A DNA stretch of 64,000 nt from Pelotomaculum isophthalicicum JI (GTDB lineage Bacteria; Bacillota; Desulfotomaculia; Desulfotomaculales; Pelotomaculaceae): assembly GCF_029478095.1 (NCBI RefSeq), contig NZ_JAKOAV010000001.1, forward strand, positions 1-64,000. The letters run 5' to 3'. Position 1 is the first letter of the stretch; each line of letters opens with the position of its first letter. Shown piece by piece: positions 1 through 64,000 of this stretch. The translations under genes and the position numbers were made by a program. The notes below the pieces were generated by a model. That model was not told the origin of the DNA and did no database searches. It was given only the letters and a program-made list of their open reading frames with translations.

Positions 1-25
1 ACTTAAGGATTTAAAGCTTAAAGTC

Positions 26-790
26 ATGGCCCGAATGATAAGTGAACCAGACGCTGCATTACAAGACCTGTCCTTTGAGGAACGACTCGGAATTATGGTT
101 GAAAAGGAATGGCTCGCTAAGAAAAACGCCCGGCTCCAAAGACTCTTACATCGGGCCTCCCTCGGATTGAACGCTTGCATTGAAGATATTGATTATACCG
201 TGGATAGAACGATTGATAAAAAAACCATCCAGGCCCTGTCAACATGCTTCTTTATTGAACAGAAACTCAATATCGTGATTTCCGGTAAAACCGGAAGCGG
301 CAAATCATATATTGCTTGTGCCTTAGGAAACTGTGCCTGTCGGCACGGCTATACCGTCAAATACTTCAGAATCCCGGAACTCCTGCTGGAAATCCAGGCT
401 GCCAAAAGTGAAAACAGGTATGCAAGGTTTATGAATCAACTTCAAAATATTAAATTGCTGATATTAGACGACATTGGTCTTAAAGCATATACACTTGAAG
501 AAAGCAGGGACATTCTTGAAATAACCGAAAGCAGGTACAACAAAAGCTCGACCGTGCTATCGGGACAAGTTCCCCACACCCAGTGGTATGATTTGTTCCC
601 GGACCCTACAATAGCAGATGCCATAATGGATAGGTTTATTCACAATTCATATATCCTGGCTCTTGATTCAAAAAAATCAATGCGTGCAGTGATGGCCGAA
701 AAAACAATAAAAGATATGAAAATAACTATAGATATAGGTACGTATTCCGAGCGAAAACGATCACCAATTCCGACCGAAACTGATCACTGA
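26..790 (+). CDS. istB: IS21-family transposition helper ATPase IstB
   Basis: AAA+ ATPase that assists the IstA transposase of IS21 elements. Walker A is GKTGSGKS at residues 87-94 and Walker B is LLILDD at 144-149. The C-terminal third has the IstB-type stretch around PTIADAIMDRFIHNS. At 254 aa it is full length for the family. istA would lie upstream, outside the window. The C-terminal codons run into the right-end repeats of the element (745-815), as is common in IS21 elements. A second in-frame ATG lies at 35, so the exact start is uncertain. Confidence 0.9.
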   Translation: MARMISEPDAALQDLSFEERLGIMVEKEWLAKKNARLQRLLHRASLGLNACIEDIDYTVDRTIDKKTIQALSTCFFIEQKLNIVISGKTGSGKSYIACALGNCACRHGYTVKYFRIPELLLEIQAAKSENRYARFMNQLQNIKLLILDDIGLKAYTLEESRDILEITESRYNKSSTVLSGQVPHTQWYDLFPDPTIADAIMDRFIHNSYILALDSKKSMRAVMAEKTIKDMKITIDIGTYSERKRSPIPTETDH

Positions 791-815
791 TACTCATTCT
801 GAGGAAAAGCGATCA
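745..815 (+). repeat. IS21 right-end repeat array
   Basis: Three imperfect copies of TTCCGA-N-CGAAA-N-GATCA type sequence begin near 745, 768 and 797, overlapping and following the istB 3' end. The outermost copy ends in GCGATCA at 815. Multiple roughly 22-bp subterminal repeats ending in CA are typical of IS21 termini, so 815 is the probable right boundary. Confidence 0.6.
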
Positions 816-816
816 A

Positions 817-841
817 TAGTGCCTAATATTATAGACACTAC
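817..841. repeat. Palindromic motif, copy 1
   Basis: TAGTGCC-N10-GACACTA is a 7-bp inverted repeat with one mismatch. A second, better copy lies at 1265-1290 in the same orientation, and the two flank the small ORF between them. It begins two bases after the inferred IS21 right end. It could be an operator or the end of a small mobile cassette. Confidence 0.5.
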
Positions 842-860
842 CGGGGGGTTGAAAATAAAA

Positions 861-1250
861 ATGTTTATCCGCTGGAAAGGGCGATATGCTTATCTGGAAC
901 GGCGTTATAAGGACAATAATGGCAAAGTAAAATCTCAATCAAAATATCTTGGACAAAACCACTTATTGACGCTGGAGAAGATGGTAACTGCAAGTGAAAT
1001 TAGCGAACATGATTTCAAAATGTTAGCCGGCTGTGCTCCTGAGGGAATATTAAAAGCCACAAAGGATGGTGCGCTAACAATATATGATGAAGCTTCCTGC
1101 TTGCTCAGAAATCACAGAATAGCTATATTTTTCAATGGCAGTTGGCTGCCCGGCTTAGTGGTCAAAGATGAACATGGCTGGTATCTCAAAGATGATAGCG
1201 GCAACATTATTGGTTTGCGACCTGGAACAAGGATAAGGTTAATTCTTTGA
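861..1250 (+). CDS. Small DUF5348-like hypothetical protein
   Basis: About 129 aa from the ATG at 861, which follows a G-rich stretch at 843-848; an upstream GTG at 819 would start inside the palindrome and is less likely. The C-terminal part (FFNGSWLPG, GWYL, GLRPGTRIRL) resembles DUF5348, a small domain of unknown function common on mobile elements in clostridia. The N-terminal part (KGRYAYLERRYKDNNGKV, YLGQN) recalls the start of some IS1634-type transposases, but no catalytic residues follow. It lies just outside the IS21 end between two copies of one palindrome. Function unknown. Confidence 0.55.
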   Translation: MFIRWKGRYAYLERRYKDNNGKVKSQSKYLGQNHLLTLEKMVTASEISEHDFKMLAGCAPEGILKATKDGALTIYDEASCLLRNHRIAIFFNGSWLPGLVVKDEHGWYLKDDSGNIIGLRPGTRIRLIL

Positions 1251-1264
1251 GCCGGAAATCTTTT

Positions 1265-1290
1265 GTAGTGTCTAATATTTTGGACACTAC
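1265..1290. repeat. Palindromic motif, copy 2
   Basis: GTAGTGTC-N10-GACACTAC is a perfect 8-bp inverted repeat 15 bp after the small ORF's stop. It is nearly the same sequence and orientation as copy 1 (817-841). In RNA it would form a hairpin at the end of the transcript. Confidence 0.55.
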
Positions 1291-1376
1291 GACAACATAA
1301 AGATACTTAACTTACAGTTATGTCAAAAAAAGATTTAGTTACACAAGAAGTTAGTATATGTTCTTGTGTCACCAGT

Positions 1377-1468
1377 GGGTTGTGGACAGTGCCGTCCTGT
1401 GGACAACCTTGCCAGGTTGACCACAGGACTTGGATAACGCTCCGCGTTACCCACACTGTCCACAACCC
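1377..1468. repeat. Three-way-junction cruciform
   Basis: An outer perfect 15-bp inverted repeat (1377-1391 with 1454-1468, GGGTTGTGGACAGTG) encloses two further hairpins. One at 1394-1429 has a 9-bp and a 6-bp stem separated by a single A-A mismatch; the other, at 1435-1449, has a 6-bp stem TAACGC/GCGTTA. TGTGGACA and TGTCCACA recur and resemble DnaA boxes. This could be an origin-like or recombination structure. Confidence 0.65.
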
Positions 1469-1667
1469 CGGCGGCTATATAAAATTAAATAATGATATTC
1501 TCAATGAGCACAAAAAAGGAAAGGAAGAATTTTTATGACGAATACTTGATTTAAATTGGTCAGTGTGTTATGTAAAAAGTGCCAGCGTCGCTTCGCTCAG
1601 ATAACAATCGTTTTCGTTTCGGAATCACCTTAATGCATTACTGTAAAATCAAACAACCGACAAGCGG

Positions 1668-1758
1668 TGTCCGGATGCCTCCGGAATCACTGTCCGGATG
1701 TTTCCGGAACGGTGTCCGGATGTTCCCGGATTCGCTGTCCGGATAAACCGGAATACGC
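1668..1758 (+). repeat. Four 22-23 bp TGTCCGGAT repeats (IS21-end-like)
   Basis: TGTCCGGATG/A begins at 1668, 1691, 1713 and 1736, each unit followed by a second CCGGA half. Reiterated TGTCCGGA repeats are typical of one type of IS21 left terminus. No matching transposase follows: the next sequence is a truncated sugar transferase. I read this as a solo or deleted IS end; iterons are an alternative. Confidence 0.55.
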
Positions 1759-2295
1759 ATGCCTGATTTATATGAGATTATGCTGGCCCAGGCCAGGCTG
1801 GATCAGGTGGATGACGTGCCGGTGTTCACTGTCGGCCGTTTGAAGATACCGGAAGAATCCATGATTTTAAAAAGGTTGATTGATATTTGTCTTTCCCTCG
1901 TTGCGCTTGTGGTTACCGCGCCTTTGTGTATCCTGGTGGGCATTGCCGTAAAATTAGACTCGCCGGGGCCTGTTTTATACCGGCAAAAGCGTCTTACCAT
2001 GCAGGAAAAACCTTTTTATCTGTACAAGTTCCGTACCATGGTGGTCGACGCCGAACAGGAGAGCGGGCCGGTGCTGGCCTCGCAAGACGACCCGCGGGTT
2101 ACCAGGGTGGGGCGCTTGTTGCGGGCGGCCCGGATCGACGAAATCCCGCAGTTGCTGAACGTTTTGAAGGGTGATATGAGCATTGTGGGGCCGCGGCCGG
2201 AAAGACCTTTTTTCGTTAACGAGTTGGTAAAACAGGACCTGGCTATTTTACTGCAGACTGTAAAAGTAATGTTGATGAAAGACAGGGCCTCTTGA
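1759..2295 (+). pseudogene. Truncated polyprenyl-phosphate sugar-1-phosphate transferase
   Basis: The fragment starts in the linker of a polyprenyl glycosylphosphotransferase (PDLYEIMLAQA, DDVPVF), then has the last membrane helix and the catalytic bacterial sugar transferase domain ([52 protein letters not shown]). Frame homology stops after [14 protein letters not shown] and the last 20 or so residues are unrelated. The family's conserved C-terminal GITG block is missing, as are the N-terminal membrane helices. Both ends are therefore cut, the left one by the IS21-like repeat array. It belongs to a different subfamily from the intact transferase at 37154. Confidence 0.75.
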
Positions 2296-2319
2296 AGCCA
2301 ATTTTGGCACTTAAACATT

Positions 2320-2613
2320 TCACGGATGTTTTGTGACTGCCAGGATGGTGATTTGATCTTTATCCGGACCATAACACCAAAATATCCGGTAAGCCGCCGC
2401 GGTGGCTTGTTCAGCATATGCTTCGAAAACTTTTTCCCCCTCGGGGCCTTTCAGGCTGGTAAATTCGTGAGTTTGAAGACTTTTATGGCGGGGATTTTCA
2501 GCTAAAAGATAAAGGGCTTTTTTAACAGCTTTATATCTCTTGTTCAGCCCTCGATCGTTCTTAAGCGTATTTAATTGTTGTTTCGCCTGTTCAGTGATAT
2601 ATATCGTAAACAT
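2320..2613 (-). CDS. RelE/ParE-type toxin
   Basis: A 97-aa basic protein with RelE-superfamily character: N-terminal [12 protein letters not shown] helix, [15 protein letters not shown], and a C-terminal [10 protein letters not shown] strand followed by [10 protein letters not shown]. Such toxins usually act as ribosome-dependent mRNA nucleases or on gyrase. It begins 13 bp after the stop of the upstream antitoxin-like gene on the same strand, a typical co-transcribed pair. It converges on the truncated sugar transferase. Confidence 0.7.
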
Positions 2614-2626
2614 TTTTTACCCCATG

Positions 2627-2908
2627 CTAAAGCTCATTAAGATCCAGGCGGGAAATTTTACCCTCGGAAGCGTCTTTAATGCCTTTAAGAACGCCTTCCA
2701 GGGCTTCTCTGTCCTGAAAGAGCCATAATTCGGAGGCGGGGATTTCGACAATAGGCTGTAGAAAAACTTCGCCCCGGTTATTTTTATATATCCGTACTCT
2801 TTTATAACCTTTCATTAATTCACCAATGGTAAGCCTATTTCTTTCATCAATAGTTCGGGTATCAACTTCTTCGAATTCGCTGTTAACAAAAATAGTATTA
2901 TTATCCAT
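2627..2908 (-). CDS. Putative antitoxin of the RelE pair
   Basis: A 93-aa protein from the ATG at 2908, chosen over an in-frame ATG at 2938 because AGGTG sits 7 nt upstream of it. The N-terminal part (VDTRTIDERNRLTIGELM) looks like a small swapped-hairpin, AbrB-like or similar DNA-binding region, and the rest is an acidic tail that could wrap a toxin. I do not recognise a firm family. The antitoxin role is inferred from its position directly upstream of the RelE-like gene. Confidence 0.55.
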   Translation of the reverse strand: MDNNTIFVNSEFEEVDTRTIDERNRLTIGELMKGYKRVRIYKNNRGEVFLQPIVEIPASELWLFQDREALEGVLKGIKDASEGKISRLDLNEL

Positions 2909-2944
2909 GAATGCACCTGGTTTCTGAAATCTAAACAAATCATT

Positions 2945-3180
2945 TATTTAGATTCTCTCCCGCCCGACTAAACGGGAGGCAGTTTCACAGGATTCAACTG
3001 CGTAAGCTATGGACTCTCGTCCATATTCCGGGTGGCAGAAATGCCGCCTGGTTTTACAGTTCTGCCCGGAAGGGGGTGTTACCCACCGCCTTGGTTGATT
3101 TAACCTCCGCGCCCGACTTTCACCGCGTGTCTTTGCGACGCATCATCGGATGTAACTGCTTAGAAACCTTTTCCTCTCTA
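2945..3180 (-). ncRNA. Structured RNA candidate upstream of the TA pair
   Basis: No ORF, but dense hairpins: 2957-2978 (CTCCCG/CGGGAG), 2979-3001 (GCAGTT/AACTGC), 3009-3024 (ATGGAC/GTCCAT, tetraloop GAGA on the minus strand) and 3028-3069 (CCGGG-CAGAA pairing). On the minus strand it lies between a LexA-box promoter and the antitoxin gene. The compact terminal hairpin recalls the ends of IS200/IS605 or IscB-type omega/HEARO RNAs, but no TnpB or IscB gene is present. Assignment to a named family is uncertain; the structure itself is clear. Confidence 0.45.
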
Positions 3181-3221
3181 AATTTTACTTAACAATCATA
3201 TGCCACTCACCTCCTGTGTCT

Positions 3222-3251
3222 ATTATAAAATAGAACAGGTGTTCGTGTAAA
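3222..3251 (-). promoter_or_regulatory. Promoter with embedded LexA (SOS) box
   Basis: On the minus strand TTTACA (3251-3246) is followed after 18 bp by TATAAT (3227-3222). The spacer contains GAACACCTGTTC (3243-3232), a perfect match to the Firmicute LexA/DinR operator GAAC-N4-GTTC. Downstream is an AGGAGGTG ribosome site and a four-codon frame (ATG at about 3202 on the minus strand), then the structured RNA and the TA pair. The geometry predicts repression by LexA. Confidence 0.65.
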
Positions 3252-3407
3252 CATATTATTATTCTTTACATGCTTTTATTTAACTATTTCGTAGCTGCTT
3301 ACAACCTCCTCGTAATTATTATAATATCATTCCCATAGTGGGTCAATGGGATATGTTAATATAAATAATTATATTCCATACAGACACCGGGATATGTCTA
3401 CCGGTGA

Positions 3408-3556
3408 ATGTTAAGTACCGCCGGCCACTGGGCCAAGGATTACATTGCGACTGCGGCCGCGAACGGTATCGTCAACGGATACAGCGCGACGACATTCGGT
3501 CCTGATGACCCGATTACACGCGAGCAGATCGCGGTGATGATCGTCAGGGCGGTCAT
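3408..3556 (+). pseudogene. Fragment of an SLH-domain protein
   Basis: About 45 residues of a single SLH repeat (AGHWAKDYIATAAANGIVNGY, FGPDDPITREQIAVMIVRA) without signal peptide, other repeats or an adequate ribosome site. After the RA the reading frame continues into unrelated sequence at the promoter-bearing repeat (3570). It resembles the middle SLH repeats of the intact proteins at 16904 and 20744 and is a relic. Confidence 0.75.
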
Positions 3557-3569
3557 AGTGAAGATACGA

Positions 3570-3620
3570 TTGAGCAGAGTGGCAACGTTTGGTATACTAT
3601 GTTTATGTGATGCTGCGGGT
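3570..3620 (+). repeat. Promoter-bearing dispersed repeat, copy 1
   Basis: TTGAGC, 17 bp, TATACT (3570-3598), then TGTTTATGTGATGCTG. A second copy at 4803-4853 keeps the -35, spacing, -10 and following bases. It begins right after the SLH fragment. Confidence 0.5.
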
Positions 3621-3772
3621 CGATTTTTCTTGTTAATTGTCAAATTTTCTAGAAAATCGGGGGTGGGTTATGTTATTACTGATAATATGAATAACTCAAT
3701 TTATTGGATATTGTCATAATTGCGAAAAATTATGGCAGCATTGCGAATTAGCAGCGGACCCGGCATGCTCCG

Positions 3773-3798
3773 GACCCGGTCAATTTTCTGGCCGGGTC
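3773..3798. terminator. Hairpin, possible terminator
   Basis: GACCCGG and CCGGGTC form a perfect 7-bp stem with a 12-nt loop, followed by a short pyrimidine run. It may stop transcripts entering from the SLH fragment and promoter-bearing repeat. Confidence 0.4.
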
Positions 3799-3822
3799 TT
3801 CACTTGTAAGTTCATGATGGGT

Positions 3823-3855
3823 GAAAAAGCAAAACCGGCACTTTTAAATGCCGGT
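3823..3855 (-). terminator. Terminator of the HEPN/MNT operon
   Basis: On the minus strand ACCGGCA/TGCCGGT forms a 7-bp stem with an 8-nt loop followed by TTTTGCTTTTTC. It overlaps the 3' end of the nucleotidyltransferase gene. Confidence 0.6.
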
Positions 3856-4206
3856 CGTTTGGGTTAGTAACATACCTTTTTGTATTACCTCATTATACAA
3901 AAATGTTCCTTCTATGGCTTGATTGTACTCATCTCTGGTAAAAACATGCGGCTCAACTATTAGACCAGTATCAGCAAATTCCTCCATTAAAAAAACTGTT
4001 TCATTTATATAATCCTTACCAAATACTGGTGATACCACTGCAATATCAACATCGCTGTAAGGTTTGGGGATTCCTTTGGCGTATGAACCGAAAAGATACA
4101 CCCTATCAATTGGTATTTTATTACCCAAATTATTAATAACTTCTGTCAGTTTTTTGATGATGGTTTCTGTTGGGATAACCTCTCTTTTATTTTTTCTTTT
4201 AACCAC
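3844..4206 (-). CDS. MNT-type nucleotidyltransferase antitoxin
   Basis: A minimal nucleotidyltransferase of about 120 aa. The catalytic signature is GSYAKG followed by SDVDIAVV. In HEPN/MNT modules the MNT protein neutralises the HEPN RNase by AMP transfer. I chose the GTG at 4206: it lies one base after the HEPN stop and has GGAGG 10 nt upstream, inside the HEPN gene. The longer ATG-initiated frame to 4308 would overlap the HEPN gene by 101 bp and adds no conserved sequence. Confidence 0.8.
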   Translation of the reverse strand: MVKRKNKREVIPTETIIKKLTEVINNLGNKIPIDRVYLFGSYAKGIPKPYSDVDIAVVSPVFGKDYINETVFLMEEFADTGLIVEPHVFTRDEYNQAIEGTFLYNEVIQKGMLLTQTTGI

Positions 4207-4207
4207 T

Positions 4208-4573
4208 TTACCATCGCCTCCATGATACCAGGATTTTTTTAGCTTCTTCCTTATTGCATTTTGAGAATAACCTCTTTTTCCTTTCAGGATATCTGGCAGC
4301 AATCGCATAAGTTGTTAAAGCTCTTAAAAAGAACTTTTGCTCTACTGTTAATAATTCCGCAATTTCAGCATCCTGTGCAAGTATATACAGATCATGAATA
4401 GGGTCGGGATATTCATCCAGTGCTGTAATACATGCCTTCAAAATCTTTTCGACAGCTTGTTGACACATAAATGCACAATGTAAAAATTTATAATTTTTAT
4501 AACAAAGATTTGCAACGTCTAGATCTTCGTCAGATATTGCAAGCCATTCTTGAACTTTTTCTCTGGTAGACAT
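4208..4573 (-). CDS. HEPN-domain toxin
   Basis: A 121-aa helical HEPN protein (WLAISDEDLDVANLCYKN, CAFMCQQAVEKILKA, IHDLYILAQDA). Family members are RNases or partners of MNT proteins. The expected R-x4-6-H motif is not obvious; the candidate region ends ARYPERKKRL, so enzymatic activity cannot be asserted. The first gene of a two-gene operon with the MNT gene; a GGAGAAGG ribosome site precedes the ATG. Confidence 0.75.
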   Translation of the reverse strand: MSTREKVQEWLAISDEDLDVANLCYKNYKFLHCAFMCQQAVEKILKACITALDEYPDPIHDLYILAQDAEIAELLTVEQKFFLRALTTYAIAARYPERKKRLFSKCNKEEAKKILVSWRRW

Positions 4574-4646
4574 TTTTTTATTCCTTCTCCAGAATGCTTT
4601 CTTATTTGTCTATATATTATTACCTCCTTTTAATAATATCAAGCTT

Positions 4647-4739
4647 ATGCCAAAAATATTAGTCGGAATTGTAATAGGCAGTGATTCCGACTTGCCTGTT
4701 ATGAAGGATGCCGCTGCTGTCCATGACGAACTGGGAGTA
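4647..4739 (+). pseudogene. 5' fragment of purE (degraded duplicate)
   Basis: About 93 bp matching the 5' end of the intact purE at 59140 with roughly 11 mismatches, many at third positions. The peptide reads MPKILVGIVIGSDSDLP then VMKDAAAVHDELGV. Homology ends at 4739, inside a perfect 10-bp inverted repeat TAGTTTATAC/GTATAAACTA (4738-4747, 4768-4777). The frame stays open to 4811 but the rest is unrelated. Confidence 0.85.
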
Positions 4740-4777
4740 GTTTATACAATTTTTTGGGGTGCGGTTAGTATAAACTA
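4738..4777. repeat. 10-bp inverted repeat at the purE breakpoint
   Basis: TAGTTTATAC and GTATAAACTA are perfect inverted copies separated by 20 bp. The left arm coincides with the point where purE similarity ends, so it may mark the end of an inserted sequence or a recombination hot spot. Confidence 0.5.
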
Positions 4778-4802
4778 TTATCTTTCATGTGAACATACAT
4801 TA

Positions 4803-4853
4803 TTGAGTTGAGTGGTAACTTTTGGTATACTGTTTTTATTCGATGCTAAGAGT
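4803..4853 (+). repeat. Promoter-bearing dispersed repeat, copy 2
   Basis: TTGAGT, 17 bp, TATACT (4803-4831) and following bases match copy 1 at 3570-3620. It is followed by a Pro/Gln-rich open frame (about 4812-5072: PPPPAPV, PEAPVDKPVTPVEQQ) that looks like a linker from a lost surface protein. I see no full gene in 4574-5103. Confidence 0.5.
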
Positions 4854-5048
4854 CTGCCGCCCCCACCGGCGCCTGTAATCCAGTCGCCCGAGGCGCCGGT
4901 CGACAAGCCTGTAACGCCGGTTGAGCAGCAGAATCCGGAACAACAGCGACAAGTGACAATAGACGTTGTCAGTATTGTCACCCAATCACTGTCGCAACCT
5001 ATTTACATTTTCGTAATAATTTGTACGTCAGGGAGCATGCTTGTTGTT

Positions 5049-5089
5049 CTCTCAAAATTATTATATAATTAATGTGTAAATTTTGAGAG
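5049..5089. promoter_or_regulatory. Operator palindrome of the Phd/ParE operon
   Basis: CTCTCAAAATT (5049-5059) and AATTTTGAGAG (5079-5089) are perfect 11-bp inverted arms around an AT-rich core. The position immediately before the antitoxin ribosome site (GAGGAGGG) fits autorepression by the antitoxin or TA complex. Confidence 0.6.
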
Positions 5090-5103
5090 CGAGGAGGGAT
5101 ATT

Positions 5104-5376
5104 ATGCCGAATATCAGACCGATTTCGGAGTTAAGGAATAATGCCAATGAAATCTCCGAGTTTTGTCATAAAGAGCGTGAGCCGGTCTTTATCACTAAAA
5201 ACGGTGTTGGAGATATGGTGGTTATGAGCATTGAAACTTATGAGCGTCAGCAAGCGTTATTGGAGCTTTACGGAAAGTTGGCGGAAGCCGAGGCTGAGAT
5301 CGCAAACGGTGCGGCTGGTGAGGACTTTTTTAAGATTGCAAAGAAACTTAGGGCTGGAGTGCATGGAAAAATATAA
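5104..5376 (+). CDS. Phd/YefM-family antitoxin
   Basis: A 90-aa antitoxin from the ATG at 5104, 5-6 nt after GAGGAGGG; an ATG at 5083 is too early. Typical Phd/YefM N-terminus: IRPISELRNNANEIS, EREPVFITKNGVGDMVVMS, TYERQ. The acidic alpha-helical C-terminus (LAEAEAEIANGAAG) should bind the toxin. It overlaps the toxin start by 14 nt and a strong palindrome lies just upstream. Confidence 0.85.
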   Translation: MPNIRPISELRNNANEISEFCHKEREPVFITKNGVGDMVVMSIETYERQQALLELYGKLAEAEAEIANGAAGEDFFKIAKKLRAGVHGKI

Positions 5377-5665
5377 GCTGTTGATTTTCCCTTCTGCCAA
5401 GCAGGATTTACAGGATATTATTGATTATGTAAACGAACTTTCACCTGATGGGGCTATAAAGCTATATGACGAGATAGTGGAGAAGATAGGATCTCTGTCA
5501 CAAATGTCCCTAAGATGTCCTTTTGTTAAAAACCCATTGTTAAAAGTAAAAGGCTACCGTGTGCTTGTAGTGAATAATTATTTGTTGTTTTTTATTGTGA
5601 GGGAAAAGACAGTTGAGATCCGGCGAATTATTTATGGCCGAAGGCGGTATGAGTTTCTGTTTTGA
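5363..5665 (+). CDS. ParE/RelE-type toxin
   Basis: A 100-aa ParE-type toxin starting MEKYKLLIFPSAKQDLQDI, with GYRVLVVNNYLLFFIV and VEIRRIIYGRRRYEFLF. The ATG at 5363 overlaps the antitoxin end, so translation is coupled. The last codons and 3' flank (5645-5714) are repeated almost perfectly at 58236-58305, where only the end of the gene survives. Confidence 0.85.
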   Translation: MEKYKLLIFPSAKQDLQDIIDYVNELSPDGAIKLYDEIVEKIGSLSQMSLRCPFVKNPLLKVKGYRVLVVNNYLLFFIVREKTVEIRRIIYGRRRYEFLF

Positions 5666-5714
5666 GGATTAAGTCAAGCTAAACCACTGTGGTCATAAAA
5701 ACACTTAGATGAAA
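5645..5714 (+). repeat. 70-bp direct repeat, left copy
   Basis: Starts in the last codons of the ParE gene and extends past its stop. 69 of 70 bases match 58236-58305 (G at 5659 versus A at 58250). The two copies bracket the 52.6-kb surface-protein and polysaccharide region. Confidence 0.85.
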
Positions 5715-5729
5715 TTACAGTCAAAAAGC

Positions 5730-5759
5730 TTGTAATACAGGTAGACTTTGCCTTATAAT
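5730..5759 (+). promoter_or_regulatory. Promoter of the phosphatase-regulator operon
   Basis: TTGTAA, 18 bp, perfect TATAAT (5754-5759), about 60 bp before the PHP phosphatase start. The first promoter-like sequence inside the bracketed region. Confidence 0.55.
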
Positions 5760-5820
5760 GTTTTTAACGGCAACAGGAAACTGATTACTGATAAATGTTC
5801 TTAATAAGAGGGTGCCCTTT

Positions 5821-6606
5821 TTGATTGACCTGCATGCTCACATCCTGCCCGGTTTTGACGACGGCGCTGAGAGTCTGGAGGAAGCAGTGGCCATGGCCCG
5901 GTGTGCTTGTGACGGTGGGATCAGTGCCGTAGTTGCGACACCCCATGTTGTTACAGGACTCTATACTCCGGCAAAGGAGGCAATCCTGGAAGGGGTGGAG
6001 CATTTCCGTAATCTTTTAAGCGCGAAGGGTATACCCTTAAATATTTTCCCTGGCGCGGAATATCGTCTGGAGCCCGACCTGCCGGACCGTCTGGCGCGGG
6101 GTGAACTGCTAACTTTAAATGATTCCGGGTGCTACCTGCTTGTAGAACTCCCTTCGGTTATGGTTCCCGGCTACACTAACCGGGTGGTTTATGAATTGCT
6201 CCTGCAAGGTGTCGTGCCTGTAATAGCCCACCCGGAAAGAAACACCGGGTTTATCAAAGCTCCTTCTTTGTTGTATGAACTGATTAACCAGGGAGCTTTG
6301 TCGCAGATTACCGCAGGCAGTCTCACGGGATTTTTCGGTAGTAATGCCGGTGCCGCAGCAAGGCTTTTCCTGGAACACGGTTGCGCACAGTTTGTGGCAT
6401 CGGACGCGCATTCTTCAACAGGCAGGGTGCCTGTCCTGGCTGCAGCCATGCAAGAAGTAAGCCGGTTTATAGGACAGGAAGAGGCCGACCGCCTGGTAAA
6501 GGAAAACCCCCGGCGGGTGGTTCGGGGAGTCAGCGTTGTCAAAGACGATCTTAAAGAAATAGCAACCTCCCGAAGGGGATTTCTTAAGAGGTTGTTTTCA
6601 AGATAA
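5821..6606 (+). CDS. PHP-family protein-tyrosine phosphatase (CpsB/YwqE type)
   Basis: Metal-dependent phosphatase that removes phosphate from bacterial tyrosine kinases controlling capsule export; the likely partner is the BY-kinase at 36318. PHP ligands are visible: IDLHAHILPGFDDG at the N-terminus, ATPHVV, GAEYR, IAHPERN and ASDAHSS. I chose the TTG at 5821, 8 nt after AAGAGGG, giving the family's usual MID-H-H-LPG start; the GTG at 5812 abuts the ribosome site. 261 aa, normal for CpsB. Followed 24 bp later by the Crp/Fnr gene, so the two are probably co-transcribed. Confidence 0.88.
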   Translation: MIDLHAHILPGFDDGAESLEEAVAMARCACDGGISAVVATPHVVTGLYTPAKEAILEGVEHFRNLLSAKGIPLNIFPGAEYRLEPDLPDRLARGELLTLNDSGCYLLVELPSVMVPGYTNRVVYELLLQGVVPVIAHPERNTGFIKAPSLLYELINQGALSQITAGSLTGFFGSNAGAAARLFLEHGCAQFVASDAHSSTGRVPVLAAAMQEVSRFIGQEEADRLVKENPRRVVRGVSVVKDDLKEIATSRRGFLKRLFSR

Positions 6607-6630
6607 AGAATCCAGGTTGGTGCAATAAAC

Positions 6631-7317
6631 ATGCTTAAAAATTTTTTAAGCAAGGTGGAATTGTTTAAAAATTTGGATAATACTATTTTGGAGGAAATTG
6701 CCGGACAGTTCACAGTACAGGTATATTTGCGTAATAACGTTATATTTATTGAAAATGAGAAGGGAGATAATCTGTATGTTGTTCGTAAAGGTTCATTGAA
6801 GATTTACCGTACGGTCGAAGACGGAAGGGAGATAATGCTGGACGTTTTGTTTCCGGGCTGTTTTTTCGGAGAAATGGCTTTGCTCGACAACTTTAGGCGA
6901 TCGGCGTCTGTTCAGACTAGGGAGAAATCAGAATTGCTGGTCATGCCCGGAAAAATCTTTGCTACCCTGGTCAGACAGCACCCTACAATAGCATTCAATA
7001 TTATTCTCGTGATGAGCCGGCGGTTGCGCCTGGCCAACCTGCAAATGGAGAGCTTGGCCCTAAAAGATGCCCGAAGCAGGATAATCAATGCAATTTTGAG
7101 AATTTCTCAGCGGCAACAAAACCAGGAGTCTAGTAGCGTACTCCGTTACGGGATTAACCTGACCCACCAGGAGATTGGTGATTTCTCAGGGACTTCCAGG
7201 GAAACTGTCACCCGCGTTGTTCAGGAATTGCAGGAGAAAAAACTGATCAGTCTGAAAAAGCGCCGCTTGGTGGTTTTGGATCAGGATGCTTTAGAGAATG
7301 AATATAAAAAAGTGTAA
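6631..7317 (+). CDS. Crp/Fnr-family transcription regulator
   Basis: A 228-aa regulator: N-terminal cyclic-nucleotide-binding beta roll, dimer helix, and C-terminal winged helix. The phosphate-binding cassette (FGEMALLDNFRRSAS) keeps the GE and RSA residues of cNMP binders, and there is no Fnr-type cysteine cluster, so a cyclic nucleotide or similar ligand is plausible. The recognition helix GTSRETVTR keeps the Arg-Glu-x3-Arg residues that read TGTGA in E. coli CRP. Matching TGTGA-N6 sites occur at 7331, 22562 and 34754. It probably activates the downstream cohesin/SLH gene and, remotely, the VWA and polysaccharide genes. Confidence 0.9.
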   Translation: MLKNFLSKVELFKNLDNTILEEIAGQFTVQVYLRNNVIFIENEKGDNLYVVRKGSLKIYRTVEDGREIMLDVLFPGCFFGEMALLDNFRRSASVQTREKSELLVMPGKIFATLVRQHPTIAFNIILVMSRRLRLANLQMESLALKDARSRIINAILRISQRQQNQESSSVLRYGINLTHQEIGDFSGTSRETVTRVVQELQEKKLISLKKRRLVVLDQDALENEYKKV

Positions 7318-7330
7318 AAATATTTGGGAA

Positions 7331-7348
7331 ATGTGATGAGCATTACAT
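7331..7348. promoter_or_regulatory. Predicted Crp/Fnr site A
   Basis: ATGTGATGAGCATTACAT: TGTGA-N6-TTACA with near-perfect dyad symmetry, 14 bp after the regulator's stop. A GATAAC -10 candidate lies at 7367-7372, placing the site centre about 40 bp before the predicted transcript start, the class II activator position. Confidence 0.65.
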
Positions 7349-7399
7349 ATTTTAACCGGTTGACGTGATAACATGCCAAGTGAAAGGTGTATTTTTAAC

Positions 7400-9940
7400 A
7401 TGATTTTTAAAAAAACGATCGTTCTTTTAGTTGTTTTGTCCTTCCTGCTTGTTTTTCCGGCGGTCGCCGGCGCTCGCGGCGATACAGACCGGATGTTTAA
7501 CGATGTTGAAAAGGAATACATAGATTACCCATTTATCAAGTACCTGTGGGAATCGGGTGTAATTGCAGGCTTTCCCGACGGCACCTTCCGCCCCGGCGAA
7601 AATATTACCCGGGCACAGGCCGCCAAAGTGCTCGTGCTGGCCGGTGGACTTACTGCAACATCTTCTTCTTCGGAGAAGTATTTTGCGGACATGGATGAGA
7701 ACCACTGGGCCTACGGCATGATCCAGTCTGCTGCCGGTGCCGGTCTGCTCATGGGTTATCCGGACGGCAATTTCAGGCCGGAACAACCTGTCAGCCGGGC
7801 GGAGTTAGCCACCTTGCTTTTGCGTTTCGGCAATACCCCGCGGGTTAATGTGGAATTGCCAGAATTGGCGGATATGAATGCAACTCACTGGGCCGCCTAT
7901 CCCGTGGGCGTGGTTTTGAAGGCCGGCCTGCTCGGCTTGTCGGGTAAAGATGCCTTTGCCCCCGAGGAGCCTGCTACTCGTTCAGATATGGCCCGCGGCC
8001 TGGCTCTAATTAAAACTTTGAGTCCGGATCTTAGGAAGGTGCAGCTTGCAGGGAAATTAGCAGTCAAAAAAAACGGTGTGTTTTTGTTGCCAAAAGACAC
8101 ACAAACCAGACACCCGGTCAGCGAAGCGGTGTTGTTGAGCGTAGGCGATACAATAATAGTTGATCAAAATGGAGAGGCAGAGATTGTTTTCGAAGACGGT
8201 AGCGGTATAAGAATTAACCCTAACACCGAACTGGAAATAAAAAAATTAGACGGGTTCCTCTTTTTGAGAACGGACGGAACAACCGGGAGCGCGGTGGACA
8301 GGCTTGAGATCAAGTTAAAAAAGGGTGTGATCCACGGCGCTCTGGCCAGCCGATATAATGAAAAAGAAGAGAAGGCCGCTCCGACTACTTCCCTTAAAAA
8401 GATGCAGCCCGGCTATGGTATGGAAGCCCCCGGTAACCCTGGGGAAGAGGGGCTGGCGCCTGTTTTACTGGCATATAAAGGAGTAGATACTGCAAGCGTT
8501 TATAGCGGTTTGTATGCCGCCGGAGAACAAGAAGAACAGGCCGGGCCGGCTGAAGAGGTCGCTTGGTGGCAAGAGCCGTATGAGCAGAGAACCAGGGTAG
8601 TGGTTGATATGCCCTGGGGGGTTGCGGCGATTAGAAGTACTTTCTGGACGAACTGGGTTACCTCCGATAGCCAGGGCACTAACGTGCTGGTCGGCCAGGC
8701 AGTGGTAAGTGTGGGTGGCCGGCAGGTAGTGGTAGACCTGGGCATGAGTTTTAAAATTGCCGACCCCCTGAGGCCCCCTGAGTTACCTGCGAAGATGACA
8801 GAAGATGAGAAAAAAGAATGGGCGGAAATAAAGTCATGGGTCCAGGAGAGGGTCGAGAAAATACTGAAGGAAGTAGCGCAGAACCTTTCCGCAAACCCAC
8901 AGGTGACCTTGGTTCAGAAAGACCAGGTAGTAACAACGAAACTAGAGACGCTGACGCCGGAACAACAGAATGCGATAATCGAGCAGGAACTACAAACAAA
9001 ACTTAATCAGATTACTAATGAAATAACCGAACGATATAAAGGTCTATTCAAGGAAACGGGGTTGGATATTAATATATCCGGTCCGGGCACAAGTGCAAAT
9101 GAGCAACAGCAGCAACAGCCCCAACAACAGCAGCAGCAACAGGAACAACAGCCAGTCAGCAGCGGTGGCGGAGGAGGCCATAGTAGCAGTCCGGTGGATA
9201 CCGTTGCGCCCACAGTAACGGCTACCAGCCCGGTTGACGGCACCACCGGCGTGGCGGTGAACAGCAGCATAACAGTAACCTTCAGTGAAGAAATACGGGG
9301 GGTGAACGAAAACACCTTCACGCTGAAGCGTTCCAACGATAACAGCGTAGTGGCGGCTTCAGTTTTTTACGACGCAGCTAAAAGAACTGCGACGCTGGTT
9401 CCCGCCGGGGACCTGGCGGCAGGCACGCGGTACAGCGTCGTGCTCACCGGCGGCATAACAGATACAGCCGGAAACGCCCTGGCGTCTTATACCTTTTACT
9501 TTACCACTGCTGAAGGTATTACTGTCACGACTGAGTTGAACTTTATTCCGGCGATGCTGAATATCACGGCCGGGGATACGTTCAGTGTAGATGTAGTTGC
9601 TAAAAATGTACAGGATCTTTACGGTGTGGACCTTGAAGTTTTGTATGATCCCGCGTTGGCAGAAGCGCAGTATGTGGTTAGCGGTGCAGCGTGGAATGAG
9701 GAGTGGGCCTTCGTCCAGAACGGTATTGATAATAAAAGCGGCAAAATTTCAATGATCTTAACCAGGAAAAAACCCTATGGCGGGTGCAATGGGTTGGTAA
9801 CCATAGGCACAGTTGTCTTTAAGTCCTTATCGCCCGGCGCGTTGCGGCTAAGTTTTTCATCACAGCATGATTTGTGTAACAGCATACCGGAATTTATAGT
9901 CCATCAAGTTTCAGCTTGTGATGTCGATATTTTAAGGTAA
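7400..9940 (+). CDS. SLH-anchored surface protein with FecR, Ig-like and cohesin-like domains
   Basis: An 846-aa secreted anchor. Signal peptide about 1-25; three N-terminal SLH repeats about 30-215 (FPDGTFRPGENITRAQAA, YPDGNFRPEQPVSRAELA and a divergent third); a FecR-like domain about 240-320; a charged helical stretch; a Gln-rich linker about 565-595; a Big_5/SbsA-type Ig domain about 600-705; and a C-terminal cohesin-like domain (about 710-846; FNFIP-like strand, GVDLEVLYDPALAEA, GLVTIGTVVFKS). The ATG at 7400 has AAAGGTG upstream and lies after the predicted Crp-dependent start; an ATG at 7373 would lie before it. Probable cell-wall-bound receptor for dockerin proteins. Confidence 0.85.
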   Translation: MIFKKTIVLLVVLSFLLVFPAVAGARGDTDRMFNDVEKEYIDYPFIKYLWESGVIAGFPDGTFRPGENITRAQAAKVLVLAGGLTATSSSSEKYFADMDENHWAYGMIQSAAGAGLLMGYPDGNFRPEQPVSRAELATLLLRFGNTPRVNVELPELADMNATHWAAYPVGVVLKAGLLGLSGKDAFAPEEPATRSDMARGLALIKTLSPDLRKVQLAGKLAVKKNGVFLLPKDTQTRHPVSEAVLLSVGDTIIVDQNGEAEIVFEDGSGIRINPNTELEIKKLDGFLFLRTDGTTGSAVDRLEIKLKKGVIHGALASRYNEKEEKAAPTTSLKKMQPGYGMEAPGNPGEEGLAPVLLAYKGVDTASVYSGLYAAGEQEEQAGPAEEVAWWQEPYEQRTRVVVDMPWGVAAIRSTFWTNWVTSDSQGTNVLVGQAVVSVGGRQVVVDLGMSFKIADPLRPPELPAKMTEDEKKEWAEIKSWVQERVEKILKEVAQNLSANPQVTLVQKDQVVTTKLETLTPEQQNAIIEQELQTKLNQITNEITERYKGLFKETGLDINISGPGTSANEQQQQQPQQQQQQQEQQPVSSGGGGGHSSSPVDTVAPTVTATSPVDGTTGVAVNSSITVTFSEEIRGVNENTFTLKRSNDNSVVAASVFYDAAKRTATLVPAGDLAAGTRYSVVLTGGITDTAGNALASYTFYFTTAEGITVTTELNFIPAMLNITAGDTFSVDVVAKNVQDLYGVDLEVLYDPALAEAQYVVSGAAWNEEWAFVQNGIDNKSGKISMILTRKKPYGGCNGLVTIGTVVFKSLSPGALRLSFSSQHDLCNSIPEFIVHQVSACDVDILR

Positions 9941-9954
9941 GGAGTGAGTAAGAC

Positions 9955-10809
9955 TTGAGAAGATACTTACCGGCTGCCGTGTCCAGTTTGGCTGGGACAA
10001 TCTATGTCTTATGCGTTGTTTCATTTACGGCTCTCCTTCTGCAAGGAGCAGGTGTTGCGGCGGCTCAAGCGCCGGACGGATTTGAAGTTTTCCTGGAAAC
10101 CGATAAGCCGGAATATGTCCTGGGGTTGGATAGCGCCACAGTTACAGGCAGGGTTTATTACGGGGCACATGTTCTGCCTGGAGCCAACTTGACCCTGGAG
10201 TTCTCTGATATCAACGGGCCGCTTGCTATCGATCAGGTTCTTACTGACGGCCAGGGTGCATTTCAATGGGTTGTCGCACCTGGTACATTTAAAATAGAAG
10301 GATTGCATAAAGTTTATGTTAAGATAAGCGGTACGGCTAGCCTGTCATCAGTTGAGTTCCGGGTAATAGCGCCCGTTTTAATCGCCGGTTGCATAAAAAA
10401 GCGGGACGGCGGCGCATTTAGCGGAGCGAAGGTCACGCTGATCCAAAACGGGCAGCAAAAATATGAAACTATTACTGATTCCCAGGGGGGGTTCACCATA
10501 CCGAACGTGTTGCCCGGCAACTACCAAATGGTATCTTTCTTTCCCGGATACCGGAAGATATCTAGCAACCTTGAAGTCAGATCCGGGGCAAACATGGCGC
10601 TGGAACCCTTGGCCCTTGCGGCAACCAGCCCCTGCGACCTTGACGGTAGCGGTAGTATAACTGACGATGATTTAATAATTATTTTGAGTTATTACCGGCT
10701 CAAAGCCGGCGATCCAGGATGGGATCCCGCCTTCGATGTTTTTCCGGATGGGAGAATAGATATTAAAGACTTGGTAATAACGGGCAAGATTTTTGGCGAC
10801 AGTTTTTAG
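9955..10809 (+). CDS. Secreted dockerin-type protein (divergent dockerin)
   Basis: 284 aa with a signal peptide (about 1-38), a beta-rich domain (DKPEYVLGLDSATVTGRV), a carboxypeptidase-regulatory-like beta-sandwich (about 145-220; GAKVTLIQNGQQ, SQGGFTIPNVLPGNYQMV) and a C-terminal type I dockerin-like pair of calcium loops (CDLDGSGSITDDDL and DVFPDGRIDIKDL). The TTG start at 9955 has AAGGAG upstream and lies 14 bp after the cohesin gene, so the two are one operon. The dockerin lacks the GGLDFS-LL motif of the main class here, so it may have another partner. Confidence 0.75.
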   Translation: MRRYLPAAVSSLAGTIYVLCVVSFTALLLQGAGVAAAQAPDGFEVFLETDKPEYVLGLDSATVTGRVYYGAHVLPGANLTLEFSDINGPLAIDQVLTDGQGAFQWVVAPGTFKIEGLHKVYVKISGTASLSSVEFRVIAPVLIAGCIKKRDGGAFSGAKVTLIQNGQQKYETITDSQGGFTIPNVLPGNYQMVSFFPGYRKISSNLEVRSGANMALEPLALAATSPCDLDGSGSITDDDLIIILSYYRLKAGDPGWDPAFDVFPDGRIDIKDLVITGKIFGDSF

Positions 10810-11231
10810 ATGTGTTGTATTGCAAAAAAATCTTTCGTTCAGCAGGAATTGTAGAGAAATTATAGAAGGCTTTTATGGAGGTGTTTTCCTATACGCGCCA
10901 ATTATTTCTTAAGGGAAGTGTAATTTACTTTTTTTATTTATCCTTGTTCTGTTTTAGCTTACCTGGATCAGGGAAACGTCAAAGTCGTTTCTTAAACACA
11001 ATATATAGTAATTAATTATATATGAAAATTATCTATATATTGTTATAAAAATTGGACTTTGGAGTTTCCCTTTTGTATGGATTGAAGATATTTTCCCCTG
11101 GAGGTGATTGTTTGGCAGTTATTTAAAGAGGTCCGTTAAGAAAATGTAGTAACGGGAGGGGATAGTGAAATCCCCTTGGTTGGCGGGGAAACAATTTAAC
11201 TATTTATGCAAGTGAGGTGAAGAAAAAATCA
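10810..11231. other. Gene-free leader region with two hairpins
   Basis: AT-rich spacer of about 420 bp with no convincing ORF. Before the next gene it has two stem-loops: 11133-11155 (CCGTTA/TAACGG) and 11158-11175 (GGGGAT/ATCCCC). The CCCC of the second could alternatively pair with GGGG at 11184-11187, allowing a switch. I could not match it to a known riboswitch. Confidence 0.4.
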
Positions 11232-13451
11232 ATGATAAGGGTTAAAAAGCAGCATTATCGGGTATTTGCCCTCTTGATGGTATTATCACTGCTGTTTTCC
11301 TCGGCGGCATCGGCGGCTGTACCCGCAACACCGGGAATAAGCCCCACCCCGGGAACTTATTCGGGAAGTGTTACCGTAAGTGTTTATAATCCCGAAGGGC
11401 CGGATTATAATACCGTGGGGGCGAAAGTGTATTACACTACAAACGGCGATAATCCAATAACGGAGGGCACTCTTTATACAGCACCGGTTGTGTTGAGTTC
11501 CAACGCGACAGTCAAGGCGGTGGCCTACAACGACGACGGCTACAGTGATATAGGTACGGCCTCTTATACAGTTACAGCAAAGACCGTTTTGGAGCGCCTT
11601 AACGACTTGAGTCCGGTTTTGGATAAGTTCTACAAATTGAGTCCTGAACAAATGAGTTCCGTTGTCGAGATAGTGTACAATGAGTTAGGTATTTTATGGA
11701 CCGAGGTGCTGAGCGATTCCGAGAAGGCCAACCTGGCCCGTAAAGGTATCACTGAGGACGCCTTGAAGGGAGTAGTAAATGCGTTTAAAAGCTATGTGAA
11801 CGATTCGGTTCATTCAAGCGGTGGCGCAAGCGGCTACGAAGGCTTTAAAAACGCCATCCAACCGGTTCCAAACCGTGACTTTAACTATTTGGGAGCCTAC
11901 GGTCCCGGTCTGTACCAGTGCATACGGGGTTCTTTCCCGTTGAGCTTCAGAGATAACCTGTTGGCTATGGGTACCAGCGTCGAGGACTTAATCGATACGA
12001 TAATCAGTCTGGCCGACCTGAACTTGGTAGCGGGACTAACCCTTACTCCGGAATTAAAAGCTCAGGCTAAAAGTATCTTTGAAACTAAAATTGTTAACAC
12101 CAGCAACATTACTTTACAGATGCTTATCAACAACGGCCTGACTTTTGAGAATGCTCAACAACTGATTGACAAATTGAGTGATCCTGATAAGTATATCTTG
12201 CGGGCAGCTATCTGGACAATGGGCTACCTTGGCTCGCCTAAAGCAAACCCGGCGCCGGGAAACTACCCCGGACCGGTGACGGTTTCGCTCAGCAGCGATA
12301 CGCCCGGAGCGAAAATTTTCTACACTTTGAACGAAACACCGTGGTCCGTCAATGTGGCTACCTATCTTAGTGAAGGATCTCTTAACTTGACGTCTACTAC
12401 AACTGTACATGCCGCAGCTTACGCAGACGGGGTTTATACTGAGCCTGTCGACTTTACTTACACCATTGCGGCGCCAGTGACACTGAGCAGCATCAGCCTG
12501 GACAGCGCCAGTTACAGCCTGAACATAGGCGGCACCCACAACACCGTAGTGACAGCGACCTATTCAGACAGCAGCAGCGCTGACGTTACAGCCGCCGCCA
12601 GTTACAGCAGCGGTAACACAAACGTGGCGACCGTAAACGCAAGCGGCGTAGTCACAGCAGTAGGCGCAGGCGACACAGTAATCACCGCGACCTATGGCGG
12701 CAAGAGCGCCACAGCGAGCGTCACAGTAAACGCGGCGCCAGTGACACTGAGCAGCATCAGCCTGGACAGCGCCAGTTACAGTCTGAACATAGGCGGCACC
12801 CACAACACCGTAGTGACAGCGACCTATTCAGACAGCAGCAGCGCTGACGTTACAGCCGCCGCCAGTTACAGCAGCGGTAACACAAACGTGGCGACCGTAA
12901 ACGCAAGCGGCGTAGTCACAGCAGTAGGCGCAGGCGACACAGTAATCACCGCGACCTATGGAGGGAAGACAGCCACAGCAACCGTGACCGTAAGCGCGGG
13001 TGGCGGTACAGTGAAAGGATCAGTAGTCCCGCAAGGTCTCAGTGCGGGCAAGTTTGCCGGGATAAATGTTATACTGCTTAACGGTAGTCAACAAGTAAGC
13101 AGTGTGTCAACTTTGGCCGACGGTTCTTACCAGATGGACAATGTGCCGGAAGGCAATTACACTGTTATGATCGAAAGCCCTAAATACTTGAGCAGTAAAA
13201 TTTCCAGTGTTGCAGTTTCTGTTGGTTCAACAGTAAATTTAAGTCCGGTCACCTTACTGGTTGGCGATGCCAACAGCGATGACATGATCGGCGGCCTTGA
13301 CTTCTCTGCCTTGCTTTCGGCATGGAATAAGAGTGAAGGACAGTCCGGATACAACCCGCTCAATGATTTCAACGGAGACAAAACAATAGGCGGTCTAGAT
13401 TTCAGTTTGCTGTTGCAGAATTGGAATAAAAAAGGCGTTACTGTACCATAA
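11232..13451 (+). CDS. Multidomain dockerin protein with chitobiase-C-like and Big_2 repeats
   Basis: About 739 aa, secreted. Signal peptide; a CHB_HEX_C-like beta domain (PGTYSGSVTVSV, KVYYTTNGDNP); a helical middle; a second CHB_HEX_C-like domain (KIFYTLNETP); two nearly identical 88-aa Big_2 Ig repeats; a carboxypeptidase-regulatory-like domain; and a C-terminal dockerin (GDANSDDMIGGLDFSALL, DFNGDKTIGGLDFSLLL). The ATG at 11232 follows GAGGTGA by 10-11 nt, the same layout as the gene at 16904; an in-frame GTG at 11217 overlaps that site. The last 150 residues are almost identical to those of the gene at 28312. Confidence 0.82.
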   Translation: MIRVKKQHYRVFALLMVLSLLFSSAASAAVPATPGISPTPGTYSGSVTVSVYNPEGPDYNTVGAKVYYTTNGDNPITEGTLYTAPVVLSSNATVKAVAYNDDGYSDIGTASYTVTAKTVLERLNDLSPVLDKFYKLSPEQMSSVVEIVYNELGILWTEVLSDSEKANLARKGITEDALKGVVNAFKSYVNDSVHSSGGASGYEGFKNAIQPVPNRDFNYLGAYGPGLYQCIRGSFPLSFRDNLLAMGTSVEDLIDTIISLADLNLVAGLTLTPELKAQAKSIFETKIVNTSNITLQMLINNGLTFENAQQLIDKLSDPDKYILRAAIWTMGYLGSPKANPAPGNYPGPVTVSLSSDTPGAKIFYTLNETPWSVNVATYLSEGSLNLTSTTTVHAAAYADGVYTEPVDFTYTIAAPVTLSSISLDSASYSLNIGGTHNTVVTATYSDSSSADVTAAASYSSGNTNVATVNASGVVTAVGAGDTVITATYGGKSATASVTVNAAPVTLSSISLDSASYSLNIGGTHNTVVTATYSDSSSADVTAAASYSSGNTNVATVNASGVVTAVGAGDTVITATYGGKTATATVTVSAGGGTVKGSVVPQGLSAGKFAGINVILLNGSQQVSSVSTLADGSYQMDNVPEGNYTVMIESPKYLSSKISSVAVSVGSTVNLSPVTLLVGDANSDDMIGGLDFSALLSAWNKSEGQSGYNPLNDFNGDKTIGGLDFSLLLQNWNKKGVTVP
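12471..12998 (+). repeat. Two 264-bp tandem units encoding Big_2 domains
   Basis: Units begin at 12471 and 12735. The first 230 or so bases differ at one position; divergence is confined to the last 35 bp. This indicates recent duplication or gene conversion, and the number of Ig modules could vary between strains. Confidence 0.9.
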
Positions 13452-13483
13452 GAACTTAGTTTAACTGTAAGCAGGTGTATGTA

Positions 13484-14794
13484 ATGAGGAAGCGCAAGGT
13501 AAATATTACGGTTCCGATGGTAATTGTATTATTTATCTGCGCTTTCCTCTATCCCCATATTTTAGCATGGGCTTCGGGTTCTATTAATAATGTTACAATT
13601 GAAGCGTACGACAACTACACAAATGGAGCCCGGCTGTTGGACCCAAGTGCGTTAAAGCCTGGGGAAATATTTTGGGCAAAGGTAATGGTTAGCGGAGGTG
13701 ATTTGCAGGGAGTAGATATTTTTTTGAAATATGATCCCACTGTGTTGGAAGCTAAAGACGCGAGAGTAGGCGTAATAAATGGAGTTACTTTATTTGATCC
13801 AGCCGGCGCCGGCAACATAAACAATAATGATGGCTGGGTTAAATGTGTCGCCGCAAATAGTTCTGGAAGGGACTATGCAATGGCCCCTATCCTTAACGTG
13901 GAGTTCAAAATTAAGGATAACGCGTCAAGGGCTGGTAAGGTATGGTGGGATGGGGCTGTCGGTGGTTCAACAGTAGCCATTGACTCTGCCAAAAACCCAA
14001 TTAGTCTTCCGCAAGTGTACTCGCTTTATGTAATGGCCCCGAGGCCTTCTATAACAGTGGGGAGCAATTATCCCGCCGGCGCCGGTGCTGCGGTAAGTGG
14101 TAATATTATAGCGATCTTTTCGCCGGTAGTAAAAAATTCAAATCAAGTAGCTGTTGAACTGGCGCATGACGGCATAGTTGATACTGTTTTCGGTACTGTA
14201 AATGGAAATATCTTAATTGTGCAATATTCGGGTTTGGCTTATAATTCCAGTTACTCAGTAACAATACCGGCAGGGAGCGTATTAAGCGAAGTTTACAATT
14301 CTGCGAATGAGTCAATAAGTTGGGATTTTACTACGACGCAGGCAATCGCTGGTAACACAATTTGCCTGGAAGGCCTGCCGTCCGGCAGCTATGGAGGAGT
14401 CAAAGTCAGGGTGCTTGACAGCCAGGGAACTGAAGTTGCGGCAATAACAAGTAAAGCCGACGGGTCTTATGACCTGGCTGGTATTTCTCCCGGAACCTAT
14501 ACCCTGGAATTTTCCGCCGACAGGCACCTTGAGAAAAAGATTGACAATGTTATATTTAAAGAAGGCGGAATAGCTGAAATTGGCGCGGTAACCCTGCTGA
14601 CTGGTGACGCGAACAACGATGACATGGTTGGCGGCCTTGATTTTTCCACCTTGCTGGCAGCGTGGAATAAACATTCGGGAGAGGCCGGATACGGCGACAG
14701 CTGTGATTTCAATGGGGACGGCCAGATTGGCGGCCTTGATTTCAGTTTAATGCTGGCTAACTGGAATAAAAAAGGTGCGAGTTGGCAGCAGTAA
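13484..14794 (+). CDS. Cohesin plus dockerin protein (putative self-assembling scaffoldin)
   Basis: 436 aa. Signal peptide about 1-30; cohesin-like domain about 30-180 (VTIEAYDNYTNG, GVDIFLKYDPTVLEAKDA, PILNVEFKIKDNAS); Big_5-type Ig domain; carboxypeptidase-regulatory-like domain (KADGSYDLAGISPGTYTLEF); and a C-terminal dockerin (GDANNDDMVGGLDFSTLL, DFNGDGQIGGLDFSLML). A module carrying both partners could polymerise or bridge. Start ATG 13484 with AGGTG 6 nt upstream; a GTG at 13475 overlaps the ribosome site. It follows the previous dockerin gene by 32 bp. A decayed copy of its 5' end lies at 29418-29493. Confidence 0.85.
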   Translation: MRKRKVNITVPMVIVLFICAFLYPHILAWASGSINNVTIEAYDNYTNGARLLDPSALKPGEIFWAKVMVSGGDLQGVDIFLKYDPTVLEAKDARVGVINGVTLFDPAGAGNINNNDGWVKCVAANSSGRDYAMAPILNVEFKIKDNASRAGKVWWDGAVGGSTVAIDSAKNPISLPQVYSLYVMAPRPSITVGSNYPAGAGAAVSGNIIAIFSPVVKNSNQVAVELAHDGIVDTVFGTVNGNILIVQYSGLAYNSSYSVTIPAGSVLSEVYNSANESISWDFTTTQAIAGNTICLEGLPSGSYGGVKVRVLDSQGTEVAAITSKADGSYDLAGISPGTYTLEFSADRHLEKKIDNVIFKEGGIAEIGAVTLLTGDANNDDMVGGLDFSTLLAAWNKHSGEAGYGDSCDFNGDGQIGGLDFSLMLANWNKKGASWQQ

Positions 14795-14872
14795 ATCATT
14801 GTAAGTTGACTCTGTTTATTCAAATTTAGATCTTTGAGTGCGGTTATCTAATAGTTTTAGGAGGTGTATAGC

Positions 14873-16765
14873 TTGTTCAAAAGGAAGTTTGTCTCTAGGG
14901 GTGTTACTTTAGCATTTTTACTGGCGGTAAGTCTGTTTTTGTTTGCCTCAGTTTCTTTTGCGGCAGGCCAGAATGGAAGCATAGACGGTGTTTCTATTGA
15001 GCTTTATGACGATAACAGTGGCGTTCCCGGTAATGCTATTACAGCAAAAGATTTAACCGCGGGTAAGTTGTTTTGGGCAAAAGTATTTGTAAATAACCCT
15101 GTCAAGCTAAGAATGATTGATCTTATGTTAGAGTATGATAAAGAAGTGTTGTCTGCTCAGAATAGCAAGATCATTAAAGGATCTTATTATCAATATGCTG
15201 ATAGTAACTTATTTGATGCAAATTATGATCCACTTATTGTTTCGACAGTTTTCACTAGTAACGCGGCCGTAGCTAATGCAAGCGGTGCTATTAAATATAA
15301 TCCAGGTGTAAAAGGAGATACACTTCCTGATATACCTGCTGAATATTTAACTGGAAACAAGTTAGAATTATTAAGCGTTCAGTTTAAAGTAGCAACATCA
15401 ATACCTCATGATGGTTATATCAGATGGATTAGAGCTAGCGCTGATGATTTGGCCGGTAAGCTCTTAATTGGTACAGGTGAAAGCGGCAACGAGATACCTT
15501 TCCCGACTGCTGCGCCTATCATCACCATTAAAAAGCCCGTTCCTGTCACCGCAATCACTGTTAGTGGAGAAGCCTACGCAGATTCCATCACTGCAAATGG
15601 CGGCACCCTGCAGATGTATGCTGATGTGCTGCCTGCGAATGCAGATAATACCACTGTAACTTGGTCTGTTACCGCACTTGACGGAACAGCCACGACCAAG
15701 GCGACAATTTCATCTACAGGTTTATTGACGGCTGCAGGAAATGCCTCCGCTAACGGAGACGTTCTGGTTAAAGCAACTGCCAACGACGGATCAGGCATTT
15801 ACGGGACAAAGACAATCCATATATCCGGTCAAATTGATCTGGTGACATCTATTACTGTAACAGGCCAGAATAACGTTTCGGCAATTACTACAAGTGGCGG
15901 AACACTACAGATGCTGGCTACAGTATTGCCAGCAACCGCCAACCAAACAGTAATTTGGGCAGTTTACGCCGCAAACGGAACAGACTCTACGACTATTGCC
16001 ACGATTGATACCAACGGCTTGCTGACTGCCAGCGGCCTAGCAGGCAATAACGGGGATGTAGTGGTTAAGGCAAAAGCGATAGACGGGTCCGGGGTATCCG
16101 GCACTAAAACGATCAATATCTCCAACCAGACAGGCCCGGCCTTGGCTGAGTTGAGGATCGTGGGTACGTTACCAACATCCTTAGTGGTCGGCCAGAGCAT
16201 TGACCTGTCAACCGTGGCGCAGGTATACGGCAGGTACAGCAACAGTACGGAATTTGTGCCGTTAACCACCGGCTTCACCTGGGTGAGCAGCAACACAGCG
16301 GCGGCTTCTGTTTCTGGAAGCATAGTCACCGCTATAAGCAAAGGGACTGCAGATATCTATGTTCAATCCGGTAGCGTCAGCAGCAGCAAGACTACAGTGA
16401 GTGTTGAATATCCGTTAAGCGTCGACTTCACTGCCCAGGATTTGAACGGCAACCAAGTTACAACGTTTGCTGCCGGCGGCACCTATAACTTCGTGGCAAA
16501 AATAAACGGCACGCTAGCAACAGCGGATAACGTCCTGCTCATTGTCCAGATGAAGGATAATAATGGTGTGGTTTATAACATCGGCAGTATGCTGGACAAG
16601 AATGCTACTTCGTATAACAATAAAGAGCTTAGCGCCGGATTCAAGCTGCCTGCCACTGCCGGAACCTATACGGCTGAAGCCTTTATCTGGAACAAGTGGC
16701 CCAGCCAGAGCGGCACTCAGTGGATCTGGGCGCAAAAGCAGACGCTGCAGGTAAATGTGCAGTAG
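14873..16765 (+). CDS. Secreted cohesin-like protein with Ig-like repeats
   Basis: 630 aa, signal peptide then a cohesin-like domain (VSIELYDDNSGVPG, LFWAKVFVN, MIDLMLEYDKEVLSAQ, LELLSVQFKV), close to that of 13484, then two Big_2-like repeats (VTAITVSGEAYADSITANGG and VTSITVTGQNNVSAITTSGG) and further beta domains to the C-terminus. No SLH or dockerin is visible, so it may be soluble or held by other contacts. TTG at 14873 lies 8 nt after AGGAGG; the upstream GTG at 14864 overlaps the ribosome site. Confidence 0.8.
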   Translation: MFKRKFVSRGVTLAFLLAVSLFLFASVSFAAGQNGSIDGVSIELYDDNSGVPGNAITAKDLTAGKLFWAKVFVNNPVKLRMIDLMLEYDKEVLSAQNSKIIKGSYYQYADSNLFDANYDPLIVSTVFTSNAAVANASGAIKYNPGVKGDTLPDIPAEYLTGNKLELLSVQFKVATSIPHDGYIRWIRASADDLAGKLLIGTGESGNEIPFPTAAPIITIKKPVPVTAITVSGEAYADSITANGGTLQMYADVLPANADNTTVTWSVTALDGTATTKATISSTGLLTAAGNASANGDVLVKATANDGSGIYGTKTIHISGQIDLVTSITVTGQNNVSAITTSGGTLQMLATVLPATANQTVIWAVYAANGTDSTTIATIDTNGLLTASGLAGNNGDVVVKAKAIDGSGVSGTKTINISNQTGPALAELRIVGTLPTSLVVGQSIDLSTVAQVYGRYSNSTEFVPLTTGFTWVSSNTAAASVSGSIVTAISKGTADIYVQSGSVSSSKTTVSVEYPLSVDFTAQDLNGNQVTTFAAGGTYNFVAKINGTLATADNVLLIVQMKDNNGVVYNIGSMLDKNATSYNNKELSAGFKLPATAGTYTAEAFIWNKWPSQSGTQWIWAQKQTLQVNVQ

Positions 16766-16826
16766 TCTGACAAATGTCTACAAGAAGGTTTAAGGCATGG
16801 ATGCAGGATTTAAATGATGGAATCTA

Positions 16827-16859
16827 CTGCCCGGACCCCGTTGACACGGGGCCGGGCAG
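16827..16859 (+). terminator. GC-rich hairpin after the cohesin gene
   Basis: CTGCCCGG/CCGGGCAG plus CCCCGT/ACGGGG form a 14-bp stem with a single bulged A and a 4-nt loop. The T-run downstream is weak, so it may be a terminator or an RNA stabiliser. Confidence 0.5.
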
Positions 16860-16903
16860 GGATCCTTTCCTCAATTCTTGAAAGAAGAGGTGAAGAAATA
16901 TAA

Positions 16904-19900
16904 ATGAGAATTAATCAAGCAGTCCGCCGAAAGGCAATGACTGTAATTGCTATGGTTATATGTCTGTCAATGTTGATGCCCGGGCCGTTTGGCATTGTAA
17001 CGGCAGCTACCGGTGGAGGCGGCGGCAGCATTGGTTTTCCTGTTATTGCAACTGTTGGTGACACAGCTATAACCGTAAATGGTAATGTTGGTTCTGAGTT
17101 TAATGGTTTCGTGGCAACCGTGGTATTGAAAAAGATAATTGGCAACGATGAAAGTCTCATTACATCTGAGGAAGTTCGGGTTCAAAACGGCAGCTTCACC
17201 TGGGTTATTCCGGCGGATACCTTGCAGGGAGCGGGAAGTTACAAGGTTGACGCCTCGATAAATGGGAATGCCTTACAGGGACAGGGTTCTTTTTCAGTAG
17301 CACAACCTGCAGCGCCCACAGCGGACCCGCCGGAGGGGACTTACCAGGGTGCCCGCCAGGTAACGCTTTCAGCTGAGGCAGGGGCGAAGATTTACTATAC
17401 TACTGACGGAAGCCAGCCAAGTACAAAGAGCACACTATTTACAGCTCCTTTCAGTATTACCCAGACCACCACGGTTAAGGCCATCGCCGTCAAGTACGGC
17501 GCAGTGAGCAATACTGCCATATTTACCTATACAATTACCGGCGGTGGCGTCGTAGTTCACGTCACTGGCGTAACTGTGGCTCAAACTCTTGATCTGATCA
17601 CCGGCGACAGTAAAACTCTAGTGGCAACGGTCAGTCCGGCCAATGCAACTAATAAGTTAGTAACATGGACGTCTGATAATCCAACTGTGGCTTCGGTGGA
17701 CAGCAGCAGCGGCAAAGTTACTGCCAACAGCGCTGGTACTGCTAATATTACTGTAACAACCGTTGACGGGAATAAAACCGCTACCTGCAAAGTAACCGTT
17801 TACCCGCGCCGTGTGACCGGTGTGGCTCTGGACAAAGATACAATGAATTTGCTGGTAGGTAACAGTGCCAATCTGATCGCCACTGTCGAGCCTTCCAATG
17901 CCACAAATAAAAATGTCGTATGGTCGTCCAGCGATCCCAGCGTGGCCTCTGTAGATAGCACTGGTAGGGTAACAGCTGTCGCGGTTAAGCAGGGCGAACA
18001 ATTCAGTGTGGCTGATATTACAGTGACAACTGCTGATGGCGGCTATACCGCAATTTGCAAAGTGAAGGTGTATCCTGTTGTAACAGTTCAGCAGCAAACG
18101 CAAATCAACCAGAATGCAGCAACTGTTATTTCTTCAACATATAATAGTACGGTTATTACTCAGCAGGTAAGCACTGTTGTGAACAGCCTTACTGCTCTGA
18201 CGGTAAACACCGGTATTTCTGCAAACGAGCAGTTGACAACTGTACAGCAAACCATTTCCACGGTCTTCTCACAAACTGTGACTAGTATGCAACATGGTTA
18301 TGTAAGTCAGGACTTCGTTGCTGAACAGGCCAATACCATACTTAATGATGTAATTGGCAATGTTTTAAATAATGTTGGAGCTGCTGGATTAAATGATCAA
18401 AACATTCAGGCTGCCCAAGGGTCAATAACTACACTAATTGATACAGTTGTAGTAAATCTAAGCAAAACTGTTGTTCAAACGCAACTCGCCGGCACTCTTA
18501 CCACTACAGTGAATACGCTGTTGCAAAGGGTTGACCATGTAAGCGTAGTTGCAACAGGTGGTGCGACTAGTGTAGATGTTGATGCTGCTTCCGTTGCAAA
18601 TGCGGTCTATAATGTAAACAGCATTGCCAACGGCCTGCTGAACAGAAACCTGTCCGATAATACCTCCCTTGCCTCATTAGTTCATGTTCAAAAGCAAGTG
18701 GAACTCTTCGTCCAGTCTACAACTGTGACAAGCGTATCAATCTCAAATAATATCGTTAACACATTGAATAGCAATAACTTCGGTTTGGCATTATTCAACA
18801 GCGATAATGCCGGTATAGCATTGCCACCTCTATCAAGTATAGTTTCCACAATCCAGACGAACGTGCAGGTGACCATTCAGAAAAACACTACACTAGTGAC
18901 GGGTCTTCCAAATGCCAGCGATATTTATGATTATCAATTGATAGTCGACAACACAACCGTTACCAGCTTCACCAGTTCAACATGTACCCTAAACATTCCC
19001 TTTGGCAGTACCCAGTTAGCGGCATCCAGTCTGTTGCCATACTACTTTAATAACCTGAGCGGCTGGTTGCCGGTAATGCTCCCGAGCGGGACATATGCTT
19101 CAGTTATCAGAACTACCTATGGCTATAGCTTCCAAACACCTCACTTGACACCGTTTATGGTAGCAGAGGCTGTTGTACCGCAGGTGATAGCCAACTACCC
19201 AGCCAACGGCGCGACCGATGTAGCGGTAGATGCAACAGTAAAAGCAGTATTTGACAGCGATATAAGTGCCGCAAACCTGAACGGTGTTGTGATCAAGGAC
19301 AGTGCTAACAATATTGTTAGTGGTGTTTCAGCTTCAATTGATGCTAACATGCGCACGTTGCTTATCAATCACCCGAATTTCAGCAACAGCACACAGTACA
19401 CGGTTACCATTCCGGCAAATACCGTTATAAGTGTGGCTAACAGCACCTATAACAGCGCCGTTAACTGGAGCTTTACCACGGTTGCCGCTTCTGGCGGCGG
19501 CGGCGGATCGTCAGCAGCGGCCAGCGTGACCACCCTGTCTGCTGACGACATCGCTAAAGCACAAACCTTTACCTTGAAGAAAGGCACCGACACCGTTGCC
19601 CTGACTGCCGCTGCCTGGGCTAAGCTGGCTGAACTGAAATCAGACTTTACCTTGAAAAATGATGCCGGCACCGTAGTGATAAAAGTATCTCCGGATGCGA
19701 TCGATGTACCCTCCGGATTTACTGTAAGCCTGAAGGCGGCGCAACTCAGTGACGCCAGGGCGGCGGCCCTCCTGGCCGGCGCTGCGGCGGATTTCAAGGC
19801 TGCCAGTGCAATTTATGAAATCACTGCCACTGTTGCGGAAAAAGAAAAGGCAGCGAATCCAGCCACGATTAAGAAGTTCGTTTTCATCACCATGTCTTAT

Positions 19901-20620
19901 GCCGGAGCCGCGGTGGATGAAGACAAACTAGGCGCTTACTGGTACAACGAAAAGGCCGGCCAGTGGGAATATGTCGGCGGCAAGGTCAACAAGGCGGACA
20001 AGACCGTGACCTTTAAGACCGCTCACCTAAGCAAGTACGCCTTGCTGGAAAGCCTGAAGACCTTTAAAGACATAGCGGACCACTGGGCCAAACGGGACAT
20101 TGAGATCATGGCGGCCCGCGGTGTGGCCAAAGGTATGAATGCCAACGAATTTATGCCTGATGCCACTGTTACCAGAGCACAATTTGCCGCTTTACTTGCC
20201 AGGATTACCGGCGCAGCCTATGATCCGGCCAAACAGCCTGCCTTTGCGGATGTGCCTGCCGGCGCCTGGTACGCCAAAGAAGTGGCTGCCGCCTACGCCG
20301 CCGGCCTGATCAAAGGCTATGACGAAAGCTCTTTCGGGCCTGATGATCCCGTTACCAGGGAGCAAATAGCGGTTATGGTGGTGCGGTCGATGAACGCCGC
20401 CGGGGTAATTAAGCCGTTGGACGAAACATCTGTACAAGTCAGGCTGAGAACCTTCAGTGACAGTCAGGGAATCTCCGAATGGGCGCGCCAGTCTGTGGCT
20501 GATGCCGCCGCAGCAGGTATCGTGCGTGGTTATCCCAGTGGCGCATTCCAGCCGTCAAGCGACTCAACCCGTGCTGAAGGAATTGTCATGCTCAAGCGGA
20601 TGATGGATCAACTACCTTAA
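16904..20620 (+). CDS. Large SLH-anchored surface protein
   Basis: 1238 aa. Signal peptide about 1-35; Gly-rich turn; beta domain; CHB_HEX_C-like domain (PPEGTYQGARQVTLSA, KIYYTTDGSQPS); two Big_2 repeats (about 220-395); a long Thr/Val/Gln/Asn-rich helical region (about 400-720) predicted to be elongated; Big_5 domain (about 765-865); Gly linker; a conserved pre-SLH domain ending in a YWYNEKAGQWEYVGGKV-type strand; and three C-terminal SLH repeats (about 1055-1238). The pre-SLH domain is shared with the gene at 20744. ATG at 16904 follows AGAGGTGA. Probably a structural S-layer or anchor protein. Confidence 0.85.
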   Translation: MRINQAVRRKAMTVIAMVICLSMLMPGPFGIVTAATGGGGGSIGFPVIATVGDTAITVNGNVGSEFNGFVATVVLKKIIGNDESLITSEEVRVQNGSFTWVIPADTLQGAGSYKVDASINGNALQGQGSFSVAQPAAPTADPPEGTYQGARQVTLSAEAGAKIYYTTDGSQPSTKSTLFTAPFSITQTTTVKAIAVKYGAVSNTAIFTYTITGGGVVVHVTGVTVAQTLDLITGDSKTLVATVSPANATNKLVTWTSDNPTVASVDSSSGKVTANSAGTANITVTTVDGNKTATCKVTVYPRRVTGVALDKDTMNLLVGNSANLIATVEPSNATNKNVVWSSSDPSVASVDSTGRVTAVAVKQGEQFSVADITVTTADGGYTAICKVKVYPVVTVQQQTQINQNAATVISSTYNSTVITQQVSTVVNSLTALTVNTGISANEQLTTVQQTISTVFSQTVTSMQHGYVSQDFVAEQANTILNDVIGNVLNNVGAAGLNDQNIQAAQGSITTLIDTVVVNLSKTVVQTQLAGTLTTTVNTLLQRVDHVSVVATGGATSVDVDAASVANAVYNVNSIANGLLNRNLSDNTSLASLVHVQKQVELFVQSTTVTSVSISNNIVNTLNSNNFGLALFNSDNAGIALPPLSSIVSTIQTNVQVTIQKNTTLVTGLPNASDIYDYQLIVDNTTVTSFTSSTCTLNIPFGSTQLAASSLLPYYFNNLSGWLPVMLPSGTYASVIRTTYGYSFQTPHLTPFMVAEAVVPQVIANYPANGATDVAVDATVKAVFDSDISAANLNGVVIKDSANNIVSGVSASIDANMRTLLINHPNFSNSTQYTVTIPANTVISVANSTYNSAVNWSFTTVAASGGGGGSSAAASVTTLSADDIAKAQTFTLKKGTDTVALTAAAWAKLAELKSDFTLKNDAGTVVIKVSPDAIDVPSGFTVSLKAAQLSDARAAALLAGAAADFKAASAIYEITATVAEKEKAANPATIKKFVFITMSYAGAAVDEDKLGAYWYNEKAGQWEYVGGKVNKADKTVTFKTAHLSKYALLESLKTFKDIADHWAKRDIEIMAARGVAKGMNANEFMPDATVTRAQFAALLARITGAAYDPAKQPAFADVPAGAWYAKEVAAAYAAGLIKGYDESSFGPDDPVTREQIAVMVVRSMNAAGVIKPLDETSVQVRLRTFSDSQGISEWARQSVADAAAAGIVRGYPSGAFQPSSDSTRAEGIVMLKRMMDQLP

Positions 20621-20631
20621 TCATTAAAAGC

Positions 20632-20664
20632 TGTGCAGGGTAAACTTACTGTTTACCCTGCACA
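20632..20664. terminator. Strong hairpin between SLH genes
   Basis: TGTGCAGGGTAAAC and GTTTACCCTGCACA form a perfect 14-bp stem with a 5-nt loop, 12 bp after the stop. No long T-run follows. Confidence 0.6.
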
Positions 20665-20694
20665 TTGATGCTTGAATTGATGCTTGAATTGATG
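20665..20694 (+). repeat. 12-bp tandem repeat, 2.5 copies
   Basis: TTGATGCTTGAA occurs twice and is followed by TTGATG, directly after the hairpin. Noncoding; a slippage-prone spacer. Confidence 0.7.
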
Positions 20695-20743
20695 TGACGT
20701 ATGGAACCGAATTCATGAAAGTGCGGAAAAGAGGAATTTAATT

Positions 20744-22369
20744 ATGAGAGCTAAAGGTGAACATGAAAAAGTTCAAAAGTATTTCTTATCGGTTCTAATT
20801 GCCGCTTGCTTGACCTTGTTATTTTCTTGCGCTGCAGTTGCAGGGGAGATTGTGTTAAGTGTTAATACTGATAAAGCCGGCTACTTGCCAGGTGAAAATG
20901 TTACCATTACCGGCGCAATGCAATCCGGCGGTAAAGGTTTGCAGGGAGATCTGGCCTTGCAAATAAATGATCCCGGTGGAACTCCTGCGGCGGTGGAAAT
21001 GGTGAGAACGGACGCTCAGGGTAGTTTCTCATTCAAATATCAGCTTGGCACAGATAATGTGAAGTCAGGGAATTACACTGTTTATCTGGCCATCGGAGAT
21101 TACAAGGCCAGTACGTCATTTACTGTTTCATCAACCGGCACAAACTCCGGTAGTAATGATAACGGCGGTGGTGGTAGCAGTAGTGGTAGTAGTACTTCAA
21201 CAGCGACGACATCTTCCGGCAATGTTTTCACTGCCGCTGATTTTCAGAAAGCAATAAGCGCAGCAAATGCCGGCAGCGTCGTTATGCATGACATTGAAAT
21301 GAAGAACGGTGTTGCTTCCCTTTCTATCGAGCCAGGAGTTTTCACCGCATTGAGCCAGCAGCAAAAGAGCCTGGCTTTCCGTGCCGGTGAAGTAACCTTG
21401 CAAATTCCTCCAGGTGCGCTGAACAAAGAGGACCTGGATAAACTGGCCGGTGCTGCCGCCGCTGGAGTGAAGTTGACTATTGCTGAAGAGGAGCGATCCG
21501 GAGCGGGCAGTTTTCTGGTGAGCGGTCTTTCCTGTGCAAAATTGCTGAGTCTGTCTATGGACATGGTAGCAGGTGGCCAAACAACGGGAAATGTGGAACA
21601 ATTCGCAGCGCCTGTGACCGTTCAAATTAAATTGTCTGCCAGTGAACTGGCCGGGCTGGACCCAGACCTGCTTGGCGTTTACTATCTCAATCCGGCGTCC
21701 GGCAAGGCGGAGTACCTGGGCGGAAAAATCGATACAAGTACCGGGATCGTTACTTTCAGCACCAGTCACTTCTCCGGCTTCGCCGTAATGGAATGCAAAA
21801 AATCTTACACCGACGTGCAGTCCACTCACTGGGCATACCGGGATATTTTAATCATGGGCGCTAAACATGTCATGGAAGGAACCTCCTTGAACAGTTTTGC
21901 CCCGGAAGACAGTGTAACCCGGGCGCAATTTGCCGCCATGATAGTCCGTTCAATGGGCCTGAAAACAAGCGGTCCGGAACCTGGCTTCGGGGATGTTACA
22001 CCGGACAAGTGGTACTATAAGGAAGTAACGGCTGCCTATCAAAACGGACTGGTGGGCGGTTATGACGCTGCCACCTTCGGGCCGGATGACCCTGTTACCA
22101 GGGAGCAGATTGCAGCCATGCTTATACGGGCGCTGAATAAGCTGGGCAAAGCACCTGTCCTCGGTCAGGACGAAGCCGGGACAATATTAAATAACTATAA
22201 CGATAAAGAAAGCATTAGCGGCTGGGCTAAGGAAAGTACTGCCGCGGCCGTTAAAATTGGCCTGGTGAAAGGACGCGGCGCAGACAATATTGCGCCCAAG
22301 GCGACGGCCACACGGGCGGAAGGTGCGGCGTTGCTAAAGAGATTCATGCAAAACGCGGGGCTAATCTAA
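20744..22369 (+). CDS. SLH-anchored surface protein
   Basis: 541 aa. Signal peptide about 1-35; a MG2/Big-like domain (VNTDKAGYLPGENVTITG); Gly/Ser linker; a middle domain; the YYLNPASGKAEYLGGKI pre-SLH strand found also in the gene at 16904; and three SLH repeats (about 350-541) with the usual FGPDDPVTREQIAA-type loops. Secreted and likely bound to secondary cell-wall polymer. The N-terminal MG2-like domain may bind a partner; function otherwise unknown. Confidence 0.85.
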   Translation: MRAKGEHEKVQKYFLSVLIAACLTLLFSCAAVAGEIVLSVNTDKAGYLPGENVTITGAMQSGGKGLQGDLALQINDPGGTPAAVEMVRTDAQGSFSFKYQLGTDNVKSGNYTVYLAIGDYKASTSFTVSSTGTNSGSNDNGGGGSSSGSSTSTATTSSGNVFTAADFQKAISAANAGSVVMHDIEMKNGVASLSIEPGVFTALSQQQKSLAFRAGEVTLQIPPGALNKEDLDKLAGAAAAGVKLTIAEEERSGAGSFLVSGLSCAKLLSLSMDMVAGGQTTGNVEQFAAPVTVQIKLSASELAGLDPDLLGVYYLNPASGKAEYLGGKIDTSTGIVTFSTSHFSGFAVMECKKSYTDVQSTHWAYRDILIMGAKHVMEGTSLNSFAPEDSVTRAQFAAMIVRSMGLKTSGPEPGFGDVTPDKWYYKEVTAAYQNGLVGGYDAATFGPDDPVTREQIAAMLIRALNKLGKAPVLGQDEAGTILNNYNDKESISGWAKESTAAAVKIGLVKGRGADNIAPKATATRAEGAALLKRFMQNAGLI

Positions 22370-22420
22370 AAGGCGACAAGTACGGATAATAATTTTAAAT
22401 TACAATTACTTGTTATATTA

Positions 22421-22448
22421 GTGTCTTTGCAATCAAAGGCACTTTTTT
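22421..22448 (+). terminator. Rho-independent terminator
   Basis: GTGTCTTTG, CAAT loop, CAAAGGCAC, then TTTTTT. A classic intrinsic terminator 51 bp after the SLH gene's stop. Confidence 0.8.
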
Positions 22449-22561
22449 GTTCGTTATTGCATAATGATAGCTTCTTTATAACACTTCTCTACAAATAGAA
22501 GGACTTTCCTCTGTTGTGTAGTAATATTATATAGAGGTATTAATTTCAATTGTTTTATTTT

Positions 22562-22577
22562 TGTGATCACCGTTACA
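22562..22577. promoter_or_regulatory. Predicted Crp/Fnr site B
   Basis: TGTGATCACCGTTACA (TGTGA-N6-TTACA). A GATAAA -10 candidate lies at 22597-22602, at exactly the same offset from the site centre as in site A. It is 242 bp before the VWA gene start. Confidence 0.55.
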
Positions 22578-22602
22578 TTTTAATCTTTGGCGAGGGGATA
22601 AA

Positions 22603-22818
22603 ATCTTAAGGCATAGTAGATTAAGTCACTTGCATGGGGGGTGGTGTAAAGGCACTTGTAACCCAACCACCAGGTTGGCTGTTTACCAGAGAATGATAGC
22701 TGTTTACCAGAGAATGATAACGGAGGTGATTTTTAAGTTTTAGTTTCTTTTTGAGAAGATATTCTCTACGGATTTCGAAAAATTTGTATTGCTTAGTTTT
22801 AAGAGGGGAGGCCCATTC
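22603..22818 (+). other. Long leader of the VWA gene
   Basis: About 210 nt of presumed 5' leader without an ORF. It holds a hairpin CCAACC/GGTTGG with ACCA loop (22663-22678) and then two copies of a 21-bp unit CTGTTTACCAGAGAATGATA(G) at 22679-22699 and 22700-22719. The rest of the spacer holds the terminator and the Crp-like site. Confidence 0.5.
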
Positions 22819-25800
22819 GTGAATTTACAAACTTCTTCTCTGCGAAGCATTTCCTTGGCGCAGAGAATAATGCTCCTTTTTGTATTCGCACTGTTGCTGG
22901 CCATGGTAGTATGCGTACCGGCTTACGCCAGTTTGTCCAATGTGACGGTAAATGCGGATAATCCTACAAATCCTACAGTATATGCGGTTTCTGATTATAC
23001 TTTTAGTTTTAGCGACTCCAGCGGCATGAGTGTAAGCGACGATGTATACATTGCGTTTGCACCGGGTTTTGATGTGAGCAGTATTAATCTTAATGCTGTG
23101 ACAATGACGGTAAGCGGTAATGTATACCAGGCTCCGGCAAGACTTGAAGGTTCTACGTTGATCGTTACAGTGCCGGAAAATGTCGCTGCCGGTCAAGACG
23201 TATCTCTCGTCATTAAAGGAATTAAAAACGCGAGTTATATTGGTAGTAACTATTTCGCTGAAATTTATTTGAGTAGCAATCTTTCGTACGCAAGACCTGC
23301 TTCTGTCAACCTGGTCGCTCCAAAACTCGTCATAAAACCGGATCTCGATACTATAGAGGTATACCTGCGTGACAAGTTGACATTAGAGTTGCAGGACAGC
23401 AAGGGCAATCCATTAAACGCGCCTTATGATGTTTATGTAAATAGTTTCAAAGTCAATGATTCCTTCTACTACAGTGATGAATTCTATCCCGATATTGCCA
23501 ACGTAAGCAAGTGCTCTGGTATTTATATTAAAGCAAACAGCTCCAGTGCCGTTCTCTATTACCGGCCGATGTCCACCGGTACTAAAAAAATAACGGCGTA
23601 CACGTACTCATTTAATGGTGTAAACGCCAACAGCACCAAGGATATCAATGTCACACCGGCAAGTCAGGTGAAAAGCTGGCTGGCTTTAGTGAATGATACA
23701 GGCAGCCTGACGGTAGGGCAACCCGGGAAGTTTGAAGTACAGGTCAATTATACCGACCAGTACGGCAACCCGGTTGACAGGCCCAGCGACCTGACGGTAA
23801 GCCTGGCGGCCACCCAGTTTGGCGGAGGCACTGCCAACGGAAAGCTGTACAAGGCAGATGAAAATGGGTTCATAACAAACTTTGAGATCACAGGCAATGT
23901 GGTGGTTCCGAAAGATCAGTCCAGTATTATCTTCTATTATGTTGACACCAAGTCCACGTCATACAACGGCTACAGGGTTTTTCTGAACGCTGCCGCGGAC
24001 AGTTATACTGGTGCCAATATGGAGATATCCGTTTACCCGGGCAACGCCAGTGTGCTGAAAGCTGTTCCGGCCAACGGTGCGGCCAAGCCGGTCGGCGATA
24101 CTTTTGCCTTGAACATCCAGTTGCTCGACCAGTACGGCAACCCGGCTAATGCCCAGCCGTATACCGGTAACTACCCGACTTCATTGACGGCTGATTTAAA
24201 GAGTTCGTCAGGTACGGGTAGTTTCTACGAGGATTCTTATGCGGAAGAAAAAATTTCCCAAATAACCTTCCCGTATGACTGGTGGACCGGATCAAACGGT
24301 CAGAACAAAACAGTTTATTACAAAGACACTACGGCAGGTGACGTGACAGTATCCGCGGAGGTATACTATCTCCAGTCCGAAACGGCAAGCCTTAAAGTAC
24401 TTCCGCTGCCCGGATCTGTCGACATCTCTTCCGGCATGTCGAACTGGATTCTCAAACAGCGCGGTAAAGTAACTGTCACCCTCAAAGATGCAAATGGCGG
24501 CATTTACACTGTACCAAATGAGTTAACCGGCGGCATCAATGTGATCTTAAATGCCAACCCGGACGGAAATTATTATGACGACCCGGTCGGCGGCAATGAG
24601 CTTTCTTATATCTGGAACTACGGCGGCAGGGTGGTAAATATACCGGCTGGCAAGAGCGGCGCCGATGTTTATTTTGCCCCGGCAAGCGCCGGCAAGAATG
24701 TTCTTTCGGCCATGGTTCAGGGAAATGGTAATACCACGCCCGGCAAGCTGGAAATAGATATCGTCCCGACCGGCGGGGTCAGACTGCAAATGAGCGGTCC
24801 CTTGAGCTTCCTGGCGGGGCAGCCCGGCAAGGTGACGGTATACGTGAAAGACCAGTACGGTAACCCTGTTAACTTAACCAGTGAACTTACCGTCAATCTC
24901 TCTGCGTTCCAGAACAACGGCGATTCAGTCACCGGCCAGGTTTACGGCGCGCAAGTGCTTAACACACCCAACCGCAAGGCGGACATCGTCTGGGTGCTGG
25001 ACAACACCGGGTCTATGTCCGACAAACAAAACGCCGTGGCGAACAATATTTCCGAGTTTTGCAACCAGCTGGCGTCCAGCGGCATGGACTACAACCTGGG
25101 CTACCTGCGCTACAATGACTATACCGGCACGGTGTTGAATACGTTTAGCAATGGAAACCTCTTTACCAGTAATGCCAATGAATTCAGCCAGTCGATCCTG
25201 GCGACGTCCAACAACACTAATGGCAGCACCGAGTATACCATGGGGGCTGTGCAGGCTGCGTTGAACTATCCCTTCCGCAGCGACGCGGAAAAATATATTA
25301 TTGTCGTGACTGATGAACAAGGCGATGACAACGGCCTGGAATCTTCAACGGAAGCTAATGCACGCGCTAATGACGCGCGCGTATATGCCATCTGGAACAC
25401 TTATGATGCCAATTACTCACAAATTGACGAACTGGTTAACAACACCGGCGGCATGCAGGTCGATATCAGCGGGAACTGGAGCACGGCCCTGGCCAGCATC
25501 GGCAGCGACATCGCCGAAAGCACCGCTCCGACTTCCAATGTTATTGACCATGTGGTAATTCCCGCCGGGAAGAGCAGCGCCACCTTTTATTATCAGGACA
25601 CCACCTCTACGATTGGCACCAACTATAGTGTAAATATCGAGGCCGAAGGCGGCAACCTGGAGAGCGCCCAGACCGGCGTCACCATCAACCCCCTTGAAAC
25701 CGGTAAGGTTTCCATCAAGCCGGTTAACGGGACCTATCAAAAGGCCGGCGATGCATTCACTCTGGCCGTTCAACTGGTTGACCAGTACGGTAACCCGGCT

Positions 25801-28284
25801 GCACCGCAGCGCACACCGCTTACCTTGGAACTGGGGACAACTTCGGCAACAGGTAAATTCTATAGCGATTATTGGCTTAGCAACAGGATTACCCAGTTGA
25901 CTATGCAAGATTATTATTACAATTACAGTCAGGGCAGGTATATTTACTATACCGATACCACGCCGGGCGAAGTAACAGTATCAGCTTCAACGTATGAAGT
26001 AAAGAGCGGCTCGGCCACCCTGAAAGTGCTGGCAAACCCTGCCGTCAGCGTTGCAATTGAACTTTCTTCCCCGGAAACAAGCTGGCTGATTAACCAGCGC
26101 GGCAAAGTGACAATTACGCTGAAAGATAAAAGCGGCAATGTTTACACCGTGCCTTCCGAGTACAATTACGGCTTGGAAGTAGGCCTGGATGCCAAATACG
26201 GCAACTTCTACAGTGATCTCGTCGGCGGCTGGGATTTGCCTACCATGTGGTATCCGGATCAGGATTGGAACTGGCACCGCATCACTTACCTTACTATTCC
26301 CGCCGGCAAGAGCAGCGTGGACATTTATTTTGCTCCGCTGAACGCCGGGCAAAACACCCTGACGGGCAGCCTGCTGGGATATAGTGTAACCAGCAATACC
26401 TTTACGGTGAATGCCAATGCCGCCGGTGGGGTCAGAGTAGTCTTCGACCAAAGCTGCCTGTGTTTCACTGCCGGCAAGGCCGAGACGGTCAATGTGCAGG
26501 TTATCGACCAGTATGGCAATCCTGTGCCCCAGGCAAGTGACTTGACCGTAAATCTTTACACGGAGACAGGTGACGGCACGCCTTCAACGACAGGCAAATT
26601 CTACAGCAGCATTAAGGCTGACGGCACACCCGACGGCTCCCCGGTCACATCGATAATTATACCCAAGGGCAGTGACAGCGCTTCTGTCTACTACTACGAT
26701 ACCAAGACAACCGGGCAGAACTACAGCCTGTACCTTGGCTTGAATGCCGCGCCGGTCAACGGCAGCCTGACCCCGGCGGAAGTGTATCCTGCAAACTCAA
26801 GCAGGTTGCAGGTGAAGGTAAAGGATTATAATGTTTACAATGTAAAAGTAGCCGGTGGTGATACCTGGCAAGTAGCAGGACCTGGCGGCGACACGCAAGA
26901 TCTGCAGAGCGGTATGCCTTTCCCAATGACGGTTAGTATTGTCGATGCGCAAGGCAACCCTGTGCCGCAACCTTCCAGGCTGGTGGTAAACCTGTCCACA
27001 GTCTCCGGATCGGTTTACGGGAAATTCTATCTGGACAAAGTAATGACTATGCCCGTTACCCAGATTGCCTTTGATCCCGACTATTATTACTGCTTCCCGG
27101 GTTATGAGCAGGAAGACGGCGGCAGCGGCTATTACGACATTGAGCACGGCGGCGTTGTAAATCTCTACATTAAGGCTGACGGCACCGGCAGCGCGACCGT
27201 GAATGCGAAAGCGAGCGGCCTGGTCGACGGCAACTACGACATCAGTGTATATGCCGCGAATTCAGCAGGTCTTGCCATTCACAATCAATATGGTTATATA
27301 TGGGACGAAAATCAACAGCAATATGTAATGGCTGAAGAAAGCTTCATCGAGCCGGACCAGCGCAAAGCGGTGGGAGTATTCTTGATTGACGAAAAAGGGC
27401 GTCCGGTTATGGCCATAAGCGACACCACAGTCACCCTGGCCGCCGATAAAGGAGCCTTCTATGCCAATAGCTGGAGCGGCACGGAGATTACCACGTGCAC
27501 TATCCCGAAGGGAGTAAGAGGCACCGCGGTATTCTATCAAGCCCCGGATACGGATCAGGGTAAGACGTTTGAAGGTGATGTAAGTCTAACGGCTTCCAAA
27601 AGCGGCCTGACAAGCGCAGCCGCAACCATGAGGGTCGGGCCTTTACCGTATTTCGGCACTTGCCTGCAGCGCGGCTGGAACATCATTTCAACTCCTGTTG
27701 CTCTTGAGCGCAGTTCATTGGATCAATTGATCAGTGACCCGAGTTATATTGAAATAGCTTATCTTTTCGATGACTCGCAGCAAAAGTGGTTCCCGATTTT
27801 CAAGGATCTCGCCAGCGGAAAATGGTATGTCGACAAGGGGCTGGGCACTGCAAATCCAAACTTTTACGTAAAGCCGATGGAAGCGGTATATGTAAAGGTT
27901 AAAGGTTATACTTACACCAAGCATTGCCCGTACCGCAACCCCAGCGGTCCTTATACGCGTGCGATGAACCCCGGGTGGAACCTGATCAGCCCGGCTATCG
28001 ACCTGGCCGAAGGCGGATTCTATAATGACAGTAAAAAGTTGGATCAGGTCCTGGCTAACATCAAAGGTAAATATACCCAGGCAGTCAGCCCCGGTATCGG
28101 CATGCAAGACGCGTGGTCCTATGTGCCTGATTCCGATGCTTCCGGCTATAAGCCCTGGATGAGAGCCGGCTGTGGGTATTGGGTATACATGAAGGAAAGT
28201 GGGACACTGACCGGATTTAGCTATACTCCGGTTAAGAAAATCACATCCTTGTATAGTGGTAGTAGCGCCGCTGCTGATCAATAA
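22819..28284 (+). CDS. Giant secreted protein with Ig-like repeats and an embedded VWA domain
   Basis: About 1821 aa, the largest gene here. Signal peptide about 1-40 ending AYA. At least six invasin/Big-type beta domains with the DQYGNP signature (codons near 23755, 24127, 24850, 25779, 26507 and a DAQGNP at 26944). A von Willebrand factor A domain (about 721-905) interrupts one of them; its metal site reads DNTGS and is followed by VVTDEQGDD. The C-terminus has two GWNIIS/GWNLIS repeats ending in a GYWVYMK motif. No SLH or dockerin, so attachment is unclear. GTG at 22819 is 8 nt after GGGGAGG; a TTG at 22789 is less likely. Likely an adhesin. Confidence 0.82.
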   Translation: MNLQTSSLRSISLAQRIMLLFVFALLLAMVVCVPAYASLSNVTVNADNPTNPTVYAVSDYTFSFSDSSGMSVSDDVYIAFAPGFDVSSINLNAVTMTVSGNVYQAPARLEGSTLIVTVPENVAAGQDVSLVIKGIKNASYIGSNYFAEIYLSSNLSYARPASVNLVAPKLVIKPDLDTIEVYLRDKLTLELQDSKGNPLNAPYDVYVNSFKVNDSFYYSDEFYPDIANVSKCSGIYIKANSSSAVLYYRPMSTGTKKITAYTYSFNGVNANSTKDINVTPASQVKSWLALVNDTGSLTVGQPGKFEVQVNYTDQYGNPVDRPSDLTVSLAATQFGGGTANGKLYKADENGFITNFEITGNVVVPKDQSSIIFYYVDTKSTSYNGYRVFLNAAADSYTGANMEISVYPGNASVLKAVPANGAAKPVGDTFALNIQLLDQYGNPANAQPYTGNYPTSLTADLKSSSGTGSFYEDSYAEEKISQITFPYDWWTGSNGQNKTVYYKDTTAGDVTVSAEVYYLQSETASLKVLPLPGSVDISSGMSNWILKQRGKVTVTLKDANGGIYTVPNELTGGINVILNANPDGNYYDDPVGGNELSYIWNYGGRVVNIPAGKSGADVYFAPASAGKNVLSAMVQGNGNTTPGKLEIDIVPTGGVRLQMSGPLSFLAGQPGKVTVYVKDQYGNPVNLTSELTVNLSAFQNNGDSVTGQVYGAQVLNTPNRKADIVWVLDNTGSMSDKQNAVANNISEFCNQLASSGMDYNLGYLRYNDYTGTVLNTFSNGNLFTSNANEFSQSILATSNNTNGSTEYTMGAVQAALNYPFRSDAEKYIIVVTDEQGDDNGLESSTEANARANDARVYAIWNTYDANYSQIDELVNNTGGMQVDISGNWSTALASIGSDIAESTAPTSNVIDHVVIPAGKSSATFYYQDTTSTIGTNYSVNIEAEGGNLESAQTGVTINPLETGKVSIKPVNGTYQKAGDAFTLAVQLVDQYGNPAAPQRTPLTLELGTTSATGKFYSDYWLSNRITQLTMQDYYYNYSQGRYIYYTDTTPGEVTVSASTYEVKSGSATLKVLANPAVSVAIELSSPETSWLINQRGKVTITLKDKSGNVYTVPSEYNYGLEVGLDAKYGNFYSDLVGGWDLPTMWYPDQDWNWHRITYLTIPAGKSSVDIYFAPLNAGQNTLTGSLLGYSVTSNTFTVNANAAGGVRVVFDQSCLCFTAGKAETVNVQVIDQYGNPVPQASDLTVNLYTETGDGTPSTTGKFYSSIKADGTPDGSPVTSIIIPKGSDSASVYYYDTKTTGQNYSLYLGLNAAPVNGSLTPAEVYPANSSRLQVKVKDYNVYNVKVAGGDTWQVAGPGGDTQDLQSGMPFPMTVSIVDAQGNPVPQPSRLVVNLSTVSGSVYGKFYLDKVMTMPVTQIAFDPDYYYCFPGYEQEDGGSGYYDIEHGGVVNLYIKADGTGSATVNAKASGLVDGNYDISVYAANSAGLAIHNQYGYIWDENQQQYVMAEESFIEPDQRKAVGVFLIDEKGRPVMAISDTTVTLAADKGAFYANSWSGTEITTCTIPKGVRGTAVFYQAPDTDQGKTFEGDVSLTASKSGLTSAAATMRVGPLPYFGTCLQRGWNIISTPVALERSSLDQLISDPSYIEIAYLFDDSQQKWFPIFKDLASGKWYVDKGLGTANPNFYVKPMEAVYVKVKGYTYTKHCPYRNPSGPYTRAMNPGWNLISPAIDLAEGGFYNDSKKLDQVLANIKGKYTQAVSPGIGMQDAWSYVPDSDASGYKPWMRAGCGYWVYMKESGTLTGFSYTPVKKITSLYSGSSAAADQ

Positions 28285-28311
28285 AGTATGTTTTGCAAGG
28301 AAGTAGGTGGA

Positions 28312-29391
28312 ATGATGCAGAGGGCCTTACTATTGATTGCGGGGCTCCTGGTCATGCTTCTGGGTGTGTCGCCGCATTTAGCGGCCGGCGACACACCGCC
28401 GCTTCCGGCGGCATATTACGGCAGCGTGACATATGATGATGGTAATCCGGTTCAGACGGGCACCATCGAAGCGGTTATCGACGGGGCCATTTGTGGACAA
28501 ACAAGTATAAGCAACGGCTTTTACGGCTCACCAAATACTGGGGAGCAGAAGCTGGTTGTTCAATACCCGGAAAACATCCCAGGCAAAATTGTCTGTTTTA
28601 TGGTAAACGGTGTTGAAGCAGGACAGTCTGTCGAATGGCAAAGCGGTACTAGTGTCAGGCTTGACCTTGTGGTTAACAAAGCTTCTTTACCCAAGGTGCC
28701 GGCGTTCAGCCCGAACGGCGGGATATTCACCAACAGCGTGACGGTAGGGATCGACAACATAGCGTCAGGCTGCGACGCGTACTACACCCTGGACGGCAGC
28801 GATCCGACATTGAGCGGCACAGTATACAAAACGCCGTTCACGCTGACAGCGTCCGGGACAGTAAAAGCAGCCGTGTACGACAGCAGTACGGGACTGTGGA
28901 GCAGTATAACAAGCGCGGCATTCACCATCAACAAGGCCGTCGGCGGTACCGTAAGAGGTTCGGTAGTCCCACAAGGCCTCAGTGCCGGCAAGTTTGCTGG
29001 AATAAATGTCATTCTGCTTAGCGGTAGTCAACAAATAAGCAGTACGTCAACATTAAACGATGGTTCTTACCAGATGGACAATGTGACGGAGGGTATTTAC
29101 ATTGTTATGATCAAAAGCGATAAGTACCTGAGCAGTAAAATTAACGGCGTTTCAGTTTCTGCCGGTTCAACAGTAAACTTAAGTCCGGTCAATTTACTGG
29201 TTGGCGATGCTAACGGTGATGACATGATCGGCGGCCTTGACTTCTCTGCCTTGCTTTCGGCATGGAATAAGAGTGAAGGACAGTCCGGATACAACCCGCT
29301 CAATGATTTCAACGGAGACAAATCAATAGGCGGCCTGGATTTCAGCCTGTTATTGCAGAACTGGAATAAAAAAGGCGCTACCATACCTTAG
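28312..29391 (+). CDS. Secreted dockerin protein
   Basis: 359 aa from ATG 28312 (AAGGAAG upstream; an ATG at 28288 lies before this site). Signal peptide; an AAYYGSVTYDDG-type N-terminal domain shared with the next two genes; a CHB_HEX_C-like domain (DAYYTLDGSDPTLSGT); a carboxypeptidase-regulatory-like domain; and a dockerin (GDANGDDMIGGLDFSALL, DFNGDKSIGGLDFSLLL). A 102-bp stretch (29221-29322) is identical to 13281-13382 in the gene at 11232, which suggests gene conversion. The start lies 27 bp after the VWA gene. Confidence 0.85.
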   Translation: MMQRALLLIAGLLVMLLGVSPHLAAGDTPPLPAAYYGSVTYDDGNPVQTGTIEAVIDGAICGQTSISNGFYGSPNTGEQKLVVQYPENIPGKIVCFMVNGVEAGQSVEWQSGTSVRLDLVVNKASLPKVPAFSPNGGIFTNSVTVGIDNIASGCDAYYTLDGSDPTLSGTVYKTPFTLTASGTVKAAVYDSSTGLWSSITSAAFTINKAVGGTVRGSVVPQGLSAGKFAGINVILLSGSQQISSTSTLNDGSYQMDNVTEGIYIVMIKSDKYLSSKINGVSVSAGSTVNLSPVNLLVGDANGDDMIGGLDFSALLSAWNKSEGQSGYNPLNDFNGDKSIGGLDFSLLLQNWNKKGATIP

Positions 29392-29417
29392 ATTAGTTCA
29401 GTGAAACAAACAGGTTA

Positions 29418-29493
29418 TTGTGACGAGGAAGCGCAGGGTAATTATTACAATTTAATCATTTTATTGTATTATTTCCCTGCGTCTTTTTCCTTT
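29418..29493 (+). pseudogene. Decayed 5' end of a cohesin-dockerin gene
   Basis: About 75 bp resemble the start of the gene at 13484 (GAGGAAGCGCA-GGTAA-ATTAC and TTGTATTATTT-CTGCG-CTTTC/TTTTCC). It sits at the same place relative to the upstream dockerin gene as the intact copy does. The start codon is ACG and a stop follows ten codons later. A remnant of a segmental duplication. Confidence 0.7.
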
Positions 29494-29617
29494 GCCATAA
29501 TATTGCATGGACTGCTGATTCCGTTCATATGTTTTAGTTGTTATTTATTACCGCTAGGAAGCCTGTCCAATTCTGTATTAAATTTAAAATAAGTATTAAA
29601 TAATGGAAGTTAATTGT

Positions 29618-30184
29618 TTGGGTAAGTTCAGAAGCACAATTTTTATTTGTATATTGTTGTCATTGTTTTTTTCGGTACCGTCTTTTGCCCCCGGTGAACC
29701 GATGATTCCCGCGGCATACTGGGGTAGTATCAAGTATAACAATGGCGTTCCAGTTTCATCTGGCACCCTTGAGGCGGTGGTAGATGGTGTTGTTTGTGGT
29801 TCGATAGCCGTTAACAACGGGTTTTATGGACAGACAGGGACAGGGCAGAAACTTGTGGTGCAGGGAAATAATCTCGAACCCGGTGATACAGTATATTTCC
29901 GGGTTAACACAGGCGGCAGGGTAATAAATGCGTCAGAAAGCGTAGACTGGCAGTCCGGCGACACCCGTCCAGTCAATCTAACGCTGCAATCTGCCGGCAT
30001 TATTGGAGATGTTAACGGAGACGGTATGGTCGGTGGACTTGATTTTTCTGCCTTGCTGGCTGCCTGGAATAAAAAGGAGGGGGAAAGCGGCTATAACAAC
30101 CTTTGTGATTTCAACGGGGATAAAACAACAGGCGGGCTGGATTTTAGTATAATGCTGCAAAATTGGAATAAATCAGTATATTAA
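29618..30184 (+). CDS. Small secreted dockerin protein
   Basis: 188 aa. Signal peptide, then a single N-terminal beta domain (AAYWGSIKYNNGVPVSSGTLEAV, NGFYGQ, SVDWQSGDTRPVNLTLQSA) and a dockerin (GDVNGDGMVGGLDFSALL, DFNGDKTTGGLDFSIML). I favour TTG 29618 after GGAAG, by analogy with the paralog 30222; ATG 29603 is the alternative. The N-terminal domain is nearly the same as that of the next gene, which ends in SLH repeats instead. Confidence 0.82.
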   Translation: MGKFRSTIFICILLSLFFSVPSFAPGEPMIPAAYWGSIKYNNGVPVSSGTLEAVVDGVVCGSIAVNNGFYGQTGTGQKLVVQGNNLEPGDTVYFRVNTGGRVINASESVDWQSGDTRPVNLTLQSAGIIGDVNGDGMVGGLDFSALLAAWNKKEGESGYNNLCDFNGDKTTGGLDFSIMLQNWNKSVY

Positions 30185-30221
30185 TGGTAATATATTCTAA
30201 ATTAATGGAAGTGATTTTGGC

Positions 30222-31412
30222 ATGTTTAAGAATAGAATTATTCTTCTTATTTATGTTTTATTATCTTTGCTTTTATTATTACCAGCTCTTGCCTCTGCCG
30301 AGCCTATGCTTCCCGCTGCTTACTGGGGAAGCGTCAAATACAACGACGGTGTTTCCGTCCCGTCAGGCACCCTCGAGGCGGTGGTGGACGGTGTTGTTTG
30401 TGGTTCTATAGCCTTTAGCAACGGGTTTTATGGAGAGGCAGGGACGGGGCGGAAACTTGTGGTACAGGGAAATAATCTCGAACCCGGTAAAACAGTATAT
30501 TTTCGGGTTAATACAGGTGGAGTGGTGATCAATGCGGCAGAAAGCGTAGACTGGCAATCCGGCGATACCCGTCCAGTCAATCTAACGCTGCAATCTGCCA
30601 GCCCTGCGGGCGGATCTAACGGCAGCAGCACGAATCAAAACAGCAACACAAATCAGGACAGCAGCACGAATCAGGACAACAGCACCACATCAGGCGGCAC
30701 CACATCAGGCAGCACCACATCAGGCGGCACCACATCAGGCAGCACCACATCAGGCGGCACCACATCAGGCGGCGGTGGCGGTAGTGCGGCGCCGGTTGGA
30801 ACCACGACACCGTCAAACAATCCTGCGCATGAGAACATCAGCAAGACATATTCTGACGTTCCGTCCAGTCACTGGGCATATGCGGATATCCAGTTTATGG
30901 CCGCGAAACACATCATGGTCGGTGTCGGCGACGACAGTTTTGCCCCGGAGGAAAACATGACGCGGGCACAGTTCGCCGCCATGCTGGTGCGGGCAATGGG
31001 CCTTTCCACAGACGGAGCCTCGGTTGCATTTAAAGACGTGACATCTGACAAGTGGTATTACCGTGAGGTGGCCGCCGCCTTCCAGAGCGGCCTGGTGAGC
31101 GGGTACAATCCGGATGAATTCGGCCCGGAAGACACGGTCACCCGGGAGCAGATTGCGGCCATACTGGTGCGGGCTCTGATCAAGGCGGGCAAGCTGCAGC
31201 CTGTGGCGACAGGAGAGATTGATTCAAGCCTGGCGCCGTTCAAAGACCGGGCAAACATCGATGACTGGGCAAGAGAGAGCGCTGCCGCGGCGATTAAAGC
31301 AGGTTTGGTCAAGGGGCGCAGTAACGATACATTTGCCCCGCAGGCCACTGCTACAAGAGCTGAAGGCGCTACCCTGTTAAAGAGGTTTATGCAGGCCGGC
31401 GGGCTGCTATAA
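30222..31412 (+). CDS. SLH-anchored partner of the small dockerin protein
   Basis: 396 aa. Signal peptide; the same AAYWGS beta domain (about 25-125); a Ser/Thr/Gly/Asn linker built from six 15-bp repeats; and three SLH repeats (about 210-396). The gene 38 bp upstream has the same N-terminus joined to a dockerin. This pairing suggests that one domain is displayed in two ways, on the wall and on the cohesin scaffold. The linker is rich in possible O-glycosylation sites. Confidence 0.85.
   Translation: MFKNRIILLIYVLLSLLLLLPALASAEPMLPAAYWGSVKYNDGVSVPSGTLEAVVDGVVCGSIAFSNGFYGEAGTGRKLVVQGNNLEPGKTVYFRVNTGGVVINAAESVDWQSGDTRPVNLTLQSASPAGGSNGSSTNQNSNTNQDSSTNQDNSTTSGGTTSGSTTSGGTTSGSTTSGGTTSGGGGGSAAPVGTTTPSNNPAHENISKTYSDVPSSHWAYADIQFMAAKHIMVGVGDDSFAPEENMTRAQFAAMLVRAMGLSTDGASVAFKDVTSDKWYYREVAAAFQSGLVSGYNPDEFGPEDTVTREQIAAILVRALIKAGKLQPVATGEIDSSLAPFKDRANIDDWARESAAAAIKAGLVKGRSNDTFAPQATATRAEGATLLKRFMQAGGLL
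30681..30770 (+). repeat. Six 15-bp in-frame repeats
   Basis: AGCACCACATCAGGC and GGCACCACATCAGGC alternate three times each, encoding a TTSGG/TTSGS linker. The unit is a multiple of three, so copy-number change would alter linker length without shifting the frame. Confidence 0.9.
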
Positions 31413-31442
31413 GTAATGTAGTCTGGTTTAATTGCACAAAAG

Positions 31443-31481
31443 CTTTCAGGGACAGCCTGAATACCCGGCTGTCCCTGAAAG
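31443..31481. terminator. 15-bp hairpin terminator
   Basis: CTTTCAGGGACAGCC and GGCTGTCCCTGAAAG pair perfectly around a 9-nt loop, 30 bp after the SLH gene's stop. Confidence 0.65.
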
Positions 31482-31542
31482 ATAAATAAATTGGCTGACT
31501 TCTATCCCCGTAGTTAAAATAAAGGAGAAATTTGTACCTGAT

Positions 31543-32709
31543 ATGGCAAAAGCTAAAGGACAAGCTCTTATTATTGATTATTGCGCGGCCGGAAAAGTAA
31601 TGATCCAGTGTTTCATGAAAGCTTCCGTTATCAGCCTGACAGTGCTGTTTTTCTTTTTTCCACCGGTGCAGGCTGCTTCGGCCGGTCCTCTCTATGATCA
31701 CTATCAGGATCTGAAAAATACTTACCCGCAGTTTTTTCAGCGCCTTCTTGACACACAAATGGTCAGTGACAACGAGATCCGGAACTGGCTTTCGGATATA
31801 GACGACTACCTGGCAAACAGGAACGAGGTTGTAACCCAGACAAATTTTAAAGCATATATGACCAACGCTCTGTTGAACACACTTTTTATTGATGAAAACA
31901 AGGCTGTCTACGACGCGGTCATATCTGCCTACAACCAGGAACTAAATGAATATTTTAGCACCGGGAACGTGAGTGGTACTTTGGCTGGTTTTTATGATGC
32001 AGTTAAGACGGTGATCCTGGGCCATGTGGTAATTGCCGATCCCCCATCAAATAATAGCCGGCTGACTAATTATGGAGGACCCTTAAAAGTAAATATAAGC
32101 GGCTTCCTGAAAAGTGTTCAATATTACTATACGCTGGATGGTAGCACACCCACGACATCCGGTACGCTCTATACCGGAATACCAATTGAAATTAGTATGG
32201 CAAACGGGCCGAAAACATTGCGTGCAATTGCCGTAAAAAACAACACAGTCAGTGATACTGCTGTATTTACATACGATACCGCAAGAGGAACTATTCAGGG
32301 GGTGGTCTGCCAGGAAGCGACGGCGCTGAGAAGAGTGAGGGTGTATTTGGAACTGGATGGGCGGGAGTTTGACGCATCAGTGGATGAAAAGGGGAGTTTT
32401 AAACTGGAAAATGTGCCTGCGGGCAGCCGTATTATTAAAATTGTTTCCGATAAATACCTGTCTGAAGGGATACAGGTCCAGTTAATGCCCGGCCAAATCG
32501 CCGTGGTTCCGGAATTGACCATGCGGGCCGGCGATTTGAATGGAGATGGCAAGATTGACACGGCGGACTTGGGGATCTTGAGCAGTGATTACGGGTATAA
32601 AAAAAGCGGTGAAGCGCCTTACAGTGCGGCCGATATCAACGAGGACGCAGTAGTGGATCTGTCCGATCTCGGGTGGATCGCAACGAATTACGGAGCGACG
32701 GCTAATTGA
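31543..32709 (+). CDS. Secreted dockerin protein with helical N-terminal domain
   Basis: 388 aa. After a membrane-export segment (about 25-45) comes a roughly 130-aa helical domain (YDHYQDLKNTYPQFFQRLLDT, GFYDAVKTVIL), a CHB_HEX_C-like domain (YYYTLDGSTPTTSGT), a carboxypeptidase-regulatory-like domain, and a divergent dockerin (GDLNGDGKIDTADLGIL, DINEDAVVDLSDLGWI). The helical domain reappears in the next gene with SLH repeats. The start is uncertain: ATG 31543 has a distant AGGAG, and later ATGs at 31600 and 31615 also precede the signal sequence. Confidence 0.78.
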   Translation: MAKAKGQALIIDYCAAGKVMIQCFMKASVISLTVLFFFFPPVQAASAGPLYDHYQDLKNTYPQFFQRLLDTQMVSDNEIRNWLSDIDDYLANRNEVVTQTNFKAYMTNALLNTLFIDENKAVYDAVISAYNQELNEYFSTGNVSGTLAGFYDAVKTVILGHVVIADPPSNNSRLTNYGGPLKVNISGFLKSVQYYYTLDGSTPTTSGTLYTGIPIEISMANGPKTLRAIAVKNNTVSDTAVFTYDTARGTIQGVVCQEATALRRVRVYLELDGREFDASVDEKGSFKLENVPAGSRIIKIVSDKYLSEGIQVQLMPGQIAVVPELTMRAGDLNGDGKIDTADLGILSSDYGYKKSGEAPYSAADINEDAVVDLSDLGWIATNYGATAN

Positions 32710-32719
32710 TGTAAACCTA

Positions 32720-32775
32720 CAACACAATACGACTACTGGGTCTACATGAACTCCGGTAGTGTAAAAAGCGGAGGG
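32720..32775 (+). pseudogene. Relic of a YWVYM-type C-terminus
   Basis: A short stretch encodes YDYWVYMNSGSVKSGG, matching the GYWVYMKESGTLTG end of the giant VWA protein (near 28175). It lies in a noncoding gap just before the next gene. Probably a fragment of a lost paralog. Confidence 0.5.
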
Positions 32776-32782
32776 AGCAAAT

Positions 32783-34003
32783 TTGTTTAATAATATTAAA
32801 AATAAATATATTTCCAGGGGAAAAATGTTTCTTGCGGTTTTTCTTGTTGCGCTGGCCGTTATCCCCGTGTATGGCGCTGCTGCCGGTACGCTGTCGGACA
32901 ATTATGACCAGCTAAAAAACAGTTACCGGCAGTTTTTTGACCGCCTTACGGGCACCGGCAAAGTGACCGATACGCAATTGCGGAACTGGGTCGGCGATTT
33001 GGACGGCTACCTGAGCGGGGAAACGGTGAGCGACAGCAATTTCGACTCAGTCATGCGGCGCGCTATGGCCGCCACCCTTCTGGCGCCGGAGAACCAGGCC
33101 GTTCTGGATGCGGCCAGAGAAGTTTATAGCCAGGAAATTCAGCAGACGATTGCCGGGAATATTCCGCAGGAGTTCAGGGGTTTTTACGATACGGTCAAGA
33201 GTCTGATTATAAAGCGGGAAAGTAGTGGTTCGGGATCGTCGTCCGGCGGCGGTTCGTCCGGCGCATCGTCAGGCTCGGGATCATCCACGGGCACCAGTTC
33301 GGGCGGAGACTCGGCAAGCTCGTCTACCACCGGCAGTACCAGCAGTACCAGTAGTGCCGGTAGTTCCGGCAACTCCGGCTCATCCGGCGCTACCGGCACG
33401 CCTGGCAGCGCGCCTGATGCCGCTGCTTCAAGCGCTCCCATGTTCAAGGATATTGCCGGCCACTGGGCCGCAGGCGATATAGAGTCAATGGCGTCCCGCC
33501 AGGTGGTCAAAGGTGATCCGGACGGCCGGTTCAGGCCGGACGATACCGTAACCAGGGCCGAGTTTACGGCCATGCTGGTACGCCTGCTGGCGATCAACGG
33601 CGGGGAAGGCGGTAACCGTGTGTTCGACGATGTCGGTGCTGACAAATGGTACTATAGCGCCGTAAACGCGGCTGTCGCGGCCGGCATTGTCCAGGGGTAC
33701 AGTCAGGAAACCTTTGAGCCGGAGTGCCCGGTAACCCGCGAGCAACTTGCCGCCATGGCGGTGCGCGGCTATGTGCGCGGCGGCGGCCGGCTGCTGGATG
33801 GTCCGGCGGCGGAAGCGGTACTGGCGCCGTTCAAAGACCAGGGAGAAACATCCGGGTGGGCGTCAGTTTTCTTGGCTACCGCCGTGGATAAAAAGATTGT
33901 CACGGGTTATCCGGGCGGCCTCCTGAAGCCGGGCGCTCAGGCCACCCGAGCGGAAGCGCTGGTCATACTGAAAAGGCTGGCGGCAGTAGCGGCAGTACAG
34001 TGA
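32783..34003 (+). CDS. SLH-anchored partner with helical N-terminal domain
   Basis: 406 aa; TTG start with GGAGGG upstream. Signal peptide (about 1-33); the helical domain of the preceding dockerin gene (YDQLKNSYRQFFDRLTGTGKV, GFYDTVKSLII); an 80-residue Ser/Gly/Thr linker; and three SLH repeats (about 220-406; DGRFRPDDTVTRAEFT, VTREQLAAMAV, TRAEALVILKRL). The second SLH/dockerin pair in the window. It ends 4 bp from the convergent membrane-protein gene. Confidence 0.85.
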   Translation: MFNNIKNKYISRGKMFLAVFLVALAVIPVYGAAAGTLSDNYDQLKNSYRQFFDRLTGTGKVTDTQLRNWVGDLDGYLSGETVSDSNFDSVMRRAMAATLLAPENQAVLDAAREVYSQEIQQTIAGNIPQEFRGFYDTVKSLIIKRESSGSGSSSGGGSSGASSGSGSSTGTSSGGDSASSSTTGSTSSTSSAGSSGNSGSSGATGTPGSAPDAAASSAPMFKDIAGHWAAGDIESMASRQVVKGDPDGRFRPDDTVTRAEFTAMLVRLLAINGGEGGNRVFDDVGADKWYYSAVNAAVAAGIVQGYSQETFEPECPVTREQLAAMAVRGYVRGGGRLLDGPAAEAVLAPFKDQGETSGWASVFLATAVDKKIVTGYPGGLLKPGAQATRAEALVILKRLAAVAAVQ

Positions 34004-34006
34004 AAA

Positions 34007-34678
34007 TTACAACGCGCCGCGCATTTGTGCCATGGCCTTTGCCATCAACTGCCTGCGTTGGGCGTTCTTTCTGGCAATGTAACTGTCACGGATTTTTGTT
34101 GTGATGTCCAGAGGCAGGTTGCAGGCCTGTAGTTCAGCTTCCATTGCGGCCAGCGTGCTGTCAAAGCGTTGGTCGCATTCTTTTTCCTGGGAGCGGCCGG
34201 CGGCAATATACTTGTCGGCCATTTTCAATAGTGAGAGGTTTTTTTTGCCGCCGTTCTGCCGGTACTCCTGAAGTGCGGAATTAACCAGTTCGCCCAGCTT
34301 TTGCTCATATTCGCCCTGCAGCAAAATAAATTCAGCCTGGTACTTGCTTACGATGCGGCAGTATTCATAATACTGCGCAGGTTCAAAGGATGAGTTGCCG
34401 GCTTGCGCGGTAAAGGCCGGCCATTCGGTCGCCGCCGCGATTTCCGGAAACGCCGCCGGATCGGCCGGGCCGGTTGCACCCGCCGGCAGTCCAGTTTTAC
34501 CCTGGACCGCCTCGCCGCCCGGCAGCGCTATCTGTTCCCGGCCGGGACGCAAAATATAATTAAGCGCAGCCATATACAGGTATTCAGGCGAGTAGATCAG
34601 GATCAACACAAACGCCTGCAAAAATAAGATTATTACAATCATGGTTATGGTAAATAATTTCAAGTTCTTACCGTGCAT
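34007..34678 (-). CDS. Membrane-anchored protein with helical extracellular part, unknown function
   Basis: 223 aa. One N-terminal membrane helix (LFTITMIVIILFLQAFVLILIY), a Pro/Gly-rich linker, then a charged helical domain (about 105-223; YYEYCRIVSKYQAEF, KIRDSYIARKNAQRRQL). I do not recognise the family. It is tail-to-tail with the SLH gene and divergent from the polysaccharide operon, so the Crp-like site at 34754 could also affect it. GGGGG about 12 nt upstream serves as ribosome site. Confidence 0.65.
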   Translation of the reverse strand: MHGKNLKLFTITMIVIILFLQAFVLILIYSPEYLYMAALNYILRPGREQIALPGGEAVQGKTGLPAGATGPADPAAFPEIAAATEWPAFTAQAGNSSFEPAQYYEYCRIVSKYQAEFILLQGEYEQKLGELVNSALQEYRQNGGKKNLSLLKMADKYIAAGRSQEKECDQRFDSTLAAMEAELQACNLPLDITTKIRDSYIARKNAQRRQLMAKAMAQMRGAL

Positions 34679-34753
34679 GCGACTGCTTGCCCCCTTGCTA
34701 ATAAAAGTATGTTTGTATAGTTTGTAAATTTGTATAATTATAACACTTTATTT

Positions 34754-34769
34754 TGTGATCATGATCACT
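34754..34769. promoter_or_regulatory. Predicted Crp/Fnr site C
   Basis: TGTGATCATGATCACT, a near-perfect dyad with the CRP spacing TGTGA-N6-TCACT. A perfect TATAAT lies at 34790-34795, and the site covers its -35 region, the class II activator layout (centre about -41). It is in the intergenic region between the membrane-protein gene and wzz. Confidence 0.7.
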
Positions 34770-34967
34770 GATATTTTTCAAATAATTACTATAATAAAAG
34801 TAAATTTTATATAGCTTCTCATTTTGTGCCAATGTTAGAAGGATTTCCGGTTCTTTTGTCGAATGTAATCTTATAAAAAGCAGTTGAAATGTGATACGGC
34901 AATTGGCCGGTTTTTATTTGCCGGGGGCGGTATTACCGGCTGTGTAGCACGGGGAGGTTTCAGGCAA

Positions 34968-36299
34968 TTGGAAGGCAACAATCACAACAACCCGGTCGAA
35001 ATAGACGAACAGGTCATTGATTTGCGGGTGTACGTAAAAATATTGAAAAAACGCCGCGCATTAATCGCGCTGGTCACCTTGCTGGCCATACTTACCAGCG
35101 CTTTCCTGAGCTTTTTTGTTCTGCCGCCGGTCTACGAGGCCGGGACCCTGCTCCTGGTTACCCAGGCCACGGACAAACAGCAGCAGGTGACGGGCCAGCA
35201 GGGCGATCTTAATTCCATTGTCAACACCATTTCACGTATCCCGGTCCTCACCATGAATACTTACGTGGGCCAGGCCAAGAGCGAGGCCATTATGCAGCGG
35301 GTGATCGATAAACTCGGGCTTGCCGAAAAGGGTTATACTACCCGCAGTCTGGCCGGACAAATTAAGGCTACCGCCGCCAAAGACTCCAACCTTATCGAAG
35401 TGACGGTGAGCAATACAGACCCGTCGCTGGCGGCCGACATAGCCAACACCTTGAGTCGTGAATTCCTGGAGCTTATTTCTGAGAAGAACCAGGAGCAGAT
35501 GGAGCGGTCCGTGAAGTTTATGCAAGAACAGAAAAGCTCAACTGAAAAAGAACTTGATCAGGCCGTCGAGGAATTAAAGAAGTTCGATTCCGAGCCCCGC
35601 GGCGTAGCTATCCTCCAGCAGGAGATGGCCGCCAAGTCCCAGGATTTGAACAAATACCAATCCGAACTCACCCGGGCGGAGGTGGAGCTGCAGCAGATAG
35701 CGGCGGCCAAGATGAGCCTCGAGGAAGGTCTGGCTAACACTTCGAAAACGATCCGCGTGCAGAAGTACGACCAGACCCAGGGCCGGGTGGTTTCCAGCGA
35801 GGAGATCAATCCAGCTTATACGTCCCTGGTGGAAAAACTTAATGAAAAAGTGGCCGCCCAGGCGGAAAAGGAAGCTCAGGTAACGGGCACAAGGGGTGTG
35901 CTTGCCGTCATGAACCAGCAGATCGACCAGCTCCAGGCGGAGCTGACCGATAAAAAGACCAAACAGGACCGTCTCCAGGCGGAGGTTCAACGTCTTGAGA
36001 GTACCAGAAAACTGCTGGCGGACAAGACCGCCCAGACCCAGATTGCCCGCTCCATCGACCTGGGCAGCACCAGCGTGGTGGTGTTTTCCCCGGCCATGGC
36101 CCCGGCCGAGCCGGTGAAGCCGAAGAAAAAGCTCAACATAGCGATAGCCTTTGTTCTGGGGTTGATGGCTTCTGTGTCGCTGGCTTTTCTACTGGAGTTT
36201 CTCGACAACACCATCAAGAATCCCGAAGATGTGGCCCAGCACCTGGAATTGCCCGTGCTCGGGATGATCCCCCTGGCCGATGTGCGGTCAAGCGAATAA
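34968..36299 (+). CDS. Wzz-type polysaccharide chain-length/co-polymerase protein
   Basis: About 443 aa with the Wzz layout: short cytoplasmic start, membrane helix 1 (ALIALVTLLAILTSAFLSFF), long coiled-coil extracellular part, and membrane helix 2 near the C-terminus (IAIAFVLGLMASVSLAFLLEF) followed by a NPEDVAQHLELPVLGMIP tail that activates a BY-kinase. TTG 34968 is preceded by GGGGAGG; an upstream ATG at 34884 would add 28 unconserved residues. It pairs with the kinase that follows. First gene of the polysaccharide operon. Confidence 0.85.
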   Translation: MEGNNHNNPVEIDEQVIDLRVYVKILKKRRALIALVTLLAILTSAFLSFFVLPPVYEAGTLLLVTQATDKQQQVTGQQGDLNSIVNTISRIPVLTMNTYVGQAKSEAIMQRVIDKLGLAEKGYTTRSLAGQIKATAAKDSNLIEVTVSNTDPSLAADIANTLSREFLELISEKNQEQMERSVKFMQEQKSSTEKELDQAVEELKKFDSEPRGVAILQQEMAAKSQDLNKYQSELTRAEVELQQIAAAKMSLEEGLANTSKTIRVQKYDQTQGRVVSSEEINPAYTSLVEKLNEKVAAQAEKEAQVTGTRGVLAVMNQQIDQLQAELTDKKTKQDRLQAEVQRLESTRKLLADKTAQTQIARSIDLGSTSVVVFSPAMAPAEPVKPKKKLNIAIAFVLGLMASVSLAFLLEFLDNTIKNPEDVAQHLELPVLGMIPLADVRSSE

Positions 36300-36317
36300 A
36301 CGGAACGAGGTAGAAAA

Positions 36318-37034
36318 ATGCATGTCAGCAGAAACGGAAACAGTGCCCTTTACGCTTATTTCAAACCGAAGTCGGCGATAGCCGAAGCCTTTCGCACCTT
36401 AAGGACAAATATTTCATTTTCTTCACTGAACCGGCCCTTCAAAACCATCATGACCACCAGCGCCGGCCCGTCGGACGGCAAGTCCACGGTGACGTCCAAC
36501 ATGGGCGTGGTCATGGCCCAGGCCGGCAGCCGCGTCCTGATTGTGGACTGCGATCTGCGCAAGCCCGTGATGCACAAAAATTTTGAGACTGACAACCACC
36601 GCGGGCTGACCAACCTGTTGGTTCAGGACCTGGATATTGCGGAAGTAATCAAACCCACCAGGGTGGAAGGGCTCAGCCTGCTTACCAGCGGCCCGATCCC
36701 GCCCAACCCGTCGGAACTGCTCGGATCGTTGAAGATGAAGAACTTCCTGGAAAAAGCCGCCGGGATGTACGATATAGTGTTCATCGACTCGCCGCCGGTG
36801 ATTGCCGTTACAGACGCCTCCGTGCTGGCCCCGCTGGTGGACGGCGTAATGCTGGTGGTGAAATCGGGCGTCTCCAAGATAGATATGGTCAAGGAAGCCA
36901 AGAACCAGCTGAAAAAGGCCAAAGCCCGGATCATCGGGGTGGTGCTGAACGAGGTAAAAATGAAGAGTGAGGACTACCACTACTATTACTACTACAAGAG
37001 CAGGAACAAGCCGTCAAAAGAAGTGGTGCTTTAA
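36318..37034 (+). CDS. BY-type tyrosine kinase (CpsD/CapB type)
   Basis: 238 aa. Walker A is GPSDGKST, Walker A' is VLIVDCDLRKP and Walker B is DIVFIDSPP; the N-terminus has SAIAEAFRTLRTNISF. The C-terminus carries the autophosphorylation cluster DYHYYYYYKSR. With Wzz this forms the membrane kinase complex that controls polymer length and export; the PHP phosphatase at 5821 is the likely opposing enzyme. ATG with GAGGT upstream, 18 bp after wzz. Confidence 0.92.
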   Translation: MHVSRNGNSALYAYFKPKSAIAEAFRTLRTNISFSSLNRPFKTIMTTSAGPSDGKSTVTSNMGVVMAQAGSRVLIVDCDLRKPVMHKNFETDNHRGLTNLLVQDLDIAEVIKPTRVEGLSLLTSGPIPPNPSELLGSLKMKNFLEKAAGMYDIVFIDSPPVIAVTDASVLAPLVDGVMLVVKSGVSKIDMVKEAKNQLKKAKARIIGVVLNEVKMKSEDYHYYYYYKSRNKPSKEVVL

Positions 37035-37153
37035 GCATTATCCACATGTGACAAGGCGCAATGTGAGCAAGCTTGATTTTTTTATCATGAATTTAGGACT
37101 TATTTCATAGAAGAAATGGGACTATGGTCCTGGAAAAATGAGGTGGTTCTAAA

Positions 37154-38686
37154 ATGGTTCCCAATGAAAGCCGGGTTGCAACCGTCCATAACGCCACAAT
37201 AGGCGCCGCCCAATTGTTGACAACACTACCGCGGCCGCTGAAACTGCAACTGCGGAAAGTGATCGAATTAACGTCTGTTTTAACCGTTGATTTGGGCGCC
37301 TTGGGAATTAGCGTCGCTTTGGCTTATTTCGCGCGCGTTTTCATATTGCCCTGGCTTTCGGGCGCTTTTCCCCCGGAACTGCCGCCCAACCTGCCGGAGC
37401 GCTTGTGGTGGCTGCCGGCAGTGTTTTTGGGTGCTATAGTTTACGAAGGCCTGTACACCAAGAGATATTCTTTCTGGCGTGAGTGCGGCCTGTTGATCAA
37501 GGCCGCCACTCTGGCCTTCCTGGTGTCGCTGTCCATAGTTACCCTGGCCAAAACAGGCGGGGAAGTGTCGCGAACCCTCGTCGTCCTTATCTGGTTTTTT
37601 TCCCTGGTAATGTTGCCGGCCTTCCGTTATACCGGGAAGAACCTCCTCGCCCGCGCCGGCATCTGGGAGAAAAAAGTGCTGGTGCTGGGCGCCGGCAGGA
37701 CGGGTGAACTGGTGATGCAAGCCCTGGACCGCGAACCGTACATGGGCTACCGGGTAGTGGGACTTTTAGATGACGATCCGGAGAAGAAATATAGAATTTT
37801 TACTGTCAACGGCGGCGCCAGAGTGAAGGTATTGGGGGGATTCCGGGATTCAGACAACGTAATGGCTGAAACCGGGGTTTACAATGTGATAGTGGCCGCT
37901 CCCGGCCTGGCGGGCAATGTTCTGGTGGGCCTGGTAAACCGCCTGCAGCGGGTTTGCGATTCTGTAATAGTGGTCCCTGATTTATTCGGTTTGCCGGTTA
38001 TGGGTGTGGAAGCGTCATACTTCTTTGACGACCGTTTTTTAGCGTTGCGTTTGAAAAACAACCTGGCCAGCCGCACGAATATCTTTTTGAAGCGCGCTTT
38101 TGACTTGACCGCCGGCGCGGTAGTCCTGCTCCTTCTGCTTCCCGTGATGGCCGCTATAGCCCTGGCCGTGAAGCTTGATTCCCCCGGCCCCGCCGTTTTT
38201 GCCCACCGCCGCATCGGCCGGGGCGGCCGGGAGTTTATGTGCTATAAGTTCAGGACGATGGTAGTTGACGCGCAGGAAGTGCTGGACAAGCTTTTAAAAG
38301 AGAATCCTGTTTTCCGTGAGGAATGGGAAAGGGACTTTAAATTAAAGGACGACCCGCGCATTACCAGAGTAGGGAGATTCTTGCGCAAAACCAGCCTGGA
38401 CGAGTTGCCACAGATATTTAATGTCATTAAAGGCGAGATGAGTCTGGCCGGTCCCAGGCCAATCGTGCGGAAAGAGATAGAAAAGTATAAAGAGAATATT
38501 AAATATTTCTACCAAGTCCGACCCGGGCTGACCGGCCTCTGGCAGATCAGCGGCAGAAACGAAATAGAGTATGATGAACGAGTGCAATTGGACGCTTGGT
38601 ACGTGCGCAACTGGTCCCTGTGGCTGGACATTACCCTGCTGCTGCGCACCGTGGCTGTGGTTACGGCAAGAAAAGGGGCTTATTAA
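37154..38686 (+). CDS. Undecaprenyl-phosphate sugar-1-phosphate transferase (WbaP-like)
   Basis: 510 aa. Four to five N-terminal membrane helices, a Rossmann-like middle (VLVLGAGRTGELVMQAL), a further membrane helix and the C-terminal catalytic domain ([67 protein letters not shown]). It starts polymer synthesis by loading the first sugar phosphate on undecaprenyl phosphate. Full length, unlike the relic at 1759. GAGGTGG precedes the ATG. The 119-bp gap upstream holds a possible own promoter. Confidence 0.9.
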   Translation: MVPNESRVATVHNATIGAAQLLTTLPRPLKLQLRKVIELTSVLTVDLGALGISVALAYFARVFILPWLSGAFPPELPPNLPERLWWLPAVFLGAIVYEGLYTKRYSFWRECGLLIKAATLAFLVSLSIVTLAKTGGEVSRTLVVLIWFFSLVMLPAFRYTGKNLLARAGIWEKKVLVLGAGRTGELVMQALDREPYMGYRVVGLLDDDPEKKYRIFTVNGGARVKVLGGFRDSDNVMAETGVYNVIVAAPGLAGNVLVGLVNRLQRVCDSVIVVPDLFGLPVMGVEASYFFDDRFLALRLKNNLASRTNIFLKRAFDLTAGAVVLLLLLPVMAAIALAVKLDSPGPAVFAHRRIGRGGREFMCYKFRTMVVDAQEVLDKLLKENPVFREEWERDFKLKDDPRITRVGRFLRKTSLDELPQIFNVIKGEMSLAGPRPIVRKEIEKYKENIKYFYQVRPGLTGLWQISGRNEIEYDERVQLDAWYVRNWSLWLDITLLLRTVAVVTARKGAY

Positions 38687-38721
38687 TAAAAAAACGAAAT
38701 ATTTTAAACACGGGGGGAAAA

Positions 38722-39915
38722 ATGAACGTTTCGATCATTGGCCTGGGCTATATCGGGCTGCCTACGGCAGCGCTAATAGCATCCAACGGTATAAAAGTTT
38801 ATGGTGTAGATATAAACCAGGGCGTAGTAGAAAAGATTACCCGTGGCGAAGTGCATATTGTCGAGCGTGACCTGGACGGATTAGTGCAAAAGGCTGTGAC
38901 AAACGGTTTTTTAACGGCTGGCGCGGTGCCGCAAAAGGCCGACGTTTTTATCATAGCAGTGCCGACACCGGTAACGGAAGGCAACAGGCCGGATGTTACA
39001 TTCGTCGATAAGGCGGTTGAGAGTGTTATTCCTTTTTTAGAGAAAGAAAACTTGCTTATAATCGAATCCACCTGCCCGGTGGGTATTACGGACAGGCTGG
39101 CTGGCCGCATATTCTATCGCAGGCCGGATCTCGCGGGCAGTCTATTCATTGCCTACTGTCCGGAGCGGGTTTTGCCCGGCCGGATTTTATATGAATTAGA
39201 ACATAACGACCGGATCGTGGGCGGTATTAATGAAATATCGGCAAAAAAGGCGGCTGAATTTTACGCCGTTTTTGTTAAAGGAAGCGTATTTCAGACAGAC
39301 GCCAAGACTGCCGAGATGTGCAAGTTGGTGGAAAACGCCTACCGTGACATCAATATCGCCTTTGCCAATGAGCTTTCCATTTTATGCGACAAGGCCGGCG
39401 TAAATGTGTGGGAATTGCTCAGCCTGGCCAACCGGCACCCGCGGGTGAATATTTTGAATCCCGGCTGCGGTGTGGGAGGGCATTGCATTGCCGTCGATCC
39501 CTGGTTCTTGGTGAGCCAGTTTCCGGAAGAAGTCAGGATTATTAAAACGGCCAGGGAAATTAACGATTTTAAGCCTTCCTGGGTTGTGGAGAAGATCGAG
39601 GCTATGGCCGGCGACTTTAAAGAAAAACGAGGCAGGCCTCCGGTGCTTGGTTGCCTTGGCCTCTCATATAAGCCTGATACGGACGACACCAGGGAGAGCG
39701 CGGCTTTAAAGATAGCCAGACAGTTGATTGACAGAGGCTACCGGGTTCTGGCCAATGAACCGAATATAAATAGCGATTTCGTGGCGGGGATTAAGAATCA
39801 TACATTATCCAGTGTATTGCGGGAAAGTGATTTGATCATTGTTAACGTGCTGCATTCAGCATACAGTGGCGTTGTAAATAAGGCGGCAGAAAATGTCATT
39901 TGTTTCGCCGGCTGA
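38722..39915 (+). CDS. wecC: UDP-N-acetylmannosamine dehydrogenase-like
   Basis: 397 aa. N-terminal Rossmann GLGYIGLPTAALIASNG, the WecC-type RGEVHIVERDL and AVPTPV, and the active-site region NPGCGVGGHCIAVDPWF containing the catalytic Cys. It should oxidise a UDP-N-acetylhexosamine, probably UDP-ManNAc, to the uronic acid. No UDP-GlcNAc 2-epimerase gene is in the window. I chose ATG 38722 after GGGGGG; a longer frame to 38596 overlaps the previous gene and is a shadow. Confidence 0.88.
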   Translation: MNVSIIGLGYIGLPTAALIASNGIKVYGVDINQGVVEKITRGEVHIVERDLDGLVQKAVTNGFLTAGAVPQKADVFIIAVPTPVTEGNRPDVTFVDKAVESVIPFLEKENLLIIESTCPVGITDRLAGRIFYRRPDLAGSLFIAYCPERVLPGRILYELEHNDRIVGGINEISAKKAAEFYAVFVKGSVFQTDAKTAEMCKLVENAYRDINIAFANELSILCDKAGVNVWELLSLANRHPRVNILNPGCGVGGHCIAVDPWFLVSQFPEEVRIIKTAREINDFKPSWVVEKIEAMAGDFKEKRGRPPVLGCLGLSYKPDTDDTRESAALKIARQLIDRGYRVLANEPNINSDFVAGIKNHTLSSVLRESDLIIVNVLHSAYSGVVNKAAENVICFAG

Positions 39916-39926
39916 GGTGGATAATT

Positions 39927-42071
39927 GTGCTGCAGGCAATAATCAAAAAAGGTAAGATATATCCGGAAGAAGTTCCCGTGCCGCAGGTGCAGGAGGACAG
40001 TGTCCTGGTAAAAGCTGTTTATTCATGCATATCTGCAGGCACTGAGATCAGCAGCCTCCAGGAGGCCGGGAGGTCCCTGGTTAAAAAAGCCCTGGAAAAA
40101 CCGGACAAGGTGAAGCAGGTTCTGGAAATGGCCGGACGCGAGGGTGTGGGCCGCACCATGGCCAGGTTGAAAGAAAAGCTTGATGCCGGCAGTCCCACAG
40201 GCTATTCCGTGGCAGGTGTTGTTGTGGCTTCAGGCCGGCGCATTAACGATTTTAAAACAGGCGACAGGGTGGCTTGCGCCGGCGCGGGTATCGCCAATCA
40301 CGCCGAATATATTTCGGCGCCCCGCAACCTGGCGGTGAAAATTCCACCGGGAGTGGAGTACGGAGAAGCTGCCACCGTCGCCCTGGGCAGTATAGCCATG
40401 CAAGGAGTGCGGCGCGTGCAAGTCCAACTGGGGGAATTCGTGGTCATCTTTGGCCTGGGCATCCTGGGACAGCTTGCCCTGCAGATGGTCAGGGCCGCCG
40501 GCGGCCGGTGCGTAGGGGTGGATATCGATCAGCGCCGCCTGGTGCTGGCCGGCCGCTTTGGCGCCGAATTGATTTTAAATCCTAATGAGGAGGATGTTGT
40601 CAAGCAAGTCCTTCATCTTACCGGCGGGCACGGCGCTGACGCCGTGATTTTTACCGCCGCCGTCACCGACCCGGCAGTCCTATCCCAGGCATTCACTCTG
40701 ACCCGCCGCAAGGGGCGTCTGGTGATGGTGGGGGTTTACGGCAAGGAACTAAACCGCGACGACATATATAAAAAGGAGATCGATTTTCTTATTTCCACCT
40801 CTTACGGGCCGGGCCGTTATGACGAGCAATACGAACTGAAAGGCCTGGACTACCCTTACGCTTACGTGCGCTGGACGGAGGGCCGCAACATGGAAGAGTA
40901 CCTGCGGTTGCTGGATGCCGGCATAGTAGACGTGAAGCCCATAATTGAAGCTGTTTACCCTATTGCGGAAGTGCAAAAAGCCTATGAATCTTTAAATTCG
41001 CCTCAGCGCCCTTTAATCGTGCTGCTGGAATACGGCCAACCATCCGACAGCCTTGCAGACGAAGCCGGTCGGTTTCGCAAAACCGCAGCGCCGCGAGTAC
41101 GGACATCACAGCGTGAAGGTGAAATAAGAGTGGGCCTGATCGGCGCCGGCAGTTTTGCCTCCGGCATGCACTTGCCCAATATGCAGAAACTCAAAGGCAA
41201 ATACCGCCTGCAGGCGGTATGCAGCCGCACCGGCTATACGGCAAAAGCGGTGGCCGGGCGGTTCCAGGCCGGCTACAGCACCACCGATCCGGCCGATATT
41301 TTTAGTGATCAGGATATAGACTTGGTAATTATTTGCACACGACATAATAATCATACTGATCTGGTCATGCAGACCCTGCAGGCGGGCAAGCATGTTTTTG
41401 TGGAAAAACCGCTGGCCTTAAACCAAGCCGAACTAAACCGGATCAAGGAATTTTATGCCGGCGGCGCAGACGGCAAGCCGCTTTTGACGGTCGGGTTCAA
41501 CCGCCGCTTTTCAAAATACGCGCGGGAGGCAAAAAAACACACTGGCAGGCGTATCAACCCCCTGTTCATGCATTACCGCATGAATGCCGGTTACATCCCT
41601 TTGGATCATTGGGTGCATACTGAAGAAGGCGGCGGTCGCATCATAGGCGAGGCCTGTCACATAATCGACCTGTTTACATTTTTCACCGGCTGCGCCGTGC
41701 GCTCCGTGGCTGTGAGCAGCCTGTCTCCAAACACAGACAGCCTCAGTTCCTCAGACAATAAGGTTATTACCCTGGAATATGTGGATGGCTCCGTGGCCAC
41801 GCTGGAATATTTCGCTGTAGGTTCAAAGCAGTTACCAAAGGAAACCATGGAGATTCATTTTGACGAAAAGTCTATTATCATTGATGATTATAAAGGTATT
41901 AAGGGATACGGGTTGAAAGTACATGATTTAAAAAGTTCTGTCAGCGAAAAGGGCCAGCTGGAAGAATTGGAGGCGCTTTACGAATGCCTGGCTTCCGGGG
42001 GCGGCAGGTGGCCCATTGAGCTTTGGGACTTGGTGCAGACGACGGAAATAACATTTATGGCAGTATTTTAA
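39927..42071 (+). CDS. Bi-domain oxidoreductase: zinc-type ADH fused to Gfo/Idh/MocA
   Basis: 714 aa. The N-terminal half (about 1-360) is an alcohol-dehydrogenase-like fold (VAGVVVASG, GDRVACAGAG, FGLGILGQLALQM), and the C-terminal half (about 370-714) is a Gfo/Idh/MocA dehydrogenase (VGLIGAGSFASGMHLPN, EKPLALNQAEL). Such fusions occur in polysaccharide clusters next to heparinase II/III genes and are thought to modify sugars; the substrate is unknown. GTG 39927 is 7 nt after GAGGTG, only 11 bp after wecC. Its C-terminus ends about where single-domain relatives do. Confidence 0.82.
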   Translation: MLQAIIKKGKIYPEEVPVPQVQEDSVLVKAVYSCISAGTEISSLQEAGRSLVKKALEKPDKVKQVLEMAGREGVGRTMARLKEKLDAGSPTGYSVAGVVVASGRRINDFKTGDRVACAGAGIANHAEYISAPRNLAVKIPPGVEYGEAATVALGSIAMQGVRRVQVQLGEFVVIFGLGILGQLALQMVRAAGGRCVGVDIDQRRLVLAGRFGAELILNPNEEDVVKQVLHLTGGHGADAVIFTAAVTDPAVLSQAFTLTRRKGRLVMVGVYGKELNRDDIYKKEIDFLISTSYGPGRYDEQYELKGLDYPYAYVRWTEGRNMEEYLRLLDAGIVDVKPIIEAVYPIAEVQKAYESLNSPQRPLIVLLEYGQPSDSLADEAGRFRKTAAPRVRTSQREGEIRVGLIGAGSFASGMHLPNMQKLKGKYRLQAVCSRTGYTAKAVAGRFQAGYSTTDPADIFSDQDIDLVIICTRHNNHTDLVMQTLQAGKHVFVEKPLALNQAELNRIKEFYAGGADGKPLLTVGFNRRFSKYAREAKKHTGRRINPLFMHYRMNAGYIPLDHWVHTEEGGGRIIGEACHIIDLFTFFTGCAVRSVAVSSLSPNTDSLSSSDNKVITLEYVDGSVATLEYFAVGSKQLPKETMEIHFDEKSIIIDDYKGIKGYGLKVHDLKSSVSEKGQLEELEALYECLASGGGRWPIELWDLVQTTEITFMAVF

Positions 42072-42134
42072 CGTGATTAAAAAAAATAAACTTATAGTTG
42101 GTTTATATAATTATTCTTATTAAGAAGGTATACC

Positions 42135-43511
42135 ATGCCCGGTCAGTCGCTTAAAATTTTTATAAAAAAATATTCTAAGATCGAAAACCTTGTAAGAAAT
42201 CTAATAAACATTGCCCCTTTATCTATAAGATTCGGCAAAGACTTTTGGGATTGGTACGCTTTTTTTGAGGTGACTGAATCTTGGTCCCAGGAGCAGATTT
42301 TGGAGTACCAATTAGAAGCTCTTAAACTTTTACTTAATGAACTAGTTCAAAACAGTGAGTTTTATCGAGATAGACTGTCAGGACTTAATATTAATCAGTT
42401 GGATTCAATCGATAAGTTTCGCTCAATTGTTCCGGATTTGTCTCGTGAAGAGTTTAGGAATAATTTTAATTATATTTTATCAAAGAGCGCAAATAAGAAA
42501 GCTATTATAAAAAGCCAGACTTCAGGTACAACAGGGATGGCATTACAGTTTTATCATCTTAAAAAAGATAATGCCCGGGAATGGGCAGCTATCTGTCATC
42601 AATGGAAGCGAGTTGGTTATGATCCCGTTAAATCACGCCGGGCAGAGTTTAGAGGATTAACTCAAAATAACAAAATTATAGATTTTTTCCCCGAACAAAA
42701 TATGATTCGCGTTTCAATATTGCACCTTAAGCATGAATATTTAAAATACATTTCAAGTGAAATTATAAAAAATGAAGTAGATTATTATCACGGCTATCCA
42801 AGTGCCATTTATTTGCTGGCAAAAGAAATTTGCGATTATAGCATTAATTTTCCACAACCTAAAGCAATCTTACTGGCTTCAGAAATGGTACATAAATGGC
42901 AATTAAGTCAAATTCAAGAAGCATTTCCAAATACAAAAATATTTTCTCATTATGGTTGTGCTGAGCGCACTGTACTTGCAGGTTGGTGTGAGTACCGGCA
43001 AGAATATCATATCTTCCCGCAATATTCGTTAGTCGAAATAGATGAACATACTTATGAAATAATAGGTACAAATTTATTTAATACGATTAATGGTTTTGTA
43101 CGATATCGGATGACGGATGCTGTTCTCGAATCCGACTTTGATATTTGTCCTGATTGCCATAGGCCGTATACTCCTAGATTAATAAAATTAGGTGGCCGTG
43201 CTGAAGATTTTCTATATAGCCCTGAAAATGGCTGGATTGCGCCTGCAATTGTGACCTATCCACTAAAAGGTTTAAAGAGCATTCGAGAGATACAGTTTTT
43301 CCAAAAAGAAAGGAACGAAATTTTAATACGATATACGATTTCTTTAAGTAATGAATTTTTATTGAAAAACGATCTTGAACAAATAGAAACCGGACTATAT
43401 TATCTTTTCGGTAAAAATATGATACTAAGATTTGAACAGGTGGATGATTTTGCACGGGGCTCATCTGGAAAGTTTAAATGGATTATTTGTGAATTGGATC
43501 GCTATATTTGA
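42135..43511 (+). CDS. CapK-like adenylate-forming enzyme (phenylacetate-CoA ligase family)
   Basis: 458 aa. It has the AMP-binding P-loop SQTSGTTGMALQF, the Gly-Tyr-Pro-rich GYPSAIYLLA region, FSHYGCAER and a C-terminal GGRAEDF. CapK-type enzymes in capsule clusters may activate an acyl or amino acid that decorates the polymer. More AT-rich than wecC and the oxidoreductase. Ribosome site AAGAAGG upstream of the ATG. Confidence 0.78.
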   Translation: MPGQSLKIFIKKYSKIENLVRNLINIAPLSIRFGKDFWDWYAFFEVTESWSQEQILEYQLEALKLLLNELVQNSEFYRDRLSGLNINQLDSIDKFRSIVPDLSREEFRNNFNYILSKSANKKAIIKSQTSGTTGMALQFYHLKKDNAREWAAICHQWKRVGYDPVKSRRAEFRGLTQNNKIIDFFPEQNMIRVSILHLKHEYLKYISSEIIKNEVDYYHGYPSAIYLLAKEICDYSINFPQPKAILLASEMVHKWQLSQIQEAFPNTKIFSHYGCAERTVLAGWCEYRQEYHIFPQYSLVEIDEHTYEIIGTNLFNTINGFVRYRMTDAVLESDFDICPDCHRPYTPRLIKLGGRAEDFLYSPENGWIAPAIVTYPLKGLKSIREIQFFQKERNEILIRYTISLSNEFLLKNDLEQIETGLYYLFGKNMILRFEQVDDFARGSSGKFKWIICELDRYI

Positions 43512-43605
43512 GTAGTGAATTTGAATAGTTGACAATTTTATAAAAGCTGTAAAAGATTTTGTTTTTAGAATTAAGTGGAAATTTTAGATATAAGGAATGG
43601 CGTAA

Positions 43606-45108
43606 ATGAGGGAACAAATTGCTGTTGGTGTTACAATTCCAGCCTATAATAATGAAGCACCATATCATCCGTATGTTTCCTACCCTGAGGTTCCTTTTTC
43701 AGAAACGTCGAAATACCCAAATTTCCCATATCATCTTTTGAGACAGTTATTTTTAAAACTTGGCCTTGATAAAGAGCATTATGGTACTCCTCATTGGAAC
43801 CCGCTCGGCGCAATTATCCGGCTGGGCCAGACTGTTTTAATCAAGCCGAACTTTGTTTTAAGCTCTAATCTAAGCGGTGGCGATTTGTTTGCTGTGGTAA
43901 CTCATCCGTCAATCATACGTGCGTTGATTGATTATATTTATATTGCTTTAAAAGGAACCGGGCGAATAATAGTTGCCGACGCTCCGCAGATGGATTGCGA
44001 CTGGGAACAGTTGATGGCAGCTCAGAGACTGGATACTATCCAGACTTTCTATCGTCGAAAATTCAGTTTTGAGATAGAACTATATGATCTTAGAAATTTT
44101 GCATTAATTGATCCTTCGAAACCGGCTTATTCTGAGAATAGAAAAGAGCTTCCCGGCGATCCTCAAGGCAGCGTGATAATTAATCTCGGCAGAGAAAGTG
44201 AATTTTATGGCCTTCCAAGTGAAAATTATTATGGTGCCGACTATAATCGAAATGAAACAATAAGGCACCATCAAGGAGAGATACATGAATACTGCGTATC
44301 TGAAACGGTTTTGTCCGCGGATGTTATTATTTCCGTTCCTAAAATGAAGGTGCATAAAAAAGTCGGGGTTACTTTAAATCTGAAAGGTCTTGTCGGGATT
44401 AACACTAATAAAAACTATTTAATTCATTACAGGGTAGGTACAGCAGGTGAAGGCGGAGATCAGCTCCCAAATAACCTTAAAGCAGATGACCTGTTATTAA
44501 TAAAAATACAGCGCTGGCTATATGATCACGCGCTCGCCAAGCAAAATAAGATGGGCGATTCAATGTATAAATGGGTGTTATCATTGTACAGGTTTTTTAT
44601 CAAACCGTTTATGCATGTAGATAACTCCATAGCAATGTATGATGGAGGAAACTGGCATGGCAATGATACGGCTTGGCGCATGACTGCCGACCTTGCCAAG
44701 ATACTTTTTTTTGCAGATTCTCAAGGCAATCTCTGCGATAAAATACAACGCAACTTTTTTTGCGTTGTTGATGGGATAGCAGGTGGTGAAAATAACGGTC
44801 CATTAGCTCCTGATGTTAAGCGATGTGGTTGTTTGGTTGCGGGGCGGAATCCTCTAGCGGTTGATTTGGTTACAGCCAGATTAATGGGTTTTGATATAAA
44901 AAAGATAAAACAATTTAGCATGATTTTTAAAGAAGGCAGTAAGATTTTACCTTGTTCAGCTGAAGATATCAATATCATATTAAACGGATTAATTATTAAA
45001 GGGCGACATTTTTTTGACGATCATTGGGATGATCCGGTTTTTGGCTTTAAACCACATCCCGGCTGGACAGGACATATCGAAATATCTCAAGATAGGTTAG
45101 GTAGGTGA
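43606..45108 (+). CDS. DUF362-domain protein
   Basis: 500 aa of the DUF362 superfamily: VLIKPNFV, ADAPQMDCDW, PKMKVHKKVGVTLNLKGLVG, and a C-terminal VDLVTARLMGFD. Function is unknown; the family occurs in extracellular polysaccharide clusters. No cysteine-rich ferredoxin motif. Its stop overlaps the next start (GTGA), so the two genes are coupled. Confidence 0.75.
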   Translation: MREQIAVGVTIPAYNNEAPYHPYVSYPEVPFSETSKYPNFPYHLLRQLFLKLGLDKEHYGTPHWNPLGAIIRLGQTVLIKPNFVLSSNLSGGDLFAVVTHPSIIRALIDYIYIALKGTGRIIVADAPQMDCDWEQLMAAQRLDTIQTFYRRKFSFEIELYDLRNFALIDPSKPAYSENRKELPGDPQGSVIINLGRESEFYGLPSENYYGADYNRNETIRHHQGEIHEYCVSETVLSADVIISVPKMKVHKKVGVTLNLKGLVGINTNKNYLIHYRVGTAGEGGDQLPNNLKADDLLLIKIQRWLYDHALAKQNKMGDSMYKWVLSLYRFFIKPFMHVDNSIAMYDGGNWHGNDTAWRMTADLAKILFFADSQGNLCDKIQRNFFCVVDGIAGGENNGPLAPDVKRCGCLVAGRNPLAVDLVTARLMGFDIKKIKQFSMIFKEGSKILPCSAEDINIILNGLIIKGRHFFDDHWDDPVFGFKPHPGWTGHIEISQDRLGR

Positions 45109-46208
45109 ATAAAACGGCAGAAATAGCAATTGTTGGAGACTTGGCGCTTCATTATGGCCCTCAAAAATGTGATAAAGATATTTTAGATTGTTTAGGTTCA
45201 ATGAGTTTTGTAATTGCTTGTTTAGAGGCTCCGATATGTTCTTATGGGACAGGGCCGAAATATAAAAAGAGAACGGTTTTTCGTATCGATCCATCCCGGG
45301 CCGAAAGGCTAAAAAAATATAACTTGAAAGTAGTATCATGCGCCAACAATCACATTATGGATTTTGGGAAGCGGGGAATCGCCGAAACATTAACAATTCT
45401 CAATAAAATAGATATTTCTCCCATAGGGCTGAAGACACCTTCTGCGAACCATACATTTGTTGACTTGAAAGAACCTTTTAAAATGAGGATCGCTGCTGGT
45501 ATGGGCAAAGGTCTTTCTATTGGTTCATTCTACATATCTTCAATTAAAGATGTGGCGAATGCTTTGAAAAAAGCCCCTGAAGATGTGCTGCGCATCGCTT
45601 ATTTACACGGCGGCACTGAATACGTGTCATTTCCGGATCCACACCAGTTTAGAGAGACGTTGCATTTATTAAGAGAATGCCGGGTGGATATTATCTGCTG
45701 GTCACACTCCCACGCGCCGGCGCCTTTTACCGTGAAAGGCGGTGTCTTTATTGCCTGGGGTCTCGGCAACTGGGACTTGACCAGTCCTGAAAACCGCCAA
45801 AGGAATGTTTCAAAGCGCGCGCTGGCGCTTACCATTAGTAGAATGGAAACAATAGGTCTTAATAATTTATTAACTGCTTTTGAGCGAAGGATACTACCGG
45901 ATGGAAATAAAGATGTTTTACATAAAAGCACATATGAATGGTCACAAAGAATAATATCAAATATAAGTTGTGAGGAAATTGCAGAAATTCATAAAAAATG
46001 GGCTGAAATAGACGCCTGTGTGTGGCTGCCGCAAACATGCGCCGCTATTAAGTGGAGGATCCAAAAATATGGCTATCGAACGGTGGTAAAAGATTTAATT
46101 AAAATTATATTGTCCGGTAGATGGTGGAAAGCACTATATAAAATCAACTTTGACAGGATGAATGAGGCATGTGCCGAATGGGATGGGTTCAAAAAAAGCT
46201 TGCGGTAA
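45105..46208 (+). CDS. CapA-family metallophosphatase-like protein
   Basis: 367 aa. CapA/PgsA fold with the metal-site blocks AIVGDLALHYG, SCANNHIMDFG, LHGGTEYVSFPDPHQ and WSHSHAPAPFTVKGG. CapA proteins act in poly-gamma-glutamate or capsule export, but the catalytic role is not defined. No N-terminal signal or membrane helix is visible. GTG start, with 4 bp overlap with the DUF362 gene. Confidence 0.78.
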   Translation: MNKTAEIAIVGDLALHYGPQKCDKDILDCLGSMSFVIACLEAPICSYGTGPKYKKRTVFRIDPSRAERLKKYNLKVVSCANNHIMDFGKRGIAETLTILNKIDISPIGLKTPSANHTFVDLKEPFKMRIAAGMGKGLSIGSFYISSIKDVANALKKAPEDVLRIAYLHGGTEYVSFPDPHQFRETLHLLRECRVDIICWSHSHAPAPFTVKGGVFIAWGLGNWDLTSPENRQRNVSKRALALTISRMETIGLNNLLTAFERRILPDGNKDVLHKSTYEWSQRIISNISCEEIAEIHKKWAEIDACVWLPQTCAAIKWRIQKYGYRTVVKDLIKIILSGRWWKALYKINFDRMNEACAEWDGFKKSLR

Positions 46209-47704
46209 ACAGTTTCTTTGTTGCGTCGGCACAGGTTATAACAGGTCTGTTAGGTTTGGGCACACAGGTTCTGGTTGTGCGGAAGATTGGTGTGAGCGGG
46301 GTAACGGATGGTTTTTTTGTTGCTTACGTGATACCGGATGTTGTCGGCGGTATTGTTATGTCGCTTGCCTTGCTTGTTTTACTGCCCCGTGTCGTCGACA
46401 AAGAGGGGCTTTCCCCATACGGGCGTAATCTTTGCTGGATGTTTGCTTTATTGAGCGCGGTCATATTGTCAATAGCAGCCTTAATTGTTATTGTAACGAA
46501 TATTTCACTCGCTGCATTTCTCGGCCCCGGCTTGACGGAAGAAGGGGTAAAAGTGGCAGGAAAAGCATTGTCTATCATGGCTCCAGCAATCATGCTTCAA
46601 GGAACCGGAGGAGTAGCCATAGCAATGCTGCAGGCTTGCAATTTTTTTGCGGCTGCTTCTTTAGGACGCGTATTTTTTATGTTGGGGCCTTTTATAGCTG
46701 CAGTTGCGTTAGTGGATATTTATGGGATATATTCGCTTGCTTGGGGTGTATTGGCCGGTTCTTTTTCGGCTTGCATTTTCCTTGTCTTAATCACCTTGGC
46801 GGTTACAGGGCGACCCCTGCTTTATGAGGTATGGGCTACCCGGTTAGAAGCGGTTGAGATAACAAAAGGCGCCGTCCCCGTTCTATTTGCACGCTGTGAA
46901 GGAGAAGCATGGGGGTTTGTTATCCGCGCCGTTGCCACTACTACATTGCCCGGTGGGGTAACGCTACTGGTTTTAGTTCAGAAGCTCGCGAATTTATTAT
47001 ATCTGGCAGGCAGCAGTATATCTACGGCAGCTTATCCTGATATCGCCCGCGAGAGCAGGTTTGGAAGCGAAGGTTTTATCGGCCTTACCCGGAAGAGAGC
47101 GGGACAGATATTTTTGGTGATGAATGTTCTTGCCTGGCCTTTGGCTGGCGTGGCAGCCAGCATAATGAACATGATAACCAACAGCACTGTTTATGTAGAA
47201 CCGTCAATTGCATATTTCGCACCCGTATGTTTGTCGCTTTTTTCAATAATGGCACCCTGGGTGAGCATAAACGGTCTCATAGGCAATGCAACCTGGGCTG
47301 TTGGAAGGGTGTGGGGACGACTTGCCATTGAAGCAGCTACTCTCTTTATGCTCCTGCCGGTATTGTGGTTTTGCGCAAGAATATGGGGTTTCATAGCAAT
47401 ACCAGTTATTTTTTTCGCCGAGTGGCTCATTTTAGTTTTTGCCGGCGAGCTTCTATTAAGATATTCCCTTCGTCAACCGGTCTTATCAAAAAATGATGTT
47501 ATCGCTTATCTTGGCATAACGGTTGGAAGCCTGCTTGGGGGTTGCGCGGCACGGATAACCGCAAATGTTTTAGACAGAATGCTCTCTTTTTATCTGTTTT
47601 ACCAATTTCTTTCTTCAGTTGCAGCTTTTATTGTTGGTGCCGTTGTATCGGGGCTGTTTGCTTTTATCATTGTGCGCAAGGTCTTGAAATATGAATTTGC
47701 TTAA
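46169..47704 (+). CDS. MurJ/Wzx-like lipid-linked oligosaccharide flippase
   Basis: 511 aa with about 14 hydrophobic helices and MVN-family character (GVTDGFFVAYVIPDVVGG, ALSIMAPAIMLQGTGGVAIAMLQA). It probably flips the undecaprenyl-linked repeat unit outward. A cluster member, so a Wzx role is more likely than peptidoglycan MurJ. It overlaps the capA-like gene by 40 bp; a second ATG at 46178 reduces this. Confidence 0.8.
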   Translation: MCRMGWVQKKLAVNSFFVASAQVITGLLGLGTQVLVVRKIGVSGVTDGFFVAYVIPDVVGGIVMSLALLVLLPRVVDKEGLSPYGRNLCWMFALLSAVILSIAALIVIVTNISLAAFLGPGLTEEGVKVAGKALSIMAPAIMLQGTGGVAIAMLQACNFFAAASLGRVFFMLGPFIAAVALVDIYGIYSLAWGVLAGSFSACIFLVLITLAVTGRPLLYEVWATRLEAVEITKGAVPVLFARCEGEAWGFVIRAVATTTLPGGVTLLVLVQKLANLLYLAGSSISTAAYPDIARESRFGSEGFIGLTRKRAGQIFLVMNVLAWPLAGVAASIMNMITNSTVYVEPSIAYFAPVCLSLFSIMAPWVSINGLIGNATWAVGRVWGRLAIEAATLFMLLPVLWFCARIWGFIAIPVIFFAEWLILVFAGELLLRYSLRQPVLSKNDVIAYLGITVGSLLGGCAARITANVLDRMLSFYLFYQFLSSVAAFIVGAVVSGLFAFIIVRKVLKYEFA

Positions 47705-49961
47705 TTATTGCAAGAAAATAGTATCCCTTCCTCCCAAAGTTCTTGCCGTAAAAGTGGTTCGTTTGATGAAACGCAGGTTGATGGAGAGAAGACAGCGTTA
47801 CTTTGACCAACTCTGTATTACTTTTGATAAAAATATTGTTAAAGGTAAGTTGTATCAATATTTGACTGGAATTTCAGTCAGTCGTTTAGAACCGTACAGA
47901 GAGACAGTAATTTCACTGGTGGAGCTTTATTTGAATCACAGTTTTGACCTGCTTGGTTCTGGATGGGTTCAGGTGAAACATGGGATGAATTGCCGCGGGC
48001 TCGAAAATTATCGTTACGAGATGAGTAAAGCAATTTTTGCGGATAAAGAAGGAAGATGGCTGGAAGGCCGGATTAATACGACAAACTCAAAAGAATCTCA
48101 ACGTATCTGGAGTCTTGTTGACGACTATTATGTACCCATTGACTGGCACCTTGACTTTAAGTCCGGTTACCGCTGGGACGAGTCCACCTGGTACAAGGAC
48201 ATCCGTTATGGACATAAACCGGGCGTGGATGTCAAAGTGCCCTGGGAACTGGCCAGAATGCAGCACCTGCCGTTATTTGCCTGGGCCTATGCCTTGCAAA
48301 AAAACACTGCGCGCTACGGGCCAACGGGCCAGGCTGAATTCCTGCCTCCTGAATTGTACGTCCGTGAATTTCGCAACCAGGTGCTGGATTTCATAGCCTC
48401 CAACCCGCCCCGTTTCGGCGTAAACTGGCACTGTACCATGGACGTGGCCATCAGGGCGGCCAACTGGCTGGTGGCATACGACATGCTGCATGCTTTTGGG
48501 GCAAAATTTGATAATGAATTTCTTGAAGTGTTTCAGCATTCCGTATATGATCATGGCAGGCACATAATAGATAATCTGGAGTATACTCCCGAACTGCACG
48601 CCAATCATTACCTGGCCAATATTACCGGCCTGCTGTTTGTGGCAGCTTACCTGCCCCGCACTGAAGAAACAGACCGCTGGCTGGCCTTTGCCGTACAGGA
48701 ACTGATATCCGAGATGGATTACCAGTTTAACCCGGATGGAAGCAATTTTGAAGCGTCCACAAGCTACCACCGCTTGTCGACGGAAATGATGTTATACGGC
48801 TCCATCCTGTGCGTTACCCTGCCCCCGGGGAAAAGGGAGGCATTGAAAAATTATGAAACAGCGGGCCACAAGGTGAGGCCGAGGCTGAAGCCATATCACG
48901 AGCAATTATATAATGTAGACGACCCTTTGCTTTTTCCGCCCTGGTTCTGGGAGAGACTGGAGAAAGCCGCCGAATTTACCTTGCATATCACGAAACCAAA
49001 TGGAGAAGTCCCACAGGTGGGCGATAACGACAACGGCCGTTTTTTGAAAATATGGCCGTCTTACCGGAAAATGACAGTAAGAGAAGCTGTTAGAAAATAC
49101 AAAAATCTGGAGAACTACAATAATCTGCCGCCAGACGCTGTTTACTGGGAAGAGAATATTCTGGACCACAGACATATCACCGGAGTGGCAGGGGTGCTTT
49201 TCCGGCGATCTGACCTCATTAATTTAATAGAAATGAGTAATCCAGAGGTACAGTTGGTGCAGAACTGGTTAAGAGATATTTATGTGCCTTCGTATCATGT
49301 CGACCCGGGGCGGCCTCACCCTGCTGCTGAAGGCAGGACGGCAGGTGATTGCATATCCCTGGAAGCCTGCTTGGAACAACTGAAGAGCGAATACGGGGAG
49401 CCTGTGATAACTTTTTTTGGAGCGGAACGTCCCGGTCCGCCTCTGACGCAGGACTTGGAAATAATTTCGTACCCCGGCTTCGGTTTTTATCTTTACCGCT
49501 CGCAGCGGTTGTACCTGGCTGTACGATGCGGCTCTCTCGGCCAAAAAGGTAACGGCGGCCACGCCCACAACGACCAGTTGAGCATTGAACTGAACATAGA
49601 TGGCAAAGATATCATCCGTGATCCGGGAACTTACCTTTACACACCCATGCCTGAAAGGCGTAATCATTTCCGGTCCACTGCAGCTCATTTTACGCCTCAA
49701 GTGCCGGGAAAAGAGCAAAACGAGTGGTTTCCCGGAATGAGTGGACTTTTTCAATTAAAAGACCGGGCCAGGGCAGAATGCCTTTATTTTAATAAGGATG
49801 GCTTTACAGGTCGCCATTTTGGCTTTGGTAAATGTGTGACGCGGTTAATAATGATTGAAAAAGAAGGCGTTTATATTTACGATTTTAATGCGTTTTCTCC
49901 AGGTGAAACAGCAAAGTCTTATTCAAATGGTTATGGTTTGTTAATTGAAAAAAATAATTAA
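47691..49961 (+). CDS. Heparinase II/III-family protein
   Basis: 756 aa. N-terminal alpha/alpha toroid (NWHCTMDVAIRAANWLVAYDML, HANHYLANITGLLFVA, FEASTSYHRLSTEMMLYG) and C-terminal beta-sheet domain with the signature GHAHNDQLSIELNIDGKD and RDPGTYLYTP. Family members are uronic-acid polysaccharide lyases. In assembly clusters they are thought to trim or epimerise the polymer. No signal peptide is seen, which is odd for a lyase acting outside. It overlaps the flippase gene by 14 bp. Confidence 0.85.
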   Translation: MNLLNYCKKIVSLPPKVLAVKVVRLMKRRLMERRQRYFDQLCITFDKNIVKGKLYQYLTGISVSRLEPYRETVISLVELYLNHSFDLLGSGWVQVKHGMNCRGLENYRYEMSKAIFADKEGRWLEGRINTTNSKESQRIWSLVDDYYVPIDWHLDFKSGYRWDESTWYKDIRYGHKPGVDVKVPWELARMQHLPLFAWAYALQKNTARYGPTGQAEFLPPELYVREFRNQVLDFIASNPPRFGVNWHCTMDVAIRAANWLVAYDMLHAFGAKFDNEFLEVFQHSVYDHGRHIIDNLEYTPELHANHYLANITGLLFVAAYLPRTEETDRWLAFAVQELISEMDYQFNPDGSNFEASTSYHRLSTEMMLYGSILCVTLPPGKREALKNYETAGHKVRPRLKPYHEQLYNVDDPLLFPPWFWERLEKAAEFTLHITKPNGEVPQVGDNDNGRFLKIWPSYRKMTVREAVRKYKNLENYNNLPPDAVYWEENILDHRHITGVAGVLFRRSDLINLIEMSNPEVQLVQNWLRDIYVPSYHVDPGRPHPAAEGRTAGDCISLEACLEQLKSEYGEPVITFFGAERPGPPLTQDLEIISYPGFGFYLYRSQRLYLAVRCGSLGQKGNGGHAHNDQLSIELNIDGKDIIRDPGTYLYTPMPERRNHFRSTAAHFTPQVPGKEQNEWFPGMSGLFQLKDRARAECLYFNKDGFTGRHFGFGKCVTRLIMIEKEGVYIYDFNAFSPGETAKSYSNGYGLLIEKNN

Positions 49962-51204
49962 AAAAAGTTTAAGAAGAATAATTCAAGAAAGATCGAGATT
50001 AGAAGAATATATGTTAATGAATAAAGATTGGCCCCAAAAAGCTAACAGGAAAAAAGTATTAATGGCTGTGGGAAATTACTGGACATCGCCATTTCAGGTA
50101 GGAAGCCATCATATCGCTAAAGGTTTTGTAGAAGCTGGTTGGGATGTTGCTTTTATTTCCGATCCAATATCACCTGTTCATTTGTTAGGTGGGAATTTGG
50201 AAGATTTAAAGAAAAGGTTTAAGATATACGGTACTGGCGGGAAAAACTATTTGGAAGGAAAATTATGGACGTATATTCCTTTTGCGATGTTTACTCCACA
50301 TAATAAGCCATTTCTTCGTTCACAATTTGTTGCTAAAAACTGGTATAAGTTTACTGTTCCCAATCTGGTAAAAAAGATAAAAAATGCTGGATTTGAAGAA
50401 GTGGACCTGCTTTACTTTGATAGTATAAATCAGTATTTCTGGCTTGATAAGATTAATCATAAAAATTCTATTTTGCGTATAGCTGATAAAAATTCCGGTT
50501 TCAGAAAATATACCTCTGCGGCCAGGGTGATGGAAACAAGACTGGCTCAAAAGGTAGATGCTGTTATTTATTCTGCGCATAATCTAGAAGAATATGTTAA
50601 ATCATTGCGACCAAAAAAAATGTTTCATGTACCAAACGGCGTTAATTTTGAACACTTTGCCGGCGGTTCACGGGCAATGCCTCCAGATTACAGGAATATA
50701 CCAAGGCCTATAGCTATTTATGTAGGAGCTATGGATTTATGGTTTGATTATGATTTAGTAAGTGAAGCGGCTCGAGAGTTGCCTAATATTTCTTTTGTCT
50801 TAATTGGTCCTGCCGAATTGGCGCGAAAAAAACTGCAATTGCTTCAAAACATCCATTTGTTGGGGCCACGTAAATATGACGAACTACCGCCCTATTTATA
50901 TAACAGCGATGTAGGCATAATACCTTTTGATGTAAAAGGTCATGCAGATTTGGTAAATAGTATTCATCCTTTAAAGCTTTATGAATATATGGCCTGCGGC
51001 CTCCCGGTAGTGTCTGTAGAATGGCAAGAAATAAAAAAATTAGGGAGCCCAGCAATTTTATGTAATTCAAAAGAAGATTTTGTAAAAAACCTCTTGGAAC
51101 TCCATTTTATTTCAAATAATAAAATAGATTATATAAATTATGCAAAACGACAAAATTGGGTGAAAAGAATAGATAATCTCATTAAAATTTTAGGAGATCT
51201 ATGA
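49945..51204 (+). CDS. Glycosyltransferase family 4-like
   Basis: 419 aa. GT-B fold: an N-terminal donor-independent half and a C-terminal Rossmann half with VPNGVNFEHF, YVGAMDLWFDYDLV, and LKLYEYMACGLPVVS-like sugar-nucleotide region. Probably adds one sugar to the repeat unit. TTG start at 49945 overlaps the heparinase gene by 17 bp; an ATG at 50011 is an alternative. Marks the beginning of a strongly AT-rich block. Confidence 0.8.
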   Translation: MKKIIKKSLRRIIQERSRLEEYMLMNKDWPQKANRKKVLMAVGNYWTSPFQVGSHHIAKGFVEAGWDVAFISDPISPVHLLGGNLEDLKKRFKIYGTGGKNYLEGKLWTYIPFAMFTPHNKPFLRSQFVAKNWYKFTVPNLVKKIKNAGFEEVDLLYFDSINQYFWLDKINHKNSILRIADKNSGFRKYTSAARVMETRLAQKVDAVIYSAHNLEEYVKSLRPKKMFHVPNGVNFEHFAGGSRAMPPDYRNIPRPIAIYVGAMDLWFDYDLVSEAARELPNISFVLIGPAELARKKLQLLQNIHLLGPRKYDELPPYLYNSDVGIIPFDVKGHADLVNSIHPLKLYEYMACGLPVVSVEWQEIKKLGSPAILCNSKEDFVKNLLELHFISNNKIDYINYAKRQNWVKRIDNLIKILGDL

Positions 51205-51205
51205 A

Positions 51206-52486
51206 ATGAGAATTAAAATAATAATTATAAATAATATGCTTATATTTATTTTTTTGTTTTTCTTGTTATACTCAAATTTTATTAGTAGAATTATTGGTTA
51301 CAATTTAAATGCGCTATTTTATTTATCATTTCTTTTGTTATTAATTTACTCCTTAAGAAAGTATTTCTTGAATAAAATTATAATTTTTCAATTATTTATT
51401 GTTTTATTCTTTGCTATATATATTTTTGATACATCATTTGATTTTTCTGCAAATTTATTAACTATAAAAGATTTTATTGTTCCGCTTTTATGTTTGGGAA
51501 TTGGAATGTTTTTTACTGAAAATAAACTTACAGCAATTAATTATTTAAATATATTATATTTATTTTTTATTGCATATGGTATAATTCAAGAAGTTTGTTT
51601 TTATACTGGATATTTTTATTTTTTGCCCTGGGATGTGAATTATAGTGAATTATGTATTGCTAATGGTGTTGTTAATATATACCAAGGGAATCTTTTGCGC
51701 TTTTTTGGAATGATGAATTCTTCTATAGAATATCAAGTATTTGTTTCAATGATTCCATTGTTTCTTTTGCTAAATTATAATGTTATAGTTAATAAGCGGA
51801 TTTTTATTATAAATTTTATATTGTCAATTTTGTTTTTAACATTCTCATTTGAAAGAAGTCCAATAATAATGTTTTTAATAGTGTTAATTATATGGAAATT
51901 CAAAGATGTTTTAAAGTTTAAAAATTTTATTATAGTTTGTTTTATGGTATTAACAATATTTACTTTTATAAATTATAATATTGATTTTTTATTAAATAAT
52001 GAATATACAAAGTATGCATACCAACGATTAATAAATGGTTTATTTTTAAAATATAATGAAGATGCTGCAATATTGGAAAGGAATAATTTACAATGGAAAA
52101 TATCTAAAGATATAGCTACTAAAGAATTTTTCGGTATAGGACCAGGTAGAATAACTCCTTCAGCTTCAGAATACAAGGGATATATAGGTCCACATAATAA
52201 TTTTCTTGCCTTTTATTTGGCTTACGGTATAGTTGGCTTAATTTTGTTTTTAATATTTATACTATTTATTATAATGCGATTATCTAAAATTAAAAATAAT
52301 TTTAAGTTATTTGGATATGGTATAATAGTAAGTTTTTTTGCGATGGCAATGTTTAATATGCCATTCAGCGGTAAACAAGGCATAATATTTTATATGTTAT
52401 TGGGATATTTAATTAATGAACCATTATCACAAACTATTGTGCCTCTATCAAGCAAATCAACATTGAAATTAAAAGAATCCATGTAA
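51206..52486 (+). CDS. O-antigen polymerase/ligase-like membrane protein (Wzy)
   Basis: 426 aa and about 10-11 membrane helices, with a large loop holding GIGPGRITPSASEYKGYIGPHNNFLAFY, typical of the Wzy_C/O-antigen ligase family. Likely polymerises repeat units outside the membrane. The gene is very AT-rich, clearly different from wecC or purB in the same window. GGAG lies about 10 nt before the ATG. Confidence 0.8.
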   Translation: MRIKIIIINNMLIFIFLFFLLYSNFISRIIGYNLNALFYLSFLLLLIYSLRKYFLNKIIIFQLFIVLFFAIYIFDTSFDFSANLLTIKDFIVPLLCLGIGMFFTENKLTAINYLNILYLFFIAYGIIQEVCFYTGYFYFLPWDVNYSELCIANGVVNIYQGNLLRFFGMMNSSIEYQVFVSMIPLFLLLNYNVIVNKRIFIINFILSILFLTFSFERSPIIMFLIVLIIWKFKDVLKFKNFIIVCFMVLTIFTFINYNIDFLLNNEYTKYAYQRLINGLFLKYNEDAAILERNNLQWKISKDIATKEFFGIGPGRITPSASEYKGYIGPHNNFLAFYLAYGIVGLILFLIFILFIIMRLSKIKNNFKLFGYGIIVSFFAMAMFNMPFSGKQGIIFYMLLGYLINEPLSQTIVPLSSKSTLKLKESM

Positions 52487-52512
52487 GTAGTTGGTTAAAA
52501 GAGGTGTATAAA

Positions 52513-53643
52513 TTGGTAAGTATAAATTATAGGTTCATAAATCAAAATAATAAACGATATATGCGCTTTATTTCAAGAATTGATAAAATCGGTTATAAAA
52601 TTTTTAATAAAAATAAGAATAGAATAGATTATTCTTCTGTAAAAAGTGTAGCTATTTTACAACTTGCCCATATAGGAGATTTTATTTTAACATTACCTTT
52701 TGCCAATTTATTGCATCAAAAAATAAGTTCAAAAATAATTTTTGTTGTTAATAGTACAAATGCTTTATTGGCAAAAAAATGTTCATTTATAGATGATGTG
52801 ATAGAGGTAGATGCGCCATATTTTGCAAGAAATAAAAATAATAATAACTTATTTTCCTTTGTAAAACAACTTTCCAAGATAAATGCTGATCTTATTTTTG
52901 ATTTGCGTGGAGATATTCGTAATTTAATATCGGTTTATTTTGCATCAAAATATAAATATCTTGTTGGTTATGCCGAAGGTGGCTGTGGATTCTTATTAAG
53001 TAAAAGATTGGATTATCCATGGCATGGGCATATATCTGAAACTTTTAATAAATTGTTACTGGAATTTGATATAAATGAAAATCCTATTGATTATTGGAAT
53101 AAGGATAATATTCCTTATATTGATTGCAGATTAAAACTTCCTAAAAATTATTTATTGATTCATATCTCTACTGCTGCCCAAGCAAGACAATGGCCTATTG
53201 AAAATTTTATTGAACTAATTAAAAAAGTTTCTAAATATATTCATGTCATTGTGCTTGGGGTAAAAAATGATTTAACACCTGCGCAATTTGCTGATATCAA
53301 ATATATACCAAATACTACAGTTTTAATTGGAAAAACTAATCTTTTAGAATCAATTGATATCGTACGTAAAAGTAGTTATTTTCTTGGATTAGAATCTGCA
53401 TTTGTGCATATAGCTGCATTATTAGGTAAACGTGTTGTCGGAATTTATAGCGGCACAACAAATAAGTTGAGATGGGGTCCATTTTCTCTTTATCCTGATC
53501 AAATAATAATCATTAAAAATAAACCCTCCTGCAGTGGTGAAGATGGATGTGGAAAGCTAAATTGTATAAATAATATATGTATGATGCAAATAAATATTGA
53601 CAGAGTTTTTCAAGCAGTTAATGAAATGATAGAAAAAAATTAA
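52513..53643 (+). CDS. GT9 heptosyltransferase-like protein (1)
   Basis: 376 aa. GT9 fold with N-terminal VAILQLAHIGDFILTLPFANLL and C-terminal LLGKRVVGIYSGTTNKLRWGPFS, and a Cys-rich end (SCSGEDGCGKLNCINNICM). GT9 enzymes transfer ADP-heptose, and the gmhA-hldE-gmhB genes follow. TTG 52513 lies just after AAAGAGGTG; the GTG at 52504 overlaps it. AT-rich like its two upstream neighbours. Confidence 0.82.
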   Translation: MVSINYRFINQNNKRYMRFISRIDKIGYKIFNKNKNRIDYSSVKSVAILQLAHIGDFILTLPFANLLHQKISSKIIFVVNSTNALLAKKCSFIDDVIEVDAPYFARNKNNNNLFSFVKQLSKINADLIFDLRGDIRNLISVYFASKYKYLVGYAEGGCGFLLSKRLDYPWHGHISETFNKLLLEFDINENPIDYWNKDNIPYIDCRLKLPKNYLLIHISTAAQARQWPIENFIELIKKVSKYIHVIVLGVKNDLTPAQFADIKYIPNTTVLIGKTNLLESIDIVRKSSYFLGLESAFVHIAALLGKRVVGIYSGTTNKLRWGPFSLYPDQIIIIKNKPSCSGEDGCGKLNCINNICMMQINIDRVFQAVNEMIEKN

Positions 53644-53670
53644 TTTAGTTTTTTGGGGGGATATGGGTAT

Positions 53671-54237
53671 ATGATTAGTAATAAAATTATAAAAGAACAT
53701 ATTTCAATTATTAATGCTTTAATAGAAGTTACCATGCGCGATATTGAACTATTCGGATCTTATTGCCAAAAAACTATTATGCTAGGCAATACTATCTACC
53801 TTCTCGGCAATGGTGGTAGTGCAGCTGATTGCCAGCACCTTGCGGCAGAACTGGTCGGCCGTTTTAAAAGTCAGCGAGGAGCTTTACCCGCTGTAGCTTT
53901 AACAACGGATACTTCCATACTTACGGCAATAAGTAATGATTACGGCTTTGAGGAAATATTTGCAAGGCAGGTGGATGCCCTTGTAAGGCCTGGCGACCTG
54001 GTGGTGGGCATTTCCACTTCGGGTAACAGTCCAAATGTGGTCAGAGCTATTCAGTTAGCTAAAGAAAAAGGTGCACGGACGGTGGGCTTGACTGGTAGGC
54101 ATGGAGGAAAGCTGGGTAATATCTGCGACCTGTGCGTTAAAGTGCCGTCTGATGTGACAGCCAGAATCCAAGAAGCCCATATCTTGATTGGACATATAGT
54201 ATGTGAAATGGTTGATGAGGTGGCGGACGGTGTTTAA
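53671..54237 (+). CDS. gmhA: Sedoheptulose-7-phosphate isomerase
   Basis: 188 aa SIS-domain protein. Converts sedoheptulose-7-phosphate to D-glycero-D-manno-heptose-7-phosphate, the first step of nucleotide-heptose synthesis. Signature GNGGSAADCQHLAAELVGRF, then LTTDTSILTAISNDYGFE and GISTSGNSPNVVRA. ATG 53671 is preceded by a G-run; an ATG at 53653 is too close to it. It overlaps hldE by 8 bp. Confidence 0.9.
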   Translation: MISNKIIKEHISIINALIEVTMRDIELFGSYCQKTIMLGNTIYLLGNGGSAADCQHLAAELVGRFKSQRGALPAVALTTDTSILTAISNDYGFEEIFARQVDALVRPGDLVVGISTSGNSPNVVRAIQLAKEKGARTVGLTGRHGGKLGNICDLCVKVPSDVTARIQEAHILIGHIVCEMVDEVADGV

Positions 54238-55702
54238 TAATTTAAAAAAAGTAACAACTTTTTTAAGCGAAGAAATTCAAGAATATAAAGTATTGGTGTT
54301 GGGTGACGTGATGCTGGACAAGTATTATTTCGGTGAAGTGAGTCGCATTTCCCCGGAGGCTCCGGTGCCGATAACGCGGGTTCTGGAGGAGCGTGCATCC
54401 CTTGGTGGCGCGGCAAATGTTGCCCATAACCTTTCTCTTCTGGGCTGCAGGGTGTTATTGGGCGGCATTGCAGGAGACGACGAGAATGGGAGGTATCTGA
54501 TACATCTGTTGGATGAGCGGGGTATTGATTGCAGGGGGTTGGTTTTTTCCAGCAGGCTGACTACCACTAAATTAAGGGTGTTCGGTGCCCACCAGCAGGT
54601 GGTACGGTTGGACTTTGAAGAAACAGGCCAGTTGGATAATGAAGTGGAACAAAAACTGATTGAGTGGATTGATGCAGCTATGGCTTCGGGGGTACACGCC
54701 CTGGTGATTTCTGATTATGCCAAGGGGGTCTGTACAATCGGCCTGTGTCAGTATGTAGTGGGGGAATGCTCTAAAAGGGGAGTTCCTGTACTGGTCGATC
54801 CCAAAGGGACTGATTGGGATAAGTATAGAGGGGCGACCTTCATTACTCCCAACTTAAAGGAACTGGGTGAAGCAGTGTCTCAAAGCCTGGCGAACGATGA
54901 TAAGGCGGTAGAGCGGTGTGCGGTCTTGGCCCGTGGACGGTATGGGTTGAAAAATATCGTTGTAACCAGGTCGGAAAAAGGTTTGAGCTTAGTCAACAGT
55001 AAAGAAGTTATGCATATATTAACGCGGGCGCAGGAGGTTTACGATGTTTCCGGCGCCGGCGACACGGTTGCTGCAGTTTTGATTGCTGCAGCGGCTGGCG
55101 GGCTCGACCCGGTGGACGCGGCGCACCTGGCCAACCTTGCGGCCGGCGTCGCGGTGAGCAAGATTGGAACTTATGCCGTGTCCAGGGCCGAACTGATGAA
55201 CGCTGTACAGCAGGCTTGCAGCGTCTCTGGGCTTAGCAGCAAAATTGCCGGGTTTTCCGAAGCCGTAAATCTGGTGGAAGGCTGGCGGAAGAAAGGGCAA
55301 AAGATCGTTTTTACCAATGGGTGTTTTGACATTTTACACGCAGGACACGTTATTTATCTGGAAAAAGCCAAAAAATTGGGTGACCGGCTGGTGGTCGGGC
55401 TCAATACCGACGATTCGGTCCAGCGCATAAAAGGCTTTGCAAGGCCTGTCAACAGTGAAATGGACAGGGCCAGACTCCTGGCTGCCCTGGAATGTGTCGA
55501 CTGCATTGTTCTTTTTAATGAAGACACTCCTTCAGAATTGGTTTGCGCCATGAGGCCGGACATTCTAGTAAAGGGAGGCGATTACCAGGTGGAAGAAGTA
55601 GTAGGGCGGGAATATGCCGGCAAAGTAGAAATCGTCCCATTTGAAGACGGGTATTCTACCAGCAAGATAATTGAAAATATCATTGTAATGAATATGCGAT
55701 AG
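54230..55702 (+). CDS. hldE: Bifunctional heptose-7-phosphate kinase / heptose-1-phosphate adenylyltransferase
   Basis: About 490 aa. The N-terminal PfkB-like kinase (about 15-330; GDVMLDKYYFG, SLGGAANVAHNL, DVSGAGDTVAAVL) is followed by a cytidylyltransferase-like domain (about 355-490) with FTNGCFDILHAGHVIYLEKAK, including the HxGH motif. It makes ADP-D-glycero-beta-D-manno-heptose with GmhB. GTG 54230 is 6 nt after GAGGTGG; a longer ATG frame from 54203 lies inside gmhA. Confidence 0.92.
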   Translation: MFNNLKKVTTFLSEEIQEYKVLVLGDVMLDKYYFGEVSRISPEAPVPITRVLEERASLGGAANVAHNLSLLGCRVLLGGIAGDDENGRYLIHLLDERGIDCRGLVFSSRLTTTKLRVFGAHQQVVRLDFEETGQLDNEVEQKLIEWIDAAMASGVHALVISDYAKGVCTIGLCQYVVGECSKRGVPVLVDPKGTDWDKYRGATFITPNLKELGEAVSQSLANDDKAVERCAVLARGRYGLKNIVVTRSEKGLSLVNSKEVMHILTRAQEVYDVSGAGDTVAAVLIAAAAGGLDPVDAAHLANLAAGVAVSKIGTYAVSRAELMNAVQQACSVSGLSSKIAGFSEAVNLVEGWRKKGQKIVFTNGCFDILHAGHVIYLEKAKKLGDRLVVGLNTDDSVQRIKGFARPVNSEMDRARLLAALECVDCIVLFNEDTPSELVCAMRPDILVKGGDYQVEEVVGREYAGKVEIVPFEDGYSTSKIIENIIVMNMR

Positions 55703-55758
55703 GCTAGTGATAAAGTTTTATTAGCTAAAAACATACTTATTGACAATTAAAATATGCC

Positions 55759-56358
55759 ATGGCTGATTACTGTCAGTACCTTTGGAAAGAATGGCGGGTA
55801 TTTGTATTGATTTCTCTTGGTCGTGTATTAAAACCCGCGGCCTTTATGGACCGCGACGGTGTACTTAATGTAGATACCGGCTATGTATTTCGCTGGGAGG
55901 ATTTTGTGTGGGTGGCTGGGGCGAAGGATGCGGTGAAGCTGTTGAACGAAGCGGGCTACCTGGTTTTTGTGGTGACAAACCAGAGCGGCATAGCACGGGG
56001 GTACTTCAAGGAAGCTGACATTGTTGCCTTGCATTGCTGGATGAACCAGGAGCTTGGTGCATGCGGCGCCCATGTTGATGCTTTTTATTACTGTCCTCAC
56101 CACCCGAATGCTACGTCAATACCCTATCGGAAGGTCTGTGGTTGCCGCAAGCCAGCGCCTGGATTGCTTCTGCAAGCGATGGAAGAATGGCCGGTGGACA
56201 AGAGTGGATCTTTTCTGGTGGGCGATAAGAGGAGTGATCTTGAGGCTGCGATCGGTGCCGGGTTGCCGGGGTATTTGTTTAAAGGTTCCGATCTGTTTGT
56301 TTTTATAAAGAATCTTTTGGTAAAGCGGAGGGGGTATGCTTTTGAGAGAACGTGGTAA
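55759..56358 (+). CDS. gmhB: Heptose-1,7-bisphosphate phosphatase
   Basis: 199 aa HAD phosphatase: the nucleophile motif is AAFMDRDGVLNVDTGYV, then VTNQSGIARGYF, a zinc site YYCPHHPN with CGCRKPAPG, and VGDKRSDLEAA. Removes the C7 phosphate in the heptose pathway. The first 20 residues (MADYCQYLWKEWRVFV) are not conserved and lack a good ribosome site; a TTG near 55807 may be the true start. It overlaps the next gene by 23 bp. Confidence 0.88.
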   Translation: MADYCQYLWKEWRVFVLISLGRVLKPAAFMDRDGVLNVDTGYVFRWEDFVWVAGAKDAVKLLNEAGYLVFVVTNQSGIARGYFKEADIVALHCWMNQELGACGAHVDAFYYCPHHPNATSIPYRKVCGCRKPAPGLLLQAMEEWPVDKSGSFLVGDKRSDLEAAIGAGLPGYLFKGSDLFVFIKNLLVKRRGYAFERTW

Positions 56359-57481
56359 TAAAATCTTAAAGTTTTTTGATAAGTTTATAGGTATCCCGCT
56401 TATTTTTATACTCGGCTTAACGAAAAAAAAGAAAAAATTTAATTTTGAAGTTATAAAAAATAAAAACAAGCTAAAATTTATTTTGTTGAAGACTGCTGGC
56501 ATAGGAGATACAATTCTTCTTTCTGCCGTTGTATGTGAATTAAAAGATAGCTTTCCCTGTTCCAAAATAACGCTGGTTTGTTCAAGTAATAATTGCCAAT
56601 GTGCTAGGTATTTGCCCGGTATTGATGAAGTTGTTTTGTTTAACATGTCTAGGCCACTGGAGTCGTTGAGGTCTATAGCAGCGCTGGATGAATTCGATAT
56701 TCTGTTTGATTTTGCGCCATGGGCTAGGATTAACAGCTTGATTTCGTACTTTGCCAGGGCTGAACTTAAAGTAGGTTTTAGAAGGAAAAATATGTTCAGG
56801 CATTATGTATACGATATAAGCGTGAATCATATGGATGATACTCATGAAATAGAAAACTACCGTAAGTTGTTACGTGCTGTTGATATAGACATAAAAAATT
56901 TTAAACCTGCATTTTTGATAAAAAATAGTCTTTTACAAAACACTGCCTGGGTATTGGAAGACGGTAGGCGTAGCGTGGTAATGCACCCCTTTCCTGGTGG
57001 CTCAAAAAGTTACTTGAAAGAATGGCCTTTGGAGAACTGGGTGGAAATTGGTATGCAATTGATAAAAGAGGGATGCAAGATCTTTATCAGTGGGGGAAAA
57101 GAAGATATAGGTAGGGCTGAATATATAGCGAGGGAGATAGAGAAAGGTGGAGGGGAATGTTCCGTTTTAGCGGGGAAGCTTTCCCTAAATGAAGTAGCTG
57201 GAATATTAAAAAAGTCTTCATTATTGATAACTGTCAATACAGGTATAATGCACATGGGAGCAGTAGTAGGAATTGATCTGGTAGCCCTGCATGGGCCAAC
57301 CTCACCTTTGCGCTGGGGGCCGGTGAGCGATAAAGCTGTCGTCATCAAGCCAAAGATTGAATGCTCGCCGTGTATTAGCCTCGGTTTTGAGTATGGGTGT
57401 GAAGATGGTGGCTGCATGGAGACAATAACGGTTGAAGAGGTGCTGCTGGCTGCGAAGGGTATATTAAGTAGGAACGGATGA
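56336..57481 (+). CDS. GT9 heptosyltransferase-like protein (2)
   Basis: 381 aa. GT9 signatures FILLKTAGIGDTILLSAVVCEL-like N-terminus, HPFPGGSKSYLKEWPLENWVEI, GAVVGIDLVALHGPTSPLRWGPV, and a Cys-containing end (IECSPCISLGFEYGCEDGGCM) like the other GT9 here. Together with the gene at 52513 it could build a two-heptose unit. Follows gmhB with overlap, so it belongs to the heptose operon. Confidence 0.82.
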   Translation: MLLRERGNKILKFFDKFIGIPLIFILGLTKKKKKFNFEVIKNKNKLKFILLKTAGIGDTILLSAVVCELKDSFPCSKITLVCSSNNCQCARYLPGIDEVVLFNMSRPLESLRSIAALDEFDILFDFAPWARINSLISYFARAELKVGFRRKNMFRHYVYDISVNHMDDTHEIENYRKLLRAVDIDIKNFKPAFLIKNSLLQNTAWVLEDGRRSVVMHPFPGGSKSYLKEWPLENWVEIGMQLIKEGCKIFISGGKEDIGRAEYIAREIEKGGGECSVLAGKLSLNEVAGILKKSSLLITVNTGIMHMGAVVGIDLVALHGPTSPLRWGPVSDKAVVIKPKIECSPCISLGFEYGCEDGGCMETITVEEVLLAAKGILSRNG

Positions 57482-57655
57482 AATGGTAGCCTGATCAATT
57501 CGGGCTAATATCTGAACGCTGTCATAAAGGTAAGGCGTTTCAGAAATGATAATCAGGTTTCCCTGGAGTAACGTGGTAAATAGCTTATTTTGATGAAATT
57601 CTGGCTGGCTTAATCGGGCCGGGTTGCAAACAAAAGAAAAACGGGGTTGTGTTTT

Positions 57656-58114
57656 ATGCGGCGGTGGCTTTTGGTTCTGGCCTGTCTTGCGGCCATCTTT
57701 TATTTTTCCGCGCAGCCTTTCTCCGCGCAGGACTTGCGGGCGGAAATCGGCCGGCACGGCAGGATTGTGCAAAAGGTGCGGGATCTGCCGCCGGTGAGCT
57801 TTTCTTACGGCGGGGAAATTGTGGACAACCGCCTGAATCCTGAAGATTTTATCCAGTTCTGGCTGCGCAAGGGGGCGCACTTTGTTGTGTACGGGCTGCT
57901 CGGGCTGGCTATTGACGGGGCTCTTGCGGCAGCCGGCTTGAAGGGATGCCGGCGTTGGATTGCTGCGGGGTTGTTTGTGTTTCTGGTCGCGGTTTTGGAT
58001 GAACAGAACCAGATGAGCGTTCCGGGGCGCACCGGCAGGCCGCTGGACGTGCTGGTGGACCTGGCTGGGTTTTTTATCTTCACCCTGTTTACGAAGCCAT
58101 ATACCAACGGATAG
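57656..58114 (+). CDS. VanZ-like membrane protein
   Basis: 152 aa with three to four membrane helices and the VanZ-like KGAHFVVYGLLGLAIDGAL and LDEQNQMSVPGRTGRPLDVLVDLAGFFIF. The family is uncertain in function; it occurs next to glycan clusters. ATG 57656 is chosen; a GTG at 57647 is the alternative. Last gene of the bracketed region. Confidence 0.75.
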   Translation: MRRWLLVLACLAAIFYFSAQPFSAQDLRAEIGRHGRIVQKVRDLPPVSFSYGGEIVDNRLNPEDFIQFWLRKGAHFVVYGLLGLAIDGALAAAGLKGCRRWIAAGLFVFLVAVLDEQNQMSVPGRTGRPLDVLVDLAGFFIFTLFTKPYTNG

Positions 58115-58235
58115 ATCTGAGGTACCACCTGCTCCCCTACGACAGGCAGCAGACGGGCGAACATATACCCTTGAATACGCGGGGGAAACACGAGAAATAT
58201 TCACCGATATGGCTGTAAACGAGATCTACAAATAT
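58115..58235 (+). other. Probable gene relic before the right repeat
   Basis: Broken reading frames with peptide-like traces (YHLLPYDRQQTGEH, then after a shift REIFTDMAVNEIYKY), running into the ParE tail of the repeat. I do not recognise the source. No intact gene lies between 58115 and 58421. Confidence 0.35.
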
Positions 58236-58305
58236 CGGTATGAGTTTCTATTTTGAGGATTAAGTCAAGCTAAACCACTGTGGTCATAAAAACACTTAGA
58301 TGAAA
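58236..58305 (+). repeat. 70-bp direct repeat, right copy
   Basis: 69/70 match to 5645-5714, with the same YEFLF-stop tail of the ParE gene followed by 55 bp of noncoding sequence. Upstream of it only unrelated sequence is found, so here the toxin gene is just a tail. Confidence 0.85.
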
Positions 58306-58331
58306 AGGAAATATACACTTTGAATACATTC

Positions 58332-58340
58332 TGCTATAAT
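58332..58340 (+). promoter_or_regulatory. Extended -10 promoter before the DUF433 gene
   Basis: TGCTATAAT is an extended -10 (TGn plus perfect TATAAT) about 80 bp before the DUF433 start. No clear -35 at 17 bp. Confidence 0.4.
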
Positions 58341-58421
58341 AATTGTTAAGCTAGCGTTTTTATAACGACTATTCTGGCATGATAAATTGTAAATCGTGTT
58401 TTGGAGCGGGGGTGTGTTTTG

Positions 58422-58655
58422 ATGATTGACCGTATTTTAATAGACCCGGCTATTTGTCATGGTCAGGCCTGTGTCAAAGGTACCCGTATCCCCGTACATC
58501 AGATTATTAAGATGATGGCCAATGGGGATACCATTGAAGAACTATTAGGTGAATATCCGTCACTTGAAAGAGAAGATATTCTTGCTTGTCTTTATTACGC
58601 TGCCTTGCTTGCCGAAGAAAGCTTTACACCCATTGAGGCTATGAACAGAATATGA
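58422..58655 (+). CDS. DUF433 antitoxin-like protein
   Basis: 77 aa. DUF433 signature: IDRILIDPAICHGQACVKGTRIPVH, then MMANGDTIEELLGEYPSL. Winged-helix antitoxin partner of DUF5615 PIN-like proteins. ATG 58422 follows GGAGCGGGGG; a TTG one codon earlier is possible. Its end overlaps the next start (ATGA), so the pair is translationally coupled. Confidence 0.85.
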   Translation: MIDRILIDPAICHGQACVKGTRIPVHQIIKMMANGDTIEELLGEYPSLEREDILACLYYAALLAEESFTPIEAMNRI

Positions 58656-59005
58656 ATATTTATGTGGATGAAAATATTCCCTTAGTGACTGTTCAATCTT
58701 TACGAAGGATGGGACATAACGTTTTTGATAACCGGGGAACCTCAAAAGAAGGCATGTCTGATGAGAAACTGTGGAGAATCGTCCAGCGTCGAAAGTGTTT
58801 ATTTATCACCACAGACAGAGGATTTGCAAGTTACAGGTATGAACATCATTACGGTATTTTAATAGTGTGTCTTCGACAGCCTAACAAGCAAAAAATCCAT
58901 GAGCGCGTGATGATATCTATTAATCAATTTATGGTCGATGAGTGGCCGGGGCAATTGGTTGTGATGAGGGATAATGTAAAAAGCGTGTGGTCAGGAGAGC
59001 GGTAA
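58652..59005 (+). CDS. DUF5615 PIN-like toxin
   Basis: 117 aa. MNIYVDENIPLVTVQSLRRMGH and FITTDRGFASY carry the acidic residues expected for a PIN-like RNase. Paired with DUF433 it forms a VapBC-like module. It lies immediately right of the 70-bp repeat and left of the purine genes. Confidence 0.82.
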   Translation: MNIYVDENIPLVTVQSLRRMGHNVFDNRGTSKEGMSDEKLWRIVQRRKCLFITTDRGFASYRYEHHYGILIVCLRQPNKQKIHERVMISINQFMVDEWPGQLVVMRDNVKSVWSGER

Positions 59006-59009
59006 CATA

Positions 59010-59038
59010 TTGACATTTTTCGTTAAGATTTGTTAATA
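59010..59038 (+). promoter_or_regulatory. Promoter of the purine cluster
   Basis: Perfect TTGACA (59010-59015), 17 bp, TTAATA (59033-59038). About 100 bp of leader before the purE ATG. Confidence 0.65.
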
Positions 59039-59060
59039 TGAATTCAAGAGAAAGTGTCCA

Positions 59061-59110
59061 GCCCGTCATTAACGAACGGGCGTTATTGCTTTATTAGCCC
59101 GTGTTTTTAT
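59061..59110 (+). promoter_or_regulatory. Attenuator-like element in the purE leader
   Basis: GCCCGT (59061-59066), ACGGGC (59076-59081) and GCCCGT (59097-59102) allow two exclusive 6-bp stems; the second is followed by GTTTTTATTTT, a terminator-like U-run. No purine-riboswitch core was recognised. Confidence 0.45.
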
Positions 59111-59139
59111 TTTCACAAGATTTTTGAGGAGTATTGTTA

Positions 59140-59661
59140 ATGCAGAAAATATTAGTCGGAATTGTCATGGGCAGTGACTCCGACCTGCCTGTTATGAAGG
59201 ATGCCGCCGCTGTCCTGGACGAACTGGGCGTCGCCAGTGAGGTGGTGATAGCTTCCGCCCACCGGGTGCCGGACAAAACGGCTGATTACGCCCGGACGGC
59301 CGCGGAGCGGGGGCTGGCGGTGATTATCGCCGGCGCGGGCGGGGCCGCTCACCTGCCGGGTGTCATGGCCGCGCACACCCCTTTGCCGGTGATTGGGGTG
59401 CCGGTTAAATCCGGCGCGTTGAACGGGGTTGACGCTCTTTACGCTATCGTCCAGATGCCCTCCGGGGTGCCGGTGGCGACTGTGGGCATCAACGGCGCGA
59501 AAAACGCCGGGATCCTGGCGGCGCAGATTATTGGCGCCGCCAATCCTGAAGTTCGCCGGCGCGTGGTTGCTTTCAAAGAAAAACTTGCCCGCCAGGTTAA
59601 GGAGAAAGACGCGCTTTTAGCGGAACTGGGAGTAGAGGGATATCTTAATAAGTTAGGGTAG
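59140..59661 (+). CDS. purE: N5-carboxyaminoimidazole ribonucleotide mutase
   Basis: 173 aa. Converts N5-CAIR to CAIR in purine synthesis. Signature GIVMGSDSDLPVMKDAA, SAHRVPDKTADYA, AGAGGAAHLPGVMAAHT. ATG 59140 is 8 nt after GAGGAG. A degraded copy of its 5' end lies at 4647-4739. Confidence 0.96.
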   Translation: MQKILVGIVMGSDSDLPVMKDAAAVLDELGVASEVVIASAHRVPDKTADYARTAAERGLAVIIAGAGGAAHLPGVMAAHTPLPVIGVPVKSGALNGVDALYAIVQMPSGVPVATVGINGAKNAGILAAQIIGAANPEVRRRVVAFKEKLARQVKEKDALLAELGVEGYLNKLG

Positions 59662-59671
59662 GATATTAATC

Positions 59672-59835
59672 AGGTATTCAGAATTCAGGAGTCAGAATTC
59701 AGAATATTTCAAGGCGATAAAACGTTCTTTTATTCTGACTACTAGCTCCTAACAATTATAAGTACTATTTAGGCATTCAGAATTCAGGATCGAGTTCTTT
59801 TATTCTGACTACTGACTCCTGACTACTGACTCCTA
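59672..59835. repeat. Low-complexity ACTGACTCCTGA/TCAGGAGTCAG repeat, copy 1
   Basis: The purE-purB gap is made of AATTCAGGAGTCAGAATTCAG on one side and ACTGACTCCTGACTACTGACTCC on the other, complementary units that can fold into a hairpin. The same type is found at 62490-62700. Confidence 0.7.
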
Positions 59836-59855
59836 ATCCATTGGAGGCGTTAAGA

Positions 59856-61151
59856 ATGATTGAACGTTACACGCTGCCGGAGATGGCGCGGATCTGGTCG
59901 GAAGAAAACAAGTTCCGCAAGTGGCTCGACGTGGAGATATATGCTTGCGAGGCTATGGCTGAACTGGGGCAGGTCCCCGCGGAAGCGCTGGCGGAAATCA
60001 AGGAAAAGGCTGACTTCAACGTGCGACGCATCGCGGAGATTGAAGCGGTGGTCGACCACGATGTGATAGCTTTTACCACTAATGTGGGCGAATATGTCGG
60101 CGAGGCTTCCAAGTACATCCACCTGGGGCTGACTTCCTCGGACGTGCTGGATACGTCCATGGCCGTTTTAATGAAAGAGGCCGGCCTGCATATCGTGGGC
60201 AGGCTGAAGCAACTGCGGGAGGCGCTGCTGGAAAAGGCCAGGGAGCACCGGAACACGATCATGATCGGGCGCACGCACGGCATCCATGCCGAGCCGATTA
60301 CCTTCGGCCTGAAGATGCTGCTCTGGGTGGCCGAGACTGACCGCAACATCCAGCGGATGGAGCGGGCGGTGGAAACTATCAGCGTGGGCAAGATCTCCGG
60401 CGCGGTCGGGACGTACGCCAACATCAGCCCGCGGGTGGAGGCGCATGTCTGCGCCCGGCTGGGCCTGCGGCCGGCCATGGTGTCCACCCAGGTGCTGCAG
60501 CGGGACCGCCACGCGGAGTACCTGACCACCATCGCGGTGATCGGCAGCTCCCTGGACAAGTTCGCCACCGAACTGCGCAGTCTCCAGCGCACCGACATCC
60601 TGGAAGTGGAGGAGTTTTTCAAAAAGGGCCAAAAGGGCTCCTCGGCCATGCCGCACAAGCGCAACCCGATCACCGGGGAGCGCATCTCCGGGCTGGCCCG
60701 CCTCCTGCGCGGCAACGCGCTGGTGGCCATGGAAAACGTGCCGCTCTGGAACGAGCGGGATATCTCCCACTCTTCGGTGGAGCGGGTGATCATCCCCGAC
60801 AGCACCATCACGCTGGACTACATGCTGGTGAAACTCACCGGCATCATCACCAATCTGCTGGTCTACCCGGAAAACATGCTGCGCAATGTCGAGCGCACGC
60901 ACGGGCTGATTTTTTCCCAGCGTGTGCTGCTGGCCCTGGTGGAGGAAAAGGGCCTCAGCCGGGAGCGCGCCTACGAGCTGGTGCAGCGCAACGCCATGCA
61001 GTCCTGGCGCACCGGGGCGAGTTTCCGGGATTTGCTGCTGAAAGACGGCGAGGTAACCGCCCTGCTCAGTGAGAAGGAAATAGACGAACTGTTTGATTAT
61101 AACTACCACTTGAAGCATGTGGATGATGTTTATCAACGGTTTGGTTTGTGA
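59856..61151 (+). CDS. purB: Adenylosuccinate lyase
   Basis: 431 aa. Signatures TSSDVLDTS, GRTHGIHAEP and GSSAMPHKRNPI. Splits SAICAR and adenylosuccinate. ATG 59856 has GGAGG 8 nt upstream. Higher GC than the AT-rich glycosyltransferase block. Long frames on the opposite strand are shadows. Confidence 0.96.
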   Translation: MIERYTLPEMARIWSEENKFRKWLDVEIYACEAMAELGQVPAEALAEIKEKADFNVRRIAEIEAVVDHDVIAFTTNVGEYVGEASKYIHLGLTSSDVLDTSMAVLMKEAGLHIVGRLKQLREALLEKAREHRNTIMIGRTHGIHAEPITFGLKMLLWVAETDRNIQRMERAVETISVGKISGAVGTYANISPRVEAHVCARLGLRPAMVSTQVLQRDRHAEYLTTIAVIGSSLDKFATELRSLQRTDILEVEEFFKKGQKGSSAMPHKRNPITGERISGLARLLRGNALVAMENVPLWNERDISHSSVERVIIPDSTITLDYMLVKLTGIITNLLVYPENMLRNVERTHGLIFSQRVLLALVEEKGLSRERAYELVQRNAMQSWRTGASFRDLLLKDGEVTALLSEKEIDELFDYNYHLKHVDDVYQRFGL

Positions 61152-61178
61152 GAATAAAAATTGGGGTGAATGGTTCCG

Positions 61179-62504
61179 ATGAGTGAAAAGACAGTGATTG
61201 ATTTATCCAGACTGCGCAAGCCGGACTACAACGGTTCAGTGCAGGAGCTGTATTTTTTAGAAGAGCATCCTGAGTGGATGGTTTGCAAAACCATGCCGGG
61301 CGGGTCGGTATTTGATGTCGGAACTATTTTTTCCATTCCGAACAGCGACATCTGCCGGACGGCGTTAAGGCACAAAATATATTCCCTGCTGGAAACGCCT
61401 GAGGAATGGGAAAATATATATGGTCACATCTGCCGGAAGTACGCGCGGGACAAGGAATTCTTGGCATTTTTAAGTGAAGGCCCGCTGGAGGATTTCCGGC
61501 TGAGGGGGGCGGACACTCACCACCTGGGCATGATTGACCGGGATACCGGTGAAGTGTACAGGAAATCGTTTCCCCCGCATCCGAGCCAGTATGTTTTAGT
61601 CAAAAAGTATAAAATTATCAAGCCGTCCCGCGTTTCCTACAATGACAATCATTTGTGGGACTACAGCGAGTACTACGGCGCGGATAAATTTGTCGTCCCT
61701 CTGGAAAACATTGTGCGTATCGGGTTGACCTCGGGTTCTTCCATTTATAGAAATTACCTGAACATGAATGACGCGGAAAGAAAAAATTATCTTAAAGAGC
61801 TTGGACTGCGGGAGGAGCTGGTTCCCTGGACGCTATTCGCCAAACCGGTGGTGGATTTCACCACCAAGTATGAGCCTGAGGATAGGAGTCTGAAATTGCA
61901 GGAAGCCCTGCATGTCAGCGGGAGCAGTGGAAAAAAGCTGTTAGATATAATTAAAATGTGTATTTTGGGAGCGATTCTGGTTTCGGAATTCTTTAGGAAA
62001 ATCGGCTTGTTTTTATGGGACCTGAAGTGGGAAATCGCCAGGGACGGAGATAAGCTGGTTTTTGTCGACACCATTGACACCGACTCGATCAGGGTGACCA
62101 CCAAAGCGAATTATAATAATAAAGATTACTTTGTCAACTTCAATAAACAGTCGATGAGGGATTATTATAAAATCATGCATTCCCAGTGGTTCGAGGCTAC
62201 GAAGTCGGCGAAAGCGGCGGCGCTGAAGTCCGGCAAGTCTTTCCTCGAGCATTTGCGGGCCGGGCAGGCGGAAGGCTATTATCCGGGTACGCCGCAAGTC
62301 GACCGGAGATTTATCGATATTCAGGAAGATAAATTTAATACTTTGATCGCGTATATTTATGGACAGGCTACCTTGGACAGCACTATTGAAAAATATAATG
62401 AAATCGGTCTGAAAGAAATCGGCTACTATGACGCGAACGGTGTTTTGGAAGAGTATGACAAGCTGAACGGAATGGGAGAAGAGACAGTAGTCAGGAGTCA
62501 GTAG
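61179..62504 (+). CDS. Divergent SAICAR synthetase-like protein (PurC-like)
   Basis: 441 aa, much longer than the usual 240-aa PurC. Local resemblance to PurC: GSVQELYFLEEHPEWMV, VVPLENIVRIGLTSGSSIYRNYL, AKPVVDFTTKYEPEDRSL and WDLKWEIARDGDKLVFVDTIDTDSIRVT, in PurC order. Position between purB and purF supports that role. The C-terminal tail ends in VVRSQ, encoded by the start of the TCAGGAGTCAG repeat. ATG 61179 with GGGGTGA upstream; ATG 61170 overlaps that site. Confidence 0.65.
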   Translation: MSEKTVIDLSRLRKPDYNGSVQELYFLEEHPEWMVCKTMPGGSVFDVGTIFSIPNSDICRTALRHKIYSLLETPEEWENIYGHICRKYARDKEFLAFLSEGPLEDFRLRGADTHHLGMIDRDTGEVYRKSFPPHPSQYVLVKKYKIIKPSRVSYNDNHLWDYSEYYGADKFVVPLENIVRIGLTSGSSIYRNYLNMNDAERKNYLKELGLREELVPWTLFAKPVVDFTTKYEPEDRSLKLQEALHVSGSSGKKLLDIIKMCILGAILVSEFFRKIGLFLWDLKWEIARDGDKLVFVDTIDTDSIRVTTKANYNNKDYFVNFNKQSMRDYYKIMHSQWFEATKSAKAAALKSGKSFLEHLRAGQAEGYYPGTPQVDRRFIDIQEDKFNTLIAYIYGQATLDSTIEKYNEIGLKEIGYYDANGVLEEYDKLNGMGEETVVRSQ

Positions 62505-62700
62505 TCAGTAGTCAGGAGTAAAGAATAGGGAGAAAGAAGCAAGGAGTCAGGAGATAGAGAAACAGGAGTCAGAATTCAGGAGATAAAATTCAGGGGACAG
62601 TAGAAAGGAAAAAGAGGTCGGAAGCCAGGAGTTGGAATGAGTGAATGTGTTTAGCATCTTTTAATATTCTGAATACTGACTCCTGACTCCTGAGTACTTG
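62490..62700. repeat. Low-complexity TCAGGAGTCAG/ACTGACTCCTGA repeat, copy 2
   Basis: A series of AGTCAGGAGTCAGTAGTCAG, CAGGAGTCAGAATTCAGGAG and later ACTGACTCCTGACTCCTGA. It supplies the last codons of the PurC-like gene and fills the gap to purF. Complementary arms allow long hairpins. Confidence 0.7.
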
Positions 62701-62739
62701 AATAATTAATTTTAATGACTGTGGGGAGTGGAGAGGAAA

Positions 62740-64000
62740 ATGGTGGAGGGATACATGAACGGCCCGGGTGAAGCCCCGGAAGGGGATAAACCCAGGGAGG
62801 AGTGCGGCATCTTCGGTATCTACGGCCCTGGTCTTGACGTGGCCAGGCTCACTTACTACGGCCTGTACGCCCTGCAGCACCGGGGGCAGGAAAGCGCCGG
62901 CATTGCCGTGGCCGACGGAAGGAAGATTTATCTTCAAAAAGACATGGGTCTGGTTTCCGAGGTGTTCAACCATGAAAAACTGAACGGTTTCCATGGACAT
63001 TTGGCCATTGGCCATGTGCGTTATTCCACGACCGGCACCAACAACCCGCTTAACGCCCAGCCGTTTGTCTATCATTCCTCGAGAGGCATGCTCGGGCTGG
63101 CCCACAACGGCAACCTGACCAATACTGCCGAACTCCGTTCCCTGTTGTATTCCGCCGGGTCGGTATTTCAATCCACCACCGACAGCGAAATTATTGTCAG
63201 CCTTATAGCCAAGTACAGCCAGGACAGCCTTGTTGACGCCATTAGAAAGAGTATGGCCGACATTAAGGGCGCGTATTCTTTGTTGATCCTTACCGGGAAA
63301 AAACTGATTGGAGTCCGCGATCCGCACGGCATCCGGCCCTTGTGCCTGGGCCGGCGCGGCAACGCGTATATTCTGGCGTCCGAGTCCTGTGCCCTGGACA
63401 CTGTCGGGGCGGAGCTGATCCGGGACGTGAAGCCCGGTGAAATCATTGTCATTGATGAGAACGGCTTGACTAGCCACATGATTTTTCAAAACGGCAGAAG
63501 GGCGCACTGTATTTTTGAATACATCTATTTTGCCCGGGCCGACAGCTGCATGGACGGCTTTAACATCAACAAGGTGCGCCGGGAAATGGGACGCCAGCTT
63601 GCCAGGGAGTACCCGGTCGAGGCCGACATGGTGATTCCCGTACCCGATTCAGGTATTGCCGCCGCCAGGGGTTTCGCAGCCGAATCGGGTATTCCTTTTG
63701 AAGAAGGCCTGATGAAAAACCGGTACATCGGGCGCACCTTCATTCAGCCCAGCCAGAGCATCCGGGACCTGGGGGTGAGGCTCAAGCTGAATCCCATCCG
63801 GGACGTGCTGGACGGCAAGCGGGTGGTCATGGTGGACGATTCAATCGTCCGGGGCACTACCAGCGGCAAAATTGTCAACATGCTGCGGGAGTGCGGCGTG
63901 AAAGGAGTCCACTTCTGCATCAGTTCCCCGCCGGTGATTAGACCTTGTTTTTACGGTATTGACATCTCGAGAGAGGATGAATTGATTGCCTGCCGGAAAC
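62740..64000 (+). CDS. purF: Amidophosphoribosyltransferase (partial, continues past the window)
   Basis: First 420 codons visible. Class II glutamine amidotransferase with the catalytic Cys in REECGIFGIYG after a removable propeptide, YALQHRGQESAGIAV, GHVRYSTTG, HNGNLTN; then the PRPP-binding VVMVDDSIVRGTTSGK. First step of purine synthesis. ATG 62740 is preceded by GGAGAGGAAA; ATG 62755 is the alternative. Confidence 0.95.
   Translation, partial: MVEGYMNGPGEAPEGDKPREECGIFGIYGPGLDVARLTYYGLYALQHRGQESAGIAVADGRKIYLQKDMGLVSEVFNHEKLNGFHGHLAIGHVRYSTTGTNNPLNAQPFVYHSSRGMLGLAHNGNLTNTAELRSLLYSAGSVFQSTTDSEIIVSLIAKYSQDSLVDAIRKSMADIKGAYSLLILTGKKLIGVRDPHGIRPLCLGRRGNAYILASESCALDTVGAELIRDVKPGEIIVIDENGLTSHMIFQNGRRAHCIFEYIYFARADSCMDGFNINKVRREMGRQLAREYPVEADMVIPVPDSGIAAARGFAAESGIPFEEGLMKNRYIGRTFIQPSQSIRDLGVRLKLNPIRDVLDGKRVVMVDDSIVRGTTSGKIVNMLRECGVKGVHFCISSPPVIRPCFYGIDISREDELIACRK

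Follow-up and report, generated by a model that had tools for sequence, protein, structure and literature searches.

Within the window, by which we mean the whole stretch of 64,000 nucleotides analysed here, five co-directional plus-strand genes (28288-34003) follow a giant gene and are followed by a gene on the opposite strand. The giant (22789-28284, plus strand) encodes an Ig-like/VWA surface protein with a signal peptide and a C-terminal domain, here called gC (27670-28218); Pfam places its von Willebrand A domain at aa 732-882, amid Ig-like repeats. Three bases beyond its stop codon starts gene 28288-29391, whose product joins head A (28396-28674) to a CHB_HEX/Fn3-like stalk, a carboxypeptidase-regulatory-like (CpD) stalk and a dockerin (29203-29355), as assigned by Pfam and by head and dockerin profile searches. 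The next gene, 29603-30184, is a minimal form consisting of head A (29696-29995) and a dockerin (30005-30154); a TTG start at 29618 sits inside this ORF, which has an ATG at 29603. Head A (30300-30599) recurs in gene 30222-31412, where it is followed by a Ser/Thr/Gly/Asn linker and three SLH repeats (30846-31364). The last two genes carry head B, which is helical: 31543-32709 combines it (31681-32019) with CHB_HEX, a CpD stalk and a dockerin of a different class (32527-32676), and 32783-34003 combines it (32882-33214) with a Ser/Gly linker and three SLH repeats (33443-33958). Pfam reports Dockerin_1 in the products of 28288, 29618 and 31543, and SLH in those of 30222 and 32783 as three stretches each (E 5e-39 and 3e-40), with repeats that carry TRAE/TRAQ/TREQ-type motifs. 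Signal peptides were assessed by eye. A terminator scan gave no plus-strand terminator-like site between the five genes, its two plus-strand hits (28580 and 29808) both being intragenic, so that a single transcript for 28288-34003 is plausible.

The wider locus (7373-34003) adds an SLH-cohesin protein, an adaptor, a cohesin-like protein, two more dockerin proteins and two more SLH proteins, all encoded on the plus strand. The wall-anchored cohesin (7373-9940) has three SLH repeats at its N-end and a cohesin at its C-end (Pfam, 9566-9772). It is followed by a protein with an MG2-like head, a regulatory-like stalk and a dockerin of a third class (9955-10809), and by one in which the helical head C (11604-12218) precedes stalks and a dockerin (11217-13451). 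Two Big_2 repeats of this latter gene (12468-12999) are 96% identical in DNA, marking a recent tandem duplication. The adaptor (13475-14794) joins a cohesin (13643-13930), Big_5 and a regulatory-like stalk to a dockerin (14603-14752). The product of 14864-16765, a cohesin-like N-domain with three Big_2 repeats and no detected anchor, resembles the adaptor (E 4e-11) and has no match to Pfam Cohesin. By Pfam, 16904-20620 encodes CHB, two Big_2, Big_5 and three SLH repeats, and 20744-22369 an MG2 head with three SLH repeats, to which the head of the 9955 product is weakly similar. The locus is flanked upstream by CpsB/CapC, and downstream by Wzz and sugar-transferase genes. Beyond these polysaccharide genes, G+C falls to 0.29 in window 50001-54000 (surroundings about 0.5), a stretch that is possibly foreign DNA.

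Shared heads and their anchors

The observation with which this study began, that the 29618 and 30222 products have a nearly identical AAYWGS head on a dockerin and on an SLH tail, respectively, holds: 90 of 108 residues are identical (E 2e-62; 87% over the 100-aa head), and both tails are recognised by Pfam. What had been taken for a pair is, however, a set of three, the dockerin copy 28288-29391, at 50% to the SLH copy, having been overlooked, as had the wall-anchored cohesin (7373-9940). Similarity between the near-identical genes ends abruptly at DNA level where the tails start. Within the heads, dN is 0.07 and dS 0.52 (dN/dS 0.135), which argues that their likeness is maintained by selection, beyond mere recent copying. 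The second pair, described as sharing a helical YDQLKN domain, is indeed homologous with dockerin versus SLH tails, but well diverged (40-45%): 59 of 147 residues are identical between 31543 and 32783 including the signal peptide (E 2e-31), and 45% over the roughly 110-aa head B alone. All three head A and both head B copies of the genome lie in this locus.

Neither head A nor head B scored above cut-off against Pfam and NCBIfam, and head A as a member of a known family in these collections was thus rejected. Against PDB sequences, the best head A matches were the S-layer proteins 7acx and 7acv at E 0.05, which were set aside; those of head B, led by a protein titled THR6 (E 4e-6) and followed by interferon and coiled coils, were put down to chance among helical or designed proteins. 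A relationship between heads B and C was likewise rejected (hhalign probability 3%). The AlphaFold2 model of head A (pLDDT 91) predicts a transthyretin-like beta sandwich, with a best Foldseek E of 2e-3 and VIA Z of 6.5-8.3 against many such folds, and that of head B (pLDDT 90) a seven-helix domain for which the solved-fold search gave no clear match (Foldseek E 1.9 or worse, VIA Z <= 3.6). Neither predicted fold fixes a function. No head A was found in viral contigs, and plasmids gave no DNA match.

The genome encodes eight dockerin proteins and five Pfam cohesins, of which three belong to SLH proteins; each cohesin is on a separate protein, unlike a scaffoldin with several cohesins. To judge cohesin-dockerin matching, we compared the dockerins by class and by calcium-loop motif. 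Those of 11217, 13475, 28288 and 29603 form one class (66-92% identical), and those of 31543 and 9955 fall outside it; acidic residues stand where expected in both calcium loops of this class and of 31543. Going by these classes, it is probable that heads A and C share one cohesin and that head B uses a different one.

When the eight dockerin proteins were compared with 30 SLH ORFs of the same genome after masking of anchors and common stalks, five shared a region beyond Big_5 with an SLH protein: those of 29603, 28288 and 31543, that of 9955 (an MG2-like region, with 20744) and one on contig C22 (185 aa, 47%). A sixth match, between 13475 and 16904, is the common Big_5 domain. Every sharing partner is a neighbour. 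Contig C22 (L078:3049-4293, L078:7232-16813) holds a second cohesin/dockerin locus of this genome, in which the 185-aa domain occurs in the dockerin protein, and three times in a 3194-aa cohesin-SLH protein.

Recurrence in relatives and the history of the tails

Among 113 genomes of the order, head A was found in 26, head B in 20, head C in 13, dockerins in 34 and cohesins in 29, these being counts of genomes without correction for relatedness. Domains were called with HMMs built from window sequences and then iterated, SLH by strong E-values, and the key dockerins exceed the Pfam cut-off. Eight relatives from three families, four from the same family (G004, G015, G016, G019) and four from two others (G047, G056, G109 and G058), have SLH-tailed and dockerin-tailed head A genes together in a single co-directional cluster. 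The genes run in the order gC giant, head A-SLH, head A-CHB-SLH, head A-CpD-dockerin, and then cohesin and dockerin genes; at the 3' end, most have a large SLH protein, which in several bears head C. One such cluster is on record as UBA5766 (DIEU01000058.1). Counting our own, nine genomes have head A on both tails, or ten with one cohesin-dockerin fusion. G107 has head A-CHB-SLH plus a head A-cohesin-dockerin protein. G067 and G100 combine the latter type of protein with head A on another tail. Beside these genes, both genomes have head A fused to Cu_amine_oxidN1 (L065:8557-9435, L118:10781-11644).

Head B is on both tails in three genomes (our own, G109 and G110), and SLH-tailed only in most. 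Head C is on both in G047, G056 and G109 (n=3), and the head C gene of the window, 11217, has a dockerin. Contig C23 of G109 bears heads A, B and C, each in both modes. A same-species genome (G112, 64% complete) has homologues of 7373-11217 on contig C62, which then ends. In a same-genus genome (G001), head A, head B, dockerin, cohesin and gC are all absent; a distant head C-like SLH protein is present there (L141:3902-6772).

A maximum likelihood tree of 54 head A domains groups the cluster genes by tail, with one group of eight SLH rows (100/99), another of nine CHB-SLH rows (98/90), and a third in which four same-family dockerin rows are joined by one CWB2-tailed row (99/94), while the window dockerin and SLH heads pair with each other (100/99). 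A single clade of all dockerin-tailed rows was rejected (AU p about 1e-102), and tails have thus been exchanged more than once. As such, the SLH/dockerin arrangement is old in the cluster and was remade in the window lineage, where the near-identical pair is, on this tree, a later tail exchange separate from the cluster's old paralogues. For head B, a single origin of the dockerin-tailed form was not rejected (p 0.107), and independent origins are therefore claimed for head A only. Positions 13002-13594, which run from the 3' end of gene 11217 into the beginning of the cohesin gene that follows it (13475), match 28942-29533 at 82%, and the match extends beyond the stop codons. Between the first two head A genes, DNA self-comparison finds a decayed remnant of cohesin gene 13475, a copy of its 5' end (29393-29540, plus strand). 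This remnant was left when a dockerin 3' end was copied, which makes the reshuffling of anchors visible.

These results bear on the earlier note, which had proposed that the same head is displayed either on the wall or on the cohesin scaffold as an organised two-mode rule, to be checked by searching related genomes for heads with alternative tails. That search did find both tails in relatives; heads unrelated in structure and pairs absent from all relatives, the two outcomes named against the idea, were not what we found, since the heads are homologous and the pairs present. One family on both anchors thus stands, with a wall-anchored cohesin (7373-9940) at hand; identical copies do not, as the cluster heads are paralogues that diverged long ago and sort by tail. 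Nor is a strict rule supported by the near-identical window pair, which goes back to a separate tail exchange. The pattern is a real and recurrent outcome, rather than a strict rule of identical copies.

The gC giant and a proposed surface assembly

Probing with the 180-aa C-terminal domain of the giant (GWNIISTP...), we found a gC gene upstream of, and on the same strand as, the head A gene in 25 of the 26 head-A genomes of the order, with a gap of at most 243 bp in 23 and about 3 kb in G067 and G100. In the exception, G006, the gene is broken and close to a contig end. Presence of the two coincides (gC in 25/26 genomes with head A versus 3/87 others; Fisher p 1e-20, relatedness not controlled). 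In G086, which the first head-A search had overlooked, head A adjoins both gC genes; in G012 and G020, gC lies away from head A. Twelve head-A genomes from other orders were retrieved only once the pattern was known, and gC adjoins or is fused to head A in 11 of the 11 that are testable, the twelfth contig ending there. Moorella, too, has head A with an SLH tail, and in the matching genomes gC adjoins it. None of 41 gC ORFs, including 22789-28284, has an SLH, dockerin or cohesin, and three of the 41 carry head A as a fusion. In some head-A proteins no anchor is recognised, the tail being e.g. Cu_amine_oxidN1 or Big_5. In G105, head A is fused to three CWB2 repeats (L119:5805-7310), a third wall anchor.

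This adjacency and co-occurrence show a functional link between gC and head A, as distinct from contact. Together with the fusions, the lack of an anchor on gC and the CWB2 tail, they suggest that head A meets the giant and that its tail is an exchangeable anchor. Our preferred reading, to which we give a probability of about 0.5 on these comparisons, is that the locus encodes a cell-surface assembly of N-terminal heads on interchangeable wall anchors, in which head A, the strongest case, would be the receptor for the adjacent anchor-less giant. The SLH tail would bind wall polymer directly, and the dockerin tail would be held by the SLH-anchored cohesin (7373-9940) and the cohesin-dockerin adaptor (13475-14794), so that either tail would lead to the same wall, with the scaffold as intermediary for the dockerin. 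On its SLH tail, head A would keep the giant at the wall; on its dockerin tail, it would do so further out, on the scaffold. Genes may have been duplicated locally and then had their 3', anchor-coding part exchanged, which would give rise to the combinations. More tentatively, an anchor-less gC giant and a head-A tether with an SLH, CWB2 or dockerin anchor could form a conserved two-gene surface module across several orders of the phylum, in which case one and the same giant might sit either straight on the wall or further out, on a non-cellulosomal cohesin scaffold. Head B has no conserved neighbour, and the tethering idea therefore does not extend to it.

Alternatively, the locus could show no more than the free duplication and domain shuffling of surface loci, the heads having come by their tails through local recombination without any selected two-mode display. 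Such ordinary paralogy would account for the sharing between neighbours only (SLH proteins outside the two clusters gave no match), for the decayed cohesin-gene copy as a trace of local copying, and for the similarly shuffled CHB, CpD and Big_2 stalks. It sits poorly with head clades that follow the tail and a three-gene order that has stayed the same in three families, with the low dN/dS of the near-identical pair, with the presence of both tails on three unrelated heads, and with the independent recurrence seen for head A, and we consider it unlikely, though not negligible.

It is also conceivable that the heads bind each other, with SLH-borne heads catching dockerin-borne ones and so cross-linking the cohesin scaffold to the wall. 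One cluster does put the same head on both partners, and transthyretin, which head A resembles in predicted fold (a fold similarity only), self-associates. Many head-A genomes have no dockerin version, though, which implies that self-binding across two anchors is not the core role, and leaves this idea improbable. That the heads serve as the tips of adhesins directed at something outside the cell, be it a partner cell or a substrate, held near the wall and further out, would fit their N-terminal, outward-facing position on Ser/Gly/Thr linkers and Ig-like stalks, and PMC9012536 mentions dockerin-cohesin systems as a possible aid to syntrophy in methane-oxidising consortia. This view has a slim chance in our eyes, since it leaves the near-invariant gC neighbour of head A unexplained and no head matches a ligand-binding family.

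With the cellulosome of Clostridium thermocellum and relatives, the locus shares dockerin proteins on cohesins, an SLH-anchored cohesin, and an adaptor with both modules. It differs in that no glycoside hydrolase or carbohydrate-binding module was found by Pfam in 13475, 28288, 29618 and 31543, and no carbohydrate-active enzyme was seen in 9955 (NCBIfam) and 11217 (home-built models); moreover, the window cohesin proteins carry a single cohesin each, and the displayed parts are uncharacterised heads. As secreted non-cellulolytic proteins carry cohesin and dockerin modules here (Pfam and profile searches), the locus is, judged by its domain content, a non-cellulosomal cohesin-dockerin surface system. 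Systems of this kind, reviewed by Peer et al. in 2009 (as cited in PMC9012536), likewise have cohesins and dockerins on non-enzymatic surface proteins; unlike them, the locus makes its heads with SLH tails too, and has an anchor-less giant at its centre. In the Clostridium thermocellum system, a GH16 is carried by an SLH protein, Clo1313_0397, that is not part of the cellulosome. GH16 is also found there with dockerin tails. S-layer and surface proteins anchored through SLH, a group to which 30 ORFs of this genome belong, likewise combine three SLH repeats, a stalk and an outer domain; the locus differs from them in having dockerin-tailed counterparts of that outer domain. Transthyretin/prealbumin-like domains (carboxypeptidase D, CnaB, PapC C-terminal domain) share the predicted fold of head A without a sequence match, and Z of about 8 or less may reflect a common arrangement only. 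A literature search found no paper describing the locus.

Cohesins and dockerins outside cellulosomes have long been known, and their cargo is little understood. The conserved locus links such cohesins and dockerins to named partners (the giant, a three-anchor head and tail-swapped paralogues), which makes their role in these anaerobes testable with a few purified domains. Next to a head B-dockerin gene, G109 has a head B protein that ends in a caspase-like Peptidase_C14 (L115:6276-9014; E 1e-20).
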